Assembly (NCBI GenBank): GCA_003152315.1
Contig: PLZV01000030.1
Span: forward strand, 1-64,000
Origin: Verrucomicrobiota bacterium
GTDB taxonomy: Bacteria; Verrucomicrobiota; Verrucomicrobiia; Palsa-1439
Length of the DNA stretch: 64,000 bases
Reading direction: 5' to 3'
Shown piece after piece: positions 1 through 64,000 of the stretch (the first letter of the stretch is position 1; each line of letters begins with the position of its first letter). Under the pieces are notes generated by a model. The model worked only from the letters and a program-made list of their open reading frames with translations, was not told where the DNA came from and ran no database searches. The translations under genes were made by a program, and so were the position numbers.

Positions 1-32
1 CACGGATTGTCGTCGTTTGGCACAGTTGAGGA

Positions 33-338
33 GTGGTGAGCGCATACGGCATGAGACGGGCATCGTCGGGATTGTTCGACATGTTAATCGTCAACAAGTT
101 CTTTCGCCGGGACAGGACGACGAACCACACTCTGATGAGAAAAGGAGACGTTCCGGCTGACGAAATCGATCAGGTTGTCTCGACCGCTTCCTCGACGTTC
201 GCTTTGGGGCTGAAATCGAAGGAAGGACCCGACATTAACTGGGACGAACTGGACCTGCGCAAGGTGACAGGCCGAGAGGCGCAAATTGAGCGGATCAAGA
301 GGTGGGGGAAGTTAAGGAACGTCCGGGTCGGGGAGTGA
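33..338 (+). CDS. 5'-truncated copy of an unknown protein (copy 1)
   Basis: A 101-residue reading frame with a GTG start and an in-frame stop just upstream (27-29). From 'RRASSGLFDM' onward it is clearly paralogous to the protein at 6610-7038, sharing 'IVNKFF', 'WDELDLRK' and 'RIKRWGKLRN'. The roughly 45 N-terminal residues of the longer copy are missing, and the sequence before 'RRASSG' no longer matches, so this is probably a truncated duplicate rather than a functional gene. The window starts 32 bases upstream, so the break point may lie just outside. No domain recognised. The two copies flank the giant lipase-like gene in the same orientation. Confidence 0.45.
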   Translation: MVSAYGMRRASSGLFDMLIVNKFFRRDRTTNHTLMRKGDVPADEIDQVVSTASSTFALGLKSKEGPDINWDELDLRKVTGREAQIERIKRWGKLRNVRVGE

Positions 339-435
339 TGGCGGCGAGAACTGGCGCTGATACCAGTGCATATCTCAACCACCGCGATAGCATTTATTGC
401 TCGATATCAGCTGTGGGCAACGCAAGGCGATAGAA

Positions 436-3400
436 TCACTGCGGCATCACCCCGCGATAGAATCGGTGGTTGTAGTTCGTCGCTGCCGGGTCGGTGAAGA
501 AGAACGGCGAGTTTGTCGTGGCAAAGTTTGTGATCGGCTGCCAATTGATGAGGTCGGTCGAAGCCTGGATGATGTAATTAGACCCGACTGGACCTTGCAG
601 CATCAAGCTAAGACCATTTGTTGTCCACGGGTTAACTAATCCAAAGCCCAAAGAAATCGATGGCGAAACCCCAAACTGGGCGATCCGGTAAAAGCGATGC
701 GTATAGTGCATCGCATTCGTGTCCACCAGATACATTGGCCAATTCGTACAGCTGAAACCAAACAGTGAAGTCCAGTTCTTCAAATCCGTCGATGCTTGTA
801 GCGTGTAATTGCTACCAAACACGCCATAGAAGGCGATTTGGAAGCTGTAATCTGACAGGAGTTGAGGGTTGGTAATAGCGGGCGGTGTTAAAGCGGAGAT
901 GCCCGGGACCACAAGGAATGATTGCGGTACGGACAATGCCGCAACATACACGCCATTGCCAGGCTGCGACGCGTTTACTGTAACCGTCCCCACGCCCATG
1001 AGTGACAGGATGTTCCCGCTCAACTGTGCCGGACCGGATACTACCGAATAGCTTACTGGCAGACCAGAACTCGCTGTCGCGACTAGCGGGAATGGAGCAT
1101 CCCCCGCTGCCTGTTGGCTCAAAGTACCGAACGTAATTGTCTGCGGAACTTTGGATGCCGTGAAGCTTTGTTGCACGGCCACCGCTGCGTTGTAGTTTGA
1201 GTTGCCCGGCTGCCACGCATTGATCGCTACCGCGCCGCCACCGACGAGCGTGACAACATTGCTATCGAGGATTACCGGACCGGTGGCCACATTGAAGTAT
1301 ACCGGCAAGCCGGAACTTGTGGTGGCTGTCAAAGTGTAAGGCGGATCGCTGACTGCCATGTCTGGCACAGGAGCAAAGGCAATCGCTTGATTTGCCTTTG
1401 CCACATTGAAACTAACATCGACTGGTGTGGCTGAACTGAACGACGCATTTCCCGGTTGGTCAGCTTGCACTGTTACCGCTCCGGCCCCCGTCAATGTCAA
1501 CACGCTATTGGACAAGGTTGCCGGGCCGGAAACAACACTGAGCGTGACAGGCAAGCCAGAGCTTGCCGCTGCAACGAGCGGTATCGGTGCGTCTCCAAAT
1601 GTGTGATTGGGAATTGCGGGGAACGTGATCGTTTGAGCCTGATTGAGTGTCTGATAAATCACCGTCAAAGTGGCGTTGCTGCTGTTGCCTGCCGTGTCTG
1701 TGGCTGTAACGGTCAGAACATTTGCACCGGACAACAGTTGCACACCACTTACCGTCCAATTGGTTGTGCCGGCGGCCGTGCCACCACCACCTTGACTATT
1801 AGACCAAGTGATGCGGGCAAGAGACGCGTTATCACTCGCCACACCACCGATGTTAAGAAGTGACGTTGCATTCGTATATAATGCTGAGGATGTTGGATTT
1901 GTTATAAGAATACTCGGCACCTGAATATCCGCCTCATTCAAGGCAACAACACCTCCATCTTTATCGGCAATAAACACGTTCGCACTTTGCGCCACAGAAT
2001 CATTAGGCGCACAAATTCCACCGTATAACTGACTCATAGAATACGTACGCGTCAGTGCGGGAGATGCAGGATTGCTGATGTTAAATACGTACAACCCTCT
2101 GCCCGTTGTTGCATATAATTCATTGCCGCGAATATCCAGTGCCGTTGCCACGTAGGTGTCCAGTGGAAGGTTGGTAACAATCACCGGGCTAGCGGGATTA
2201 CTGATACCTACAACGTGAAGAAAACTCGGTGTCGCACTATCCAGCACATAGGCACACGCTCCGTTTGTCGATATTCTGACATCAATCACCGTAGCAAGAT
2301 TAGTAATACTTCCCTGTTCCACAGGGGCGCTTAAATTGGAAATATCCAAAATGCTTATCTTCGGTTGCTGCCCAGAATACGGATAGAGTCCTACAACTGC
2401 TTTTGTCCCATTGACTGCAAGAGCCCTCGCTAAGCCCGTCCCAAAAGTTGAAAAATCTTTTGTGCCGAGAACCGCTGGCAAAGCTGGGTTAGAAACATCA
2501 ATAGCCACAAACCGGGGTTGTGTGGACACATTAAGACCGGCTGCGTAAAGAATATTGCCTGCGATGGCCAGTTTGTAGCCATAAACAATGGAAGTGGGGA
2601 TATTTGCCACGACTTGAGGGGAACTCGGGGTTGTGAATCTGATGACCGCAATATTGTTATTTACCGTGCTGTAGGCATACCCATTCCCGGCCACGACGCG
2701 CGAAGCGCCGATTCCAGTTACCTGTCCAATTAATGTGGGCTGATTTGGCTGCGTAATATCAAAAACTCTAAAATCGCCCGTTGCCGCGCAAAGTGCATTA
2801 CCAGAAACCGCGACTGTCCCATAATTTCCACATGCACCCCCATCGGTGAATAACCCCAGAGAAGATGGACTATGAGGATTGGAAACAGTCACGATTTGGA
2901 GTCCTGATCCTCCACCTGCGACATAGGCTCGCCCTCCTGTAACAAGCATTTCTGTGTAGTACGGATTAGCTGAAAAGACGCTTGCGGCTTGACCAACTCT
3001 AGTCGCGGTCGTGCCATTGATACTGAACACATTAAACCCAATTCCATTGATTGAGGATTCGGCATAGAGGTAGCCGTTCGTTGTAGCTACCTGCTGATAT
3101 CCGCCGGTGCCGTTGTCGCCTGTGCTGAGCGTTGAATCAACCGGTGCAGCGGGATTTGAGACGTTAATCATGTGAATTAATCCTGTCCAATCTGTTCCAA
3201 ACACATTATTCCCGGACATCACAATCGCCGTTACACTGCCATTGCTGATCGAGGTCTGGCCCAGGAGAACAGGTGAAGACGCTTGTGAAACATCAACCAC
3301 ACAGAGAGTGGAGCCAGTCGTCAGATAAGCCAGCACTCCGTTTGTGGTTGCCTGCACGATCACGTCTTCTGCATTGCCTCCAAAACTCGTGGATGAGAGC

Positions 3401-6273
3401 AGCATGGGCACTGTTGGGATTCCCAAGTCAAAAATCTCAAGCCCCGCTGTTTCGTCGGCGACGTAAGCTCTTCCGCCAAGAATCTTGATACCGGCTGCCC
3501 ATGTCCAGTTCGTGGTCGCGTAGCAACCGCGAATCGCAGGTACTGTCGGACTGCTAATATCTACAACTTGCAGTCCTCCCTCTCCATCGGCCACATAAGC
3601 ATATTGGCCCGACAAAGCTATGCCGGCTACTATTCCCGGCGTGGAAACCCGAGCGACGCGCGAGGGACTTGATGGAGTGGAAATATCAAGCACGACAAAA
3701 GCTCTTCCTTCGCCGATGAAGGCATAATTCCCCTGAACAGCGACCGCAAAAACGCTGCCGCCAGCAACACCCATTTGATCAATTTTGTTTCCACGAGTCA
3801 TGCCATAAGCAAACCCGTTCAGGTTTGTCGCGTTGCCAGCGGAAGTCTGAACAATCACCGGTGCAGTGCCATAAACCGAACTGAAAGGTGTGGAGCATGT
3901 AATCTGTGAGGAGCTTGACACGACAACATTTGACGCAGGTTGGCCGCCGATCAGCACGGTGGCTGGTCCGGTGAAATTAACACCTTGAATAGTCAAGGCC
4001 GTTCCGCCGGTCATCGCTCCAATCGCCGGGTAGATGCTACTGATCACTGGCTGACCAACTGGCGGCGTATAGCTGCCGGCAACCACGGTGGTCTGCGCCC
4101 GTTGCACCTGAACCACTCGGTTGGATGGAGCGGTCCAGCCGGCAACTGAATCGAACGTGACGTTGTAGCTGCCCGGCGCGAGTGAAACGGAAGCCCCATT
4201 GCCCTGCGCTGCGCCACCGTTGGCATGCCACTTCGCGCCCGCCGCCACAGCATCCGGCGGCGAGAGTGTGACTGTTAGCAAACCCGGCGTTGTGTCCTGT
4301 GTAAAGCTGACGGTGATGTTTGTGGTTTGTCCTCCGGTCAGTGCCGCATATACCGAGGATGGACCGACCCACCCGTCAACAGAATGGAGAACAAGATAAT
4401 AAAAATTAGGAGGATAAGGATAAGCTGTGGAACTTGAGCCACTCGCCCGAAAGTCATTTGCGGAAAACCCCCAGGTCACGCCAGCCGCCACCGCTGCCGG
4501 TGGTTGAATGGTCACGATTACGGTTGCCAGGCTTGGATCGCCGGATGCAAAGCTAGCAGTGACATTCTTGTTTCCGTTCATCGTGATAATGGTCGGAGAA
4601 GCGTTCCCGCTCGCGTCACCGCTCCAGCCGGTGAAATGGTAGCCGGGATTCGCACCTGCATAAAGTGCAACGGCGTTACCAGCGGAATAGACAAAACTGT
4701 TCCCACTCAAAGTGCCTAAGGGTGACGCCGAAATTGAACCGTTCGCAGCGTCAAGCGTGAGTGTGTACGTGCTTGGTGCGACGACGCTGTAAGTGGCGTT
4801 GGCAATGGTCTGCTGGTTGGCGACAATGTTGACCATAAAACTTGCTGGAGTCGTATATCCGGAAACCGGTTTGAGCGAAACAGCGTGCGAACCGGGAGTG
4901 AGGTAACCGACCGCCTGCCCGCTGTTATTGTAGCCCGTTCCGTCCACCTGCCATTGCGCCCCGGCCGAAACCGCACCCGCAGGTTCCAATGTGACGGACA
5001 ATGACCCAACCGATGGCGGCGGTTGTGCGGTCACAGTGAATGTGCCAAAATTGGAATACTGGGTGCCATTGATGACCTGCACCGTCCAGTTCGCCTTGTT
5101 CGGTCCAACCGTAACATTGTAGTCGAGTTCGTTGGCGCTGATAAAGGTTGGCACTCTTCCCGTAAATGGCGAATCTACTCCATCATTGAACGTCAGGGTT
5201 GAACCCATCGTGAATCCGGAACCGATGATCCGAATAAGTTGTGCCTGTGGCAGGGGCAACCCCGGTATCGAAGATGGAGAGACACTTGTAATAGCTGGAG
5301 ACTGCGGTGGAGGGGTGACTGGAATGATGGCCTGCAAGTCGGCTGTTATGGAACTGAATATCGGCGTTCCACCGTCCACTGTGCTTAATCCTAGAAGAAT
5401 CTGATTGTGATCGCATGATCCATCAACCAAGTGCTGCGCCTTTACCGGCGCGTTCTGAAAGAGAGCACTTTCAATGGGAACAGCCCCATCATTGTCGTAA
5501 CCTATGGACGACAGGAACGCCCTTCCATAGTCTAGGGTTCCAGCCGCCGTTGATGCCTTGGCTCCATAGGCATCAATCTTTGAGTAGTACGATTCGGAAG
5601 CGAAGTTTTCACCGCACCAAAAAAACTTCCTCCCATCGAAACAGTCATCAGCCAAGTCGAGGTCGAAGTTTCGATTCATATCATCAAATATAGTGATAAC
5701 TTTTTGGATAGGCCATCCGTCAACATATTCATCATTGGCAAGTGGCGTTCCGTGATGAGGAGTCGCCAGCGTAATTAGCAACGACACCATGTCTCCACCT
5801 TTTTCGCCGTGGAAATACTGATTCATCATTGACCGGGCGACCAATCCCCCCATGGAATGAGAAAGAATGACGACAGGCCTTCCGTTCAATCCGTAGAATG
5901 GAGCCGCAGTTGGAAGAGTGGCCCAAGTCTGCAAGTCGCTTCCGAGGGCAATCCCCAATCCCCATGCTGTGGCCGGGTCATCCGATTCCATGCAGCATTG
6001 TTCAGTATAATACCCGAACTCGTATGGCTTGAAATTACTCTGCAAAATGGGAGACCCGCTCCAATAATTCAGGAATGCGTTCCAAACATCAGGATATTCT
6101 TGGACGCCATGAATCAACACCAAAGGTATACGCGTCCCAATTTCTGTACTATCCACCTCCGTACCGTCAGCCCGTTGCGCAGTCTGGAAATAAGGTGCAG
6201 CCTGAACCTGAGAAAGATGAGCAAACGCCAGGGACAAAAGACCAAGTGAAATCGCCTTTGTGGTCATTTTCAT
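436..6273 (-). CDS. giant secreted lipase-like hydrolase with LVIVD beta-propeller and Ig-like repeats
   Basis: A 1945-residue extracellular protein. A signal peptide ending near 'VQAAP' (about residues 1-26) is followed by an alpha/beta hydrolase domain (about 45-310) with the oxyanion segment 'LVLIHG', a nucleophile elbow 'LSHSMGG' (Ser near 140), and likely Asp ('YDNDGAVP') and His ('CDHNQILLG'). Then follow an IPT/TIG domain (about 350-420), PEGA-like and InlB-B-type beta repeats (430-740), a second IPT/TIG (745-828), a long run of LVIVD propeller repeats such as 'AYVADGEGGLQVVDIS' (840-1440), three Ig-like repeats beginning 'QTITF' (1535-1785), and two C-terminal repeats with 'YTLQASTDLKNW' and 'RFYR'. 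The elbow has Ser instead of the usual first Gly. Substrate unknown; esterase activity is inferred. The ATG at 6267 is an alternative start. Confidence 0.85.
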   Translation of the reverse strand: MKMTTKAISLGLLSLAFAHLSQVQAAPYFQTAQRADGTEVDSTEIGTRIPLVLIHGVQEYPDVWNAFLNYWSGSPILQSNFKPYEFGYYTEQCCMESDDPATAWGLGIALGSDLQTWATLPTAAPFYGLNGRPVVILSHSMGGLVARSMMNQYFHGEKGGDMVSLLITLATPHHGTPLANDEYVDGWPIQKVITIFDDMNRNFDLDLADDCFDGRKFFWCGENFASESYYSKIDAYGAKASTAAGTLDYGRAFLSSIGYDNDGAVPIESALFQNAPVKAQHLVDGSCDHNQILLGLSTVDGGTPIFSSITADLQAIIPVTPPPQSPAITSVSPSSIPGLPLPQAQLIRIIGSGFTMGSTLTFNDGVDSPFTGRVPTFISANELDYNVTVGPNKANWTVQVINGTQYSNFGTFTVTAQPPPSVGSLSVTLEPAGAVSAGAQWQVDGTGYNNSGQAVGYLTPGSHAVSLKPVSGYTTPASFMVNIVANQQTIANATYSVVAPSTYTLTLDAANGSISASPLGTLSGNSFVYSAGNAVALYAGANPGYHFTGWSGDASGNASPTIITMNGNKNVTASFASGDPSLATVIVTIQPPAAVAAGVTWGFSANDFRASGSSSTAYPYPPNFYYLVLHSVDGWVGPSSVYAALTGGQTTNITVSFTQDTTPGLLTVTLSPPDAVAAGAKWHANGGAAQGNGASVSLAPGSYNVTFDSVAGWTAPSNRVVQVQRAQTTVVAGSYTPPVGQPVISSIYPAIGAMTGGTALTIQGVNFTGPATVLIGGQPASNVVVSSSSQITCSTPFSSVYGTAPVIVQTSAGNATNLNGFAYGMTRGNKIDQMGVAGGSVFAVAVQGNYAFIGEGRAFVVLDISTPSSPSRVARVSTPGIVAGIALSGQYAYVADGEGGLQVVDISSPTVPAIRGCYATTNWTWAAGIKILGGRAYVADETAGLEIFDLGIPTVPMLLSSTSFGGNAEDVIVQATTNGVLAYLTTGSTLCVVDVSQASSPVLLGQTSISNGSVTAIVMSGNNVFGTDWTGLIHMINVSNPAAPVDSTLSTGDNGTGGYQQVATTNGYLYAESSINGIGFNVFSINGTTATRVGQAASVFSANPYYTEMLVTGGRAYVAGGGSGLQIVTVSNPHSPSSLGLFTDGGACGNYGTVAVSGNALCAATGDFRVFDITQPNQPTLIGQVTGIGASRVVAGNGYAYSTVNNNIAVIRFTTPSSPQVVANIPTSIVYGYKLAIAGNILYAAGLNVSTQPRFVAIDVSNPALPAVLGTKDFSTFGTGLARALAVNGTKAVVGLYPYSGQQPKISILDISNLSAPVEQGSITNLATVIDVRISTNGACAYVLDSATPSFLHVVGISNPASPVIVTNLPLDTYVATALDIRGNELYATTGRGLYVFNISNPASPALTRTYSMSQLYGGICAPNDSVAQSANVFIADKDGGVVALNEADIQVPSILITNPTSSALYTNATSLLNIGGVASDNASLARITWSNSQGGGGTAAGTTNWTVSGVQLLSGANVLTVTATDTAGNSSNATLTVIYQTLNQAQTITFPAIPNHTFGDAPIPLVAAASSGLPVTLSVVSGPATLSNSVLTLTGAGAVTVQADQPGNASFSSATPVDVSFNVAKANQAIAFAPVPDMAVSDPPYTLTATTSSGLPVYFNVATGPVILDSNVVTLVGGGAVAINAWQPGNSNYNAAVAVQQSFTASKVPQTITFGTLSQQAAGDAPFPLVATASSGLPVSYSVVSGPAQLSGNILSLMGVGTVTVNASQPGNGVYVAALSVPQSFLVVPGISALTPPAITNPQLLSDYSFQIAFYGVFGSNYTLQASTDLKNWTSLFGFSCTNWPMYLVDTNAMHYTHRFYRIAQFGVSPSISLGFGLVNPWTTNGLSLMLQGPVGSNYIIQASTDLINWQPITNFATTNSPFFFTDPAATNYNHRFYRGVMPQ

Positions 6274-6609
6274 AGATTTGATTTCCTCTCCATTTCCTCG
6301 GGGGACTCGGTCTGCTTGAAACGGAATAGGCGTGACTACTCACGCTCCGTCACGCGCATTGACCTGCCATAAAAACAGCGGTTTCGGCAGTTCCTTCGCC
6401 TAGTCCTGTTGTGAATACTCTCCAATCTCGCAAAACTTTAGCACAGACATAGCGCTCTGGGGCTGTAAAATAACGCCCCACGGGGTGATAACTGACCTTA
6501 TATGTCTGATGCGGCATCCAGTACAAGACAAATCAAGCAGCAGTCAAATGGAAAAGCAGCAGACAGACTACCTTGATTTGTGGGCTGCCGAGGACTAGGT
6601 CAGGCTGAC
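6274..6609. other. intergenic region with a perfect 10-bp inverted repeat
   Basis: No gene seen. The stretch separates two divergent genes (the lipase-like gene on minus, copy 2 of the unknown protein on plus) and should hold both promoters. A perfect inverted repeat, ACAAATCAAG at 6528-6537 and CTTGATTTGT at 6572-6581, is separated by 34 bases and contains two GCAGCAG direct repeats between the arms. It could be an operator or a long hairpin; there is no T-run to suggest a terminator. Confidence 0.4.
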
Positions 6610-7038
6610 ATGTATCTGATTGACGACATCGACGAACCTGATTTTCTAGTCCTCAAAGCTGCTGACCGCTTCCGCTGCATCCTCCATAGCGGTGAAATTA
6701 CGTTGACTGACGGCACAACGATGGTTCTTGTCATCTTCGTCGTGAGGCGGGCGTCGTCAGGATTGTTCGACATGTTCATTGTCAACAAGTTCTTTCGCCA
6801 GAACCAGACAACGAACCACACCCTAATGTGTAAGAAAGATATTCCGGCTGACGGTATCGAGCTGGCCGTCTCAACCACATCTTCAACCTTTGGCTTGGGG
6901 CTAAAACTGAAGGGAGGAACGGACATTCAGTGGGACGAATTGGACCTGCGCAAGGCATCAGGCAGGGAGGAACAGATTCAGCGGATCAAAAGGTGGGGGA
7001 AGCTGAGGAACATCCGCGCCGGGGATTCCAACGCATGA
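6610..7038 (+). CDS. conserved protein of unknown function (copy 2, full length)
   Basis: A 142-residue soluble protein starting 'MYLIDDIDEPDFLVLKAADR'; a GTG at 6580 would add ten residues that look non-coding. It contains a hydrophobic strand 'MVLVIFVV' near residue 42, the shared block 'RRASSGLFDMFIVNKFF' and a basic C-terminus 'RIKRWGKLRN'. No family recognised. Its stop codon overlaps the ATG of a metallophosphoesterase remnant (ATGA at 7035-7038), so the two were translationally coupled. A 5'-truncated paralogue lies at 33-338 on the other side of the lipase-like gene. Confidence 0.6.
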   Translation: MYLIDDIDEPDFLVLKAADRFRCILHSGEITLTDGTTMVLVIFVVRRASSGLFDMFIVNKFFRQNQTTNHTLMCKKDIPADGIELAVSTTSSTFGLGLKLKGGTDIQWDELDLRKASGREEQIQRIKRWGKLRNIRAGDSNA

Positions 7039-7175
7039 AGCAGCGCCACGTCATTGGCGTCATTTCTGATACTCACGGTCTGCTGCGTCCCGAAATCGTC
7101 GATGACGCTGTATCTTCCAGTGTTCTTTGGCCATTGGCAGATAATGATGATTGCATTTGTCCCACTCCGACATAG
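7035..7175 (+). pseudogene. truncated YfcE/MJ0936-type metallophosphoesterase
   Basis: The first 25 residues, 'MKQRHVIGVISDTHGLLRPE', match the N-terminus of the YfcE/MJ0936 phosphodiesterase family, including the metal-binding 'SDTHG'. After 'IVDDAV' the similarity stops and the frame ends within 20 residues. Members of the family are normally about 150-180 residues, so more than 80 percent is missing. The start overlaps the stop of the preceding gene. This is inferred to be a deletion remnant joined to sequence leading into the sirtuin gene. Confidence 0.6.
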
Positions 7176-7194
7176 AAATGACGACGAAGACTTT

Positions 7195-7896
7195 ATGCAC
7201 GATCATCACGACAATATCCAGAAGGCGGCAAAAGCACTTCGCGATGCGGATGCGCTCTTGATCACAGCCGGCGCGGGGATCGGTGTGGATTCTGGTTTAC
7301 CAGACTTTCGGGGAAAAGAGGGGTTTTGGATGGCTTACCCCGCCTTGGCCAGGCTTGGTAAATCCTTCACCGACATTGCGGATCCAGAATCCTTCAAGCA
7401 TAACCCAGAACTTGCGTGGGCTTTCTACGGACACCGTTTGCGACTTTACCGTACCACGCAGCCTCATGTTGGCTTTCGCCTGCTGCTCGAAGCAGCAATG
7501 ATGAAGAAGTATGGGTATTTTGTGTTTACTTCCAACGTGGATGGACAGTTTCAAAGCGCAGGTTATGCGATGGACAGGATTGTCGAGTGCCACGGGTCGA
7601 TTCATCATCTGCAATGCACGCTCCCATGCTGCCAAGAAATTTGGAGCGCAGAACACACGAAGGTGATGGTGGATGAGAATGAATTCGTCGCACAGCAGCC
7701 GCTTCCTCATTGTTTTCATTGTGAAGAAATTGCACGGCCAAACATTCTGATGTTTTGTGATTACCAATGGATCGGGGATCGAACGATGAGCCAAACGAAG
7801 CGCTACCAACAATGGATAGCTACAAGTTGGTCAGCGGCACCTAACGCCGGAGAACCTCCTCGGCCCATTCGGCCCTGTGATAGGCGCGGGCTTTGA
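7195..7896 (+). pseudogene. Sir2-family NAD-dependent deacylase, C-terminally truncated
   Basis: Starts at ATG 7195 ('MHDHHDNIQKAAKAL'). The Sir2 NAD-binding motif 'GAGIGVDSGLPDFRG', the 'TSNVDGQF' motif, the catalytic-His motif 'ECHGS' and zinc-ligand cysteines (first pair near 'LQCTLPC', second pair 'HCFHCEE') are all present in order. The match ends near 'TKRYQQWIATSW' (about 7833), before the final Rossmann segment that completes the NAD pocket. The last 20 residues read through an unrelated segment that is coding on the other strand (7841-8008). Probably inactive; a sirtuin would remove acyl groups from protein lysines. Confidence 0.7.
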
Positions 7897-8008
7897 GTTT
7901 TTTCAGGTCGAGATCGAGTGCCTTTGTCACAACATACTCCTCGGTGCCGAGCGGCTGTGCAGGTGCTTCAAGTAACAATGGGAAGAATAAAGGTTGCAGA
8001 CGAAAAAC
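7841..8008 (-). pseudogene. C-terminal fragment of an unknown charged protein
   Basis: The minus strand is open for 55 codons between an in-frame TGA (8009-8011) and a TAG (7841-7843), ending with the charged helical peptide 'KALDLDLKKLKARAYHRAEW'. It has no ATG, and the frame overlaps the nonsense tail of the truncated sirtuin. It looks like the 3' end of a gene whose 5' part was lost at the same junction that removed the sirtuin C-terminus. Family not recognised. Confidence 0.3.
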
Positions 8009-8042
8009 TCAGCCAGCCAGCCAAACAACGATCAGGCTTTGA

Positions 8043-8474
8043 TCAGTCCGCCCGTAGCCATACGTCGGGCGCTCCTTCGTTGCCCTTTGGGTCGATGACT
8101 CGGCTCTTGAGGTGATTACCGTGCTCATCGTAGGCATCTTGGCGAGTCCAGACTGCACCGTCCTGGTTCGTTGTCTTCGTGGCAACGACATTTCCATTCT
8201 GATCGTAGGAATAGATTTCGACACGCTTGACATGGCCGTCAGCTGATCTGACCGTCATCTTCAGCGGTTTTCCTTCTTGGTCGCGCTCGAAAGCAGTTTT
8301 CTTAACCAGCGATCCATCGGCGTTGTACTCGGATATCTCCAGTGGTCTTTTTTGACCATCAACAATTGAAACTGTTTTGGTGCCGTCGGCATTGTTGGTG
8401 GAGACTGTTCCCGCGTTTGACGGGATTAAGTTGCCGAGGATGAAGATGGCTACCAGAACAGGAAGCGCTTTCAT
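8043..8474 (-). CDS. small secreted YD/RHS-type repeat protein
   Basis: A 143-residue protein with a clear signal peptide (about residues 1-21, cleavage after 'PSNA'). The mature part consists of imperfect repeats such as 'EYNADGSLVKKT', 'SYDQNGNVVAT' and 'AYDEHGNHLKS', which resemble YD (RHS) repeats. This gives an extended beta structure and a predicted extracellular or periplasmic location. The function is unknown. The nearby RHS giant at 9474 has the same repeat style, so a common origin is possible. Confidence 0.65.
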   Translation of the reverse strand: MKALPVLVAIFILGNLIPSNAGTVSTNNADGTKTVSIVDGQKRPLEISEYNADGSLVKKTAFERDQEGKPLKMTVRSADGHVKRVEIYSYDQNGNVVATKTTNQDGAVWTRQDAYDEHGNHLKSRVIDPKGNEGAPDVWLRAD

Positions 8475-8776
8475 AGTGAGAGGTTCTCAAAATCAGATTG
8501 GTACTACAAGAAAAAAGGGCAGTGGATCAGTCTCGTTTTCAATCACTGGCTTGGCACGAGACTGGGTTTATCCAAGTAATGGCGAGCGATTGTATTTTCT
8601 AGCCCCATCAGCGATGAGTTTAACGTCGTCTCAAAACATGTAGCGGTCGCGGTTAAGCCGCCCATCCCCATGCTCCCACGAGTACCTCAACGCCTCTCCT
8701 TTCGGGCTGAGCCGGTTGGCTAGCAATCTCCGTAGAGTACGCAACAACAATCGCCGACGGGCGCAGAGTTGTCCGG

Positions 8777-9006
8777 GTGTTGAGGACTCAGAAGTGCCAC
8801 CAACAATTACCCCGTCGCTCGAAGTTGGTATATCCAGTTTTCGCTGATAAATAGCAGATCGATTCTGCAGTGCTTTCCTCGTCAACAATGCCACGCGAAA
8901 TGGCTTGCGGTCCCAATAACTAAAGGCGTATAAACCCAGTACTACATATTTGTGAGGCCGCTCATCGACCCCACTTCCTTCCGTGTGCGCGAGGCTAGGA
9001 GCAGAT
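8777..9006. repeat. dispersed repeat family, copy A
   Basis: About 230 bases that align, with gaps, to 43244-43510. The best-matching part is 8895-9006 versus 43375-43505: both contain a block around 'GGCGTATAA', then 'GAGGCCGCT' or 'GGGCCGCTT', then 'GGCTAGGAG'. Both copies end just upstream of genes for exported proteins. A 138-codon open frame on minus crosses the copy but is not conserved with the other copy outside a short stretch. It could be a conserved 5' leader, a non-autonomous element or decayed coding DNA. Bases 8475-8776 upstream hold nothing recognisable. Confidence 0.5.
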
Positions 9007-9016
9007 GCGAGTTTGA

Positions 9017-9496
9017 TTGGGATACGTGAAGACCAGAACGACAACACTTTTCTTGGTGTCTGCAGTCGCCGTATTGGCCGTTTGGGTTATTTGGAGGTCT
9101 GGGGAACCGCGGAGAAACTCAATTCACGTCTTGGAACGCCTTCAAACCTCTCTTAACTCATCCAGGGCCGATGCGCTTATTGCTGAGATTGTAATTCCTC
9201 CTGCTCTCTCTCAGCGCACCGCTTCGGAGCAGGCCGAATTTCTACGAAAGGCACTCCGAGATGAAGTATCCCCGGCCGGAATCACGGCGCTAAAGAGGGA
9301 AGCCATATTCGGATCGCTGCGCGTCGTCTTTCCAGAACAAGCGGGTCGCTGGTCTCAGCAGGCGGGGGTGAATGTTGATGATTGCGTGGCGTTTAAGATG
9401 GAGAAGAGCGGTATCCAAGCACAGGTCGTGATTTACCGAAGTGGCTCCGATTTCAGGATTTTGCGGTGCATCAATGTTAGCCGACTTGCGTCATAA
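9017..9496 (+). CDS. membrane-anchored protein of unknown function
   Basis: A protein of about 159 residues with one N-terminal transmembrane segment or uncleaved signal ('LFLVSAVAVLAVWVIW') and a predicted extracytoplasmic domain of about 120 residues. Start candidates are TTG 9017 and GTG 9026; neither has a strong ribosome-binding site. The coding end overlaps the start of the RHS gene by 23 bases, suggesting co-expression and a possible accessory role for the RHS protein. No domain recognised. The dispersed repeat copy A lies immediately upstream. Confidence 0.6.
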   Translation: MGYVKTRTTTLFLVSAVAVLAVWVIWRSGEPRRNSIHVLERLQTSLNSSRADALIAEIVIPPALSQRTASEQAEFLRKALRDEVSPAGITALKREAIFGSLRVVFPEQAGRWSQQAGVNVDDCVAFKMEKSGIQAQVVIYRSGSDFRILRCINVSRLAS

Positions 9497-12400
9497 ATTA
9501 CACGTTTTAGCATTGGTTGGGCTGTGTCTCGTCTGGGGCGCGGTAATCACGCGGGCGGCTACGTTTACGAACAACGCGAGCATTCAAGTCAACGACCCGA
9601 CCAGCAGCCTGACCTCCACCAGTGGCACATTCACCGTGTCATGTTGGTTTAGAATCTCACTGCCCAGTTCCCTTATGCTGTCGGACAACATGGACATCCT
9701 GATGGATCGTTCCGATGGCAATGAATCTGCCAGTTTTTCCTATCTTTTGCGCTACAACTACACCAACAATGCGGTCGAATTTGTCACTCACGGATCGTCG
9801 TCACAGTATTCGAAGACATTGATTCAAAATCCTTATCTCGAGCGCTGGTACCATCTGGCCATATCGCGTTCAGGTTCTTCGTTCAGCAGCTACGTGGATG
9901 GCCGTCCGGTTCTACCCAGCGACAACGCTTCGGTTGGAAACACAGCGGGCAGTGGAGTTGCGGTTGGCGGAATCTCTGGGAATTCGAAGCAATTCTATGG
10001 CGACATCATCGAAGTGGCAATTTACTCATCCGCGTTGTCTCAATCGATCATTCAGCAGCGTATGTTTCAGGATCAACACGCTTTTTCAAACCTGAAAGGA
10101 TACTACAAACTCGCGTATTCGACGAATGCAGCGGATTTTTACCACAATTTCGCCGCCTCACCACCGACGGGAACAGACCCGGCTACGCCGTCAGGTTCTG
10201 GCTCCATCACTTTTGATCAGGTTGACCAAGCCGGCGAGCAATCCATTTTTGACGCAACAAAGAATCACGGTGAGAACGCGTTAACGCCACTTTCAGGCGC
10301 TTTTGCATGGCAGCAGTCTGCCTTCGCACGTCCAGTGCCTGGAATCGCATTCGATTTAAAATTCGGATACAGCAGCGCCCTTCCCACGCAAGCGCCAACT
10401 GACGGAAGCTCAGACCCTTATGATCAGCGCGTACTCGGCCCAGGATGGCGTCAAGGATTTGATACGCGTGTCGTTGTCGGAAGTACAATCAATGAAATTG
10501 ATCTTCTCACATGGGATGGCGCACTCGAAGCTTGGACACGCACAAACCAGTTTGGGTCTCTTTCGACGAGACATAAGGAGTACCGCGGAGAATTAGTCCA
10601 GCGCACCGACACAGCCGAGATTGAATGGACAACGCCGGAGCGGATTGTCTATCGCTTTCGGGATCCGTCGGACGGGACCGTGATGGCCGGAAGGTTGGAG
10701 CAAATTCACGATTTTGACAGCAATGTTGTTCAGATCCTTTGGGATGAGGACGAAGCGGTCGTCACTAACGTGATTGATACCGCAGGTGGAAGCTATCAAT
10801 TCAACTACGACTCTCTCCGCCAACTCTTGACCAACGTCACGTTTGGCTCGTGGCAAGTGAACTTCACTTACGACAGCACCAATCGTCTTGTCTCGAAAGC
10901 CCTGACCAACACGTCTGGCACGTACATCAACATCAACACAACCTGGCAGTTTCAGTACGACACAAACAGCCTCTTGGCGAGTATCATCGACCCACGCAGC
11001 AACACAAACGCGCTGGTTCAATACGACCGGTATGGTCGTAAGACTAATGAAGTGGACGCCATTGGACGCCCGTCACGCACGGAGTATAACGTGCCGCAAG
11101 TTTGGCAAATGCGGCACACGGATGCCGCCGGGTTGAAGTGGATTGAGACCTGCGACCATAAGGGGCATGTCCTTCAGGAACAAGACCCATTGAGCGATGT
11201 CACGAGTTACACCTACGATACCAATGGGAATCGTATTTCTACCACCGAACCGCTCGGCTGGAAGACGACTTCTGCCTATGATGCCCGCGCGAATGTCACA
11301 AACAGAACCGATGCCCTCGGCAACGTCACAACCTGGGTCATCCACCCATTCTTCAATAAGCTCGTCCAGCAAATCACGCCGCAGCCAGCGGATGCAACTA
11401 GCGTGACTACATGGTCGAATTTTTACGCCTACGACTCCGGTGGCAATCTCACGAACCACTCCGACGCCCTCGGTACACTCGTCAGCTACACGTATTTTAC
11501 GAATGGCCTGGTACACACCTCCACCGATGCCAACTTTCACACGACAATTTTTGGTTACGACAGCAATGGGTTCTTGAACTCGGTCATCGACCCGGCGACC
11601 AACCCCACATCGTACACTCTCAATGATGTCGGCTGGAAACTCCACCAGGCCGATGCTCTCGGAAACCCAACTTCCTATTCTTACGATTTGAATGGCAACG
11701 CAATCCGCACACTGGATGCGATTGGGCGGGTCTTCAATCGTGCCTACGACGCCAACGGCAATCTTCTATCCAGCAGCGACGGCAAGGGAATCTTGACAAC
11801 TTATGCCTACGACGCAGCGAATCAGAAAACGAACATGACAGACCGCACGGGCACCAACAAGTGGACCTACGCCTATACGACACGCGGCAAGTTGGATCAC
11901 ATCACCGATCCGATCAGCAACACGGTCTCAAACTCCTACGACTCCGCAAATCGACTCATCGCTGTCACGGACCCGATGGGGAATTCCGTGACGAACCAGT
12001 ATGACGCCAACGGCAACGTGTTTGCCGTTTTCGACAAGCTCGGTCAGCGTTGGGTCAAGACCTACGACCGTCTCAACCGTGTTGTCGCCTACGTCGATCC
12101 TCTCGGCGACAGCAAAGACACAACTTATGATGTGGCGGGGCGAATCCAGCAAATCACGACACCCAATGGGTATCCATCACTTCATGTCTACGATGGCCGC
12201 GGTCGACTCATCCAGTGGACTGACCCGCAGAACTTCGTCTGGCGATACGACTACGATGGTGTTGGCAACATCACGAATATCACCGACGCCCTGAGTGGCC
12301 ATTACATCATGGCCTACGGCTCACGAAATGAGCGTATCCTGGAACATAATCAGGACAGTTTTGAGTGGCATTATACCTACGATGAGTTGCTTCGGCTCAA

Positions 12401-14390
12401 GCAACAGACTGATCCCAACACTGTCGTTCGCACGCCCACATATGACAACGTCGGACGAGTTTTATTCGTGAACTTCAGTACGGGTCGCCAGGACAGCTTC
12501 AGTCCAGACCCTAATGACAATCTGCAGACCATTTCCCACCGCGTCTCCGGTATCACCACGGCCACTCAATTCATCTACGATTCGCTCGACCGCGTTATTG
12601 AGCAGGACGATGCCCTCAACCAGACGGTTCTCTACGGATACGACGCATTGGGGCGTGTCACCACCATCACCTATCCCGGCAGCAAGACGCTCACGAACCA
12701 TTACGATCCGTTGGGCCGGCTGACGAATCAGGTGGATTGGGCGGGACACCAGACTATTTACAACTACGATCTTGCTAACCGGTTGGTCGGTCGGACCTAC
12801 CCAAATGGTGTCATTCAGACCAACTCGTTTGACACTGCTGGCAGAATCACGGGGCTTTCTTATCAGTCCAATCCCGCGTCCAGCAACTCGATTGCTGCGG
12901 CCCTGACATACGCCTACGACCGCAACGGCAACAAAACCGGTTCTTCAGAAACAGGGACGTTCTTATGGCCACTCCCATCACTCACGGATGACACAAGCAG
13001 TTTCACGGCTGCTGGGCGTCTCATTACCCGCCAGACCCAGAACAACTCGGCGGCCAGCAACCAGCTTTCGTCGATCAGCTACCATTACGACCCAAGCGGC
13101 AACATGACCAATGCCACCGGTGAAGGCCAAAGCTGGACGCTTGCCTACGACGAAGACAACCGCACCACGTCGATTGACTGGGAGCTTCAGCCGCTGACTT
13201 CAAAGCTTGTTACGAATCGGTACGACGCCTTGGGGCGGCGCATCTCGAAAACCGTGAATGGCGTGACCAGCGGCTACGTGCTTGACCTCTCCAGCGGAAT
13301 GGAACGCATTCTGTGTGACCTCGATGGCAACGGCAATATCACCGCTCGATACGTCCACGGCCCCGATCTATGCTATCGCGTGGACGCGACGAACGGCCTG
13401 ATCTGCTATCACGCCGACGCGATGGGCAACGTCGTCGCGCTTACAGACGGCAATACCAATCTAGTGGTACAGTATGCGTACACTCCCTATGGACGCAGTC
13501 TCGGGTCGACCAATCTCCAGTCACAAGTCGCCAATCCATATCTCTTTGTCGGCTCACAAGGCGTAACGGAAGAGTCGGATATTCCCGATCTCTACTTTAT
13601 GCGCGCCCGCTACTACTCCGCGGACGTTGGCGTATTCCTTTCCACCGATCCAGTGAAGAAGATTGGGCCGGGGTGGAAACCATCCGCATATGAATATGCA
13701 AACACAAATCCCTATAGGTTCTATGATGCAAGCGGGAAGGCGATCGACCCGCTAACAAGCTGGGCTATCGGGGCTTTTAGCGAAGTGCTTACCGAAGATG
13801 CGGACGAGTTGACTGTTGAACTTGCGGCCGATTCTAAGGTTTCGCAACAACAGGCACAAACTGCGGTTAATGTCAAAAATCTGGTCATAGGTGTGCAGAA
13901 TTTGAATGATGACTTGCGCGGACTGAATAATGGCACCGAGGATCCGGTTAACTATATTGCAGGGCAATTTGGCGCGTTGTCAGGCCAAGTTATTTTCGGG
14001 TTCTCGAAGTTCCTGGCAACAAGCGTTTACAGTGGGGGCGCAGCCATAGGCAATCAACTCCACGATGCGATCTATGGCCAAGGTGGAAATGGCACAACGC
14101 CAATGCCTAGTTTACCTAAGGCGCAAACTACTACAGGTTCATTGGTAACCGGCGCAACCGCCGCCGGGGCTGTTGCCAACAACGTATCAGCTATGACCTC
14201 TACCAAAGCAACCGGAGCTTCTGGGGGTTCTGGCTCAACAAGCGGATCTACGAGCATCACCATTCCAAAAGGAGCGACCCTTTCAGGCATTGCCCAACAG
14301 TACGGCACAACCGTTTCAAGTTTGGTGTCCATTAACAACATCTCCAATCCGAATGTGATTTACGCAGGCGCCACGCTGAAAATTAAATGA
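9474..14390 (+). CDS. RHS/YD-repeat surface protein with N-terminal LamG and C-terminal LysM
   Basis: A 1638-residue exported protein. ATG 9474 was chosen because a signal peptide follows ('LALVGLCLVWGAVITRA'). A LamG/concanavalin-like domain (about 30-220) precedes a linker and a long array of YD repeats ('YDANGNLLSS', 'YDSANRLIAV', 'YDALGRRIS', about 390-1330). The RHS core follows: 'DLYFMRARYYSADVGVFLS' and 'YEYANTNPYRFYDASG'. In polymorphic toxins the core precedes a variable toxin; here about 160 residues of low-complexity sequence lead to a LysM domain ('IPKGATLSGIAQQYGTTVSS') in the last 45 residues, implying cell-wall glycan binding. No toxin or immunity gene is seen. It overlaps the next gene by ATGA. 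Confidence 0.9.
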   Translation: MLADLRHKLHVLALVGLCLVWGAVITRAATFTNNASIQVNDPTSSLTSTSGTFTVSCWFRISLPSSLMLSDNMDILMDRSDGNESASFSYLLRYNYTNNAVEFVTHGSSSQYSKTLIQNPYLERWYHLAISRSGSSFSSYVDGRPVLPSDNASVGNTAGSGVAVGGISGNSKQFYGDIIEVAIYSSALSQSIIQQRMFQDQHAFSNLKGYYKLAYSTNAADFYHNFAASPPTGTDPATPSGSGSITFDQVDQAGEQSIFDATKNHGENALTPLSGAFAWQQSAFARPVPGIAFDLKFGYSSALPTQAPTDGSSDPYDQRVLGPGWRQGFDTRVVVGSTINEIDLLTWDGALEAWTRTNQFGSLSTRHKEYRGELVQRTDTAEIEWTTPERIVYRFRDPSDGTVMAGRLEQIHDFDSNVVQILWDEDEAVVTNVIDTAGGSYQFNYDSLRQLLTNVTFGSWQVNFTYDSTNRLVSKALTNTSGTYININTTWQFQYDTNSLLASIIDPRSNTNALVQYDRYGRKTNEVDAIGRPSRTEYNVPQVWQMRHTDAAGLKWIETCDHKGHVLQEQDPLSDVTSYTYDTNGNRISTTEPLGWKTTSAYDARANVTNRTDALGNVTTWVIHPFFNKLVQQITPQPADATSVTTWSNFYAYDSGGNLTNHSDALGTLVSYTYFTNGLVHTSTDANFHTTIFGYDSNGFLNSVIDPATNPTSYTLNDVGWKLHQADALGNPTSYSYDLNGNAIRTLDAIGRVFNRAYDANGNLLSSSDGKGILTTYAYDAANQKTNMTDRTGTNKWTYAYTTRGKLDHITDPISNTVSNSYDSANRLIAVTDPMGNSVTNQYDANGNVFAVFDKLGQRWVKTYDRLNRVVAYVDPLGDSKDTTYDVAGRIQQITTPNGYPSLHVYDGRGRLIQWTDPQNFVWRYDYDGVGNITNITDALSGHYIMAYGSRNERILEHNQDSFEWHYTYDELLRLKQQTDPNTVVRTPTYDNVGRVLFVNFSTGRQDSFSPDPNDNLQTISHRVSGITTATQFIYDSLDRVIEQDDALNQTVLYGYDALGRVTTITYPGSKTLTNHYDPLGRLTNQVDWAGHQTIYNYDLANRLVGRTYPNGVIQTNSFDTAGRITGLSYQSNPASSNSIAAALTYAYDRNGNKTGSSETGTFLWPLPSLTDDTSSFTAAGRLITRQTQNNSAASNQLSSISYHYDPSGNMTNATGEGQSWTLAYDEDNRTTSIDWELQPLTSKLVTNRYDALGRRISKTVNGVTSGYVLDLSSGMERILCDLDGNGNITARYVHGPDLCYRVDATNGLICYHADAMGNVVALTDGNTNLVVQYAYTPYGRSLGSTNLQSQVANPYLFVGSQGVTEESDIPDLYFMRARYYSADVGVFLSTDPVKKIGPGWKPSAYEYANTNPYRFYDASGKAIDPLTSWAIGAFSEVLTEDADELTVELAADSKVSQQQAQTAVNVKNLVIGVQNLNDDLRGLNNGTEDPVNYIAGQFGALSGQVIFGFSKFLATSVYSGGAAIGNQLHDAIYGQGGNGTTPMPSLPKAQTTTGSLVTGATAAGAVANNVSAMTSTKATGASGGSGSTSGSTSITIPKGATLSGIAQQYGTTVSSLVSINNISNPNVIYAGATLKIK

Positions 14391-17300
14391 ACTCAAGCTA
14401 CCAGATTAGACTCAACGGTACGCTGCTTCAGCCGTTACGCCGGTGGAAGGCACTGATGCAAACGACGCGGTTCGCCCCACCGAGCCGATGGCTTAATTTG
14501 TTTTTCCTCGTTGGATTGATTGAGTCACTTGGATTTGTTGAGGAGTCCGTTGCGCAACTGCCGGTAGCCCCCGGTCAACTACCGACTTTTATTCTTTATG
14601 ATGCAGGGAGTCTTGGCGGAAGCGATGTGGGGGTCAACGCAGTGAATGACCTCGGTTTTATGGTCGGAGCTTACTATCCAACCAATGCTTCATCTAAGGC
14701 GGCGTTCATGTGGACACCATTGTGGCTGCCTCAAGGCGGGATGACAACGATTTGGGCAAACGGCTATGCGAACGATTTAAACAATTCGAACCAGGTAGTC
14801 GGCAATCAAGGAAATTCTGCCGTGACATGGCAGAATGGAGTGCTGACTCCGCTTGGTATCACAGGAACCTATGCGGGAGCTTGGGGGATCAATGACGCAG
14901 GAGTGATCGTCGGGACTTTCGACACCAACAGTGGTTACAACGCATATGTATTGAGCAACGGGATTATGACTACACTGCCCGGACTCGGAGGTGTAACAAG
15001 TGCACTACGAATCAATCAAAGGGGAAACATCGCCGGGTATTCAGATGGTTCTGGGGGTCGGCACGCGATTGGATGGACAAATGGAGGAACATCGCTTGTC
15101 ACGATTCCGCTGCCGGGTCAAGGCGCGGCAAATGGACTCAATGGTTTGGACCAATTTGTCGCTGATGACGCTGATTTCGGTGTGCCATTCTTTTGGGGCA
15201 ACGGGCGACTAACTCAAATTGCTAGTAACGGGAGCGCACGTGGCATCAACAATTGGGGGTGGGTTGTCGGCTTTACGAAATTCTCCGGTAACATGCACGC
15301 ATTTCTCTGGGTAGACGATAATCACAACTCTCAGGCGGAGTCAAATGAAGTGCGGGACCTAAATGCGAGCCTGACCAATGGTTCGGGGTGGACGCTGAGT
15401 ACAGCCAATGGAATCAACAATCTTGGCGTAATCGTTGGCAACGGGTTGCTAAATGGACAGCCACACGCGTTTGTTCTTGTCCCCTTGGGGGTCAATATCA
15501 ATTCGGGTCCAATGGATTACCTAGCAAATCCCGGCGGAATCATTCACTTCGAAGTCTCGGTAACAAGTGCCGCGCCGATCAGCTATCAGTGGACGCGAAA
15601 CGGCATCCCTCTCACAAACGCGCCGCCCTTTTACGGAGCTAATTCTTCTTCGCTCACAATCTCAAACTACGATGCCTCGACGGCCGTAACAAATTTGGCA
15701 GGCACTTATTCGCTGCTAGCCAGTAATCTCTTGGGTGCTGCGGCGTCGCGGAATGCCTCTCTTTCCATTGTTCCCGTGCCTGGTCCACCAGTGGACAGCG
15801 ACGGCGATGGATTGACGGATTATGCGGAACTCTATATTTACCATACCAATCCCAATTCAGCGGACTCGGATGGTGACGGTATCCCGGATTGGTGGGAAAT
15901 ACTTCACGGAATGAATCCTAGGGTCAATGACGCGAACAGCGAGATCGGATCCAGCGGAGTGACTTACGGGCAGGTCTACCAATACGACCTCACGCATACG
16001 AATCAACTTGACCCACGCAATCCATTTTTCGCGCCCGGCACGAGTATTTATGAAGGCATCAACACCGGGCAACACACCAACCGTTTCTACTACGACCACA
16101 ATGACCGATTGATAGGCGCGGAGTCATCGCGGGGCATTTCAATTGGCTACCAGTACGACGGCAACGATAATCTTACCCGACAGACTGTTCTTTCCCGTAC
16201 TGCCGAAACAAACGGACTTCCGGTGCTCTGGCAGTTCCTGAACGGGCTAACCAATGGCACGCCCGCGGATGGACCGTATGGCGATCCTGATGGAGATGGC
16301 TGGAATAATTATCAGGAATGGCTGGCGGGGACTGACCCGTCGGATCCCACCAGCGTGCCGAACATTCTCGGCGTCACCGGAACGAATGTCGTCGGTTTCT
16401 CAGCCGGTTTCACCCCGTCGGATTTCGTCATGGGCTCCGGTCAACTCGACGGCATTGGCGCAGATGAAATAGTCATTGGTGCTGACGGCAATCCAGGAAA
16501 TGTCACTAACTCGCTGTTCATCCTCTCGCAAACAGGCTCAGGGTGGACGACTCAAACCGTGGCCATTGGCAAGGTTGGCATCACAAGCATCGCCGTAGGT
16601 CAGCCTGCCCACACTGTAGGCGCGGCCGTTTATGTCGGTACGCGAAATCCGGGCGGCACCGGCACGGTAGTGCAGATTATGCTCGGCACAAACGGTTGGC
16701 AGGTCACTTCGCTTTCCATCGGAAACACCAGCCAAGTCGCTTATGTCTTGGGTGTCCGTCCCAACAGTGACGTGCTGGTAAATCTTTCCACGACTAACGG
16801 CTTGGACCAGTCCCTGTACAGCTTGGCGGTGTCCAATGGCACATGGATCGCGCAATCTCTCTTGATAAACTCCTCACACAGGGGATTGGGAACTGTTGCT
16901 CTGACAAGTTCCAATGACACACAGGGTACGAGCTTGCGCCTGCTCGACTCGGGTGGAATTCAACTTGGAGACAAATCGTATCAGTCAACTTTGACCAATG
17001 TTGTTATTGTCAAACGATCTGACACGAATCTGTGGTACTTCATGACACCGATGGCGACGACCTGGTCAAATGCACAAGCATACGCACGACAATATGACGG
17101 CAATCTTGCTACTATCCCAGATAGCACTGTAAATAGTTGGATATTGAGCCAATACTCCGGGGATTTCTGGGTGGGTCTTTATAGCCCATCAGGATTCACA
17201 GATGGCGTTAACGGCTGGCAATGGGTTAGTGGATCCACATCCAATTACCGAGACTGGGCTGCAGGGAACCCAGACAGCCCAACTACGTGGTTCTACGTCC

Positions 17301-18685
17301 ACATGTATTATGGAAGTTGGCGAAACATCCCTAATGGTGTCCCTCTTCCTGGACTGGTTGAATTTGATCTAAATAGTCTATCAAGTATTGTCATAGCCGA
17401 ACCACTGGCAACAAACCGGATTCTCTGGCAGGGCTACTCACTGGCGTCAGGCTCTCTGAGGCAAACGAACGGCGCTTCGATCTTTTACGCTTTCGCGGAC
17501 GACAAAAATCTATCCGGTCAGATCAGTACCGGCGACGATTTCGTCGTGACCGAATATCTTCTCATGGGTACGAACGCAACGATGGTGACCAGTAACCGGG
17601 TGTCAATCACGGGTAGTGTCACAGCGCAGTCTTACGGCCTTGCCTCAGTAAACATTCTTAACAGCAGCAATGATGTGTTCTTCACTGCCGAACCGGATGG
17701 CAATGTCTATTCATGGAGTACCACGAACAGCTTCGCTCCCCTGCAGCGTCAATTGTTCGATGGTCACTACCAAGGGATGGGATGGCAACAACTTTCCGCT
17801 TATCACGGCCTCGCGCCAGGGGAGAGCTTGGTTGGTCTGATGGTCAATCCCGCTTCACCAAGCACCTGCCAACTTGTTTATTGGGGCCCACAGCAGACAT
17901 TGTGGACTCCACCCAATGTACCGGAAACCGCGCCGTATACAGTTATTATGCCATCACCGAGTTCTGGTGGTGCGCTTTCGCCGGTTAACATCACAATCTG
18001 GAAGAATGAAGGTAACAATTGCTACCCAGTGCTGCAATATCAGGACCCCGTGTCGTCGAACTGGCTGAATGCGACAATCCTAACGATTGATGGTGTTGCT
18101 TACTCGCCGATTCTCGCCGTTACCGCGTTGCCGACCGGAACGCTGCATACACTGGCGTGGAATGCGCTCGCAAGCTTCGGAGCCCCCTATAGCAATAGCG
18201 TTCTCTTGCGTGCCCGATCGAGTGACTTCATGCTTACGGGCGACTGGTCGACACCGTCATCCTACACCGTTGCGATTTCTGCAGACACAGTTGTCGACGG
18301 AATCCCGAATTGGTGGCGGGCGCAGTATTTCGGCGGCAGCGGCACCAATACGAATAGTGTTTCCTGCGCCAGTTGCGATCCGGATGGCGACGGTATGAAC
18401 AACCTGCAGGAGTATCTAACCGGGACCGTTCCGACCAATGGCGCCTCGTCCTTCCACGTCACCAGTGTCCTTCGGACCAACAACGATCTTTTCATCTCGT
18501 GGATGACCGGCATCGGCAGAACCAACGCGTTGCAAGTCGGTACTGGCACCGGTGGCAGTTATGCCACCAACTTTGCGGACATCTTCACTGTCACCAATAC
18601 CGTCAGCACCACCACCAATTACCTCGACCTCGGTGCCGCCACCAACACCCCCGCCCGCTACTACCGCGTGCGGCTGGTGCCGTAG
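14387..18685 (+). CDS. secreted mosaic protein: HAF repeats, Ig-like, calcium-binding, YD and C-type lectin domains
   Basis: A 1432-residue protein; ATG 14456 is an alternative start that places the hydrophobic signal ('LNLFFLVGLIESLGF') closer to the N-terminus. In order: HAF repeats such as 'NDLGFMVGAYY' (about 85-365), an Ig-like domain, Ca-binding Asp-rich repeats ('DSDGDGLTDYAEL', 468-515), one YD-like repeat (565-605), another Asp-rich repeat, a C-type lectin-like domain (about 870-1000, with 'WVGLYSP' and 'WRNIPNG'), and a C-terminal domain ending 'TPARYYRVRLVP'. The tail matches that of the protein at 43532-45349. Probably adhesive or structural. The start overlaps the RHS stop by four bases, so the pair is an operon. 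Confidence 0.85.
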   Translation: MNSSYQIRLNGTLLQPLRRWKALMQTTRFAPPSRWLNLFFLVGLIESLGFVEESVAQLPVAPGQLPTFILYDAGSLGGSDVGVNAVNDLGFMVGAYYPTNASSKAAFMWTPLWLPQGGMTTIWANGYANDLNNSNQVVGNQGNSAVTWQNGVLTPLGITGTYAGAWGINDAGVIVGTFDTNSGYNAYVLSNGIMTTLPGLGGVTSALRINQRGNIAGYSDGSGGRHAIGWTNGGTSLVTIPLPGQGAANGLNGLDQFVADDADFGVPFFWGNGRLTQIASNGSARGINNWGWVVGFTKFSGNMHAFLWVDDNHNSQAESNEVRDLNASLTNGSGWTLSTANGINNLGVIVGNGLLNGQPHAFVLVPLGVNINSGPMDYLANPGGIIHFEVSVTSAAPISYQWTRNGIPLTNAPPFYGANSSSLTISNYDASTAVTNLAGTYSLLASNLLGAAASRNASLSIVPVPGPPVDSDGDGLTDYAELYIYHTNPNSADSDGDGIPDWWEILHGMNPRVNDANSEIGSSGVTYGQVYQYDLTHTNQLDPRNPFFAPGTSIYEGINTGQHTNRFYYDHNDRLIGAESSRGISIGYQYDGNDNLTRQTVLSRTAETNGLPVLWQFLNGLTNGTPADGPYGDPDGDGWNNYQEWLAGTDPSDPTSVPNILGVTGTNVVGFSAGFTPSDFVMGSGQLDGIGADEIVIGADGNPGNVTNSLFILSQTGSGWTTQTVAIGKVGITSIAVGQPAHTVGAAVYVGTRNPGGTGTVVQIMLGTNGWQVTSLSIGNTSQVAYVLGVRPNSDVLVNLSTTNGLDQSLYSLAVSNGTWIAQSLLINSSHRGLGTVALTSSNDTQGTSLRLLDSGGIQLGDKSYQSTLTNVVIVKRSDTNLWYFMTPMATTWSNAQAYARQYDGNLATIPDSTVNSWILSQYSGDFWVGLYSPSGFTDGVNGWQWVSGSTSNYRDWAAGNPDSPTTWFYVHMYYGSWRNIPNGVPLPGLVEFDLNSLSSIVIAEPLATNRILWQGYSLASGSLRQTNGASIFYAFADDKNLSGQISTGDDFVVTEYLLMGTNATMVTSNRVSITGSVTAQSYGLASVNILNSSNDVFFTAEPDGNVYSWSTTNSFAPLQRQLFDGHYQGMGWQQLSAYHGLAPGESLVGLMVNPASPSTCQLVYWGPQQTLWTPPNVPETAPYTVIMPSPSSGGALSPVNITIWKNEGNNCYPVLQYQDPVSSNWLNATILTIDGVAYSPILAVTALPTGTLHTLAWNALASFGAPYSNSVLLRARSSDFMLTGDWSTPSSYTVAISADTVVDGIPNWWRAQYFGGSGTNTNSVSCASCDPDGDGMNNLQEYLTGTVPTNGASSFHVTSVLRTNNDLFISWMTGIGRTNALQVGTGTGGSYATNFADIFTVTNTVSTTTNYLDLGAATNTPARYYRVRLVP
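18650..18685 (+). repeat. RVRLVP-tail repeat, copy T1 (functional gene end)
   Basis: The last 36 bases of the mosaic-protein gene, encoding 'PARYYRVRLVP' and the stop. Near-identical copies on the same strand lie at 43031-43063, 45481-45517 and 57495-57530. This is the only copy attached to a complete gene, and it marks the left edge of the nitrite/NO block. Confidence 0.7.
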
Positions 18686-18721
18686 CGGATTGCTTCTCTC
18701 AGATAGTCGCGACAAGAAAAC

Positions 18722-18747
18722 TGGCGGGAGTGACGGGGCTCGAAACC
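18722..18747 (-). other. probable tRNA 3'-end fragment (Ser-like), possible attachment-site remnant
   Basis: Read on minus, the segment has TTCGAGC (T-loop), CCCGT (T-stem 3' strand), CACTCCC (acceptor 3' strand), then G and CCA, which is the exact layout of a tRNA 3' end. The preceding five bases do not pair with the T-stem, so similarity breaks at the T-loop and no tRNA body exists. The 3'-terminal G-CCA with CACTCCC would fit a tRNA-Ser. It sits where the surface-protein region meets the G+C-rich block. Confidence 0.4.
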
Positions 18748-18757
18748 GAGCCTTTTT
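18737..18757 (+). terminator. rho-independent terminator of the RHS/mosaic operon
   Basis: Perfect six-base stem GGCTCG / CGAGCC around an AAAC loop, followed by TTTTT, 51 bases after the stop of the mosaic-protein gene. It overlaps the tRNA-like fragment. Confidence 0.7.
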
Positions 18758-19006
18758 ATGATCTTCCTCGGAGATTTGATTTGTTTTTCGGGCATGTCCC
18801 CAACTGGGCCCACTAGATTTGGGCGCAGATTGGCGTATGTTGGCACAGATGAATTGGGCGGCGGCACGCCGCAGGTTGGGCTTCATTCAACCAAGGATGC
18901 AAGACTCGAAGATGGTCGAAACCGCTAAAAACAGCGAAGTCCGCCGCTTCTTGGGTACGCACGAGAATTTACATAGTACAGGGTTTCCGCGAATGGGCGC
19001 TTCGAA
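18758..19006. other. intergenic junction without recognised genes
   Basis: Sequence between the terminator and the first gene of the nitrite/NO block. A plus-strand frame (18819-19010) is open, but its composition and lack of a ribosome-binding site do not support a gene. It is probably the insertion junction. Confidence 0.3.
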
Positions 19007-19081
19007 CTAGAAGACGCCAATCGGGGCAAATGGGACGGCTTTGCCGAGGATGAATATCACCATGGTGATCGGCGTGACCAT
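19007..19081 (-). CDS. 24-residue hydrophobic peptide
   Basis: An ATG (19079-19081) preceded by the ribosome-binding site GAAGGA at nine bases opens a 24-codon frame with a single hydrophobic segment ('ITMVIFILGKAVPFAPIGVF'). It starts 33 bases downstream of the cupin stop on the same strand, so it would be the last cistron of the nsrR-to-cupin transcript. Size and hydrophobicity resemble small membrane subunits, but no family is recognised. Confidence 0.4.
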   Translation of the reverse strand: MVTPITMVIFILGKAVPFAPIGVF

Positions 19082-19114
19082 AGCGTGTTTCCTTCGGGTG
19101 TGCGTCCAGATTCG

Positions 19115-19498
19115 TCATGATTTGGGCTGCACGATGGTCAGCAGAAACGCGCTGTCTTCCAGCGCCTCGACATCGTGAGGAATTCCTTTGTCCAGCGTCA
19201 CCAGCCCGTTGTATTGCACGTGGCGCAGCTGGCCGCTCGCTCCAAACGAGATCTTACCGGATAGGACCAGCACCGTTATCGGGCTGTCGGTGTGGTGCTC
19301 GCGCAAGGTCGCTCCCTTTTGCAGCACCACCAGAACGACACTCATGTGCGGTGTTTTCAGAAGCGTCACGGCGGTGCTGTGCCGCGAGCGCCACTCGGGG
19401 TCTTTCTTTAGTTGCTCGATTTCTTCTTCCAGCGCGAAGAATAGTAGCGGGCCGGAAAGCAGCCGCTTCTCGCTGTCGTATCGTTTATAAATATGCAT
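19115..19498 (-). CDS. small cupin-domain protein
   Basis: About 127 residues starting 'MHIYKRYDSE'; this ATG was preferred over 19510 because GGAG lies seven bases upstream. It has a double-stranded beta-helix cupin fold: 'LREHHTDSPITVLVLSGKI' carries the His-His and Gly of motif 1, and 'LDKGIPHDVEAL' the His of motif 2. The putative metal ligands are therefore His, His and His. It is the penultimate cistron of the minus-strand redox operon. It may bind a metal or small ligand; its reaction is unknown. A second cupin lies at 35336 in the divergent cluster. Confidence 0.75.
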   Translation of the reverse strand: MHIYKRYDSEKRLLSGPLLFFALEEEIEQLKKDPEWRSRHSTAVTLLKTPHMSVVLVVLQKGATLREHHTDSPITVLVLSGKISFGASGQLRHVQYNGLVTLDKGIPHDVEALEDSAFLLTIVQPKS

Positions 19499-19569
19499 GA
19501 TCGTCTCCATGTGAGTGTTTTGGTTGTCGTGCCGTTATCATTGTTTCTTTGTACCCTGCGATCCGCCCA

Positions 19570-21459
19570 CTAGCCAGCTGGCGGCATCGAGTACGTCCAG
19601 TCGGAATTTTTGTTCATCTGTTTTTCGTCGTAGTAAAATCGGTGCTCCTGTTCGTCGTAGTCCACGATCTTCGGGATTGGCCACGGTTCGGATGGCGGGA
19701 CGTGTCCCGCCGTGTGTTGCTCGAACTCCTCGCGAAACGCTTGTATCAAGCTGGGGATCAACCGCGCACCCTGCGCGGGAAGGAAGCAGCGGTTGGCCTG
19801 CGGCGCGGAGTGAGCGCCTTGCGCGATCCATTCGAGATCGAGTTCCTTAACCTCGTCTAGAGCGAACAACCGGTCAAGTTCCTGCGAGGCGATTCGCAGC
19901 CCGGCTTTGCAGGCGGGACATTGGTTGCACGATTCGACGTAGAGAAATCGCGCGACGGTCTGTGTCACCCGTGGGATGTTCGCAGTGTCGTCCAACACGA
20001 TGAATCCCGCCGAGCCAAGTCCCGAACCGATCATCTCCAGCGCGTCGAACTCCGCGCGTGTGTCGAACTTACCGGCTGGGATCACGCCCGTGGACACGCC
20101 GGACAGCGCCGCCTTGAACGTTCGCCCCGCGCGCGGTCCCCCGGCCACGACGTGGAACAACTCACGCAGCGTAATGCCCGCCTCGCGTTCGTACACGCCC
20201 GGCCGGCAAACATCGCCGCAGACGGTGAAGAGCAGCGTGCCGGGCGTATCGTGCGTGCCCAGCGAGAGAAATGACGCGCCGCCGTGGCGGATGATGCTCG
20301 GGATATGCGCTAGCGTTTGCGCGTTGTCTACCAGGGCCGGATTCGGCGCGCCCGGTGTGGCAAACAACCCGATCTCGTAGGGCGGATTGTGCGCCTCGCG
20401 CGGCATCGGGAGAGACCCTTCGACGACGTTAAGTAACGCCTTTTCTTCGCCGAAAAGGTATTCTTCCGGGCCTTCCACGACGTTGATCTCGATCCCGTCC
20501 ATGAGTCCCTTGGCGGCAATTTCGGTGATCGCCTGCTGGACGCGTTCGATGGATGGGCCGAAGGTGCCCTTGAGGGCGATGTAGCTGCCCGCCGCATGGA
20601 CCACGTGAGCGGCGATCAGCATGCCTTCGAGAGTGGCGTACGGGTTGCGACGCAACAGATACCGGTCCTTGAACGTGCCAGGTTCGCCTTCGGCGGCGTT
20701 GCAGACCACGTAGCGGGTGGGACAGGCGTGTCGCGCCAGCGTGCGCCACTTGACGCCCGTGGGAAATCCCGCGCCGCCCCGACCGCGCAGACCCGACGCC
20801 AACACCTCCGTCACAATCTGCTCCGGCGACATCGCGCGAGCTTTGAGTACGGCGTTCTCGCCGGTCGCGCGCAGATATTCGTCGTACGACAAAAACGGTT
20901 CCGGCGGGATCAGCCAATGGGCCTTTAACCCAACAGTAGGCGTCAACGGCAGCTTTCGGTGATGCTGGATCGTCGCCAACACTGCGTCATCCGTGAGACA
21001 ATCGCGAACGATCTGGAAAAATTCGACGCAGCCGATGCCCAGCTCCTTCAACACCGCCCGACTCTGGTCGCACGGGAAGAACAGTTCATCCACCAACCGA
21101 CCTTCCAGCTTTGCGCGGGCCTTGTCAATGACGCGGGGCAATCCCGTGATGTCGCCGAGCGTCGCCTCTACCGGCCGGTAATCGGTTTTCAGTGGTGGGG
21201 TTTTTCCGTGTTGCACATGGAGGAAATGCTCACGTCGGATCTCGTGTAGTCGCAAAATCTCAGCATAGGTCGGCGCCCCATCGTTGAGCAGATCGTCGCA
21301 CGCGTCGAAGATTTCCTGCGGTTTGCCGCCGATCGAGCGGAGGAACTCGCGGTCGGCCTCGGAGAACATCTTATCCGGGTTTCGCTCCCCGGCCGCCAGT
21401 TCCATCAAGATATGGCCGCACAATACCTTGAACTCCAATTTCCAATCGATCAAGTTCAT
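19570..21459 (-). CDS. NuoF-like NADH-binding flavoprotein with N-terminal extension
   Basis: A 629-residue protein. The central part is the NuoF/HoxF-type 51 kDa subunit: the FMN/NADH segment '[16 protein letters not shown]' and '[14 protein letters not shown]', the SLBB region, and a C-terminal cluster domain with '[12 protein letters not shown]' and a later Cys ('ANRCFLP') as likely 4Fe-4S ligands. About 200 extra N-terminal residues are present ('[19 protein letters not shown]'). It would oxidise NADH and pass electrons through FMN and the cluster. No NuoE or NuoG partner is nearby; it overlaps the upstream NDH-2 gene by four bases (ATGA), so the two are co-translated. Confidence 0.85.
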
Positions 21460-22730
21460 GTCCTTTGATTTTTAGCCAGTTCACGTTGCTGCGACGGAAG
21501 AATCAGGCGCACAGCGCGCTCGTAAAGAAAGTAGTCCCAAGCCCAGTTGATCAGCACCAGCAAACGATTGCGGAAGCCGATCAGCTTGTAGATGTGCACA
21601 CTCAGCCAGAGCAGCCAGGCGGAAAACCCGGTGAAGCACCGGCCTCGCACACAAGCCACCGCCGCATTGCGTCCGATGGTCACCATCAACCCCGGATCGC
21701 GGTAGTGAAACGCCACCGGTCCATGCCCCGCCAGTTGCCGGGCGATGTTCTGCGCCGCCGCCACCCCTTGTTGGATGGCCACTGGCGCAATCATCGGCAG
21801 CGCGCGCCCACTCTCTTCCCGATGCGCCAAATCGCCGATGACATAGGCTTCAGGATGGTCAGGCACTTGCAAGGTGGGCAACGACACGGCTCGACCGTTG
21901 CGGGCGGTGGCCAAACCCCACGCCTGGGCTTGAGGAACACCGCGCACGCCCGCTGTCCAAATCAAGGTTTCCGTGCGGATGGTCGAGCCGTCTTTGAGGC
22001 GTACCGAGTCGCGCGCAACTTGGCTGACAACGGCCCTTACTCGTACTTCGATCCCCATCCGTCTCAGTCGCGCTGACGCATAGGCGCGTAGCCTTTGCGG
22101 CAGGTCGGGCAACACACTGTCTTTCGCTTCGACGAGCACCACACGCACTTGGCAGAAATCCAAGTTCGGATAATCCCTCACCAACGGCCGGTGAATCAGT
22201 TCTGCCAAAGCGCCGGCAAATTCGACGCCGGTCGGTCCGCCACCGACGATGACAAACGTCAGTATCTGCTGACGGCGGTCCGCGTCCGACTCATGCGCCG
22301 CGCGTTCAAAGCAGCACAGGAGGTGATTCCGCAACGCGATTGCTTGATCCATGTCCTTCAACGGGAAGGCGTGCTCTGCCGCGCCCGGCACACCAAAGAA
22401 ATGAGTGGTGCTTCCCACACTCAGAATGAGGAAGTCATAGGGAATCGCCATGTCCGCGCTTTCCACGACGCGCCCATCAAGATCCACTTTCTTAACCTCA
22501 GCCAAGGCGAACCGGACATTGGGCAACCTCCGCAAGATGCTCCGAATTGGATAGGCAATCTCCTCCGGCTCCAGTTCAGCGGCGGCGACCTGATACAACA
22601 ACGGCAGGAAGACGTGGTAATTGTTGCGGTCCACCAACAGGACATCCACAGGAGATCGCGCCAGAGCACGAGCCGCCCACAGTCCGCCGAAGCCGGCGCC
22701 CACGATCACGACTCGAGACCGTTTAATCAT
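21456..22730 (-). CDS. ndh: type II NADH dehydrogenase (NDH-2)
   Basis: A 424-residue flavoprotein starting '[16 protein letters not shown]'; 26 upstream codons are open but unlikely to be used. It has the FAD-binding GxGxxG '[10 protein letters not shown]', the NADH-binding '[16 protein letters not shown]', the 'IWTAGVRG' and 'IGDLAHRE' motifs of NDH-2, and an amphipathic C-terminal region for membrane attachment. The reaction is NADH to quinone electron transfer without proton pumping. It lies between a molybdopterin/cytochrome b fusion upstream and a NuoF-like protein downstream, so three redox proteins are made together. Confidence 0.85.
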
Positions 22731-22810
22731 GGAAGGGCGCGCCTTCCTCGGCCCGTGATTCGTCTGGACTGGGTGCATGAAGTTGGACCTGCAACGTGCT
22801 GTCAGCACTC

Positions 22811-24475
22811 CTAGATATTCGGCAGTAAATCAAAATATTCGTCATCTTCATTTTTGCCGCCTTGCCCCTTGCCAAGCGCTTGTTCGCTTTCGACAAACTC
22901 GATTGATTGAATCCATTTTACCATTTTGTAGCCGAGCTGATCTTCCACACGCAGCCGCAACGGAGCTCCATAGATTTCCGCCAACGGCCGGTAGTTCATC
23001 TCATACGCTAGGATGCATTCCGACTTCAGAACGTTGGCCAGTGTCTGGGTGTCATAATACACTCCGCCGTAAAGACCCTCGCCGAAAGAAAAGAAACCGA
23101 CGACCGTGGCTTCCGCCCGGGGTTTTGCGAGTTCGATGATCTTGCTCATCGGCACGCCCGCCCAATGGGCAATGCCTGACCAGCCTTGGATGCAATGGTG
23201 CAGACTGATGTGTTCCTTGCGGTCGAGATTTTTAAGGTCTTCCAGAGATAGACTGAGCGGATGTTCCACCAAACCGCCGATCTTTAGCCGGAAATCTTTG
23301 AATCCACCTGCGGCGAGGTGTTTCCATTCGTCGCTTACCGGAAGTTTTCCGTTCGGCCAGAAAAAGGGAGAAATGTCCTTCTGGGTGTAGCGCTCTCTCG
23401 GCTGAAAACAATTCAGCACGTTCAGAAACGGCACGGCGAGAGAGCGGTGCAGGTGCTGCACGTGGCGCGGAAATCTCCAGGCAATGAAATGTGCAATCGC
23501 CCAGGAAGCCACCACACCTCCGATCGCGGTCAATCCCAGGATCAAACCGATTGAGCTTTGATCGTCCGTCCCGGTGACGATGTGATTCATGTTCCGAACA
23601 AATCCAGTGGCGACAACCAAGCCCACATGCACGACGAGGAAACCGAGATATCCGACCAGCAAGAGAAAATGCAACGATCGGGCTGCTTGGCGTCCGCCAA
23701 ACAGTTTCGGAAACCAGGGGAACCGGTTGTCGAGAGCCGGCGACATGGCCATGCCGGTCAGCATCGAAAGCGGAACCATGACAAAAATAACGCCAAAGTA
23801 GGCGAGTTGTTGAAGCGGGTTGTAATGATAAAAACCGTTCGGCTCGACGGGCATGTGGAGGGTGGCATAATGGACAATTGTATTCCAGGCTTGGGAAACG
23901 ATTTCCCACGAGGTCGGGATGAGACGGTTCCACTGATCAGTGAAGAACAGCAAGACTACAAACAGAAGCCCGTTAATCAAGAATCCGTACAGACTGAGGA
24001 AATGCCACGACCTCGCCATCCCGACGGTGTGCCGGTACCCTGGCAACCCCAAAAGCGGTGAGATGTAACGAGCGTCATCCTTGGCAGTCCAGAGACGGTC
24101 TTTGGGGACTTTGAGCGGCGTGAAACGGATCCACTCGCTACCGGGCGTGCAATGGTGACTCCAATATAGGCGGGGGTGATCCGCCAGGATCGACAGCCCG
24201 CTGCGGGCCAGCAACATGAGAAAGAAAAAGTTGAAGAGATGCGTGAGCCGCAGCCACGCGGGGAACCCGTGCGGATTGGGGGGTAGACTCGGGTCAACGA
24301 GATACTTCGATGGTTCAAGAGGCAGTCCGAAAATCAGATATTGCAACCAGGCCAGAAGAATCGGAATGGCAACGACGACACAAATCAACGTGACGGTCGA
24401 GCGGCTCATCCAGACATGAAGCGAGCGATCCTCTGGAAAGTGGATCGCGCGATGAGTGTTATCAAAGGTTGGCAT
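22811..24475 (-). CDS. cytochrome b-type membrane domain fused to sulfite oxidase-like molybdopterin domain
   Basis: A 554-residue protein. The N-terminal two thirds has several transmembrane segments with His residues suited to b-type heme ligation ('[15 protein letters not shown]', '[13 protein letters not shown]', '[20 protein letters not shown]'). The C-terminal domain (about 370-530) is of the YedY/sulfite oxidase type with '[10 protein letters not shown]', whose Cys should bind molybdenum, and '[19 protein letters not shown]'. In the family the molybdenum domain is usually separate from its cytochrome b; here they are one chain. No Tat signal is visible. Substrate unknown; electrons may pass between quinone and an oxyanion or sulfoxide. 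Confidence 0.8.
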
Positions 24476-24476
24476 G

Positions 24477-25028
24477 TTAGCTGGCGTAAATGAGGTGGGC
24501 TCCCTTTACCCTCACAAAAGAGGTAAGGGTATGAGCCTGACGACGAGTCAGCCCCATGATGTCCTCGGTCTGGATTCCGCGAACCAGCAACGCGTCGGCG
24601 ATCATTGAGCGATGGCAGCGCCACGGGACGGCCTCGGCGCACATCAAAGCGATCCGATCCTGATCCGCCAATTGGATCAACTCATTTAGGGCTTTCTCAA
24701 ACTCCGGCGTTTGCATGTAATCGGCATAGCCCCGAAAGGAGGCATTTCGCCAGCCCGTGTTGAGGGAATGTTTCGTCGCATGGCGCAAGCCGCCGAGTCC
24801 TGGCATGTGAACGTAGCCAATACCCGCAGCCCTCAGCGAAGCGGGCAATGTGTCGCGATTGAACTGCGGATTATGCCTCGAACGCGGCACCGTTCGCACG
24901 TCCACCACGCGAGTCACACCATGTACCTGAAGCAGACGGATGAACTTATCGAGCGCGCGGGTGGAATGACCGATCGTTAACACCGTCGGCAAAGCTACTA
25001 CCTTGGCCTTTTCTCGTCTGGTGTTCAT
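24477..25028 (-). CDS. DUF488 family protein
   Basis: A 183-residue protein with the family hallmarks 'TIGHSTRALDKF' near the N-terminus, 'VVDVRTVPRSRHNPQFN', and the Cys-containing 'LMCAEAVPWRCHRSMIAD'. The function of DUF488 is not established; a nucleic-acid-related or stress role has been suggested from fold and context. It ends one base before the molybdopterin/cytochrome b start and is therefore in its operon. Confidence 0.8.
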   Translation of the reverse strand: MNTRREKAKVVALPTVLTIGHSTRALDKFIRLLQVHGVTRVVDVRTVPRSRHNPQFNRDTLPASLRAAGIGYVHMPGLGGLRHATKHSLNTGWRNASFRGYADYMQTPEFEKALNELIQLADQDRIALMCAEAVPWRCHRSMIADALLVRGIQTEDIMGLTRRQAHTLTSFVRVKGAHLIYAS

Positions 25029-25149
25029 CGGTTGACAGCTCGGTGCGTTGTTGACCTCGCAACATGACGCAGGTTGTGAACCTGCTTCTCATCGGTTAGT
25101 GATTTGGACGGATCGCATTCGTAGGCGTGTAGATGATGCAGAAGATTCG

Positions 25150-25515
25150 TCATCTCTTCCGTTTTGAGTTTGATCGTTTTTCCAGATACGCCGTCAGCGC
25201 CACGACATTGTTGTGCTCCGCGTCGTGCGAACTGAACAACAACGTCACCTTGCCCCTTTTTGCCGCATCAAGGATCGGTTGCCACGCGTCGGGATGTTTA
25301 TCGAGTTCGGCCCGGTACCGCCGCTGAAACTCCGGCCACTTGGCCGGGTCGTGGCTGAACCATTTCCGCAGTTCGGTGCTGGGCGCGGCCTCTTTCAGCC
25401 AGTTGTTCAGTTTCAATGCTTCTTTCTTAATCCCGCGCGGCCAGAGGCGTTCCGCAAGAATGCGTGCCCCGTCCGTCTTCGCGGGCTGATCGTACACACG
25501 TTTGATTTGGATCAT
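25150..25515 (-). CDS. YeaO-like DUF488 family protein (copy 1)
   Basis: A 121-residue protein starting 'MIQIKRVYDQPAKTDGARIL', with the YeaO-type 'RLWPRGIKKEAL', 'WFSHDPAKWPEF' and 'TLLFSSHDAEHNNVVAL'. It is a close paralogue of the protein at 33464-33820, which sits in the divergent arm of the same cluster. The biochemical role is unknown. It has a roughly 120-base gap on each side, unlike the tight spacing of other genes here, so it may have its own promoter. Confidence 0.8.
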   Translation of the reverse strand: MIQIKRVYDQPAKTDGARILAERLWPRGIKKEALKLNNWLKEAAPSTELRKWFSHDPAKWPEFQRRYRAELDKHPDAWQPILDAAKRGKVTLLFSSHDAEHNNVVALTAYLEKRSNSKRKR

Positions 25516-25643
25516 GTTTGTCTCCGTGTATGGATTGTCGGTTCAATAACCTCCAGAATCTTCATTGCGCGTATCGTCGTCATCCGCACCGCTCGTGTTG
25601 GCGAACCGATCTGCGCCCAGGCTGTCGATTGCATGCGCATGGG

Positions 25644-26111
25644 TCACGCGACCAGCCAGATGGTGTAACCGCTCGGCGTACGCAAGATGTGCTCCGCAAC
25701 GCTCTCGGCCAGGAATTCACCGAGCAGTGATCGACTGTGACGACCTATCACAATGGTGTCGCAGTGATGTGCCGCCGCCGCGCGAACTATCTGCTTCATC
25801 ACGTCGCCCTGCCTCTCGGCAAGCTCCGTGGTGACCAACTTGGGCTTGACGCCCTCGCAGACGATGGTTTTCTTGATGTCCGCCAGCATTTTCTCAGCGG
25901 CTTCCGTCCGTTGCCTCTCCATGCGCTCCGCCAACTCGTCGGCGGCGACCGGATCGGCCCCTTCCACAAACGGAGGAATCGGAACGAAAACATGGAACAC
26001 CACGATCCCGGGGAACGATGATTCGCTGCCCGCGCAGGCGTGCGCCGCATAGAGCGCCGTTTTCCGCGAGGTCTTGCCCCCGTCCACCGCAACCAACAGT
26101 TTATGTTTCAT
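25644..26111 (-). CDS. universal stress protein (UspA family)
   Basis: A 155-residue protein starting 'MKHKLLVAVDGGKTSRKTAL'; upstream open codons lack a ribosome-binding site. It has the UspA fold with the ATP-binding-type C-terminal motif 'IVIGRHSRSLLGEFLAESVA', a variant of G-x2-G-x9-G(S/T) in which the first Gly is replaced, so nucleotide binding is uncertain. It lies 22 bases downstream of the AhpD-like gene, in the same transcript as nsrR and ptsI. Confidence 0.8.
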   Translation of the reverse strand: MKHKLLVAVDGGKTSRKTALYAAHACAGSESSFPGIVVFHVFVPIPPFVEGADPVAADELAERMERQRTEAAEKMLADIKKTIVCEGVKPKLVTTELAERQGDVMKQIVRAAAAHHCDTIVIGRHSRSLLGEFLAESVAEHILRTPSGYTIWLVA

Positions 26112-26133
26112 AAATGCACCTCCTGCTTGCTGC

Positions 26134-26601
26134 CTATTTCTTCGGATGGGCTGGCGGTTGATAGGTCCCGGCAGCGGCGCGGAATCCGATGGCCAGCCGA
26201 TTCCACCCATTGATGGCGACAATGGCCAGCGTGAGATCGACAAGTTCCTTCTCGGTAAAATGCTGGCGAACGGATTCGTACACTGTATCGGGAGCATGGG
26301 TCTGGTGCACGAGCGTCAATGCTTCCGTCCACAGCAACGCGGCGCGTTCCCGATCGTTGAAGAACGGCGTTTCGCGCCAGGCACTCAGCGCGTATAACCG
26401 TTGCTCGGTCTCGCCGTTGGCCCGCGCGTCTTTGGTGTGCATGTCGATGCAGTAGGCGCAGCCGTTGATCTGCGAGGCGCGGGCCTTGACCAGTTCGAGC
26501 AACGACGGCTCCAGTCCGCAGTGGTGGACGTAGTCTTCCAGCCCCCACATCGCTTTGATGCCATCGGGGTTCGTTTGTTTGTAGCTGATACGCGGTTCCA
26601 T
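26134..26601 (-). CDS. AhpD-like carboxymuconolactone decarboxylase family protein
   Basis: A 155-residue protein; ATG 26601 was chosen because AGGA lies eight bases upstream, whereas ATG 26640 overlaps the ptsI stop without such a site. It contains the AhpD-type redox motif 'INGCAYCIDMHTKDAR' (C-x2-C-x3-H), followed by 'AWRETPFFNDRERAALLWTE'. Proteins with this motif reduce peroxides or serve as thiol redox carriers, which suits a nitrosative stress operon. It is located between ptsI and the universal stress gene. Confidence 0.8.
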   Translation of the reverse strand: MEPRISYKQTNPDGIKAMWGLEDYVHHCGLEPSLLELVKARASQINGCAYCIDMHTKDARANGETEQRLYALSAWRETPFFNDRERAALLWTEALTLVHQTHAPDTVYESVRQHFTEKELVDLTLAIVAINGWNRLAIGFRAAAGTYQPPAHPKK

Positions 26602-26636
26602 AAGAACGTTCCTAGTAGTCGATGATTTCGTGTTCG

Positions 26637-28388
26637 TCATTGCGTTGGTGCGTTCGCAGCCCGGAGGCAGGCTTTGATCTCTTGAATCGTATCCGACTCA
26701 AGAATCCGTCTCGCAACATCCTCGGCCTGCTGCATGCTAGTTGAACGAATCGCATTCTTGATCTCCAGGATCTCGCCCGGGCTTACACTGAGACTCCGGA
26801 AGCCCAGGCCGAGCAACAGTTGCGTGTAAGCGGGGTTGCCGGCGATCTCACCGCAAATGGAAATTCTCTTACCCTTCGCGTTGGCGACCGCCACCACCGA
26901 CGCCAGCACTTGCAGCATCGCCGGGTGAAGCGGCTCATAATAGGAAGCCACCTCGCTGCTTGTTCGGTCAGTGGTCAACAGGTACTGCACCAGATCGTTG
27001 GTGCCGACGCTGAAGAAATCAACTTCTTGGGCCAATTGTCCGGTCATAATCGCGGCGGCCGGGGTCTCGATCATGGCACCAACCGGGATGCGGGGATTGA
27101 ATGACTCGTGTTCCACAGCCAGGCTCGCCTTCACGCTTTCGATGGCCGCCTTGGCCGCGCGCAGCTCTTCCATACCACCGATCATCGGAAAGAGGATCGA
27201 TACGGGATGGGTTGCGCTCAGGCGAAGGATGGCGCGTAATTGGGCGTGCAGGATTTCGGGATGCGCCAGCAGCAGCCGGGTACCTCGACAACCCAACGAT
27301 GGATTGGCTTCCCGTGGCAGCGGAAAGTACGAAAGCAGTTTGTCGCTCCCAATATCCAAGGCCCGGATCACCACTTCGCGGGGCTTCAACCGGTCCGCCG
27401 TGGTGCGGTACATCAGGTATTGTTCTTCCTCCGAAGGAAAATGATCCTGAACGAGAAAGACAAATTCAGTTCGATATAGCCCAACGCCATCGGCGTTCAA
27501 TGTCGCGGCTGCCACCGCGTCGGCTGACTTGCCAATATTGGCGTATAGCTTGATCGAGACGCCGTCCCGCGTCACCGCTGGCAAATCAATCAACCCTTTC
27601 AGTGCGGTCTGATGGGCCTGCAGATCGGCTTCCAGCCGGTCATACTCACGTCGAATCGCCGGCGTCGGGTGGATGAAGACCCGGCCCGCCAAACCATCGA
27701 CGATGAGCGGGTCGCCGGTGCGGATTGTCTTCGTCGCATCGGGGACGTGGATCAACAACGGAATCTGCCGCGCGCGGGCAAGGATCGTGGCATGGGCCGT
27801 TTGTCCGCCCTTTTCGACGATCACTCCGTGAATCGTCTGGCTGTCCAACTGAACGATCATGGATGGCAACAACTCGGGGGTGACAATCACGCTCCCGTCG
27901 GGAAAGATGGGGACTTCCGAGCGCTGGTCTTTGGCTAAAACGTCGAGCAGCCGTTTGCCGACATCGCGCAAGTCCGCCGCCCGTTCCCTGAAATATGGAT
28001 CTTCCAGTCGAACAAACGCGGACGTCAGCGTATCGATCGCCTCGTCCAAGGCGGCCTCCACATTCATCTTTTGCATCAGGCAAAGGGCACTGACTTTCTC
28101 GCGCAACGAGGAATCATGCAAAAGAAGAATTTGTACCTCAAAAATCTCCGCTTCCTGCTTTCCCACTTTCTGCCGGACTTTTTCCTGTAACTCCAACAGT
28201 TCTCTCTCCGCCTCGGAAATCGCGACATCAAACCGCTCCATCTCCCTTATCGCCTCGCTCGCGTCGATCGTGCGTCGTGGTACAACCACGTCCTTGGCAC
28301 AGCCGCACACAAAGGCCGGCCCGCGAGCCAGTCCGGCCGAGGCCACCTCCCCGAACAACATTATTGATTTGTTCGTTTCCTCGACCAT
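26637..28388 (-). CDS. ptsI: phosphoenolpyruvate-protein phosphotransferase (PTS enzyme I)
   Basis: A 583-residue protein with the complete enzyme I layout: N-terminal HPr-binding helices, the phospho-His segment 'GGQTAHATILARARQIP' (usual form GGxTSH), the PEP-binding barrel with 'LYRTEFVFL' and 'RALDIGSDK', and the catalytic Cys in 'ISICGEIAGNP'. It transfers phosphate from PEP to HPr. No HPr, EIIA or sugar permease is nearby. Its place between nsrR (gap of four bases) and the AhpD-like gene (overlap with the alternative start) points to a regulatory phosphorelay or to co-regulation with NO stress. Confidence 0.9.
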   Translation of the reverse strand: MVEETNKSIMLFGEVASAGLARGPAFVCGCAKDVVVPRRTIDASEAIREMERFDVAISEAERELLELQEKVRQKVGKQEAEIFEVQILLLHDSSLREKVSALCLMQKMNVEAALDEAIDTLTSAFVRLEDPYFRERAADLRDVGKRLLDVLAKDQRSEVPIFPDGSVIVTPELLPSMIVQLDSQTIHGVIVEKGGQTAHATILARARQIPLLIHVPDATKTIRTGDPLIVDGLAGRVFIHPTPAIRREYDRLEADLQAHQTALKGLIDLPAVTRDGVSIKLYANIGKSADAVAAATLNADGVGLYRTEFVFLVQDHFPSEEEQYLMYRTTADRLKPREVVIRALDIGSDKLLSYFPLPREANPSLGCRGTRLLLAHPEILHAQLRAILRLSATHPVSILFPMIGGMEELRAAKAAIESVKASLAVEHESFNPRIPVGAMIETPAAAIMTGQLAQEVDFFSVGTNDLVQYLLTTDRTSSEVASYYEPLHPAMLQVLASVVAVANAKGKRISICGEIAGNPAYTQLLLGLGFRSLSVSPGEILEIKNAIRSTSMQQAEDVARRILESDTIQEIKACLRAANAPTQ

Positions 28389-28392
28389 CGGT

Positions 28393-28824
28393 TCAAATCC
28401 CCAGCACGGCGCGCATCTTGGCGGGTTGCTTCACGAGGTCGGCTAGCGTGTAACCGTCCAACACTACAAAAAACGCGCGTGCTGCCTCATCCAGCACGCC
28501 TTTCAGACGACAGGCCGGAAAGATCCGGCAGACGCGATTGTCCTTGTCCTTGCAATCGATCACCGTCTCGGACTCCTCACCAAGGCGGACGATGTCGCCC
28601 AAGCGAATTTCTTCACAAGGCCGGGCCAGGGTGAAGCCACCGCCAATCCCGCGCCGGGTCACGAGATAGCCGCTGCGGCCGAGATCATGCACCACCTTAA
28701 CGAGGTGATGGCGCGAAATGCCATATGTCCCGGCTACTTCATCCACCGTCACCCGTTCCGGGTGGCGCAAGGCGGTCTGCATGAGCACCCGGACCGAATA
28801 ATCAGAATAGGCACTGAGTTGCAT
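28393..28824 (-). CDS. nsrR: NsrR-like NO-sensing Rrf2-family repressor
   Basis: A 143-residue Rrf2 regulator beginning 'MQLSAYSDYSVRVLMQTAL', with a winged helix ('VDEVAGTYGISRHHLVKVV') and the wing 'GGGFTLARP'. The cluster cysteines, in 'DCKDKDNRVCRIFPACRLK', follow the NsrR pattern with the diagnostic 'PACRLK'; the first gap is three residues longer than in E. coli NsrR. NO would disrupt the Fe-S cluster and release DNA. A near-palindromic NsrR-type site lies 43 bases upstream of the start, which suggests autoregulation and control of the divergent FTR1 operon. Confidence 0.85.
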   Translation of the reverse strand: MQLSAYSDYSVRVLMQTALRHPERVTVDEVAGTYGISRHHLVKVVHDLGRSGYLVTRRGIGGGFTLARPCEEIRLGDIVRLGEESETVIDCKDKDNRVCRIFPACRLKGVLDEAARAFFVVLDGYTLADLVKQPAKMRAVLGI

Positions 28825-28866
28825 CGCAAGCGTAGGATTGCACAGCCTGGCAACAACCTCAAGGAA

Positions 28867-28889
28867 AAGTTGTACTTGAAATACATGTT
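28867..28889. promoter_or_regulatory. NsrR-type operator between nsrR and the FTR1 operon
   Basis: An 11-1-11 inverted repeat: left half AAGTTGTACTT, centre G, right half AAATACATGTT. Eight of eleven positions pair, and both halves resemble the known NsrR half-site AAGATGCATTT. It lies in the only divergent intergenic region of the cluster, 43 bases from nsrR and 91 from the FTR1 start. Confidence 0.65.
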
Positions 28890-28980
28890 TTGTCGAGTAT
28901 CCTTTCACCAGTGAATCCGAATACAAATAGGGTGACGCTCCGGGTCGTGGTTATCGGACATGAGTTAACCTGCACAAAGT

Positions 28981-30399
28981 ATGTTTGAATCATTCATCAT
29001 CATGGTCCGCGAAGGCATCGAAGCGGCCCTTATCATTGGGATCATTCTGGCCGTCCTGCGCCAGTCGGATCGGCGTCACTTGGAAAAGCCGGTATACGTC
29101 GGCTTGGTGGCGGCGATCCTGGCCAGTATTGGTGCTGCCATCGTCTTGCATTACACCCCGGTCAGCAACGAGTGGTATGAAGGTTCGTTGTACCTGGTCT
29201 CGGCGGCGTTCGTGATCACGATGCTGGTGTGGATGCACCGCACCGCCCGCACCTTGCGCTCGCGGATTGAGCAGCGCGTCAAAAAGGCCGTTGCTTCCAC
29301 CCCCGAGCGCAATGCGCGCGAGGCGTGTGGCTTGGGCGCGTTCGCCTTCGTGATGGTCTTCCGTGAGGGTGCCGAGACGGTGATGTTCCTCAGCGCCGTC
29401 AATCTGACAACTGACGCCGTGCTGGGCTTCCTCGGCTCGGTGCTCGGTCTGATGGTGGCGATTGTCTTCGCAGTGATGTTCGTGCGCGGCAGCCTGCGGG
29501 TCAACCTGCGTCGCTTCTTCTTGGTTACGGAATGGGTGCTCGGCATCTTCGTGGCGCAATTGCTCGTCAACGGGTATCACGAGTTTTCGGAGGCCGGTAT
29601 CTTCCCTGCAACCCAACGCAGCATGGCGCTGGTCGGACCGATCGTGCGGAATAACTCGCTGTTCATCCTCGCCATTGTCGCCATCCCGTTATTCATGTGG
29701 CTCAGCCGGACCCGTCAACCGGCGCCCGCGACGGACGGCCTGGGCGCGGCGGAACGTCGTTTGGCGCTGGCGGCGACACGCCGCGACAGGTTCTGCGGTT
29801 ACGGCACGCTCGCCACCACGCTGGTGGCGCTGGCCGCTGTCGGTGTGGTGTACGCGCGCGAAGTGATGCCGAAGAAACTGCCTGCACCAGAAATCCTCAC
29901 CCGCGAGGACGGTGTGGTCAACGTATCGTTGGCGCGGCTGGATGATGGCAAGCTGCATCGCTTCGGTTTCGTCTCGGGGGACCAAACAGTGCGGTTTCTG
30001 GTGATGAAAGGCTCGGACGGGAAAGTCCGCACCGCGCTTGACGCTTGTGCCATTTGCGGTTCGTTCGGCTACAGTCAGGAAGACAAAACTCTTGTCTGTC
30101 TGAATTGCGCTGCGGAAATCAATCCGCTGACGCTGGGCATCGGCGGCGGCTGCAACCCGATCCCGCTCGAATCTGAGTTGACGCCAACCGTCCTACGCAT
30201 CCGTGTCGCAGCGCTCGAAAAGGAAGCGCACCTGTTTACCGCCACCGAGCAGGCCGCGCAGACCGAGATCGATCCGGTGTGTGGCATGCGGGTCAAGATT
30301 AGCGAAGCCGCCGCGTTCGAGACAGTCAACGGCAAGACCTACTATTTCTGCAGCGCGAAATGCCGCGCGGAGTTCGACAAAGACCATCAGGAGAAATGA
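28981..30399 (+). CDS. FTR1-type iron permease fused to DUF2318 and YHS domains
   Basis: A 472-residue protein. Seven transmembrane segments form an FTR1 permease with two RExxE iron motifs ('REGIEA' near residue 10 and 'REGAET' near 130). After the last helix a DUF2318 domain carries 'DACAICGSFGYSQ', 'VCLNCAAEINP' and 'GGGCNPIP', and the final 40 residues are a YHS metal-binding domain ('DPVCGMRVKIS', 'YYFCSAKCRAEF'). In Campylobacter-type iron systems FTR1 and DUF2318 are separate proteins beside P19 and an ABC transporter; here three domains are fused and P19 is absent. Likely role: ferrous or copper-dependent iron import across the inner membrane. Confidence 0.85.
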   Translation: MFESFIIMVREGIEAALIIGIILAVLRQSDRRHLEKPVYVGLVAAILASIGAAIVLHYTPVSNEWYEGSLYLVSAAFVITMLVWMHRTARTLRSRIEQRVKKAVASTPERNAREACGLGAFAFVMVFREGAETVMFLSAVNLTTDAVLGFLGSVLGLMVAIVFAVMFVRGSLRVNLRRFFLVTEWVLGIFVAQLLVNGYHEFSEAGIFPATQRSMALVGPIVRNNSLFILAIVAIPLFMWLSRTRQPAPATDGLGAAERRLALAATRRDRFCGYGTLATTLVALAAVGVVYAREVMPKKLPAPEILTREDGVVNVSLARLDDGKLHRFGFVSGDQTVRFLVMKGSDGKVRTALDACAICGSFGYSQEDKTLVCLNCAAEINPLTLGIGGGCNPIPLESELTPTVLRIRVAALEKEAHLFTATEQAAQTEIDPVCGMRVKISEAAAFETVNGKTYYFCSAKCRAEFDKDHQEK

Positions 30400-30403
30400 C
30401 CCA

Positions 30404-31573
30404 ATGTTCTTTCGGCTGCTGCTTGAATCCTTCGCCCGCCGCCGCTCCCGCAAGGTGCTGGCCGTGCTGGCGGTGTGGCTCGGCGTCAGCCTCGTTATCG
30501 GCCTGCTGACGTTGAGTCTGGATGTCGGCGACAAAATGAACCGCGAGTTGCGCTCTTTCGGCGCGAACATCAAACTCGAACCCGCCGGTGCCGCGCTGCC
30601 CGTGCGCGTCGGCGGGTACGAACTCGCCGCCGCGGTCAACACCGGCTATCTCAACGAATCGAAACTGCCTGCCTTGAAGACAATCTTCTGGGCCAACAAC
30701 ATCCTCGACGTCTCGCCGCGCCTATGGACGAAACTCGACGGCGTTCCACTGCTCGGCATGGATCTGCACCGTCGTCCCGCATACTGGAAACTTACCGGCG
30801 CTTGGCCGACTGCGCCCGACGAATGTCTGCTCGGCGCTACAGTGAAAGCGCTGCCGGCCAATGTCCCGTTACGCGTCACCGGCACTGTCACTACCGGCGG
30901 CACCGAAGACGGCGCGATCATCGCGGCGCTGCCGACCGTGCAAAAGCTGGCTGATTTGCCCGGCCAGATTTCCGAGGCTGACATCAGCGCGTTGATCACG
31001 CCGGAAAACAAACTCGCCGACAAATACCACCTCGACCCGAAATCGCTCACGCCCGCGGAGTACGAACGCTGGGCTTGCACACCGTATCCGGGCACGGTGG
31101 CGGCGGACATTCAAGATGCCGTCCCCGGTTCCGTCGCGCGCGTCGTGCGCCGCGTCTCGGAGTCGCAAGGCGTGGTGCTGACGCGGATTGGCGGCCTGCT
31201 CACGCTGCTCGACCTGCTCGCCGCGGTCGCATGCACGCTCAGCGTGATGGGGGTGCTCACTTCCGCCGTGCTCGAACGCCGCACCGAGGTCGCCCTGCTG
31301 CGGGCCATCGGCGCGCAGCAAGGCAATGTGCTCCATTTGTTTGTCAGCGAAGCCGGCCTGCTTGGTTTTATTGGTGGCGCGATGGCCGGCGTAACCGGCT
31401 TGTTGCTCGGCCGCTGGCTGCTGCACGCGGTGTTCGGTAGCCAGGCCGAGACGCACGTCGTGCTGCTGCTGCTCGCGCCATTACTCGGGCTGCTCGTCGC
31501 GGTCGTCGCCAGCGCGTTGCCGATTCTGCACACGCTGCGGCAGGAGACCGCCCAGGTGTTGCATGGGAATTAG
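30404..31573 (+). CDS. ABC transporter permease, FtsX/MacB type (first)
   Basis: A 389-residue protein starting 'MFFRLLLESFARRRSRKVLA', five bases after the FTR1 fusion. One N-terminal transmembrane helix, a large extracytoplasmic domain (about 50-260), then three C-terminal helices of the FtsX domain with 'RRTEVALLRAIGAQQGNVLH'. This topology matches the permeases that accompany FTR1/DUF2318 in bacterial iron uptake clusters. It forms a heterodimer candidate with the next gene, which it overlaps by 11 bases. Confidence 0.8.
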   Translation: MFFRLLLESFARRRSRKVLAVLAVWLGVSLVIGLLTLSLDVGDKMNRELRSFGANIKLEPAGAALPVRVGGYELAAAVNTGYLNESKLPALKTIFWANNILDVSPRLWTKLDGVPLLGMDLHRRPAYWKLTGAWPTAPDECLLGATVKALPANVPLRVTGTVTTGGTEDGAIIAALPTVQKLADLPGQISEADISALITPENKLADKYHLDPKSLTPAEYERWACTPYPGTVAADIQDAVPGSVARVVRRVSESQGVVLTRIGGLLTLLDLLAAVACTLSVMGVLTSAVLERRTEVALLRAIGAQQGNVLHLFVSEAGLLGFIGGAMAGVTGLLLGRWLLHAVFGSQAETHVVLLLLAPLLGLLVAVVASALPILHTLRQETAQVLHGN

Positions 31574-32627
31574 CCGCCACAGAATGCTCGCGCTGATGGT
31601 GCGCCGCTCGCTCTGGAACAACGCGCGCATCACCGCATGGGCGTTGCTGACGCTGGGGACGTGCGCCGCACTCGTCACGCTGTTCACGACCGCCACGTTC
31701 GAGGTCGGCCACAAGCTTGGCCACGAATTGCGCACGCTCGGCGCCAACGCTGTCGCGTACCCGGCCACTGCCACGGCGCAGTGGACGCAATTCGATGCCG
31801 TCGCGCAACGGCTCGGCGTGCGCACCGCCTCGTTGTCGCTGCGGGTCCAACTCATCAACGGCAAACCGGTCGCCGTCGTCGCCGCCGACCCGCAACGGTT
31901 GGCCGATTTGACCCCGTATTGGTCTGTCACCGGAGTCCGTGGCGACTGTCTGGCGGGTCAACGTGTCGTCGCCGCGTTTGGCTGGAAACTCGGCCAGGAA
32001 ATCAATTTCGACGGCGACAAACGGCGCTTGACCGGCATCATCCAGACGGGCGACGAGGATGAGGAGCGTGTTTTCATTTCCGGCGCCGCGCCGGCCACGA
32101 ACGATTTCCGTTACGCGCTGGTCTCGGTCGCCGGCGGCGAGGCGGCCATCGAGCAACTGCAACGGGCGCTCGCCGGCACCGGCATCGAGTTGAAGCCGTT
32201 GCGCCAAGTGTTGTACGGTGAACAACACGTGCTCGAAAAAGTGAACGTGCTGTTCGTGACCACGCTCGGCGCGGTGCTGCTGCTGACGGCGCTGGGCGTC
32301 TCGGCCTCGATGCTGGCGCGCGTGGTGGAGCGACGCAAGGAATTCGCGCTGTTGCAGGCGCTGGGTGCGAAGCGGCGGGCAGTTGTGAAATTCCTGTTGG
32401 CCGAGAGTGCGACAGTAGGCGTGATGGCAGCCGTTGCCGGTTTTTTGATCGGCTCGCTGTTGGCTTCCGTGATGGTGCAGCAGATTTTCCACGCGTCGGT
32501 CGGGCCGCAATGGGCGGCCCTGGCCGCAGCGCTGGGTACGACGACGCTGGTGTCGTTACTGGCGGGCGGCATTGCCTGCGGACGAACGCTACGGTTTCAA
32601 CCAGCCGCGGCCTTGCGAGGAGAATAG
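31563..32627 (+). CDS. ABC transporter permease, FtsX/MacB type (second)
   Basis: A 354-residue paralogue of the preceding permease with the same layout: N-terminal helix, periplasmic domain, and a three-helix FtsX domain with 'RRKEFALLQALGAKRRAVVK'. It overlaps the upstream gene by 11 bases and ends two bases before the ATPase. ATG 31584 is an alternative start. Role: second half of the inner-membrane channel or mechanotransmission unit of the iron-associated ABC system. Confidence 0.8.
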   Translation: MGISRHRMLALMVRRSLWNNARITAWALLTLGTCAALVTLFTTATFEVGHKLGHELRTLGANAVAYPATATAQWTQFDAVAQRLGVRTASLSLRVQLINGKPVAVVAADPQRLADLTPYWSVTGVRGDCLAGQRVVAAFGWKLGQEINFDGDKRRLTGIIQTGDEDEERVFISGAAPATNDFRYALVSVAGGEAAIEQLQRALAGTGIELKPLRQVLYGEQHVLEKVNVLFVTTLGAVLLLTALGVSASMLARVVERRKEFALLQALGAKRRAVVKFLLAESATVGVMAAVAGFLIGSLLASVMVQQIFHASVGPQWAALAAALGTTTLVSLLAGGIACGRTLRFQPAAALRGE

Positions 32628-32629
32628 CA

Positions 32630-33349
32630 ATGAACAATTCAGCCGTTGTGTTGGAAAATGCGGGCCGCGCTTACCCGGGCGGAGTGCACGCGCTCGATAG
32701 CGTATCGTTGCGCATCGAGACGGGCGAATGGGTGGCCCTCATGGGACCGTCAGGCTCGGGCAAGACGACGTTGCTGAATCTGGTGGACGGCTTGGATCAC
32801 CCGACGAGCGGGCGCATTTGGGTGCTGGGGCGCGACACGACTGAATTTCGCGCGGATGATGCCGCGACGTTTCGCCGTGAGACCATGGGGCTGATTTTTC
32901 AGCAATTTCATCTGATTCCCTACCTGACGGCGGTCGAAAACGTGATGCTGGCGCAGTACTACCATTCGCTCGTGGACAAGGGAGAGGCGATGCGGGCGCT
33001 GGAGGCGGTGCAACTTACCGAGCGAGCGCACCATTTGCCCTCACAACTGTCCGGCGGCGAGCAGCAGCGGGTCTGCATCGCCCGGGCGCTGATCAACGAC
33101 CCGAAAATTATTCTCGCTGACGAGCCGACGGCGAACCTAGACGAGGTGAACGAGGCGAAAGTCTTTGAAGTTTTCCGCACGCTGCACCAACAGGGCAAAA
33201 CCATCCTAATCGCCACACACGATCCGACGCTGGGCGGTCTGGCGCAGCGTAAGATTATGCTGCGGCACGGTCGGCTCGTCGAGGATCGGTACTCGGGCAG
33301 CAGCGGACCGAGACCAGCCCGCAGCCTCGGCGTCGCGACGACGAGCTGA
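32630..33349 (+). CDS. ABC transporter ATP-binding protein (MacB/LolD type)
   Basis: A 239-residue ATPase with Walker A 'MGPSGSGKTTLL', Q-loop 'GLIFQQFHLIP', signature 'LSGGEQQRVCIARAL', Walker B 'IILADEPTANLD' and the switch His 'ATHDPTLG'. It energises the two FtsX-type permeases directly upstream. The start ATG 32630 is preceded by GAGGAGAATAGCA, which contains a good ribosome-binding site. Confidence 0.9.
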   Translation: MNNSAVVLENAGRAYPGGVHALDSVSLRIETGEWVALMGPSGSGKTTLLNLVDGLDHPTSGRIWVLGRDTTEFRADDAATFRRETMGLIFQQFHLIPYLTAVENVMLAQYYHSLVDKGEAMRALEAVQLTERAHHLPSQLSGGEQQRVCIARALINDPKIILADEPTANLDEVNEAKVFEVFRTLHQQGKTILIATHDPTLGGLAQRKIMLRHGRLVEDRYSGSSGPRPARSLGVATTS

Positions 33350-33463
33350 GGAGCGTTGACAACGGATCGGCCAACACGCACGTTACAGCAAACCCAGCGC
33401 GCAGCCGATGGCACGCCTACAATTCCATTGCCGAGGCCAAGCTGTGAGGTGGACGCTGCCATC

Positions 33464-33820
33464 ATGATTCAGATCAAACGGGTTTACGAAGCGCCGGCGA
33501 GCGAGGACGACGCACGATTTCTGGTGGAGCAGCTGTGGCCGCGCGGGATGAAGAAAGAGGCGCTGAAGATCGACGGTTGGGTGAAAGACATCGCGCCGAG
33601 CGCAGGCTTGCGGCGCTGGTTCAATCACGATCCCGCGAAGTGGATGGAGTTTCAGAAACGTTACCGGGCCGAGCTGGCCGGGCATACTGCCGAATCGCAC
33701 CAGCTTCTCAAAGCTGCGAAGCACTGCAACGTTACGCTGCTTTACAGTGCCCACGACACCGCGCACAACAACGCCGTCGTGCTGCAACACTATCTGGAAG
33801 CGAAGCTGCGCCGGAAATGA
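33464..33820 (+). CDS. YeaO-like DUF488 family protein (copy 2)
   Basis: A 118-residue protein, 'MIQIKRVYEAPASEDDARFL', paralogous to 25150-25515 along its length ('LWPRGMKKEALKI', 'WFNHDPAKWMEF', 'LLYSAHDTAHNNAVVL'). Its stop overlaps the nnrS start (ATGA), so it is co-translated with an NO-related gene. Having one copy in each arm of the divergent cluster suggests duplication within the cluster. Function unknown. Confidence 0.8.
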   Translation: MIQIKRVYEAPASEDDARFLVEQLWPRGMKKEALKIDGWVKDIAPSAGLRRWFNHDPAKWMEFQKRYRAELAGHTAESHQLLKAAKHCNVTLLYSAHDTAHNNAVVLQHYLEAKLRRK

Positions 33821-35235
33821 GCGCAACGCGTCACCGCGAGTTTGACGTGACGTTCATCTGGACCGCACTGCTGATCGCGCTGGTTGGCGGATTCACTATC
33901 GGCGCGTATCTGATCTGGCAGATCGGGCTTCAACACAATCTGCCAGAGGATTTTCCCGTATGGGTTCAGGCGCACGGTCATCTCCAATTGGTCGGCTGTG
34001 TGCGGCTGTTCATCATGGGCATCAGCCTGTTCTTCATTCCGCGGCTGGCGGGCGTGCCCCTCGAACGACGCCGTCGGCAGGAGTGGATCCTACCGTTGAC
34101 CGCCGGCGGGTTGATCGCGCAGACGATCGGCCGGCTGCTATACGGATGCGCGGGAGAAGGACTGGCCCGGGGCTGTCTGCGTGCTGCGGTAGCCATGGGC
34201 GGCGTGACGGAATGGCTGGGGCTGATGGCGTACATTGCCGTGCTTGCGCCCGTGGCGCTTCGCCGACCACAGGGCAAGAACACGGGGCTCGACAAACTCA
34301 GACCGTACTTTGCGATGATGGCGGCGGGATGGGTCCTGTACGCAACATTGTGGGTGTGGTTCGCAGCACAGATGGCGGGAACCGGCGACATGGTGGCACC
34401 ACGCGATTGGAACCAGTGGGCCGTCGAAGTGGAACTCGCACTCGTGTTGTTCCCGGTCGCCTACGCGTTCTCGGTGCGGAACCTGCCGTACTTTCTTTAC
34501 GTGCCGCCTGTCACCGCGCCGGTGGGGCGCTGGGGCTATGCGTACCTCGGAGCGACGGCGCTCGTGCTCGGCGGGCTGCATCCGTGGGCCTTGGGCGCGG
34601 CGCCACGGACAGCATTGACGATTGCCGCGCTGGGTCGCGTCGCCCGTGACGGCATCATGCTGTGGTTGGTGTGGGATTTGAACGTGTTCGTCCGCACGCG
34701 TCCGCTGCCGTACATACTCGCGGAGCGCTCCGAACTCAATCCCAACCCGCCACCGAAACCGTGGCGTCGCTGGTTCGACCGCCCGCGCTGGGGCCGGCCC
34801 GAATGGTTGATTCTCACTGCGTACGCCTGGCTGGCGTTCGGCACCACCGTCGATTTGCTCCACGCCAGCGCCACACTTATCGGCGGGCGCTTCGCGCTCT
34901 CGCAGGACGCATTGCGCCACACGTTCCTGCTGGGATTCATCACGCTCCTGATCTGCGGCATGGCTCAGAAGATGGTTCCTGGTTTCCTTCACAAACCCCG
35001 TTTGGCGTATCCGTCGCTGGTGATCTGGATTCTCGTGTTCGGCAATGCCAGCGTCTTGTGCCGTGTCGTGCCGTTGTTGCTGCCGTTGGGTCGCCTGCCG
35101 CCACGAGCGATCAGCGCTGCCATGCTGGCTCTCGCGTGGTCGGGCCTGTTCGCCTGGATCACCATCGCGTTGACGGGTTGGAACCTCTGGCAGACCGCGT
35201 GCCTGCGCCGCACCGGCGATGTTCCCGTTCGTTGA
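33817..35235 (+). CDS. nnrS: NnrS-family heme-copper membrane protein (first)
   Basis: A 472-residue protein with about 12 predicted transmembrane segments. 'VWVQAHGHLQLVGCVRLFIMG' near the N-terminus and 'ALRHTFLLGFITLLICGMAQKM' near the C-terminus supply the conserved His residues of NnrS. NnrS is known to protect cells from NO and is controlled by NO-responsive regulators in other bacteria. A second, domain-extended NnrS lies at 40450-42180. It follows a YeaO-like gene with a four-base overlap; an FNR/DNR-type box overlaps its last codons and serves the next gene. Confidence 0.8.
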   Translation: MSATRHREFDVTFIWTALLIALVGGFTIGAYLIWQIGLQHNLPEDFPVWVQAHGHLQLVGCVRLFIMGISLFFIPRLAGVPLERRRRQEWILPLTAGGLIAQTIGRLLYGCAGEGLARGCLRAAVAMGGVTEWLGLMAYIAVLAPVALRRPQGKNTGLDKLRPYFAMMAAGWVLYATLWVWFAAQMAGTGDMVAPRDWNQWAVEVELALVLFPVAYAFSVRNLPYFLYVPPVTAPVGRWGYAYLGATALVLGGLHPWALGAAPRTALTIAALGRVARDGIMLWLVWDLNVFVRTRPLPYILAERSELNPNPPPKPWRRWFDRPRWGRPEWLILTAYAWLAFGTTVDLLHASATLIGGRFALSQDALRHTFLLGFITLLICGMAQKMVPGFLHKPRLAYPSLVIWILVFGNASVLCRVVPLLLPLGRLPPRAISAAMLALAWSGLFAWITIALTGWNLWQTACLRRTGDVPVR

Positions 35236-35273
35236 CCCACATCAACCTACTGCTGCTGCGTCTGTGTTAAGGT
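35232..35273 (+). promoter_or_regulatory. FNR/DNR-type box and -10 hexamer for the cupin gene
   Basis: TTGACCCACATCAA (35232-35245) followed after 22 bases by TAAGGT (35268-35273). The box centre is 41.5 bases from the predicted start near 35280, a class II CRP/FNR architecture shared with two other promoters in this block. Confidence 0.7.
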
Positions 35274-35335
35274 CACGTTGAAGTGAGTGATGATTGGGAT
35301 TTGGGGGTACGATAAACGCTAACGGAGGTACAACG

Positions 35336-35656
35336 ATGAAACACACTGAGTCAAAACCCGCCCGCCTGATTGATCTCCTCGCCTATCAGGAGGACGCGAT
35401 TGTCAGCCGCGAGGTCATCAAGAAGAAAACCGGCTCTGTGACCCTGTTCGCTTTCGATGACGGACAGGGCTTGAGCGAGCATACCGCGCCATTCGATGCG
35501 CTGGTGTGCGTGCTGGAGGGAGAAGTCAACATCACGATTGCTGGCACGCTCCATCGCGTGCGCACCGGCGAGATGATCCTTATGCCGGCCGGCAGGCCGC
35601 ACGCCCTACAGGCGCAGGGCCGATTCAAAATGCTGCTAACCATGATCAGGTCGTAA
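35336..35656 (+). CDS. small cupin-domain protein under DNR-type control
   Basis: A 106-residue protein starting 'MKHTESKPARLIDLLAYQED', preceded by GGAGG at nine bases. Cupin motifs 'SEHTAPFDALVCVLEGEV' and 'MPAGRPHALQAQGRFKMLL' are present. Related small cupins are often found beside nitrosative-stress genes. The FNR/DNR-type box 90 bases upstream predicts induction with nirK. Confidence 0.8.
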   Translation: MKHTESKPARLIDLLAYQEDAIVSREVIKKKTGSVTLFAFDDGQGLSEHTAPFDALVCVLEGEVNITIAGTLHRVRTGEMILMPAGRPHALQAQGRFKMLLTMIRS

Positions 35657-35759
35657 CCGGAACCGAACACTTGAAGGGGGTTGCAATGGGGTTCTAACCC
35701 ACGGTCCGGTGATCGTGGCGGCGAAGGCCGCCCTTGGAAAGGGTCACTTCACGCACTTA

Positions 35760-35801
35760 TTGACTTAGGTCAACGACGGCGGTGCCAGTCGCGCGTAAGC
35801 T
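35760..35801 (+). promoter_or_regulatory. FNR/DNR-type box and -10 hexamer for the hemerythrin gene
   Basis: TTGACTTAGGTCAA (35760-35773) has perfect TTGAC/GTCAA arms. After 22 bases comes TAAGCT (35796-35801). The predicted transcription start, near 35808, coincides with the ATG, so the message may be leaderless. Confidence 0.75.
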
Positions 35802-35807
35802 GCGTGC

Positions 35808-36503
35808 ATGAATCCGAAGTATGTGGCGAGCTACTATACCGACGACCACGATCGGCTGGACGATTTATTCCAGCAGTTTCAACAACTGAAACCCACTGAC
35901 TTGCGCACCGCCGCGGTCTGTTTCAACCGGTTCGTGCAGGGACTGCAGCAGCATATCGCTTGGGAGGAGCAAATCCTGTTTCCCTCGTTCGAAGAGCGCA
36001 CGGGCATGCATTCCGGCGGCCCGACGCACGTAATGCGCCTGGAGCATCAGCAAATCCAGAATCTACTCGGGCTGATTAGTCTCGCGCTTCAGGAAGGCAA
36101 GGCCGGCACCGACGAGCAGGAAGCGACATTGCTGGAAGTGCTCAACGCGCACAATATGAAGGAGGAGCACATTCTCTATCCCGCTATTGACCAGATGCTC
36201 GGCGAGCCGGAGCGCGCGGAGGTGTTCGCACGGATGGGAGTCGGAGACAACGACGAGACGACGCTCGATGTTCGGCACCTCAGGCCGGCCCAGCGCCACC
36301 CGCTGATTTTTCAGACGTTCGACTCGCTGAGGTCACGCGAGAGTTTCGTACTGGTCAACGACCATGATCTGAAGCCGCTCTACTACCAATTCGCGGCCGA
36401 ACACGCTAGCCAGTTCATTTGGGAATACCTCGAGCAAGGCCCGCTGGTCTGGCGCGTGCGGATTGGGCGGTTCGCAGCCTGCTGCACCACGGAAGGGATC
36501 TGA
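35808..36503 (+). CDS. hemerythrin-like protein fused to DUF2249 domain
   Basis: A 231-residue protein. Residues 1-150 form a hemerythrin HHE domain with the expected di-iron ligands ('DDHDRLDDLF', 'QHIAWEEQILFP', 'LEHQQIQNLL', 'NMKEEHILYP'). Residues 155-225 form a DUF2249 domain ('LDVRHLRPAQRHPLIFQTFD', 'FVLVNDHDLKPLYYQF'). This pairing occurs in NO-stress clusters, where it may bind or sense O2 or NO or repair Fe-S proteins. No Shine-Dalgarno sequence is visible before the ATG. Ferredoxin and radical SAM genes follow in the same direction. Confidence 0.85.
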   Translation: MNPKYVASYYTDDHDRLDDLFQQFQQLKPTDLRTAAVCFNRFVQGLQQHIAWEEQILFPSFEERTGMHSGGPTHVMRLEHQQIQNLLGLISLALQEGKAGTDEQEATLLEVLNAHNMKEEHILYPAIDQMLGEPERAEVFARMGVGDNDETTLDVRHLRPAQRHPLIFQTFDSLRSRESFVLVNDHDLKPLYYQFAAEHASQFIWEYLEQGPLVWRVRIGRFAACCTTEGI

Positions 36504-36506
36504 ACC

Positions 36507-36740
36507 GTGGCCGCCAAGTGGCTTCCAGTCATCGACGAAGAGCGCTGCAATGGTTGCCGCGCCTGCGTGGATGCTTGCGGGCCGAAGTCACTGGAGATGG
36601 TGAACAACCTCGCCGTGCTGGTGCGTCCCGACACTTGCGGCAGTGAAGAACATTGCATTGCTCCGTGCCAGTACGATGCCATTCACATGGCGTGGGTGGA
36701 GTCCGACGGCAACCAGCAGCGCGGCCGGTGGCGCACATGA
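36507..36740 (+). CDS. 4Fe-4S ferredoxin-like protein (copy 1)
   Basis: A 77-residue protein with a GTG start. 'CNGCRACVDACGP' is a C-x2-C-x2-C-x3-C 4Fe-4S site; a second group in 'TCGSEEHCIAPCQYDAI' has non-standard spacing. It is paralogous along its length to the protein at 37871-38110. Its stop overlaps the ATG of the radical SAM gene (ATGA at 36737-36740). It is a likely electron donor for that enzyme. Confidence 0.8.
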   Translation: MAAKWLPVIDEERCNGCRACVDACGPKSLEMVNNLAVLVRPDTCGSEEHCIAPCQYDAIHMAWVESDGNQQRGRWRT

Positions 36741-37867
36741 TAACCAGCGGAGAGCAAAGACCGGGCATCTTGCACGGTGCCGGGCCCAGTCCTAACAGGC
36801 CACCTGTCCGTGCCGTGTTCGCTGAACGTCCACTCCTTATTTATTGGGAGTTGACCCGCGCCTGTGAACTTGCATGCAAACACTGCCGTGCTGAGGCGGT
36901 CGCCCGACGCGACCCGCGCGAGCTTTCGACGGCGGAGGGCAAGGCGTTGCTGCAGCGACTGACCGGATTCGGCCAGCCGCGGCCGCGTCTCGTGATGACG
37001 GGCGGCGATCCATTGAAGCGTCCCGACCTGTTCGAACTCATCGAGCACGCGCGGTCACTCGGCTTTTCGGTCTCGATCACACCCAGCGGCACGTATGCGC
37101 TCACCGAGACGGTTGTGCGTCGGTTTAAGGAAATCGGGATTGAAACGATGGCGCTGAGCTTGGACGGTTCAAACGCACAACGCCACGATGCGATTCGCGC
37201 CGTCCCCGGCAGCTTCGAGTGGACGATTCAAGCGGCGCGCCATGCCGCCGCTATCGGACTGCCGTTGCAGATCAACACGATGGTTTGTGGTGAGACGATC
37301 AACGATCTCTCCACGATGGTGTCGCTGGTCCAGTCGGTGGGCTCGATCCGGTGGAGCCTGTTCCTGTTGGTGCAGGTCGGACGCGGTCAGGCGTTGCGGC
37401 AGATTACGCATGACGAAAGCAAATGGTTCTTCGATTGGCTGTGCGACATCACGCCGCGCGTACCGTTCGCCATCAAGACGACCGAAGCGCCGCACTACCG
37501 TCGCGTGGTGCTCCAGCGCATGGCCGGGGCGCGCCGTCAAGGTCAGACGGCCAGTCTGCCTGAGACGCTGCAGCGCGGGTTCGGCATCCGCGACGGCAAC
37601 GGTATCATGTTCCTTTCGCACATCGGCGACGTCTATCCGTCGGGGTTCCTGCCTGTCGCGGCTGGCAATGTGCGTGACACATCTCCTGTGACTGCGTACC
37701 GCGATCACCCGCTGTTCGTCGGGCTGCGGAAGCCGGAGCAATACGAAGGCAAATGCGGCTACTGTGAATTTCGCAACATCTGTGGTGGCTCACGCGCCCG
37801 CGCATGGGCCACCACCGGCAATCCGATGGGCAGTGATCCACTGTGCGCCTATGAACCGAAACGGTAA
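36737..37867 (+). CDS. radical SAM/SPASM protein, NirJ/AhbD-like
   Basis: A 376-residue protein with the radical SAM cluster motif 'CELACKHC' (C-x3-C-x2-C), the glycine-rich 'MTGGDPLKRPDL', and a C-terminal SPASM-like cysteine set ('GKCGYCEFRNICGG', 'DPLCAYEP'). It resembles the NirJ/AhbC/AhbD group that modifies heme precursors, and a family seen beside nitrosative genes. Since nirK here is a copper enzyme, heme d1 is not required for it, so another heme or peptide substrate is possible. It is flanked on both sides by paralogous small ferredoxins, which suggests a dedicated electron supply. Confidence 0.8.
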   Translation: MITSGEQRPGILHGAGPSPNRPPVRAVFAERPLLIYWELTRACELACKHCRAEAVARRDPRELSTAEGKALLQRLTGFGQPRPRLVMTGGDPLKRPDLFELIEHARSLGFSVSITPSGTYALTETVVRRFKEIGIETMALSLDGSNAQRHDAIRAVPGSFEWTIQAARHAAAIGLPLQINTMVCGETINDLSTMVSLVQSVGSIRWSLFLLVQVGRGQALRQITHDESKWFFDWLCDITPRVPFAIKTTEAPHYRRVVLQRMAGARRQGQTASLPETLQRGFGIRDGNGIMFLSHIGDVYPSGFLPVAAGNVRDTSPVTAYRDHPLFVGLRKPEQYEGKCGYCEFRNICGGSRARAWATTGNPMGSDPLCAYEPKR

Positions 37868-37870
37868 GCG

Positions 37871-38110
37871 ATGAACAATCACTACAAATGGCTGCCCGTG
37901 GTGGACGTGGACAGATGCACGGGATGTCGGGCATGCGTGAACGCGTGTGGACCACGCTCGCTTGAATTGGTGGAGAACATCGCCGTGCTGGTGAACCCGC
38001 ATACCTGCGGTAGCGAAGAGCATTGCATCGCCCCTTGCGAGTACGACGCCATTCACATGGAGTGGGTGGAGATGACCGGCGACCGGTCGCACGGCAAATG
38101 GAAAAGTTGA
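37871..38110 (+). CDS. 4Fe-4S ferredoxin-like protein (copy 2)
   Basis: A 79-residue paralogue of 36507-36740: 'CTGCRACVNACGP' and 'HTCGSEEHCIAPCEYDAIHM' keep every cysteine. It starts three bases after the radical SAM stop. The two ferredoxins probably arose by duplication around the radical SAM gene; one may donate electrons for SAM cleavage and the other for auxiliary clusters. Confidence 0.8.
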   Translation: MNNHYKWLPVVDVDRCTGCRACVNACGPRSLELVENIAVLVNPHTCGSEEHCIAPCEYDAIHMEWVEMTGDRSHGKWKS

Positions 38111-38139
38111 CCGACAACGACCCTGACGTCTAAACTAGG

Positions 38140-38301
38140 CTCTGTGGCCTCCCGTACGTACTGCTTTAATTGGGCAAACAGGATGTCGTGGTCGATGCTG
38201 GCGTAGTACTGGTCCGCGTCCGTGCGGAACACGTAGGACTGGCCGCGCAATCGGCTGACGAAATCGACGCCCGCCGCCGCGCGCACGGAATGGGCGGCAC
38301 G
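38140..38301 (-). pseudogene. reverse transcriptase fragment
   Basis: The minus strand encodes 'RLRGQSYVFRTDADQYYASI', 'DHDILFAQLKQYVRE' and flanking residues, which match the core (motif around the first catalytic Asp) of bacterial group II intron-like reverse transcriptases. Only about 55 residues are recognisable, with no 'YADD' motif or maturase domain. It is a remnant of a retroelement inside the nitrite/NO block, next to dispersed repeat copy C. Confidence 0.6.
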
Positions 38302-38322
38302 GCAGATGCGCGATGCGGCGGG

Positions 38323-38396
38323 GTGCTGAGACGTCGGAAGCCCCACCACCGAACAGCTGATATGCGGTTCGTTCGCAGTCGGCGGCGTCCGAGTTT
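38323..38396. repeat. dispersed repeat family, copy C
   Basis: About 74 bases aligning to 43244-43320 at roughly 80 percent, including the shared 'GGTTCGTTCGC' and 'GCGGCGTC'. It lies just beyond the 5' side of the reverse transcriptase fragment. Bases 38397-38530 hold no recognisable gene. Confidence 0.55.
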
Positions 38397-38557
38397 CGAG
38401 AATCCTGATGACGATAATGATCGCGTCTACTTGACCAGACCAGTGACCACGCTTCGCCTTAGCCCGCTGCTGGGCATCAAGCCGCGCGTGATGCTGTCCG
38501 TCGTGATGGGCTCGACTCGGTAAACTGTCCGTGATAATACAGAGGAGGATGGTCACC

Positions 38558-39232
38558 ATGAATCTTACGTATCTTCTTCGAAGCTGCCATTTGTTCTCCG
38601 ATTTGGATGAGCGTGAGTTAGATGCCATCCGCGAGATTGCTCAGCATCACGAATACGGGAAGGGTCAATTCGTTTTTGGCGAGGGCAGCCCCTCTCGAGG
38701 GCTGCACATTGTCGTCGCGGGGACGGTGAAGATCTATCGGGTCGGTCCGGACGGTCGTGAGCGCGTATTTCATGTGGTGCAAACGGGCGACGCTTTTGCC
38801 GAGGCGGCCATGTTCATGGATCTGTACCCGGCGACAGCCGAAGCATTGACGCCTGCGACCGTGATCGTGATTGAGAAGAACGGCTTCAAGCAGTTGCTCG
38901 CGCGCGATCCAAAGCTAAGCTTCCGAATTATCGGGACTTTGGTGAAGTGGCTACGCCAGATGCGTGATGCGCTCACGGACCTTACTTTGAAGGAGGTACC
39001 CGCGCGCTTTGCAATCTACGTGCTCAGCCTCCCTTCGAAGCCTGGCAAGCCCATCAAAGTGACGATCAGTAAAACAACCGTCGCGCAAGTAATCGGCACG
39101 TCGAAGGAAACCTTCTCCCGTCTCTTGGCGCGTTTGGCCCGGTGCCGCATCCTTACTTATCACGGCAGCTTCATTCGGATCCAGAATCGCATCCGCTTGG
39201 AAGCCATTGCGCAGGGCGAAGAAAAGATATGA
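38558..39232 (+). CDS. CRP/FNR-family regulator, DNR-like
   Basis: A 224-residue protein starting 'MNLTYLLRSCHLFSDLDE'; the AGAGGAGG at 38541 supports this ATG over earlier GTG/ATG codons. It has a cyclic-nucleotide-binding-type sensor domain ('GLHIVVAGTVKIYRVG', 'GDAFAEAAMF'), a dimer helix, and the helix-turn-helix 'TTVAQVIGTSKETFSRLLARL' region (recognition helix E-x2-S-R). It lacks the four-Cys cluster of FNR, so it is of the DNR/NnrR type that senses NO through heme or another ligand. It is the obvious candidate to bind the three TTGA-N6-TCAA boxes nearby. GATAAT at 38533-38538 may be its -10. Confidence 0.85.
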   Translation: MNLTYLLRSCHLFSDLDERELDAIREIAQHHEYGKGQFVFGEGSPSRGLHIVVAGTVKIYRVGPDGRERVFHVVQTGDAFAEAAMFMDLYPATAEALTPATVIVIEKNGFKQLLARDPKLSFRIIGTLVKWLRQMRDALTDLTLKEVPARFAIYVLSLPSKPGKPIKVTISKTTVAQVIGTSKETFSRLLARLARCRILTYHGSFIRIQNRIRLEAIAQGEEKI

Positions 39233-39356
39233 AGCACTTGCGTCGTGAGACGAAGTCGCCAATAAGCCGAGAATTGGGGCATAGCCAAGTCATCAGTCTG
39301 GCTGTAACCCAATAAAAAAAAGCCGTACCGTCCCTCCGGACGAAATCAGCCCCTTG

Positions 39357-39398
39357 TTGACTTACATCAATCCTGTCTCAGCCCACATGCGCTACCGT
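39357..39398 (+). promoter_or_regulatory. FNR/DNR-type box and -10 hexamer for nirK
   Basis: TTGACTTACATCAA (39357-39370), then 22 bases, then TACCGT (39393-39398). The predicted transcription start is near 39405, giving a leader of about 23 bases before the GTG at 39428 with AAAGGA inside it. Confidence 0.75.
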
Positions 39399-39427
39399 GA
39401 AGCGTGTCAGAAAGGATTATATTGAAC

Positions 39428-40453
39428 GTGAAACAGACGAAATCACTCTTGGTCTTAACTGGAATCCTCGTGTTGGCGGGCGGGGTCATCGCTGCTCCTC
39501 TGCGTGAGTACGCACAGTTAACGTACGCTCCCGAAGTACCACCGCCAATTCCGCGTCGCCCCCCGGCCATTGTCGAAGTCCACCTGACAAGTGGCGTTGT
39601 GACAAACCAACTCAAAGGCGACGTGAAGTATGCTTTCTGGTGTTTCAACGGACACACGCCCGGACCGTTCATCCGCGCGCGTGTCGGCGACACGCTCGAA
39701 CTGCACGTCGCCAACACCGACGCCAGCGGCAAGCCGCACAACTGCGATTTGCACGCCGTGACGGGACCCGGCGGCGGCGCGCCGGTCACGACGACCGTGA
39801 AAGGCGAGGAGGCCGTCTCGTGGTTCAAGCTGCTGCAGCCGGGCTTGTTCCTTTACCACTGCGCCGCCCCGCCCGTGATGGACCACATCGCCAACGGCAT
39901 GTACGGCATGATCCTCGTCGAGCCAAAGAACGGTCTGCCGAAGGTCGACCGCGAGTTCTACGTGATGCAGAGCGAGATTTACACGAAGGACGCGCCTGAG
40001 GACGCGGAGTTTCTCGAGTACTCGCACGAGAAAGGCCTCGAAGAGCGCCCGACCTTCGTGATCTTTAACGGCCGCGTCGGTTCGCTGACAGGAAAGAACT
40101 CGCTTCACGCCACCGTCGGCGAACGCGTGCGCATCTACTTCGGCGATGCGGGGCCAAACCTCATCTCCTCATTCCATGTCATCGGAGAGATCTTCGATAA
40201 AGTGTACCGCGAGGGCGGTCTTGTCGACCCGCCATCGCACAGTATCCAGACGACCCTGGTTCCCGCCGGCGGCGCGACCGTGGTGGAGTTCGACGCAAAG
40301 GTGCCCGGCAGCTATACGCTGGTCGATCACGCCATCTTCCGCATCGAGCAAGGCGCGGTCGGCTATCTCGAAGTCGCGGGCCATCCGCAATGCGACATCT
40401 ATCACTCCGACAAGGACCCCGTCCGCTGCAAGGGCTGTCTGGTGCACCCATGA
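39428..40453 (+). CDS. nirK: copper-containing nitrite reductase
   Basis: A 341-residue periplasmic enzyme with two cupredoxin domains that reduces nitrite to NO. It has a signal peptide ('LVLTGILVLAGGVIAAP'). The active-site stretch 'NCDLHAVTGPGGGA' carries the catalytic Asp and a type 2 copper His; 'LFLYHCAAPPVMDHIANGMYG' carries type 1 copper Cys, His and Met and the bridging His; 'SSFHVIGEIFDKVY' supplies another type 2 His. GTG 39428 fits the predicted promoter; GTG 39404 and TTG 39422 are alternatives. The stop overlaps the second nnrS (ATGA). Electron donor not encoded nearby. Confidence 0.9.
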   Translation: MKQTKSLLVLTGILVLAGGVIAAPLREYAQLTYAPEVPPPIPRRPPAIVEVHLTSGVVTNQLKGDVKYAFWCFNGHTPGPFIRARVGDTLELHVANTDASGKPHNCDLHAVTGPGGGAPVTTTVKGEEAVSWFKLLQPGLFLYHCAAPPVMDHIANGMYGMILVEPKNGLPKVDREFYVMQSEIYTKDAPEDAEFLEYSHEKGLEERPTFVIFNGRVGSLTGKNSLHATVGERVRIYFGDAGPNLISSFHVIGEIFDKVYREGGLVDPPSHSIQTTLVPAGGATVVEFDAKVPGSYTLVDHAIFRIEQGAVGYLEVAGHPQCDIYHSDKDPVRCKGCLVHP

Positions 40454-42180
40454 ACAACACCCTCTCCACGACACCGACCGAACCAACCTCAGCCGACCCG
40501 ATCCACCTCTCGATGCTGGTCTCGGACATCAGCCGCCAGTATCCGCAGTGCCGCCCCGTATTCGAAAAATACGGCATCGCCGGGTGCGGCGGAGAGTATG
40601 GTCCACCAGAGCCGCTGTTCATTTTCGCCACGGCCCACCGCGTGCCGTTGGGCGACCTGGTGGACGAACTGAACCGCGCCTTGCGTGGGGAGTGGAAGGA
40701 CGAGAGCGCAAAGCGTAACGCGACAGGGGACGTCGAGTTGGCCAGCGAGAATCTCTACAAACGCTTCGTCTTCGGCGCGTTGTTCGTCGCGCTGACCGCT
40801 GGCTTCGGCCTCGGCGTCACCAACCTCACGCGGATTTCGCTCGCCCAGTCGTATTACGAGATCAGCGGCGTGCTGAAACAGATTCACGGTCACGCCCAAA
40901 TCTTCGGCTGGGTCGGGCTGTTCATCATGGGCGTTGCGTTCCACGCCATTCCGCGGATGAAGATGCAGCCGTTGCGTCACGTGCGCGCCGCGAGCTCCTG
41001 TCTGTGGCTGATGTTGGGCGGCGTATTCCTCCGCGTCTTTGCGCAACCGCTGGCCAGACATTACGTCGGCGCCGCGGCGCTACTAATCTCAGGCATCCTT
41101 GAGTTGGCCGCTGTCGGTTTATTCGCGTGGTTGCTCGGCGGTTCAGTCGCGCGCTCAAAACCGCCGCGGGAATCCTACGAGAAATTCATTTGGGCGAGCG
41201 TCGTCTGGTTCGCGGTCTTGGCGATGTGGAATCTCTGGATTGTCCTGCAAATGTCCCTGAAGCGGTCGGTGGGCATTCCCGCCTTGACGGATGCCTTGTG
41301 GATTCATGTCGCCTCCTTTGGGTTCATCGCCAATATGATTTTCGGTTTCTCCTTGCGCGTGCTGCCACATTTTCTCGGCCTGCGCGAATCGAAGACTTTG
41401 CCGGCCAACCTGGCCTTCGTCCTCTGGAACGTCGCCATCTTCTTGCGTTACCCGATTGACGAACTGGCTTGGTGGGCATCCGTTCTCGAAGCGACAGCCA
41501 TCGCGCTCTTCATCTGGTCGCTCGGCGTTTTCGCTCGACGCCGCACGAAGATCGAAATCAAAGGTGTGGACAATTCGTTCGCGTGGTTCGTCAAACTCGG
41601 CTACGGCTGGCTCGTGATCGTGGCGCTGCTCCCGTTTCACGCCGACATCTTCCGTCTCACCGCATCGGCGAGACACTCGATGGCCATCGGATTTGTCACC
41701 CCGCTAATTTTCGGCGTGAGCTATCGCGTGTTGCCAATCTTCAACGGTGTGAATCTGTGGAGCAATCGATTGATGCGCGCGTCGTTCTGGCATCTGGCGG
41801 CAGGTAGCACGCTGCCGTTCTCGATGGCGATCAATAATGCGTTTGAAACGAAGTGGAGTTATGCATGGTCGGGCATTACTGGCTTCCTCGTATTCGCCGC
41901 GCTGGTGATGTTCGCGGTGAACATTGTGATGACCTTGCGCACACGGGCCGAGAAGTTCACCCGTGAATCCATTGTAAAGCTGACGACGCGCATCGCTGAA
42001 CTGTTGGAAATGTATCCCGAGACTCGTCCCGTGCTAATTCACGGCGGCCTGGCGGGTTTGTCGGCGATGCAACACGACCCGCCCCGTTTCGTCACCATCG
42101 AGTTTGCGGCGCGCCGGCATGGGATCGATCCCCAACCCCTCGTCAAACTTCTAAACGAAGAAATCCAAAGGAGAAAGTAA
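40450..42180 (+). CDS. nnrS: NnrS-family protein with DUF1858-like domains at both ends (second)
   Basis: A 576-residue protein. The core has about 12 transmembrane helices with NnrS-type His motifs ('KQIHGHAQIFGWVGLFIMG', 'SARHSMAIGFVTPLIFGVSY'). A DUF1858-like domain precedes it ('VSDISRQYPQCRPVFEKYGI') and another follows ('IAELLEMYPETRPVLIHGGL'), each with the P-x4-V-(F/L) pattern; the first keeps a 'GCGG' but the second lacks Cys. It is co-translated with nirK. Likely role: NO resistance, keeping the NO made by NirK from damaging Fe-S or heme proteins. Confidence 0.8.
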   Translation: MNNTLSTTPTEPTSADPIHLSMLVSDISRQYPQCRPVFEKYGIAGCGGEYGPPEPLFIFATAHRVPLGDLVDELNRALRGEWKDESAKRNATGDVELASENLYKRFVFGALFVALTAGFGLGVTNLTRISLAQSYYEISGVLKQIHGHAQIFGWVGLFIMGVAFHAIPRMKMQPLRHVRAASSCLWLMLGGVFLRVFAQPLARHYVGAAALLISGILELAAVGLFAWLLGGSVARSKPPRESYEKFIWASVVWFAVLAMWNLWIVLQMSLKRSVGIPALTDALWIHVASFGFIANMIFGFSLRVLPHFLGLRESKTLPANLAFVLWNVAIFLRYPIDELAWWASVLEATAIALFIWSLGVFARRRTKIEIKGVDNSFAWFVKLGYGWLVIVALLPFHADIFRLTASARHSMAIGFVTPLIFGVSYRVLPIFNGVNLWSNRLMRASFWHLAAGSTLPFSMAINNAFETKWSYAWSGITGFLVFAALVMFAVNIVMTLRTRAEKFTRESIVKLTTRIAELLEMYPETRPVLIHGGLAGLSAMQHDPPRFVTIEFAARRHGIDPQPLVKLLNEEIQRRK

Positions 42181-42181
42181 C

Positions 42182-42466
42182 ATGAGTCTCATCCAGACAA
42201 TCAACGAGAAGTTCACCGCCCATCGTGACGGCGGTTGTTGTTGCGGTCATGGCGAATCGCATTCGGAAACGGCACCAAAGAGCATCACCAAAGACTTGAT
42301 CGTCCGTGAGGTTGCTGATCGTTGGCCGCAGACAGTCGCAGTGTTCGGTAATCACAAGGTGGACTTCTGTTGCGGTGGGGCGCACTCTATCGAGCAGACG
42401 GCTCGCGCCCGCGGTTGTCAAGATGTCGGCGCGTTGGTCGCCGACTTGAATCGGGCAATCCAGTAA
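42182..42466 (+). CDS. stand-alone ScdA/RIC N-terminal (DUF542) domain protein
   Basis: A 94-residue protein with the domain's 'VFGNHKVDFCCGGAHSIEQT' (double Cys motif) and a Cys-rich N-terminus ('GGCCCGHGES') that could bind metal. Full-length RIC proteins repair Fe-S clusters damaged by NO and carry a hemerythrin domain; here only the N-domain is present, while a separate hemerythrin protein is encoded at 35808. It begins one base after the nnrS stop, in the nirK operon. Confidence 0.8.
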   Translation: MSLIQTINEKFTAHRDGGCCCGHGESHSETAPKSITKDLIVREVADRWPQTVAVFGNHKVDFCCGGAHSIEQTARARGCQDVGALVADLNRAIQ

Positions 42467-42495
42467 ACAAGCGTTCTCAGACGGAGGAGGTCTTC

Positions 42496-43020
42496 ATGCA
42501 TTATCGACGATTGTGGTTCAGCCTCGGCGCGGTCATCATCGGCTCGTTCGCGGTCCTGGGATATTTCGGGCGGGAGATTTATCGCATGGCCCCGCCGATA
42601 CCAGAGCGCGTGGTCACCAGCGATGGTCACATCCTGTTCACGGGACAGGACATCAAGGATGGACAGAACGTCTGGCAATCGATTGGCGGACAAGAGGTCG
42701 GGACCGTGTGGGGACACGGGGCCTACGTCGCACCTGACTGGACCGCGGACTGGCTGCCATCGTGAACTAACGTGGATTCTCGACCGCTGGGCCAATCAGG
42801 AGCATGGCAAGTCTTACGATCAACTCGATGTCGAGACAGCCGCAGCGCTAAAGGCGCGGCTCAAAAAAGAAATTCGTACCAACACCTACGATTCCAGTAC
42901 CGGCGATCTCGTTGTCTCACCGACGCGTGAACAAATCTTTCAGGTAGTCGAATGGATTGAGACCGTGCCGCCGACAACTGCCCAGCAGGGAATAGATCAC
43001 CGCGCTGCGTTCTTCATCTG
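42496..43020 (+). pseudogene. norB: quinol-dependent NO reductase (qNOR) 5' remnant, frameshifted
   Basis: A well-placed ATG with GGAGGAGG upstream starts 'MHYRRLWFSLGAVIIGSF', then 'DGHILFTGQDIKDGQNVWQS' and 'GTVWGHGAYVAPDWTADWL', the conserved qNOR N-terminus. A frameshift near 42760 stops this frame at 42765, and similarity continues in another frame ('LTWILDRWANQEHGKS', 'TNTYDSSTGDLVVS') to about 42990. The whole catalytic 12-helix part (about 600 residues) is missing. That second frame runs straight into the RVRLVP tail at 43031. Hence no intact NO reductase is encoded here. Confidence 0.8.
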
Positions 43021-43030
43021 CCACCAACTC

Positions 43031-43063
43031 CCCGCCCGCTACCGCGTGCGGCTGGTGCCGTAG
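43031..43063 (+). repeat. RVRLVP-tail repeat, copy T2 (orphan)
   Basis: Encodes 'PARYRVRLVP' and a stop, differing from T1 mainly by loss of one Tyr codon; similarity extends left to about 43018. It is fused in frame to the qNOR remnant and marks the right edge of the nitrite/NO block. Confidence 0.75.
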
Positions 43064-43243
43064 AGACTGGTTTTCGGACTGCCTTTGATCTGCTTGAAGG
43101 TTGACGGAGCCTCCGAGCATGCGTGGTAAATATTTACCAGCCGAAGCAGCCCAGTGGGGTCAACAAACTTGTCCTCGCTGAATTTCCTCAGGGAGCATCG
43201 CGGTGCAGGAACCTCTCCCGCCTTGGAAGCGAATGCTGTCCGA

Positions 43244-43510
43244 GTCGTTGAGACCTCGGAAGGCCACCTCCGAAGAACAGCCGAGATGTGGTTCGTTCGC
43301 GTCAGCGGCGTCGGAGTTTTTCGCTGACGGCGGACAGCACCAATCTGTCAGGGTGCATCCCTATAGAAGTATCAGGGAGCCGTCAGCCGAAATACCTTGC
43401 CGTCCCGATACCCACAGGCGTATAAGTCAATCCTCAGCCCGTTTGCGTGGGCCGCTTCCCGACCCCATCGCGTCCCGTCTGCGCAAAGGCTAGGAGTAGT
43501 TGGAGTTTTG
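43244..43510. repeat. dispersed repeat family, copy B
   Basis: The longest copy: its left part (43244-43320) matches copy C at 38323-38396 and its whole length matches copy A at 8777-9006. It ends 22 bases before the start codon of a secreted beta-helix protein. Bases 43064-43243 hold nothing recognisable. Confidence 0.55.
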
Positions 43511-43531
43511 CGAGTTGCTACTGGAGGCGCT

Positions 43532-45349
43532 ATGAGAATACCCGATGCCCGTTGGGCCAAGACCGGTCTTCCGAATAAGCACCACCACCCATTTAACATC
43601 ATCCTTTGTTTCTTTTGGTTGTCAGGTGTGTTTTCGGGGCAGGCGCAAACCAACAGCTACATCAGTTCGACGGATGGCTTCTGGGATGAGCCCCGCCTTT
43701 GGTCACTCGCAGAGCCACCGTCCATTGCGCAGTCGGCGATTCTTATTACGAACGCCGCCTCGGAGACGGTCACGATCGATAGCATCACGGCAAGCAATTT
43801 CACCAGCACCCTGACCATCAGCAATCTCACCGTCAATCCTCCGCCCGGCAGCACCAACACTCTCTACCTTGACAATACCGGCACCATCGCCTTGCACATA
43901 CTTAACAGTTTCACCATCGGCACAAGTCCCGACTATTTTGGCGGAAAGTCAGAATTGATCAGCACCAATTCCACGTTGATTGTTGACGGTTTGCTGGGCG
44001 GCCAACTACTGGATAACGGCACTATGGTCATCACGGGTGGCTCACTGATCACGACAAACTGCAGCCTCCAGGTTGCCACTGACACCACCGTAGGGCTTCT
44101 AATCATCTCCAATGCTCTTGTGCAGGCTCGGGATGTCACGGTCACCTCAGGGGGCGTTTCTAGCGGAACAATTGAAGTCATCGGTGGAACAATGACGTTG
44201 TCAGGTTCTCTGACTGTTGGTAATGGCGGTCAAATTTCGCAGAGCAGTATGCTTGTGGCAAACGGGGGGCTGCTTGTAGTTACCAACGCAGATACATTCA
44301 TCGGAGCCCAATATGAAAGTGGTGGAACCTTGACCGTGTCGAACTCTACGTTCCTCGCAGCGGATGTCAGTCTGGGAGGGGCAAGGAGCGGTGGCCAATT
44401 AACGATCAATAATGGCACCGTCACCTTGAGCGGACAGCTCGACATCGGCGTCGGCGATCAAAGCAGTGGGGGTGTCTTGTTGAATGGCGGCACTCTCGTC
44501 GTCACCAATGGCTCTACAAGCCTCGGAGTAGGTAGCCCGACGAGCGGCAACACACTGACGATTTCTAATGGACTCTTTCTCGCACGTGACGTTTCTGTCG
44601 GTTCTTATGAGGGGGCGGGCGCTGTATCCATCAGTGGCGGCACTTCGGTTTTTAGTTCCAATCTCCTGATTGGCGCCGCGCTCGTTTCGGAAGCAACTGT
44701 TTTTGTAACAGCTGGACAACTGTTCGTTACGAACGCTCTGATACTGGTGGACAACCAGGGGCAATGCGACGTTTCCGGCGGCCGATTGGCAGCACAGTCC
44801 ATCGAACTGGGGCATTCTCTGACAGGCACGCTTACAGCGAACGGCGGCTCGGTCACAGTCTCTGGAGGAATTACCCTTGGAGACTGTAGCAGCGGCGGCG
44901 TTGGTTATGCCTCGGTAGGCGGAGGTCAATTGGTCGTAACCAATGCCTCTGGCGCAGGATTTATCGACATTCAGAACGGCCAGTTGATTCTCAGCAACGG
45001 CGTTTTGCAGGTCGACAAGCTGGTGATGACGAATAGCTGCAGCCAGTTTATTCACACCGGCGGCACCCTCATCGTCGGCAGTGTTATCCTCGATCCCAAC
45101 GCCTTCCGGATCACCTCAGTTGCTCGGGAAGGGAACAACCTCCTCGTCACCTGGCTGATGGCACCGGGCCAGACCAATGCCTTGCAGGCTACCGGTGGGA
45201 GTACCAAGAGCAGCTACACTACCAATGGCTTCACGGACATCTTCATTGTGACGAATAACACCACTACCGGCTCCCTCACCAACTACCTCGATATTGGGGG
45301 AGCAACGAACAAACCATCCCGCTTCTACCGCGCCCGCTTGGCACCCTGA
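43532..45349 (+). CDS. secreted beta-helix repeat surface protein
   Basis: A 605-residue protein; ATG 43532 is preceded by GGAGG, and a signal peptide follows ('IILCFFWLSGVFSGQAQ'). The body consists of imperfect repeats rich in Gly, Ser and Asn ('LTVGNGGQISQSSMLVANGG', 'LLVVTNADTFIGAQYESGG'), typical of autotransporter-associated or PEP-CTERM-like beta-helix proteins. The last about 100 residues ('NAFRITSVAREGNNLLVTW' to 'SRFYRARLAP') are homologous to the C-terminal domain of the mosaic protein at 14387-18685, suggesting a shared sorting or anchoring tail. Role presumably adhesion or matrix. Confidence 0.8.
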   Translation: MRIPDARWAKTGLPNKHHHPFNIILCFFWLSGVFSGQAQTNSYISSTDGFWDEPRLWSLAEPPSIAQSAILITNAASETVTIDSITASNFTSTLTISNLTVNPPPGSTNTLYLDNTGTIALHILNSFTIGTSPDYFGGKSELISTNSTLIVDGLLGGQLLDNGTMVITGGSLITTNCSLQVATDTTVGLLIISNALVQARDVTVTSGGVSSGTIEVIGGTMTLSGSLTVGNGGQISQSSMLVANGGLLVVTNADTFIGAQYESGGTLTVSNSTFLAADVSLGGARSGGQLTINNGTVTLSGQLDIGVGDQSSGGVLLNGGTLVVTNGSTSLGVGSPTSGNTLTISNGLFLARDVSVGSYEGAGAVSISGGTSVFSSNLLIGAALVSEATVFVTAGQLFVTNALILVDNQGQCDVSGGRLAAQSIELGHSLTGTLTANGGSVTVSGGITLGDCSSGGVGYASVGGGQLVVTNASGAGFIDIQNGQLILSNGVLQVDKLVMTNSCSQFIHTGGTLIVGSVILDPNAFRITSVAREGNNLLVTWLMAPGQTNALQATGGSTKSSYTTNGFTDIFIVTNNTTTGSLTNYLDIGGATNKPSRFYRARLAP

Positions 45350-45350
45350 G

Positions 45351-45432
45351 GAGCGCAGCCGCGAGGACGAAACGGCAACGAAACAACACGAAGCCGCGTT
45401 CACGACTCGGTGAACAATCCCCGGCTGCGCTC
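45351..45432. repeat. perfect 10-bp inverted repeat downstream of the beta-helix gene
   Basis: GAGCGCAGCC (45351-45360) and GGCTGCGCTC (45423-45432) separated by 62 bases, starting two bases after the stop codon. It could fold a long hairpin or bound a small lost insertion; no T-run follows. Confidence 0.35.
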
Positions 45433-45455
45433 TTCCTATTTGCCACACGGCCCTG

Positions 45456-45517
45456 ACATCGGCTCCGGCGCTACTAACTTCCCCGCCCACTACTACCACG
45501 TGCGGCTGGTGCCGTAG
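45456..45517 (+). repeat. RVRLVP-tail repeat, copy T3 (orphan, longest)
   Basis: Encodes 'DIGSGATNFPAHYYHVRLVP' and a stop, homologous to 'DLGAATNTPARYYRVRLVP' at the end of the mosaic protein; the last 37 bases (45481-45517) are the strongly conserved part. It lies about 110 bases after a gene that already has its own tail, so it is a separate fragment. Confidence 0.7.
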
Positions 45518-45580
45518 GCCGGCACTCCTTGGGGCTCGATTCCACTTGGCCATTTAGTCGTTTTGCGGCCAACTCGCCGC

Positions 45581-45762
45581 ATGTCCACCAAACAACTATC
45601 TCTCACGGACACTGCCGCGCCTCCCGTTTCCGCCGCCACCGCCATCCTTGAGTTCGGTCGCCTGCTGTACGAAGAAGATTCGCGCCGCATCGACGACCGC
45701 AAGCCCGCGCAACTCCAGGAAGCCGAAGAGAAGTTGATCGCGCAGTTTGAGGTGCCGGGCTT
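45581..45762 (+). pseudogene. 5' fragment of an unknown gene antisense to the hsdS end
   Basis: An ATG opens 'MSTKQLSLTDTAAPPVSAAT' and 'ILEFGRLLYEEDSRRIDDRK', a plausible protein start, then from about 45765 the frame simply reads the opposite strand of hsdS. Two gene fragments therefore meet tail to tail inside the apparent hsdS 3' end. Family not recognised. Confidence 0.4.
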
Positions 45763-46972
45763 TCGCCAGCTTCGCCTCCAACGCCCCAATCTCCGCGTCC
45801 ATGTCGCTCAGGATGCTGGCAATCGCGGTTTGTTCGGGGACGGATGGAACAGGCAGTGTGAGTTTGGTGATGTTCGTTTTACTGATGCCGGAAACCTTCG
45901 TGCCCACAGCGTAGAAAAGGAATTGCTGGCGGATGGCAGACGTTTGAAAACAATACTGCCGATACTCGTGCGCCAGTTCATCCGTTTTGCTTTTGGCGAC
46001 AATCGTGTGCAAGCCGGAGATGAACGGAATGTTGTCCTTATTCACGACAACGACATGCCTGCTCGTTCCTTCGTCATCCTCAGAAGCGTCAACGAACACG
46101 ACATCGCCATCTTGGAGCATGGATTTGGAAGGCACTCGCTTCAATGTGATGTTAAGCTTGGGGATGTCCTGATAGTCCGCGCGCACGTCAACCGAAGTCT
46201 TTGTTGCCCCATGAATATCCCCGTAGTGCAAGTAGCAATGACCCTCGTTGGAGAGTTGGTCGCGTGAGGCCGAATAACCGCCACTGAAATGGAACAAATC
46301 GCCGAAGGTCTTCACCCCCCACTCCCGGGTGAACCCCGGAAGGCGCTCCTTGCCTGTAAGCAATTGCTGCATGGCGGCTTGTTTGAGGTGGCGTTTCTTG
46401 GCCAGCACTTGCGCCAACACTTCCAGCAGCGCATCCGCCTCGCTCAACGCCCTCGCAATCGCCTCCTGCTCCGCCTTCGTCGGCGGGAGCAGGATCGGGA
46501 TGGATTTTACGATCTGGCCGTTGAGATTCTCCTGATTGCCGGTATTGCTAAGATTCCGTATGGCCTCGTAGCGGCTCGCTAGAAAATAAAAGATGAAGTC
46601 TGGAGAGACCTTACGGTCGAGAGAAATTGCGGCGCACGCTTGATTGATTGCAGCTTCAATTCCGAGCACACCAACCTTTCCTCGCGTCTTCCCTTGTCCA
46701 TACAAGGCCATTAGCAGCGTGCCTGGCTGAACCAACTTCGCGGCTGAGTTGTTGAGTCCGTCCTTGGTGATGGACTGTTCTGCGTGATTGATCGTGCAGA
46801 AATCAACTTCGGAAGTAGTCACCCACGGAATGTCACCGTTCCAGTATTGCGCATTCGTTCGGCTTGGTGTTCCTCCGGAGCTGACTGAGGCAAGGTCGCC
46901 GAGTGGCTTCACCTCCCAATCCTCCGGAATCAGTCCCACCTCGGTCAGTTTGTAGCCGGGTTTCACTTCCAT
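45596..46972 (-). CDS. hsdS: type I restriction-modification specificity subunit, damaged 3' end
   Basis: A 458-residue HsdS starting 'MEVKPGYKLTEVGLIPEDWE', overlapping the hsdM stop by 10 bases. Two target-recognition domains are present, each followed by a conserved helical spacer ('EQEAIARALSEADALLEVLA' and 'EQTAIASILSDMDAEIGALE'). The second spacer is cut after 'KARHLK'; a normal protein would go on to a 'LLTG' type ending, but here about 50 unrelated residues follow. It defines DNA specificity for the neighbouring methyltransferase. Whether the changed C-terminus is tolerated is unknown. Confidence 0.85.
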   Translation of the reverse strand: MEVKPGYKLTEVGLIPEDWEVKPLGDLASVSSGGTPSRTNAQYWNGDIPWVTTSEVDFCTINHAEQSITKDGLNNSAAKLVQPGTLLMALYGQGKTRGKVGVLGIEAAINQACAAISLDRKVSPDFIFYFLASRYEAIRNLSNTGNQENLNGQIVKSIPILLPPTKAEQEAIARALSEADALLEVLAQVLAKKRHLKQAAMQQLLTGKERLPGFTREWGVKTFGDLFHFSGGYSASRDQLSNEGHCYLHYGDIHGATKTSVDVRADYQDIPKLNITLKRVPSKSMLQDGDVVFVDASEDDEGTSRHVVVVNKDNIPFISGLHTIVAKSKTDELAHEYRQYCFQTSAIRQQFLFYAVGTKVSGISKTNITKLTLPVPSVPEQTAIASILSDMDAEIGALEAKLAKARHLKLRDQLLFGFLELRGLAVVDAARIFFVQQATELKDGGGGGNGRRGSVRER

Positions 46973-49419
46973 GAGAACCCCATCTTCTGAAGATGCCGGT
47001 TCACCTTCGCCTCCAACTCGGCGACAGTCTTGGTCATCTGCGGCAGGGGCGTTTCGTAGCGTTCGGCCAGTTCCTTCACGCGCTGGGTGAGGTTCTGGCT
47101 GATCCGGTCCATCTCGCCGTGGATGGCGGCATCCAGTGCGGCGAGCCATTTGTCGTCCACCACCAACGTCTTGACCTCGGCCTCGGTCAGGTGCGGGTAT
47201 TTCTCATACGCCAGCTTGTCGAGTTTGGTCTCGGCGTCCTTGAGCTTTTTCTTCCGGTCGGCTTCCCGGTTGTCGAGATTGAGCCACGTTAGCAGCACGT
47301 TGGCATCGGGGTCGGGTTGGTCGCCATACGGGAGAGCGGCTTCGGCGACTTTCCGGGCCTGCACTTCGGTCTGCCCGGCTTCGGCAAGCAGTTCCAGCAG
47401 CCGGGCGGCGACAGTGGCCTTGTTGATTTTGTCGAGGTCGGAAAACACGCCCTCCTCGCCGCCGTGTTCTTCTTCCAACTCGGTCATCTGGCCGGTGACG
47501 GTTTCCAGTTCGGCGTTGAGCTGGTCAATGGCGGTTTGTTCGGCGGCGAAGTAGCGGGCGACGAGGAGCGGTTTGGGAACGAGGTCGCACGCCCAGCCTT
47601 TGTCCTTCGCTTTGCCCTTCTTATCTCTCTCGATGATCCGGTAGGTCTCGGCTTTCCAGCCGTCGGCAGCCACGAGGTAGCAGTCGTCCTGCATGGTCTC
47701 GGCCCAGTAGTCCATAAGATGTTGATACACGTCGTACTGGTCAATAAGCAACTTGCCGGCATAGTGAACGAGCAGGTCTTCGGAGAGCGCAGTGATGGTT
47801 TCCTTCGGATGAAACCCCGGTTTCAGTTGCCGGAGCGTCTTGGCGCTTTTCTGCCGCCACTCGGCGAAGTGGGTATTCATGCTCTCGATGAAGGCGGCAA
47901 ACTCCGGGTGTTTGTAGATGATGGACTTGATCGCGGTCTTCTCCACGGCGAGGTTGAGGTAGCCGGGGCGGTTGGATTTGAACAGGGCTTGCCGAAGCTT
48001 GGGGCAGACATCCCAGTAGCTCTGAAGTGCGTCCACATCGACCTTCGGGATGCCGCCTTTGAGGTGGCCCTCGATGTTCTGGATGTCCTCGACCTGCTGG
48101 CTGTCAATATAGCGCGGGAGGTTGAGGTTGAACTCGTTCTTCTCGATCTCCTCCACGCTGACCATGCGGGAGTATTTGGGGCGTTCGAGGCGTTTGTTGA
48201 ATACGTCCGCGATCCTGTGGACGTCCTGGGCGCGGAGGCGGTTTTTTGGGCCGTCCTTCATGAAGCCCGCGCTGGCGTCAATCATGAAGACGCCTTTGCG
48301 GGCGTGGGCGTCCTGTTTGTCCAGCACGATGATGCAGGCGGGGATGCCGGTGCCGTAGAAGAGATTGGCCGGCAAGCCAATGATGCCCTTGATGTAGCCC
48401 TTGCGGACGATGGCACGACGGATGTCGGCCTCGGCATTGCCCCGAAACAGCACGCCATGCGGCAGAATGCACGCGCCTTTGCCGGTGCTCTTGAGCGAGC
48501 GGATGATGTGCAGGAGATAAGCGTAGTCTCCCTGCTTGTTCGGAGGGACGCCGAAGGGCTGGAAGCGTTCGTAGGGATCATTCAGCGGGTCGAGTCCAGT
48601 GCGCCAGCGTTTGTCGCTGAACGGGAAATTGGCAACGACGAAATCGAAGGTCTTGAGCGTGTCGCCATCCTTGAACTTGGGATCGGCCAAGGTGTTGCCC
48701 TGCACGATGAGCGCGGTGGAATTGTTGTGCAGGATCATGTTCATACGAGCGAGGCCACTGGTGGCAGCGTCCTTTTCCTGCCCGTAGAGCGTGGGCTTGA
48801 CCCTGACTTCGTCGCCAACTTTCAGCAGCAACGAGCCGGAACCGCAGGTCGGATCGTAGGCGGTGGTGTTGCTGGTCGTTTTGGCCTCACGAATGCCGAT
48901 GATCCGCGCCATGATCACGCTGACCTCGGCCGGGGTGTAGAATTGCCCTTTGCTCTTCCCACTCTCGGTGGCGAAATGACGCATCAGGTATTCGTAGGCG
49001 TCGCCGAGGATGTCGTCGCCTTCGGCGCGGTTTTTCGAGAAGTCGAGCGCCGGATTCTCAAAAATGGCGATGAGGTTGGTCAGCCGCTCGACCATCTCCT
49101 TGCCACTGCCGAGCTTGGATGGCTCATTGAAGTCCGGCATGTCGGACAACTTGTTGGCGTTGGCCAGTGGGGCGATGATCTTCTTGTTAATCTGATCCCC
49201 GATGTCGGTCTTGCCCTTGAGCGCAACCATGTCTTTGAAGGTTGCACCTTTGGGAATCGTAATCGGCGCGTAAGGCTGCCCGGCGTACTTGTCACTGATG
49301 TATTTGATGAATAGCAGGACGAGAACGTAATCCTTGTACTGTGAGGCATCCATCCCTCCGCGCAGTTCGTCGCACCCGGACCAGAGGGAGGAGTAGAGTT
49401 CAGATTTCTTGATGGCCAT
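46963..49419 (-). CDS. hsdM: type I restriction-modification DNA methyltransferase subunit
   Basis: An 818-residue protein. The N-terminal helical domain 'LRGGMDASQYKDYVLVLLF' is followed by the N6-adenine methylase core with SAM motif 'DPTCGSGSLLLKVG' and catalytic 'VANFPFSDKRW' (NFPF, the variant usual in HsdM). The C-terminal 300 residues extend beyond the usual 500-residue length and contain a coiled coil ('AELETVTGQMTELEEEHGG'). It methylates host DNA at sites chosen by HsdS. No hsdR is present in the window on either side, so it may be an orphan methylase. Confidence 0.9.
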   Translation of the reverse strand: MAIKKSELYSSLWSGCDELRGGMDASQYKDYVLVLLFIKYISDKYAGQPYAPITIPKGATFKDMVALKGKTDIGDQINKKIIAPLANANKLSDMPDFNEPSKLGSGKEMVERLTNLIAIFENPALDFSKNRAEGDDILGDAYEYLMRHFATESGKSKGQFYTPAEVSVIMARIIGIREAKTTSNTTAYDPTCGSGSLLLKVGDEVRVKPTLYGQEKDAATSGLARMNMILHNNSTALIVQGNTLADPKFKDGDTLKTFDFVVANFPFSDKRWRTGLDPLNDPYERFQPFGVPPNKQGDYAYLLHIIRSLKSTGKGACILPHGVLFRGNAEADIRRAIVRKGYIKGIIGLPANLFYGTGIPACIIVLDKQDAHARKGVFMIDASAGFMKDGPKNRLRAQDVHRIADVFNKRLERPKYSRMVSVEEIEKNEFNLNLPRYIDSQQVEDIQNIEGHLKGGIPKVDVDALQSYWDVCPKLRQALFKSNRPGYLNLAVEKTAIKSIIYKHPEFAAFIESMNTHFAEWRQKSAKTLRQLKPGFHPKETITALSEDLLVHYAGKLLIDQYDVYQHLMDYWAETMQDDCYLVAADGWKAETYRIIERDKKGKAKDKGWACDLVPKPLLVARYFAAEQTAIDQLNAELETVTGQMTELEEEHGGEEGVFSDLDKINKATVAARLLELLAEAGQTEVQARKVAEAALPYGDQPDPDANVLLTWLNLDNREADRKKKLKDAETKLDKLAYEKYPHLTEAEVKTLVVDDKWLAALDAAIHGEMDRISQNLTQRVKELAERYETPLPQMTKTVAELEAKVNRHLQKMGFSWK

Positions 49420-49633
49420 GGATCAATTCCCCTGACTTGTCCTGCAGACTCGCAACAGGCACGATGGTAGTGACCTCCCGCACCCCGCACAAGCTAGAAA
49501 GCGTCGTCGATAAGCGGGCGAGATACAAACGGATTTGAAATCGCAACCGTTGCATTTGATGGGGGTCAGGCCCGTGGGCATCACGATTGATTAGAGGACT
49601 GTGTGGGCATTGGTGCCAGACCAACGAGAGCGA

Positions 49634-49810
49634 ATGGCTACCGCAATCCTCACATTCTGCTCTGAGGGCAAAACTGAGGACAAGATCTTGCGGGAGTTCA
49701 TCAAAATGGGGGAAGCTCAGGTCAAACCGGCTGTGCGCTCACTGGCGAAACAGGGGAAGTTGAGAATCGCGAACAAGGGCGCGAAGGTTCTATATCAGGC
49801 AGTACGGTGA
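49634..49810 (+). CDS. small winged-helix-like protein
   Basis: A 58-residue protein (a GTG at 49601 would add 11 residues) with a likely winged helix: 'DKILREFIKMGEAQVKPAVR' and 'LAKQGKLRIANKGAKVLYQAV'. It lies divergently from hsdM across about 200 bases in which no other gene is seen, so it could regulate the modification genes. Family not firmly recognised. Confidence 0.45.
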   Translation: MATAILTFCSEGKTEDKILREFIKMGEAQVKPAVRSLAKQGKLRIANKGAKVLYQAVR

Positions 49811-49903
49811 AAACCAACCTAACCAGTACAGTTCAAATCCCAACGGAGAGGCCTGGAACAGTTGCGGTGGCCGGGTTAGAATGTCTGCTTGGAGGAGGAC
49901 GCT

Positions 49904-50608
49904 ATGCCAACTCGTCTATGCGACCGGTGCGGCCAATTGATTAATGAAGGCGCGCTACGCTACATCGCGAAGATCCAGGTCTATGCCGCCTACGACCCGC
50001 TGAATGTCGACTTCGAGGATGCGACTCGCGATCACACGAATGACATCAGAGAAATTCTGAAACGTTGCGAGGTTCTTAGCGAGGAAGAGTTGATGCGGGA
50101 CGTGTATGTCGATTTCCAGCTCGACCTCTGTCGCCCCTGCCAACGCTCCTACATCAAGGATCCGCTATCAACCGATCTGCCGTACATCGACAGGATACCG
50201 AAAAACTTTCGCGAAGCGGGAGACGGCCAAATCAGGAAGCCGAAGATACTGGTCACTGACGACTGCGAGTCTACCCTGGACTGTTTGAAAACCGTTCTCG
50301 AACCCTGTGGTTACGAGGTTGTGACTCTAGCAAACAAGGTCGAAGCGCTTAAAAGACTCAGAGAGATCCAGCCAGACCTCGTGACAACTGATCTGGCATC
50401 CCCGCAGATCGGGGGCATCGATTTCATTCGGGTAGTCAAAGAACTTGATCCGTCAATCCCCGTGATAATCCTGTCCGGAAATGTCACCTTGGAGAGTGCG
50501 CGAGAGGCTGTGCGGCTTGGGGTGTGTGATTGCATCGACAAACCATTCGATGTGGTTTATTTCCGACAGGCGGTTGAAACCGCACTGAAAACTCGTAGAG
50601 CAAGGTAA
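49904..50608 (+). CDS. response regulator with Cys-rich N-terminal domain
   Basis: A 234-residue protein; ATG 49904 has GGAGGAGG six bases upstream. The N-terminal 105 residues carry 'LCDRCGQLI' and 'DLCRPCQRSYI', two CxxC pairs that could bind zinc. The C-terminal domain is a CheY-like receiver with the acidic pair 'VTDDCES', phosphoacceptor Asp in 'LVTTDLASPQIGG', Ser in 'ILSGN' and Lys in 'DKPFD'. No DNA-binding output domain and no histidine kinase are nearby. The N-terminal domain may be the output or an interaction module. Confidence 0.8.
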   Translation: MPTRLCDRCGQLINEGALRYIAKIQVYAAYDPLNVDFEDATRDHTNDIREILKRCEVLSEEELMRDVYVDFQLDLCRPCQRSYIKDPLSTDLPYIDRIPKNFREAGDGQIRKPKILVTDDCESTLDCLKTVLEPCGYEVVTLANKVEALKRLREIQPDLVTTDLASPQIGGIDFIRVVKELDPSIPVIILSGNVTLESAREAVRLGVCDCIDKPFDVVYFRQAVETALKTRRAR

Positions 50609-50708
50609 CCGCTGGAACCCGCCCCTCTAGCTCTTCTTGTCGCCGATCCTGACCAGGGCTTACAAGATCGCTGTCGGAAATCCTGCCAGCAATACCAGGA
50701 CAATAAAA

Positions 50709-50942
50709 TTCGCCCGTCCAGCCGCCGATCTCGTCAAGCACCGGGCTGCCGTCGGCCACATAACGCAGTTTGACCGGTGCGTACTGTGGCGTGTTCGCGT
50801 GGACGAAGTCGTTCTCATCAATGACCACGGCGCCGCGACCTTGCTTTTGAAAATGTTCCCAAGAGAATCCTGCTACCAACGCCCAGTTAGCGTCGAGGAA
50901 CTTCTTGTGGCGTTCGATGCGTTCTTCGCGGGTCAGATTCAT
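50709..50942 (-). pseudogene. fragment of a conserved hypothetical protein
   Basis: The minus strand encodes 'MNLTREERIERHKKFLDANW', then 'ALVAGFSWEHFQKQGRGAVV' and 'YVADGSPVLDEIGGWTGE', which has the look of a complete, soluble N-terminal half. After 'GGWTGE' the frame continues only as nonsense antisense to the response regulator. Probably a 3'-truncated gene; function unknown. Confidence 0.45.
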
Positions 50943-51314
50943 ACCATCATGTGTGGCGTAGTTGAACCTCGCCCACCGGCCGTCGAGTCCGCCAGACTTC
51001 CACCGACACGGCCAGAGTTTTTGCGCAGCGCGCTGTATTCCCAACGAGTGCCGATTGACCATCCGGCCCGGGGCCTGGATCCAGGGAACCGCGACATCGA
51101 TGGCGGCCGACACTCCTTGGACGCGGCTGGTTCCGTCACTCCTTGGTTGCTGCACCATCGCGTCGAGGGCAATCGGATTATCATTCCCCACACTCTGAAT
51201 ACATCCGGGGGCCGGGAATGGGTCCCATCTTGCGCCGATGGGGTGATCCTCAAGGACAGAGGGGGCGAGACTTGCTCAACCCGCCCTATCAGCGGTATCC
51301 TCTACCCACCTCAT
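50943..51314. other. no intact gene; short repeat shared with 53592-53629
   Basis: Between the hypothetical fragment and the HNH nuclease no gene is recognisable. Bases 51220-51257 match 53592-53629 at 30 of 38 positions on the same strand. Confidence 0.4.
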
Positions 51315-52634
51315 ATGGCTTTCTGGATCATTAAGGCCCGTCCCAAATGGAATGAGAACTTTTCTAAGTTCCCCATCAAGGGAAAGGACACACGCTGGTA
51401 TACGGATCGAATCCCCAAGAAAAACTGGCGTGAAGGCGATATTCTTTTCATCTGGGCTGGAGCACCGATATTGAGAGTGATCGGCCTCGCCTTGCTCAAG
51501 GTTCCCGACCTCGGCATCGACAAGGCCGGGGAACACCATTTCGGGGCCCGCGATGAAACCAACAAATTCGACGGACCTAGGCAGGCTCAACTCCGAACAA
51601 TGAAAGTGATGCAGGGGGCGTCGTTTCTGAAGGCGGGCCCATCCGGAGTTCCGTACCCACTATCTGATGTTCAAGGTAAGGTGCTTTTGAACCTTGTCCG
51701 TAAAATCGTGAAAGTTCGTGTACTACCAGGGGAGACCCCGCCAAAGAAAACCGATTCACCCGTTTTTGGAACACCTGCCGAATCAAGTCACGGAATGAAG
51801 ATCAATAGGTTCTTTAGGGAGATACTAGGAGCGACGCCGAAGAACCCGCGCTGGTCCTGGGGCGCAATTGACCAGGATACAGATCGGATATTCCTAAAGG
51901 TGTGGGAAGACCAGATAGACAAGAATGGCAAGAGGGTATGGGTTGCCAAGTTGAACCCGTCTCACAACTGGCCGGGCTGGAAAGAAAGACGCAAGCATAT
52001 CGAGGCGATGGAAACCGGAGCCGAGGGGTTCGGGGTTGTATGCCGAGCAACCGATCTTCACTCCAAAGGTTCCCGGAAAATTAAGGACTTTGATAAAAGC
52101 CCCCTTTTAGTTTTGGGAAAACTTAGCAAAGAAGATGGTCGCATTTATGCCCGGATAACGAAGCGTATTCCGACCAGCAATCTGCAACATGATACCTTGG
52201 TAAGTGACATCGAAGCGATAAAATCCACCAAAGGGATCACCGCTACAACAAAAAAGAGATTGATTGAGGCACGACTCGGCCAAGGTAGATTTCGAAAAGC
52301 TGTTCTCTCATTATGGGCCCGCAAATGTGCCGTCACGGGTTCGGTCACGACCGAGGCTATCCGCGCCTCCCACATTAAACCGTGGACCGATTCGTCCCCC
52401 AAAGAGCGCCTTGATCCAAGGAATGGTCTACCGCTTGCGGCCAGCCTTGATGCATTGTTCGACAGGGGACTGATTTCATTCGACGCTTCGGGTCGAATGC
52501 TTGTTTCCCACATGCTGAGTACGAAAGAGCGCGTGATCTATGGCCTCGTCGGGAAAAAACTCGCGAAGAAACCGAACGCAGAGACCGCCGGGTATTTGAG
52601 TTCACACAGGAAAAAGTGGAGATACCCGAAATAG
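51315..52634 (+). CDS. EVE/PUA-like domain fused to HNH nuclease, candidate type IV restriction enzyme
   Basis: A 439-residue protein starting 'MAFWIIKARPKWNENFSKFP'. The N-terminal about 130 residues resemble an EVE/PUA-like fold ('WREGDILFIWAGAPILRVIG'), the kind of domain that recognises modified bases. A middle domain (about 170-280: 'NPRWSWGAIDQDTDRIFLKV') is not assigned. The C-terminus is an HNH nuclease: 'CAVTGSVTTEAIRASHIKPW' and 'DPRNGLPLAASLDALFDRGL'. Such fusions cut DNA carrying modified cytosines. It lies in the same block as the type I methylase and a UDG-like gene. Confidence 0.75.
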   Translation: MAFWIIKARPKWNENFSKFPIKGKDTRWYTDRIPKKNWREGDILFIWAGAPILRVIGLALLKVPDLGIDKAGEHHFGARDETNKFDGPRQAQLRTMKVMQGASFLKAGPSGVPYPLSDVQGKVLLNLVRKIVKVRVLPGETPPKKTDSPVFGTPAESSHGMKINRFFREILGATPKNPRWSWGAIDQDTDRIFLKVWEDQIDKNGKRVWVAKLNPSHNWPGWKERRKHIEAMETGAEGFGVVCRATDLHSKGSRKIKDFDKSPLLVLGKLSKEDGRIYARITKRIPTSNLQHDTLVSDIEAIKSTKGITATTKKRLIEARLGQGRFRKAVLSLWARKCAVTGSVTTEAIRASHIKPWTDSSPKERLDPRNGLPLAASLDALFDRGLISFDASGRMLVSHMLSTKERVIYGLVGKKLAKKPNAETAGYLSSHRKKWRYPK

Positions 52635-52692
52635 CACCAAGCCGAACTCGTCTCTTTGATCGGAGAGTTCGTCTCGTCCTGCTGGCTGCTGA

Positions 52693-53484
52693 TCAAGGGA
52701 CGGAAACTGGCTTGAGACTTCTGATCTTCTCCCGCAACCTGTCCCTCGCGGCATCGATCTTGTCGGGATTTGTCTTGGAGGAAAGCGCCTCTCGCGGCTT
52801 CCTCCCGATGAGGTAGGCGATGCGTTCCGCGTTTGCGCCCGACGGATGCTGAAAGCCGTCGAGGACGCGGGCGTCGTCGAGGATCTGTCGCTGCGTCAAC
52901 CATCGAAAGACACCGCCGACCTGGTCACCCAACGGGATGAACACCGCGTCCCTAAACAGTCCGACGCCCACCGCAAAATGGTCCAGTAAGTAGCGACGAA
53001 GCAACGGATGATCCACCATCGGGGGTTTTCCATTATAGTTGCCGCCGTCGATGAATACCGGAAAGCGAAGCAAGGAGTCGAACTGCGCCAAATCCATCCG
53101 CGCACCAAACAATTCCGCGCAACTCCCGATTCCCAACCATACATTGAGTCGAAAGTAGTCCAGCATCACTACAAGGTTGATTCGCATTGGCCCGCTGAAA
53201 CTGCCGGTAGACTTCGCCGCCTTCAACGCGACGTCGAGGGACGCGCCTTTCTTCAGTTGGGATTGTACCTCTCGGATCGCATTGACCGCCTGCACCCGTC
53301 CCGGCGTGATCCCGACGATGACGATCCTGGCCTTCGGATTGGAGTATTCGAACGGTGCGTAGAAGATCTCGATGGTTCCGTCGCGATCAAGGAGCAGTTG
53401 CTGGGGAAGCGAATCACCGCCCCTTAGCGGCGGATCCGGCAGGTTCTTGATGACCGCAGCGTATTTCTCCAACGAAGGCTTCAC
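52693..53484 (-). CDS. uracil-DNA glycosylase superfamily-like protein
   Basis: A 263-residue protein with a UDG-like early motif 'IVIVGITPGRVQAVNAIRE' and a late motif 'DGFQHPSGANAERIAYLIGR' with the His-Pro-Ser typical of the superfamily, plus a C-terminal helix 'AARDRLREKIRSLKPV'. It may excise modified bases or bind nucleotides; similar proteins occur in defence islands. It converges on the EVE-HNH gene. A second copy of its 3' end lies at 54622-54680. Confidence 0.65.
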   Translation of the reverse strand: MKPSLEKYAAVIKNLPDPPLRGGDSLPQQLLLDRDGTIEIFYAPFEYSNPKARIVIVGITPGRVQAVNAIREVQSQLKKGASLDVALKAAKSTGSFSGPMRINLVVMLDYFRLNVWLGIGSCAELFGARMDLAQFDSLLRFPVFIDGGNYNGKPPMVDHPLLRRYLLDHFAVGVGLFRDAVFIPLGDQVGGVFRWLTQRQILDDARVLDGFQHPSGANAERIAYLIGRKPREALSSKTNPDKIDAARDRLREKIRSLKPVSVP

Positions 53485-53866
53485 GGATCAACTGCATAAC
53501 GGGTGCGTGCGATGACTGCAAACCCATTCGTTCAGTCCCGCAGTGACATATCGAGGCCGCTGGCCGAACGACCACCCCCCACCTATAATTTGGGTCCCAT
53601 ATTCCGCCTTCGGGGTGATCCTCGCGAACGTTGCAATCCGCCAAGGGTTCCTTTGCGCCCATTTCCAGCCGCGGAAATTATGGCTCCAACAACCCTGGGT
53701 AGCGTTCAGATGGCTGCTCGGGGAAACGCGCTAATCCAATCAGAACCTCTCGCCAGGATGTGAATTTTCGCCGCCGGATAGACCCTCATTGGCGAACTGC
53801 GGGAGCGATGGGTTAACACGCCTGCGAATGGGCGGAAGCGAACTGCTCCCAGAAAGTGAGGTCCAC
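53485..53866. other. no gene recognised
   Basis: A 63-codon frame on plus (53543-53734) has no ribosome-binding site or family match. Bases 53592-53629 are the second member of the 38-base pair described at 51220. The rest appears to be decayed sequence. Confidence 0.3.
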
Positions 53867-53935
53867 ATGTACGCACTGGAATTAATTGTAATTCTTGCGC
53901 TGTTGGTGATGTTCGCAAATAGCCAACGACAGTAG
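53867..53935 (+). CDS. 22-residue hydrophobic peptide
   Basis: An ATG seven bases after GTGAGGT opens a frame encoding 'LELIVILALLVMFANSQRQ', a single transmembrane helix with a polar C-terminus. Its size and form suggest a small membrane peptide such as a type I toxin-like or stress peptide, but no family is recognised and chance is possible. Confidence 0.3.
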   Translation: MYALELIVILALLVMFANSQRQ

Positions 53936-54063
53936 GTAGACCCGCGACGCTTGTTCGGCGGCATCGGTCGCCGGACAAGCGGACCGCGACAGTGTGCCGG
54001 TCACATTCGTACATCTTGCAAATCGGCCGGGTCGTGCAAAGTTAATCCTGAAGTTGGAGCAAC

Positions 54064-54606
54064 ATGGCGAAGAAAACCATCCTCATCAATCGCGCACCCG
54101 TCTTGACGCTATGGGCTTCGGTCGTGGCGGAACGACTCGGGTTCGTCAAGGACGAGGCGTTGTCGCTCGGCAAGGGTGTCGCTGGCCTGACGGCGCAGAG
54201 CAAAGGGAGAAGGCTCGGCATCTATAAGCTAGTGCCAAAGGAAATCAAAAAGGCACGGGCAGAAAAACGAGGCGAGGAGTTCTTGGTCGAAGTCTGCGGT
54301 AGGCCTGTGCCAGCCATTAACACAGCCGACGGCGTCCGAGCCCTAAACAAGAACAAGCCCATCGACCCCGAAGGCGCAGAAAGATATCTGGAAAGCAAAT
54401 TTGGCGTCGATCTTGGTGCGGCCCGAAAGTCAATGCGGGATCTTGCCAAAGCCTTCAAGCCGGAAGAACTCGCAGACAAATCCTTTCGGCTGTACGAGCG
54501 GTTCCGACCATCAATTCCCGATGGTGTCGCTGGATGGGGTGCAAAAGGGAAATTGGATCTTGATCGACTCGGAACGCTGGCATCCAAATCGAAATCGATC
54601 TCATGA
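54064..54606 (+). CDS. conserved protein of unknown function
   Basis: A 180-residue, Lys- and Arg-rich soluble protein: 'MAKKTILINRAPVLTLWASV', 'ALSLGKGVAGLTAQSKGRRL', 'YERFRPSIPDGVAGWGAKGK'. Only a weak purine-rich stretch (TTGGAG, ten bases before the ATG) precedes the start. Its helical, basic character would fit nucleic-acid binding, but no domain is recognised. Neighbouring sequence on both sides consists of fragments. Confidence 0.55.
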   Translation: MAKKTILINRAPVLTLWASVVAERLGFVKDEALSLGKGVAGLTAQSKGRRLGIYKLVPKEIKKARAEKRGEEFLVEVCGRPVPAINTADGVRALNKNKPIDPEGAERYLESKFGVDLGAARKSMRDLAKAFKPEELADKSFRLYERFRPSIPDGVAGWGAKGKLDLDRLGTLASKSKSIS

Positions 54607-54621
54607 CCAACGCCCCGGCCA

Positions 54622-54680
54622 GTTGAGACCCCGGATCTTCTCCCGCAACCGATCCCTTGCTTCGACTCAGGCGTATTCAG
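54622..54680 (-). pseudogene. 3'-end remnant of a UDG-like gene
   Basis: The minus strand encodes 'EARDRLREKIRGLNWPGRW', homologous to the C-terminus 'AARDRLREKIRSLKPVSVP' of the protein at 52693-53484. Seventeen consecutive bases (GATCTTCTCCCGCAACC on plus) are identical. The rest of the gene is absent. Confidence 0.6.
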
Positions 54681-54792
54681 GCTTGTTTACAAACCGGATC
54701 GATTGCCCGCGAATGGATTAGTTCCTTAGTTAATAGAAAGTTCTTCTGGCCATACGTGAATCGAAGTTGTATTCCTGGCTCAGAATCAAGCG

Positions 54793-55119
54793 ATGGCGAA
54801 TATAAAACTCTCGATAAGGCGCCCAGATTTAACGAGCGTTCAACAGGACTTCTTGAGGATTCGGTCCAAGTACGCAGAATGGGACGCGCTCCTCAAGGGT
54901 CCCGTATCTGGGATTCTCTATGCCTTGGTTGTCAGCAAAGTGGCGGACGAAGATTTGATTTCATTATCAATGATCAAAGGGTTTGATCCTCGTGTGCTAT
55001 ATGCGAACTTGGCTGAACTCGTCAGTCGTTCAGCAAATCCGGTTCTAGACCCTATCGAGATTACGACATATCTGCTGATCGGCGACCACATACCTTCCAA
55101 CAAGACGCTGACCGAGTAG
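54793..55119 (+). CDS. small hypothetical protein
   Basis: A 108-residue frame ('MANIKLSIRRPDLTSVQQDF', 'GPVSGILYALVVSKVADEDL') with plausible composition but no recognisable domain or strong ribosome-binding site. Its end abuts the fragment at 55123. It could be a real gene or a coding remnant. Confidence 0.35.
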   Translation: MANIKLSIRRPDLTSVQQDFLRIRSKYAEWDALLKGPVSGILYALVVSKVADEDLISLSMIKGFDPRVLYANLAELVSRSANPVLDPIEITTYLLIGDHIPSNKTLTE

Positions 55120-55122
55120 GCC

Positions 55123-55203
55123 GGCAAGACAATCACGGTCAAAGGCAAGCTCGTCAGCCGCGATGGGATCAACATGATCTCCAACGCGGAAATTCAGAAA
55201 TAG
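55123..55203 (+). pseudogene. 3'-end remnant of a small beta-rich protein gene
   Basis: After the stop at 55119 the same strand reads 'GKTITVKGKLVSRDGINMIS' and 'NAEIQK' with a stop at 55201-55203. The segment resembles the C-terminus of small exported OB-like proteins of the pattern 'GKTVTV-x-G'. No start belongs to it. Confidence 0.4.
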
Positions 55204-55269
55204 TCCGAATTCGGTAAGGCGCGATCCCGGGCAGCAAGGTCGCGCCATACCAACGATTGCCAAAACGCC

Positions 55270-55622
55270 ATGGTTGAATTCCACGATTTTCTTCAGCAAC
55301 TCAAGCAGCCGGAATACGTCCATGTATTACTCAACCCGATTCCGGTCTACGCCATGTCGTGAAGGATTCTGGCGCTCGTCGTCGCGCTGCTTCTGAAAAG
55401 TCGGGCCGCCCAAATCACGACGCTAGTGGTAGTAATCTTTGCAGCCGTTTCCGTGTGGCCCATCGGCGTGTATGGTGAACGCGGCTACGACCGCGTGTAC
55501 TCGATGTCGAAGACCGACGCCTAGCAATGGCTGGATGGCCACAGGCACCGCGCCGACATCGGATCGTGGGTGTTCTATGCGACAGCGGTCGTCGCCGCGA
55601 CCGCGCTGATTTTGCCGCGTTC
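55270..55622 (+). pseudogene. membrane protein gene with two in-frame stop codons
   Basis: One frame from ATG 55270 reads 'MVEFHDFLQQLKQPEYVHVL', a stop (TGA), then 'LALVVALLLKSRAAQITTLV' and 'GVYGERGYDRVYSMSKTDA', a second stop (TAG), then 'QWLDGHRHRADIGSWVFYAT'. The pieces join without a frameshift into a plausible three-helix membrane protein. It runs into the 3' end of the Rieske oxidoreductase gene on the other strand, so its own 3' end is probably lost. Confidence 0.6.
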
Positions 55623-57176
55623 CTACACTACAGGCTCTTGCGCGAGAGCCAGATTTGAAATGGCTGGGCCGTCGAGGACTTTTCCGAACTTATCAAAACG
55701 CGAACCGTGGCACGGACAGTCCCAAGTCTGCTCGGAATGATTCCAGGCCACAATGCCTCCCAAGTGAGGACAAACCGCTGAACATTCATGCAATTGCCCG
55801 GCAGCATCGCAATAAACCGCGATTTTGTGCAGGCCACGACGGACAACAGCACCGGTGCCGGGTGCGACTAAAACGTCTTCTTTGACGTCCCCTTTGGTGA
55901 CCCAATCCCCATACTGAGCGGCCATGTTGATGGTTTCCTTGGCAAACGTTTTCGCCGCCCGGAGCGTCTTGCGCGATGGCTCGTAGAGGGCCGCCCAGGC
56001 GTTTTCGCGACCTTGAATTAAATCTGTGAGCAACAGGCCGGCAATGGTTCCATGGGTCATCCCATTGCCTGAAAAACCCGTGGCAATATATACGTTTTTC
56101 TTGTCCATCGGATTGCGTCCGATAAAAGCCATCCCATCGATCGTTTCCATGACTTGCCCGGACCAGCGGAATTTTACTTCCGTCATCATGGGGAAACGGG
56201 CTCGGGCCCATTGTTCCAATCGCGAATATCGCGCTTCCGCATCATCGGCCTGCCCCGTTTTATAATCCTCGCCGCCCACGATCAAAAGGTCACTCGCCGA
56301 GGATGAAGGTTGAGTCTGCGCAAGGGATTGCAGACGCACGTAGTGATAAGGATCAGGTGTGTCCCAATACAATGCTTTGTGAACCGAACCCACTGGAACG
56401 CTGGCTCCAATAACAAACGTGCGGTACGCGGCTTGCTTGGTGTGAATCGCCAACAAATCATTCACGGGAGTGTTGGTGGCTACGACAACGGCATCTGCGG
56501 TCACTATCGAGCCACCTCGCGTTTCAATGCGAGCGGGTTCACCACCTTCGATCTTCGAGGCATGCGTTTGGGTGTAGATACGGCCTCCATCCCGCACAAT
56601 GGCCTGCGCCAGCGCCGCCAAATATTTCAAGGGATGGAACTGCGCCTGTCGTGGGAATCGAAGAGCCGGCCCTGTGTCAAAGGAGACCGGAGGCGCTTTC
56701 GCGCCCAGTTCCGTATCGGTCAAACCAACTCGATGCGTCGCAGCCAATTCTCTTTCGAGGACCTCCGTGGATTCACTTGGCGGCATGAAAAGGTAGCCAT
56801 CCACCCGCTCAAAGTCACAATCGATTTTTTCTTCATGGACAGTGCGTTCGATTTGGTCAATGGCGGCGGCATGGCTTTCTGCCGCCAATCGCGCTCCCTT
56901 TTCACCATGCAATCTTTCCAGTTCAAAATAGCGGTCATCCAAAGCCGTGACCAGATGGGCGGTGGTGCGTTCGGTTTCGCCGGACACAATGGGGCCATCG
57001 TCCAAAATAATCACAGATTTTCCTGCACGTCCGAGCAAGTAGGCGGTCGTCAGTCCCGCGATGCCCGCGCCCACGATACAGACGTCGGCGTGTTCATTTT
57101 TGGTAAGTGTGGAATAGGGTGGCAATGTCGCTGTTGCCATCCAGACTGAAATGCTTTGCCCTGCGTGATCGTTCAT
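55623..57176 (-). CDS. FAD-dependent oxidoreductase with C-terminal Rieske 2Fe-2S domain
   Basis: A 517-residue protein starting 'MNDHAGQSISVWMATATLPP' (ATG 57209 would add 11 residues). The N-terminal part is a DAO-type flavoprotein with 'DVCIVGAGIAGLTTAYLLGR' and 'IATGFSGNGMTHGT'. The C-terminal about 80 residues form a Rieske domain with both cluster motifs, 'CPHLGG' and 'CPCHGSRFD'. Such fusions occur widely in soil bacteria; the substrate is unknown. It is a monocistronic gene next to small membrane and stress-type genes. Confidence 0.85.
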   Translation of the reverse strand: MNDHAGQSISVWMATATLPPYSTLTKNEHADVCIVGAGIAGLTTAYLLGRAGKSVIILDDGPIVSGETERTTAHLVTALDDRYFELERLHGEKGARLAAESHAAAIDQIERTVHEEKIDCDFERVDGYLFMPPSESTEVLERELAATHRVGLTDTELGAKAPPVSFDTGPALRFPRQAQFHPLKYLAALAQAIVRDGGRIYTQTHASKIEGGEPARIETRGGSIVTADAVVVATNTPVNDLLAIHTKQAAYRTFVIGASVPVGSVHKALYWDTPDPYHYVRLQSLAQTQPSSSASDLLIVGGEDYKTGQADDAEARYSRLEQWARARFPMMTEVKFRWSGQVMETIDGMAFIGRNPMDKKNVYIATGFSGNGMTHGTIAGLLLTDLIQGRENAWAALYEPSRKTLRAAKTFAKETINMAAQYGDWVTKGDVKEDVLVAPGTGAVVRRGLHKIAVYCDAAGQLHECSAVCPHLGGIVAWNHSEQTWDCPCHGSRFDKFGKVLDGPAISNLALAQEPVV

Positions 57177-57295
57177 AGAAGTTGTCAGAAGAATACGCTG
57201 GTAAACCATATCGGTGCCATGGGGTGTTGACCCTATAGAAAGCGGATCAGCTTTTGGCGTAGCATACCGCCAGCGATAAAGAAAGGAGCAACCGT

Positions 57296-57448
57296 ATGGG
57301 ATTAGTCCTATTGATCGTGCTTATTCTCTTCCTCGTGGGCGCATTGCCCACCTGGCCTCACAGCAAAAATTGGGGTTACTTTCCGAGCGGCGGCCTTGGA
57401 CTGGTCGTCCTGATCCTGCTCATATTGATTCTGACGGGTCGGATTTGA
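57296..57448 (+). CDS. DUF3309-like small membrane protein
   Basis: A 50-residue protein with GAAAGGAG seven bases before the ATG. Two hydrophobic helices ('GLVLLIVLILFLVGALP' and 'GLGLVVLILLILILTGRI') flank a central 'WPHSKNWGYFPSGG', the DUF3309 signature. Function unknown; small proteins of this kind are common in stress-related neighbourhoods. Confidence 0.75.
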   Translation: MGLVLLIVLILFLVGALPTWPHSKNWGYFPSGGLGLVVLILLILILTGRI

Positions 57449-57494
57449 GATTGGTTCCTGTGCGGACGGCTTAAACAAGAATGGCAATGCTGAG

Positions 57495-57530
57495 CCCGCC
57501 CGCTACTGCCGCGTGCGGCTGGTGGCCGTA
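57495..57530 (+). repeat. RVRLVP-tail repeat, copy T4 (orphan)
   Basis: Matches T1 with a TGC for TAC change and one inserted G near the end that shifts the frame. It lies directly against the stop codon of the lipoprotein gene at 57531 and is the right-hand edge of the defence block. Confidence 0.7.
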
Positions 57531-57656
57531 TCATTTCTTGGACGCCGCGTCGCCGTAATCTTTGTCCATGGAACCCACACATCCAGACATGACCGCCAAT
57601 AGCGCAATCCCCAGCCCAATCATGATTCGGTCAAACGGACCCTTCGCCTTGTTCAT
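57531..57656 (-). CDS. small lipoprotein
   Basis: A 41-residue protein starting 'MNKAKGPFDRIMIGLGIALL' with the lipobox 'AVMSGC' and a short polar mature part ending 'YGDAASKK'. It resembles entericidin-like lipoproteins in size. Its start overlaps the stop of the gene at 57653-57829 (ATGA), so the two are co-translated. Role unknown. Confidence 0.65.
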   Translation of the reverse strand: MNKAKGPFDRIMIGLGIALLAVMSGCVGSMDKDYGDAASKK

Positions 57657-57829
57657 GTGGAGATTCCTTTCGCGGAGGGAATCAAAACCTGCGGCTGCTC
57701 TGGAAACACCCCCAAGTGCGCGTCGATCGCCAACTGCATCATCTTTTCGACCTGGCCCGCTCCCCAAAGCTGGTATGCCGTCGTGAGCGATTCACTGTAC
57801 GTCAACCCCCCTTTTTGTTTAGCTTCCAT
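57653..57829 (-). CDS. 58-residue conserved-looking protein
   Basis: The frame starting at ATG 57829 encodes 'MEAKQKGGLTYSESLTTAYQ' and 'LWGAGQVEKMMQLAIDAHLG', soluble and probably helical. It overlaps the downstream lipoprotein start. Longer upstream codons are open but have biased, antisense-like composition, so they were excluded. No family assigned. Confidence 0.45.
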   Translation of the reverse strand: MEAKQKGGLTYSESLTTAYQLWGAGQVEKMMQLAIDAHLGVFPEQPQVLIPSAKGIST

Positions 57830-57978
57830 ACCCCTAACTAACCCCAGGAACCTTCCCGTCGCGATGGGGCGTACCCTACCCGATGATTGGGACCAACGCC
57901 TACTCGTGATGCGATCAGGCCCAGATGTGTCAATCGAGCCGTTCAGGTTCATGTCAATTGCTGTCGCGACCTTCGTTC

Positions 57979-58557
57979 TTATGACAGCAGGCGTCGAAGT
58001 TCGAGCAGATTCCCGACGGAAATCAGCCAGGCGGAGGCAGCGCAGCCGAGCGAGGAATACACGAACCGCGCAAAGGCGGTGCCGATGTGCGCGTGCGCCG
58101 GAACCAACAGCAGCGTCAGGATGGAAATGATGCAGAATAACAACCCCAGCGTCGTGTAACGGGGAACTCCGAAAAGTTTCGCCAGTGGTAGAAAATGAAT
58201 TCCGACGATGATGAGGTCCAACGGCACAATCCACGACAGATGACCCATGAAGTAGCACGCGATGCTCACCAGCGCGATGGCCACACCCTCAAGAACGAAG
58301 ATCAGGGCAAACTGCCGGCCAATCCGTCGGTCTCCTGCAGAACGCGGCTCGCTCGGCAGCTTCGCGGCTGCCACAATCTGGCGGACACTCACGGCCAGAA
58401 GCGTTCCTGCGATGACCAGCACCGCGATAAGCGTCAGCAAGGCATTGGTTGTTCCGGCAGTTGCAAAGATGGCAAAGCCCGCGGCTGCGGCAATCAACCA
58501 AGATGTGCCGATTGATAATCCCAGAATGTAAGGTTTTGTTTTTTGTGTTTGAACCAT
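57979..58557 (-). CDS. multi-pass membrane protein of unknown function
   Basis: A 192-residue protein with about six hydrophobic segments ('TSWLIAAAAGFAIFATAG', 'LLTLIAVLVIAGTLLAVSV', 'LGLLFCIISILTLLLVPAHA') and a cytoplasmic basic loop ('KLPSEPRSAGDRRIGR'). No domain recognised with confidence. It lies in the same direction as the two small genes at 57531-57829, 150 bases upstream of them; that gap holds nothing recognisable. Confidence 0.7.
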   Translation of the reverse strand: MVQTQKTKPYILGLSIGTSWLIAAAAGFAIFATAGTTNALLTLIAVLVIAGTLLAVSVRQIVAAAKLPSEPRSAGDRRIGRQFALIFVLEGVAIALVSIACYFMGHLSWIVPLDLIIVGIHFLPLAKLFGVPRYTTLGLLFCIISILTLLLVPAHAHIGTAFARFVYSSLGCAASAWLISVGNLLELRRLLS

Positions 58558-58846
58558 TGCTTTAATAAAAGCGCATCAATGCTACCTAATGTAGCAAGCT
58601 GAGCCACTGTGGCAAGTTTGGTTTCGTCGGCCACGACTTCGTAAAGATTGCCGAGGCAAGCGACCGAGCATCCCACGTCGCCTGATTGCCTTCCGGCGAC
58701 TGATACCAAAATTGATACCAGTGTTCTTCGGTAATCGTCCATGTTCGGGGATGTTCGGCGGCGTTAACGATGGAGGGTCAAATCCGCTAAGGCCTCTTTG
58801 CATAGGGACTTGTGCGAACATTGGCAAACAGCGGCGAACACCGATT

Positions 58847-58896
58847 GAGAGACTGCAAAACTCCTATCGTGAGTTCGATTCTCACACCCGCCTCCA
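58847..58896 (+). other. tRNA-Cys 3'-half fragment, probable attachment site
   Basis: The segment contains an anticodon loop CTGCAAA (anticodon GCA, Cys), a perfect T-arm (GTGAG, TTCGATT, CTCAC), the acceptor 3' strand ACCCGCC, then T and CCA. The preceding bases do not supply GGCGGGT or a D-arm, and the anticodon stem is imperfect, so this is not a complete tRNA. tRNA 3' ends are classical targets of integrases; this copy separates the chromosomal-type small genes from the helicase/XRE/HEPN set. Bases 58558-58846 hold no gene. Confidence 0.65.
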
Positions 58897-58964
58897 ATTT
58901 CATCTCGCGTGAGTCCAACGACTTGCGCGAATTTTGTTTTTGCGGTGCGAAACAGCGAGAGGGG

Positions 58965-58988
58965 CTGTGATACTCGCTGTGATACTCG
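58965..58988. repeat. perfect tandem duplication of a 12-base unit
   Basis: CTGTGATACTCG occurs twice without spacing, 69 bases after the tRNA-Cys fragment. It could be a recombinase arm site or a chance slippage product. The rest of 58897-59076 holds no gene. Confidence 0.4.
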
Positions 58989-59076
58989 GGCCATTTCAGA
59001 TTTCTCTACGCGAGAGTTGAAATCGCAATGCTGAACTGACGTGTAAAGACGGACAGCCCCATGTGCGGGGCCGGGG

Positions 59077-59754
59077 CTAGCGGATGGTCAATTGGACACT
59101 GCTCTCGATGATTCCCGCGCCGATGGCATAGCGGGTGAGACCGGAGATCTCGTGGATATTGAGCTTTGCCATGAGATTCTGCCGATGTTTTTCGACCGTT
59201 TTAACGCTGATGCCGAGTTCTGCCGCAGTGTGTTTGTCGGCGTTGCCTTGGGCTATCAATTGGAGTACCTCCACCTCGCGCGAAGTCAGGCGAGCGATTT
59301 TCTTTTTGAGCAGCCCGCCGCCGTTCGGCGACTTCGGCTGATGATTGCCGAGGCGCTTGGCAATGGAAGGGCTGAAAAAGGTGTTTCCGTTCTGAACTTC
59401 CCGTATCGCCTCGGACAGGTTGTAGGAGGAAGTTTGTTTGAGCAGAAAACCCACCGCACCGACCGCAATCGCCTGATCAACATAAGCATCATCGCTGTGA
59501 GCGGAGAGCATGACCACCTTGGTGTCCGGAAAGGCCTTGCGGATCTGCCGCGCGGCTTCCAACCCATTGAGAAGCGGCATCGCGATGTCCATCACGACCA
59601 CTGCCGGACGAAACTTCCTGGTCAATTCCACCGCTTGGCGACCGTTTTGCGCCTCGCCAACCACCTCAAGATCGACTTCGGCATCCAACAACTTCCGAAA
59701 CCCCGCGCGAACGACCCTGTGATCTTCAGCCAGGAGTACAGTGATGTGTTTCAT
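59077..59754 (-). CDS. NarL/FixJ-type LuxR response regulator
   Basis: A 225-residue protein starting 'MKHITVLLAEDHRVVRAGFR'. The receiver domain has the acidic pair 'AED', phosphoacceptor Asp in 'VVVMDIAMPLLNGL', 'MLSAHSDDAY' and Lys in 'FLLKQTSSYN'. The C-terminal LuxR-type helix-turn-helix is complete ('LTSREVEVLQLIAQGNADKH', 'ELGISVKTVEKHRQNLMAKL'). No sensor kinase is nearby. It is the last gene of the minus-strand set that starts with the helicase. Confidence 0.85.
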   Translation of the reverse strand: MKHITVLLAEDHRVVRAGFRKLLDAEVDLEVVGEAQNGRQAVELTRKFRPAVVVMDIAMPLLNGLEAARQIRKAFPDTKVVMLSAHSDDAYVDQAIAVGAVGFLLKQTSSYNLSEAIREVQNGNTFFSPSIAKRLGNHQPKSPNGGGLLKKKIARLTSREVEVLQLIAQGNADKHTAAELGISVKTVEKHRQNLMAKLNIHEISGLTRYAIGAGIIESSVQLTIR

Positions 59755-59840
59755 AAACATGATCTGCGATGCTGGGCCAACGTAAGCCTTGTCCAGCAAC
59801 AACCACAATGGGGTAAACACCGTAATGTTGAGCCATAGCT

Positions 59841-60467
59841 TCACTTTCTCTTGCCGCAGTAATTTTGGTTGAGTTCGCCGTGTACTTTATGAACACAGCC
59901 TACCCAAGCCCGAACGGCGTCTCTACTCAGTGACTTCGCCTGTTGATGTCCAGGCCCTCGCTTCTCACTGCGGTCGGCTTGATGCACAATATGGTGGCGG
60001 CGTTTCATAAGGGAGGCCAGTTGAGGAAGAAAAGGCTCGAATGGGCCTTTGCAGAAACCAACTCTCGTCAGGAACGCACAGAAATCCTCGACACTGTTGT
60101 AACTCACGAGGTCAAGGTGGGCTTCCACCGAGCGCGCGATAACCTCATCAACGGTCTTGCCACGGTGGCTGGCCAACTTGCCAAGAAAAAACTTCTCAGG
60201 TCTTCCATGTCTTGAGGTGCCCAACAGGGGTATCTCATTCAACACCTCTTCGCTTGCGAAAGGCAGCAGTTCCCGCTCGATGGTTCTGCACATGTCCTCA
60301 AATGTGGAATGGAGAAGCACAACGCTGGCGCGTAAAACGTCAGTCGTCTGGACATCCTTTCGACCCTTTCCCTTGGAGTCAGGGTGTGATTCGTAGACGC
60401 GAACCAGATTGTTTACCCGGTTCAGGTTCTCACTGTACCTAATCAGAAGATCAACGTTCCACGGCAT
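59841..60467 (-). CDS. HEPN-family protein
   Basis: A 208-residue helical protein with the HEPN RNase motif 'RRHHIVHQAD' (R-x4-H) near residue 155-165 and an upstream helix 'VLLHSTFEDMCRTIERELLP'. HEPN proteins with this motif are often RNases in toxin-antitoxin, abortive infection or RNA-processing systems. An XRE regulator gene ends 18 bases upstream, a typical toxin-antitoxin spacing. Catalytic activity is inferred from the motif only. Confidence 0.7.
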   Translation of the reverse strand: MPWNVDLLIRYSENLNRVNNLVRVYESHPDSKGKGRKDVQTTDVLRASVVLLHSTFEDMCRTIERELLPFASEEVLNEIPLLGTSRHGRPEKFFLGKLASHRGKTVDEVIARSVEAHLDLVSYNSVEDFCAFLTRVGFCKGPFEPFLPQLASLMKRRHHIVHQADRSEKRGPGHQQAKSLSRDAVRAWVGCVHKVHGELNQNYCGKRK

Positions 60468-60485
60468 GGGCAGTGAAGGTTGTGT

Positions 60486-60824
60486 TTAGTGACGAAGCCG
60501 TCTACGGCCGCTTCTCGCCTTCCGACGCCGCCGAGCGGGGGCTGCGGATTTTCTCGGCTTCCTTAGCTCCGTGACCGAATCGTAAAGATCGTCTTCCGCA
60601 CCGATGTTCGGATACAACTCAAGCAGTGGAACGCCCAATACCCTGGCGATGAAGAGCAACTGGAAGTCGTAAACGTACACCAACTGGGCTTCGATGCGTG
60701 CAACCGCTTCCCTGCTCTTATCCAGGCCGGCGCGTTGCAGCGCTTCCGCGAGCCGCTTCTGTGACCAACGTTTTCCAACGCGGATTCTGCGAATCCGCGG
60801 TCCAACAAGGTTGAGGATTTTCAT
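60486..60824 (-). CDS. XRE-family helix-turn-helix protein with basic tail
   Basis: A 112-residue protein starting 'MKILNLVGPRIRRIRVGKRW'. It has an XRE-type HTH ('SQKRLAEALQRAGLDKSREA', 'VARIEAQLVYVYDFQLLFIA'), followed by 'LLELYPNIGAEDDLY' and an Arg-rich tail ('RRRRKARSGRRRLRH'). It directly precedes the HEPN gene, as an antitoxin or regulator would. Upstream open codons overlap the helicase gene and were excluded. Confidence 0.75.
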   Translation of the reverse strand: MKILNLVGPRIRRIRVGKRWSQKRLAEALQRAGLDKSREAVARIEAQLVYVYDFQLLFIARVLGVPLLELYPNIGAEDDLYDSVTELRKPRKSAAPARRRRKARSGRRRLRH

Positions 60825-60888
60825 GCCTTGGTTGTGAAGGCTGAAATCTCCCGTTAAGAGAATCTTCGTTGAAAGTAAGCGGGGCAAG

Positions 60889-63800
60889 TTAACGCACCGT
60901 CGCTGCGTGGGTGTGGTGTACCCGGTGTCGCAGCGTCCTCTCCGCTTTCTCCGAGACGGCTTCCTCGCCATCGGGCGGCGTGGCGGCGTCGAGCCTGTTG
61001 GACGCCTGATTCCGGGTCAGGTCCAGCGACTTCACGATTTCATCCTGGCGCTGGGTGAGGTTCTTCAGCTTGGCTTCGTGCTCGAATGGCTCGCCGACCT
61101 TTGCCACCAATTCTGTCGCACGTTTCCGGCACTCCCCAACGTCTCTCTCAGTCTGGGCCAGTTTTTCATCAAGCGCGTGAACCGTGTGCTCTAGCGAACG
61201 CATCGTGCCGTGAGCGCTGTCTGAAATGCTGGCTGAGTACAGATTCGCGCCTTTGAGGACGAGTTCGGTGTGCTCTAACGTGCTGGCCCGAAGAACCACC
61301 GTAAACCCGGCAAGCTCGCCAATCTTGTGCTCTTTGCCAGAACCCCGAAGTTGCTGCGCCCGCCGATTGATCAACTCGCCAGCGATTCCCCGGTCGGTAT
61401 ATTCCGCTCCCTCAATACGGACTTTGAACGCGTCGCCCTGTGTCGGTTGTCTGGCCGCGATGTCCTTGTGGAGGTTCTGAATCCGGCTGGTGAGAATCTC
61501 GACCTCCTCGTGCGTTCGTAGGATCGTGTTACGAATCCGGTACTGCGTCTCGTGGTGCTGGGCGCGCAAGCGGCTGAGGCGGCTCAACTCGGCGTCAATG
61601 TGGGCTTTCTCGATGACCAGCGGATTTCCCGACGCGATGGCCTTGACCTCGGCGTAGGTGAGCGCTGCGCCGTCGATGTCCTCAATGCGGCGCAGGTCGT
61701 TGCGGCCAGTCATTACCTGATGGATGAATTTGGCTTTCGTTTCGAGCGTCTGCCACATGTAGGCGTCGAAACTGCCTTCGGTGACGTACCGGTAGATTTG
61801 CACTTCGGTGTTGCGATTGCCCTGCCGCAGAATCCGTCCCTCCCGCTGCTCAACGTCGGCGGGCCGCCACGGAGCATCAAGATGGTGCAATGCAACCAGC
61901 CGCGCCTGCACATTCGTGCCCGAACCCATCTTCTGCGTGCTGCCCATCAGGATGCGAACCCTGCCCGCACGTACATCGTTGAACAGCGCAAGCTTGGCCG
62001 CATCGCTGTCGTAATCCTGAATGAAGGCGATCTCATTGACGGGGACACCGGCAATGACCAGTTTTGCTTGAACGTCGTTATACACCGAGAACCCGGCGTC
62101 TTTCGGCGTGGACAAATCACAAAAGACGAGCTGCGTCAGCCGGTCGGCCTTCGTCTCCTGCCAAATGCGGAAGATTTCGTGGACCGCGAGGTTGGCTTTG
62201 CTTTCAGGTTGATCGCGCGCGCTAGCATCGACCAACCGAAGATCCAGCGCCGCCTTTCGGCCTTCGGTCGTGATCTTGAGCATATTGTCCACGCGTGGAT
62301 CGACCCGTCCTTTGCGCAACTTTTCCGCTCTCTCCGCGAGACCGGAAACGAGTGCCTTTAGTTCGGGCGTCGCTGGCGCACGGATGATCGCGGCTTTCCC
62401 GTTGCGCAGCGCTGGCGTGGGAAGCTTCAACGTCTGTGCGGTCTGAATATCGGCAACCTGGCGGAACTGCTGCATCAGTTCCGGGACATTCACAAAACGC
62501 GCAAACCGCGTATTCAGCCGGTAACCCGCACCATCCGGGGCAAGTTCCATTGCCGTCACCGGCTCGCCGAACGTCGCCGCCCACGAATCGAAGTGATGCA
62601 CGTGCAGCTTCGTTAGCGCGGCCATTTGCAGATACCGCTGCATGGTGAACATCTCCGCCATGCTGTTGGAAATAGGCGTGCCGGTCGCGAACACCACACC
62701 ACCCCCGCCGTTCACCTGCTGGATGTACCGGGTCTTGAGAAATAAATCGAATGCCCGCTCCGAAGCGGTCTGCGGCAGGCCCGCGATTCGAGTCATCTTG
62801 CTGACGTAAAACAGATTCTTGAAGTACTGAGCTTCATCAATGAACAGCCGGTCCACGCCCAGTTCCTCGAACGTCAGCGTGTTGTCCTTCTTCTCGTCCG
62901 CCATCAGCAGCTTGAGACGCGTCTCCAGTCGCTTTTTGGCCCGCTCAAGGTCTTTCACGATTCGCCGATCGTTCTTGCCCGCGCGCTGCTCACGAATTGC
63001 CATTTCCAATTCGTGGAGTTGTTCGCGGAAGAACGCCTTTTTGGTTTCATCCGATAGGGGGATTCTCTCGAAGCCCGAATGCGTGACGATCACCGCGTCC
63101 CAGTTCCCGGTGGCGATGCGGCTCATTAACTGCCGACGTTTGCTCGCCTCGAAGTCCTCCTTACCGGCCACGAGGATGTTTGCGCCCGGATAAAGCATGA
63201 GAAGTTCCGACGAGAATTGGCCGAGCATGTGATTCGGAACGACGAACAGCGGCTTGCTGGCCAACCCCAGCCGCTTCAACTCCATCCCGGCGGCAACCAT
63301 CGTGTACGTCTTGCCGGCGCCCACTACGTGCCCCAAGAGCGTGTTGGGAGTTTGCAGGATTCGCCAGACGCCCGCTTTCTGGTGTGGGTGCAACGTCACG
63401 ACTTGGCTCGCGCCCGGTAGTGTCAGATGATCGCCGCTGAACGTCCGCAGCCGAACATTGTTGAATTCTTCATTGTATTTCCGCACCAGCCGCTCGCGGC
63501 GCTCATCGTTCTCCCAAATCCATTCCTTGAACCGCTCTTTGATCTTCTGCTGCTTCTCGCGCGCACCTTCGGTTGCTCCCGGATTCACAATGAGTTTGTC
63601 TGACTTGGGTTCTTTGTCGTAAATGGTCGGCGTCCGGAGATTCAGCGCGTCTTGAATCAAGTCGAGGGCATCAGCGCGGTCCGTCCCCCATTCCGTGGTG
63701 TTCGCAACAGTGCGTCTGGCGAAGTAGTCGCCGGTGACCACCCACGTGCCGATGGCGTACGAATGGCTGACGTCGATGTCCGTTGCGCCGAGCAACTCCT

Positions 63801-64000
63801 GGCAGAACTTCTCGATGCCCTCTGGCGGAACCCACGACGAACCCAATCGCACGTCAATCTCGGTGGCCGTCAAATCCTCCGGCTGGACAGCCTTGAGCGC
63901 CTCGACGTTCTCCTTGAAGCGTGAGTCAGTGATGTGCGCGGCCTCGGCGATCTCCAACTTCTCGCGAACGTTGCCGGACAGGTATTGGTCGTCGGTCTCC
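60889..64000 (-). CDS. COG4646-type DEAD/DEAH helicase of a mobile element (N-terminus outside the window)
   Basis: At least 1036 residues; the frame is open to the window edge ('YLSGNVREKLEIAE'), so the start is missing. Helicase motifs are Walker A 'GHVVGAGKTYTM', Walker B 'LFIDEAQYFKN', 'VFATGTPISNSMAEM' and motif VI 'QREGRILRQGNRN'. Proteins of this family are very large, often carry an N-terminal adenine methylase, and are encoded by conjugative elements, plasmids and phages. A coiled-coil C-terminus follows ('HAQ/KLAQTERDVGECRKR' region). It suggests that the right end of the window belongs to an integrated element. Confidence 0.85.
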   Translation of the reverse strand, partial: ETDDQYLSGNVREKLEIAEAAHITDSRFKENVEALKAVQPEDLTATEIDVRLGSSWVPPEGIEKFCQELLGATDIDVSHSYAIGTWVVTGDYFARRTVANTTEWGTDRADALDLIQDALNLRTPTIYDKEPKSDKLIVNPGATEGAREKQQKIKERFKEWIWENDERRERLVRKYNEEFNNVRLRTFSGDHLTLPGASQVVTLHPHQKAGVWRILQTPNTLLGHVVGAGKTYTMVAAGMELKRLGLASKPLFVVPNHMLGQFSSELLMLYPGANILVAGKEDFEASKRRQLMSRIATGNWDAVIVTHSGFERIPLSDETKKAFFREQLHELEMAIREQRAGKNDRRIVKDLERAKKRLETRLKLLMADEKKDNTLTFEELGVDRLFIDEAQYFKNLFYVSKMTRIAGLPQTASERAFDLFLKTRYIQQVNGGGGVVFATGTPISNSMAEMFTMQRYLQMAALTKLHVHHFDSWAATFGEPVTAMELAPDGAGYRLNTRFARFVNVPELMQQFRQVADIQTAQTLKLPTPALRNGKAAIIRAPATPELKALVSGLAERAEKLRKGRVDPRVDNMLKITTEGRKAALDLRLVDASARDQPESKANLAVHEIFRIWQETKADRLTQLVFCDLSTPKDAGFSVYNDVQAKLVIAGVPVNEIAFIQDYDSDAAKLALFNDVRAGRVRILMGSTQKMGSGTNVQARLVALHHLDAPWRPADVEQREGRILRQGNRNTEVQIYRYVTEGSFDAYMWQTLETKAKFIHQVMTGRNDLRRIEDIDGAALTYAEVKAIASGNPLVIEKAHIDAELSRLSRLRAQHHETQYRIRNTILRTHEEVEILTSRIQNLHKDIAARQPTQGDAFKVRIEGAEYTDRGIAGELINRRAQQLRGSGKEHKIGELAGFTVVLRASTLEHTELVLKGANLYSASISDSAHGTMRSLEHTVHALDEKLAQTERDVGECRKRATELVAKVGEPFEHEAKLKNLTQRQDEIVKSLDLTRNQASNRLDAATPPDGEEAVSEKAERTLRHRVHHTHAATVR

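Follow-up and report, generated by a model that had tools for sequence, protein, structure and literature searches.

The window, by which we mean the whole stretch of 64,000 nucleotides that was analyzed, carries a 23 bp inverted repeat between two divergent gene clusters (Table 1). On the minus side an Rrf2-family gene, nsrR, begins 42 nt from the repeat. On the plus side, 91 nt away, begins a gene for a fusion of FTR1, DUF2318 and YHS domains, followed by two permease genes and an ATPase gene that are spaced by a few nt or overlap. A preliminary description of this DNA had placed an NsrR operator between an NsrR-type gene and an FTR1 operon, and this arrangement was borne out.

Table 1. Features of the nsrR/FTR1 divergent region and the flanking gene clusters.
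Feature	Position	Strand	Basis or remark
Universal stress protein (Usp)	25644..26108	-	PF00582; last gene closely spaced with nsrR
Carboxymuconolactone decarboxylase/AhpD-like	26134..26640	-	PF02627; overlaps ptsI by 4 nt
ptsI-like PEP-protein phosphotransferase	26637..28388	-	TIGR01417, 500.9 bits, above cut-off; 4 nt after nsrR
nsrR, Rrf2-family [Fe-S] repressor (predicted), 143 aa	28393..28824	-	Asp8, Cys91, Cys99, Cys105
Predicted nsrR promoter	28834..28862	-	-35 TTGAGG 4 bp from operator edge; -10 AATCCT degenerate
Predicted NsrR operator	28867..28889	.	23 bp, AAGTTGTACTTGAAATACATGTT
Predicted FTR1/FetA operon promoter	28876..28903	+	-35 TTGAAA inside operator, 16-bp spacer, -10 TATCCT
FTR1-DUF2318(FtrD-like)-YHS fusion, FetA-like, 472 aa	28981..30399	+	domain matches, motifs
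FtsX-like ABC permease, FetB-like	30401..31573	+	PF02687
FtsX-like ABC permease, FetC-like	31563..32627	+	PF02687
ABC ATPase, FetD-like	32630..33349	+	PF00005
DUF488 protein, possible distal plus-operon member	33464..33820	+	PF22752/PF04343; 114 nt after fetD
Multi-span membrane protein, possible plus-operon end	33826..35235	+	weak COX1 likeness

The Rrf2 protein spans the full length of the fold (PF02082, 117 bits; TIGR00738 above cut-off). Its best specific NCBIfam model is the NsrR equivalog (115.8 bits, below the cut-off of 182), and its best match in the PDB is NsrR (5n07, E=7e-17), with IscR, CymR and other Rrf2 chains ranking below it. The PACRLK motif, from which an NsrR-type repressor had been read in the preliminary description, is present, and Asp8 and the three cysteines are kept in relatives. 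In a phylogenetic tree the protein falls inside a 22-row verrucomicrobial NsrR clade (support 100/99), within which its placement is not resolved. From its sequence, the assignment as an NsrR-type regulator is strongly supported. None of 10 sampled relatives from the host's own order had a close copy; nsrR is therefore patchily distributed.

The repeat at 28867-28889 reads AAGTTGTACTT-G-AAATACATGTT, at exactly the coordinates given in the preliminary description. It is an 11-1-11 inverted repeat in which 8 of 11 pairs are complementary, with mispairs at positions 3, 4 and 9, and it departs from the NsrR consensus AAGATGYATTTNAAATRCATCTT at 3 positions. A pattern search found no second match in the window and no match at all in 100 shuffles. 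The 17-bp core ATGYATTTNAAATRCAT, allowing up to 2 mismatches, occurs at 2 sites in the whole 4.89 Mb genome, compared with 0 for a reversed-pattern control; the second site (C5:206380) was rejected as an operator, since a coding sequence starts there. On a matrix built from the relatives' sites, with the window site left out, the operator scores 36.4 bits; first-order random sequence reached no more than 15.9 bits over 5 Mb, and the next best site within the window reaches 4.3 bits. A sequence-only model of the relatives' operators, which included the window site among its sequences, matched 28867-28889 and nothing else in the genome (E about 2e-4). The genome-wide site scans used a first-look filter and may miss weak sites.

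A scan of 84,980 species' genomes yielded 22 verrucomicrobial nsrR loci with 67-84% identity, or 23 with the window. In 18 of the relatives' loci, as in the window, no more than 110 nt separate the palindrome from the nsrR start, and it mostly stands at -63 to -67; in one further locus (L012) it precedes a hemerythrin gene that itself precedes nsrR, and in another (L022) it lies at the start of the RIC gene. The preliminary description had made its proposal depend on the palindrome being conserved where relatives share the gene order. Such a relative was not found; the operator itself is kept beside nsrR in 21 of the 23 loci, whatever the partner gene. One exception, L017, has 145 bp of sequence ahead of nsrR before its contig ends, and the same genome has an operator on a second contig, in front of a hemerythrin-like gene that runs off the contig end; the other, L025, is a match without the protein's N-terminus. 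Pairwise identity is 0.77 in the operator and 0.27-0.33 in the flanks, which are saturated, and the conservation is therefore selective. The relatives' consensus, TAAAGATGTATTTCAAATACATCTTTA, contains the NsrR consensus. Taken together, these data strongly support the palindrome as a genuine, conserved predicted NsrR site, far above chance, and NsrR almost certainly binds it. Phylum-wide matches to the operator model at other loci (L064-L067) adjoin no recognisable NO genes and look like chance.

The genes that face nsrR across the operator vary. They encode RIC/YtfE in eight loci, including L004 and L013, hemerythrin in three, including L005, a globin in one, PtsI followed by RIC in L008, and a pyruvate dehydrogenase operon in L010 (the L010 and L013 genes were assigned from their sequences); in two loci NO reductase genes follow nsrR. 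That most of these partners belong to the NO response supports the NsrR assignment. In 18 of the relatives' 21 genomes there are 1-3 NsrR boxes, and multiple sites share the nsrR contig. Further sites were found in front of a pyruvate dehydrogenase E1-E2 operon (L099), a transaldolase gene (L101) and a glutamine amidotransferase-DUF488 pair (L098). This suggests that the NsrR regulon of Verrucomicrobiota is small, local and metabolically flavoured. In L099 the box at 2899-2925 stands before an E1 gene at 2964-5027 on the plus strand, and in L010 a box precedes the E1 operon at 4820-5896 on the minus strand. L005 and L010 lie on one contig (WYBW01000037.1) and are nsrR paralogues about 20 kb apart with one operator each; a third NsrR site there precedes an amidotransferase-DUF488 pair. 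The PtsI homologue of L008 (3633-5813, minus strand) carries a fused GNAT-type acetyltransferase domain.

The operator is embedded in a recurrent promoter arrangement. On the divergent strand, 15 of 19 loci have a TTG at the centre of the operator and, 16-17 bp further on, TAnnnT; with shuffled flanks, the pattern TTGnnn-16/17-TAnnnT was found in a mean of 0.64 and a maximum of 5. On the nsrR side, 15 of 19 loci likewise show a TTG 3-5 bp past the operator, with [TC]AnnnT after a further 17 bp (with shuffled flanks, a mean of 0.04 and a maximum of 2); the nsrR promoter of the window passes the -35 pattern and fails that of the -10. The only sigma-70-like promoter found in 28700-29100 is that at 28876-28903, directed at FTR1. 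No Fur-like box better than those of control regions was found in the intergenic region. NsrR on the operator would cover the -35 element of the FTR1 promoter, where repressors classically bind. It would also border the nsrR promoter from upstream of the -35, a weaker position for a repressor.

The operon so placed resembles Fet iron importers. The FTR1 iron motif REXXE occurs twice in the fusion protein (REGIE and REGAE), together with the cysteine pattern CxxC-x13-CxxC-x14-C, and the DUF2318-YHS protein, two permeases and ATPase of a Fet system are all present. The genome, about 96% complete, has no P19/FetP (PF10634). The FTR1 gene of the preliminary description is thus best described as a FetA-like FTR1 fusion of a FetABCD set, not as a complete FTR1 import system; iron would be its substrate. 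Downstream, the DUF488 gene recalls the DUF488 operon of L098, which has its own NsrR box. The membrane protein after it was considered as NnrS and rejected, with no NnrS Pfam match and a weak COX1 match only (PF00115, E=7e-4, below cut-off).

The pairing of FTR1 with nsrR, by comparison, was not found again. FTR1 is beside nsrR in none of the relatives' nsrR loci; a search of 387 other phylum genomes at E 1e-60 did not find the fusion; and the 21 nsrR-bearing genomes hold nothing nearer to it than one distant FTR1 protein. Three other genomes have FtrD above cut-off; the sequence read around it contains no NsrR box in any of them. A homology of the FTR1 leader to RIC leaders was considered and rejected, the similarity not being significant. 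The nsrR-FTR1 link is so far a single case resting on geometry, while conservation backs the operator and a regulated divergent slot. Of the NO control of iron import that had been predicted, the part that stands is the one drawn from position and promoter geometry, which make such control likely; a conserved FTR1 pairing does not add to it.

Our preferred reading, to which we give a probability of about 0.77, is that 28867-28889 is the operator of a local, island-dedicated NsrR that governs the FetABCD-like operon, dampens nsrR-ptsI and is released by NO. Three alternatives were weighed against it. The incomplete pairing of the repeat and its mismatches to the consensus could point to a chance match, but this idea is already refuted by computation: the leave-one-out score lies far above the chance maximum in 5 Mb, and the position of the palindrome is fixed in relatives. 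It is quite improbable, too, that the Rrf2 protein is a RirA-like iron sensor and that low iron, not NO, opens the FTR1 operon. Among the specific NCBIfam models, RirA comes second (104.3 bits vs. 115.8 for NsrR), and the FetMP-FetABCDEF systems of Campylobacter jejuni are under iron/Fur control (PMC10783030). Against this, the window protein has Asp8, a residue that supplies the fourth ligand of the cluster in NsrR and lacks conservation in RirA (PMC5863699), the operator follows the NsrR consensus and not the IRO boxes of iron genes, and the partner genes of relatives belong to the NO response.

The strongest of the alternatives, although still unlikely, holds that the operator serves nsrR (and ptsI) only, and that a later-arrived FTR1 operon is divergent by accident, with a promoter of its own that is unregulated or otherwise regulated. 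The confinement of the FTR1-nsrR pairing to the window genome, the distance of the FTR1 start from the operator and the lack of significant leader similarity to RIC genes all fit such a history. It is countered by the promoter evidence, as the -35 of the one sigma-70-like promoter lies inside the operator and targets FTR1, the divergent geometry recurs across the loci, and on the nsrR side the operator sits in the weaker repressor position. We retain the NO-released operator as the preferred reading, in which NsrR probably represses the FTR1 operon and is likely to control its own gene.

How far control might extend along the minus strand was judged from gene spacing. Control of nsrR-ptsI is plausible, because ptsI follows nsrR after 4 nt and PtsI is a direct divergent target in L008, and it probably includes the next two genes, of which usp lies 25 nt beyond the AhpD-like gene. 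Gaps of 128 nt at 25516-25643 and 121 nt at 25029-25149 then precede two DUF488 genes on the same strand, beyond which come closely spaced genes for the molybdopterin oxidoreductase, NDH-2 and a NuoF-like protein. A terminator-like hairpin of 8 pairs and a T run lies within nsrR (28499-28477, nsrR strand) and could reduce read-through to ptsI; terminator-like counts in the region are at chance level. The long minus operon of the preliminary description, reaching from ptsI to NDH-2 and the molybdopterin oxidoreductase, is upheld for ptsI and probably for the two genes after it; the gaps of about 120-130 nt and the hairpin speak against the remainder. An influence as far as NDH-2 is doubtful, and for NDH-2 and the molybdopterin oxidoreductase as NsrR targets there is no support beyond gene order.

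Other elements with a bearing on NO were noted. Three perfect FNR/DNR-type boxes, TTGAYNNNNRTCAA, lie at 35232-35245, 35760-35773 and 39357-39370, with 0.3 expected, and precede a cupin gene, a hemerythrin-DUF2249 gene and nirK. With the nearby Crp/Fnr gene (38531-39232) they constitute a second, separate regulatory layer. A fragment at 42370-43063, apparently truncated, resembles the N-terminal portion of a quinol NO reductase; elsewhere in the genome (C32:120047) is an NO reductase-like gene whose open frame covers 785 aa, and a similar DUF542-like sequence precedes both. The genome's own RIC gene (C58:3041-3709) encodes a protein 52% identical to that of L004. No NsrR box was found in the 3.7 kb read around this gene, unlike in most nsrR-bearing relatives, nor in the stretch read around the C32 NO reductase gene.

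These considerations lead to a model. The gene content, the operator and its conservation, the type of regulator and the geometry of the promoters are computational results; binding, the response to NO, the direction of control and iron as the substrate are inferred. [Fe-S]-loaded NsrR dimers would bind 28867-28889 and, by covering the -35 of the divergent promoter, silence the FetA-FetB-FetC-FetD-like operon; from just upstream of the nsrR -35 they would dampen nsrR-ptsI. NO, from the nearby NirK (39404-40453) or from outside, would wreck the cluster, and NsrR would leave the operator. The cell could then raise iron import for rebuilding iron-sulfur proteins, along with the ptsI, AhpD-like and usp products. 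NO destroys iron-sulfur clusters, so that iron import tied to an NO sensor would make a logical repair circuit. The presence of nirK and NO-related genes in the same window was counted in favour of this reading; the sub-cut-off NsrR score, the degenerate nsrR -10 and the missing P19 were counted against it. In Verrucomicrobiota more widely, there is about an even chance that NsrR acts as a local switch, its one strong operator-promoter offering a slot to varied damage-control modules and putting iron supply and carbon flow directly under NO control. The modules filling this slot would be RIC, hemerythrin, globin, PtsI, pyruvate dehydrogenase and transaldolase and, in the window, the FetABCD-like importer.

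The locus points to a verrucomicrobial NsrR regulon, of which a literature search found no published description. The operator itself is ordinary; regulator and operator are of a known kind, and the target is new. A direct link between NsrR and iron uptake is poorly documented, and the search found no paper connecting NsrR with FTR1. As far as the searched literature shows, a FetABCD-like operon is a new NsrR target, and the locus offers a clean single-operator test of the link.

Comparison with known systems places the regulator and its operator on familiar ground. Rodionov et al. (2005; PMC1274295), who covered gamma- and beta-proteobacteria, Bacillus and Streptomyces, give the NsrR palindrome as gATGyAT-N5-ATrCATc; palindrome and regulator family are the same as in the window, and their targets hmp, hcp, dnrN (RIC), nnrS, norB and nirK resemble the partner genes of the verrucomicrobial relatives. 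FTR1/FetABCD, ptsI, pyruvate dehydrogenase and DUF488 are not among the targets in the sections consulted. NsrR of Streptomyces coelicolor (5n07, 7b0c; PMC9338935) shares Asp8 and three cysteines with the window protein and has a 23-bp operator at hmpA1 and a 23-bp site before nsrR, as in the window; the cysteine spacing differs, being X7-X5 in the window, where the operator sequence is of the proteobacterial type, unlike that of Streptomyces. Campylobacter FetA is described as a membrane protein of eight spans, with DUF2318 and YHS domains and the FetBCD ABC transporter after it (PMC10783030), and its DUF2318 has the cysteine pattern found here (PMC6083913). The FetMP-FetABCDEF system of C. 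jejuni and that of the window share a DUF2318-YHS membrane protein and, after it, two permeases and an ATPase. Unlike C. jejuni FetA, the membrane part in the window bears two FTR1 REGxE motifs; FetP/P19 and thioredoxins were not seen in the window system, and an NsrR box replaces the C. jejuni Fur box. The nearest claim found in the literature concerns Magnetospirillum, in which NsrR was claimed to affect iron-transport genes (feoAB1) and to activate magnetosome genes (PMC11014258); this is disputed, a later study having found no evidence for the activation (PMC12774639). NsrR was cast there as an activator, whereas the window presents a predicted repressor operator overlapping a promoter.
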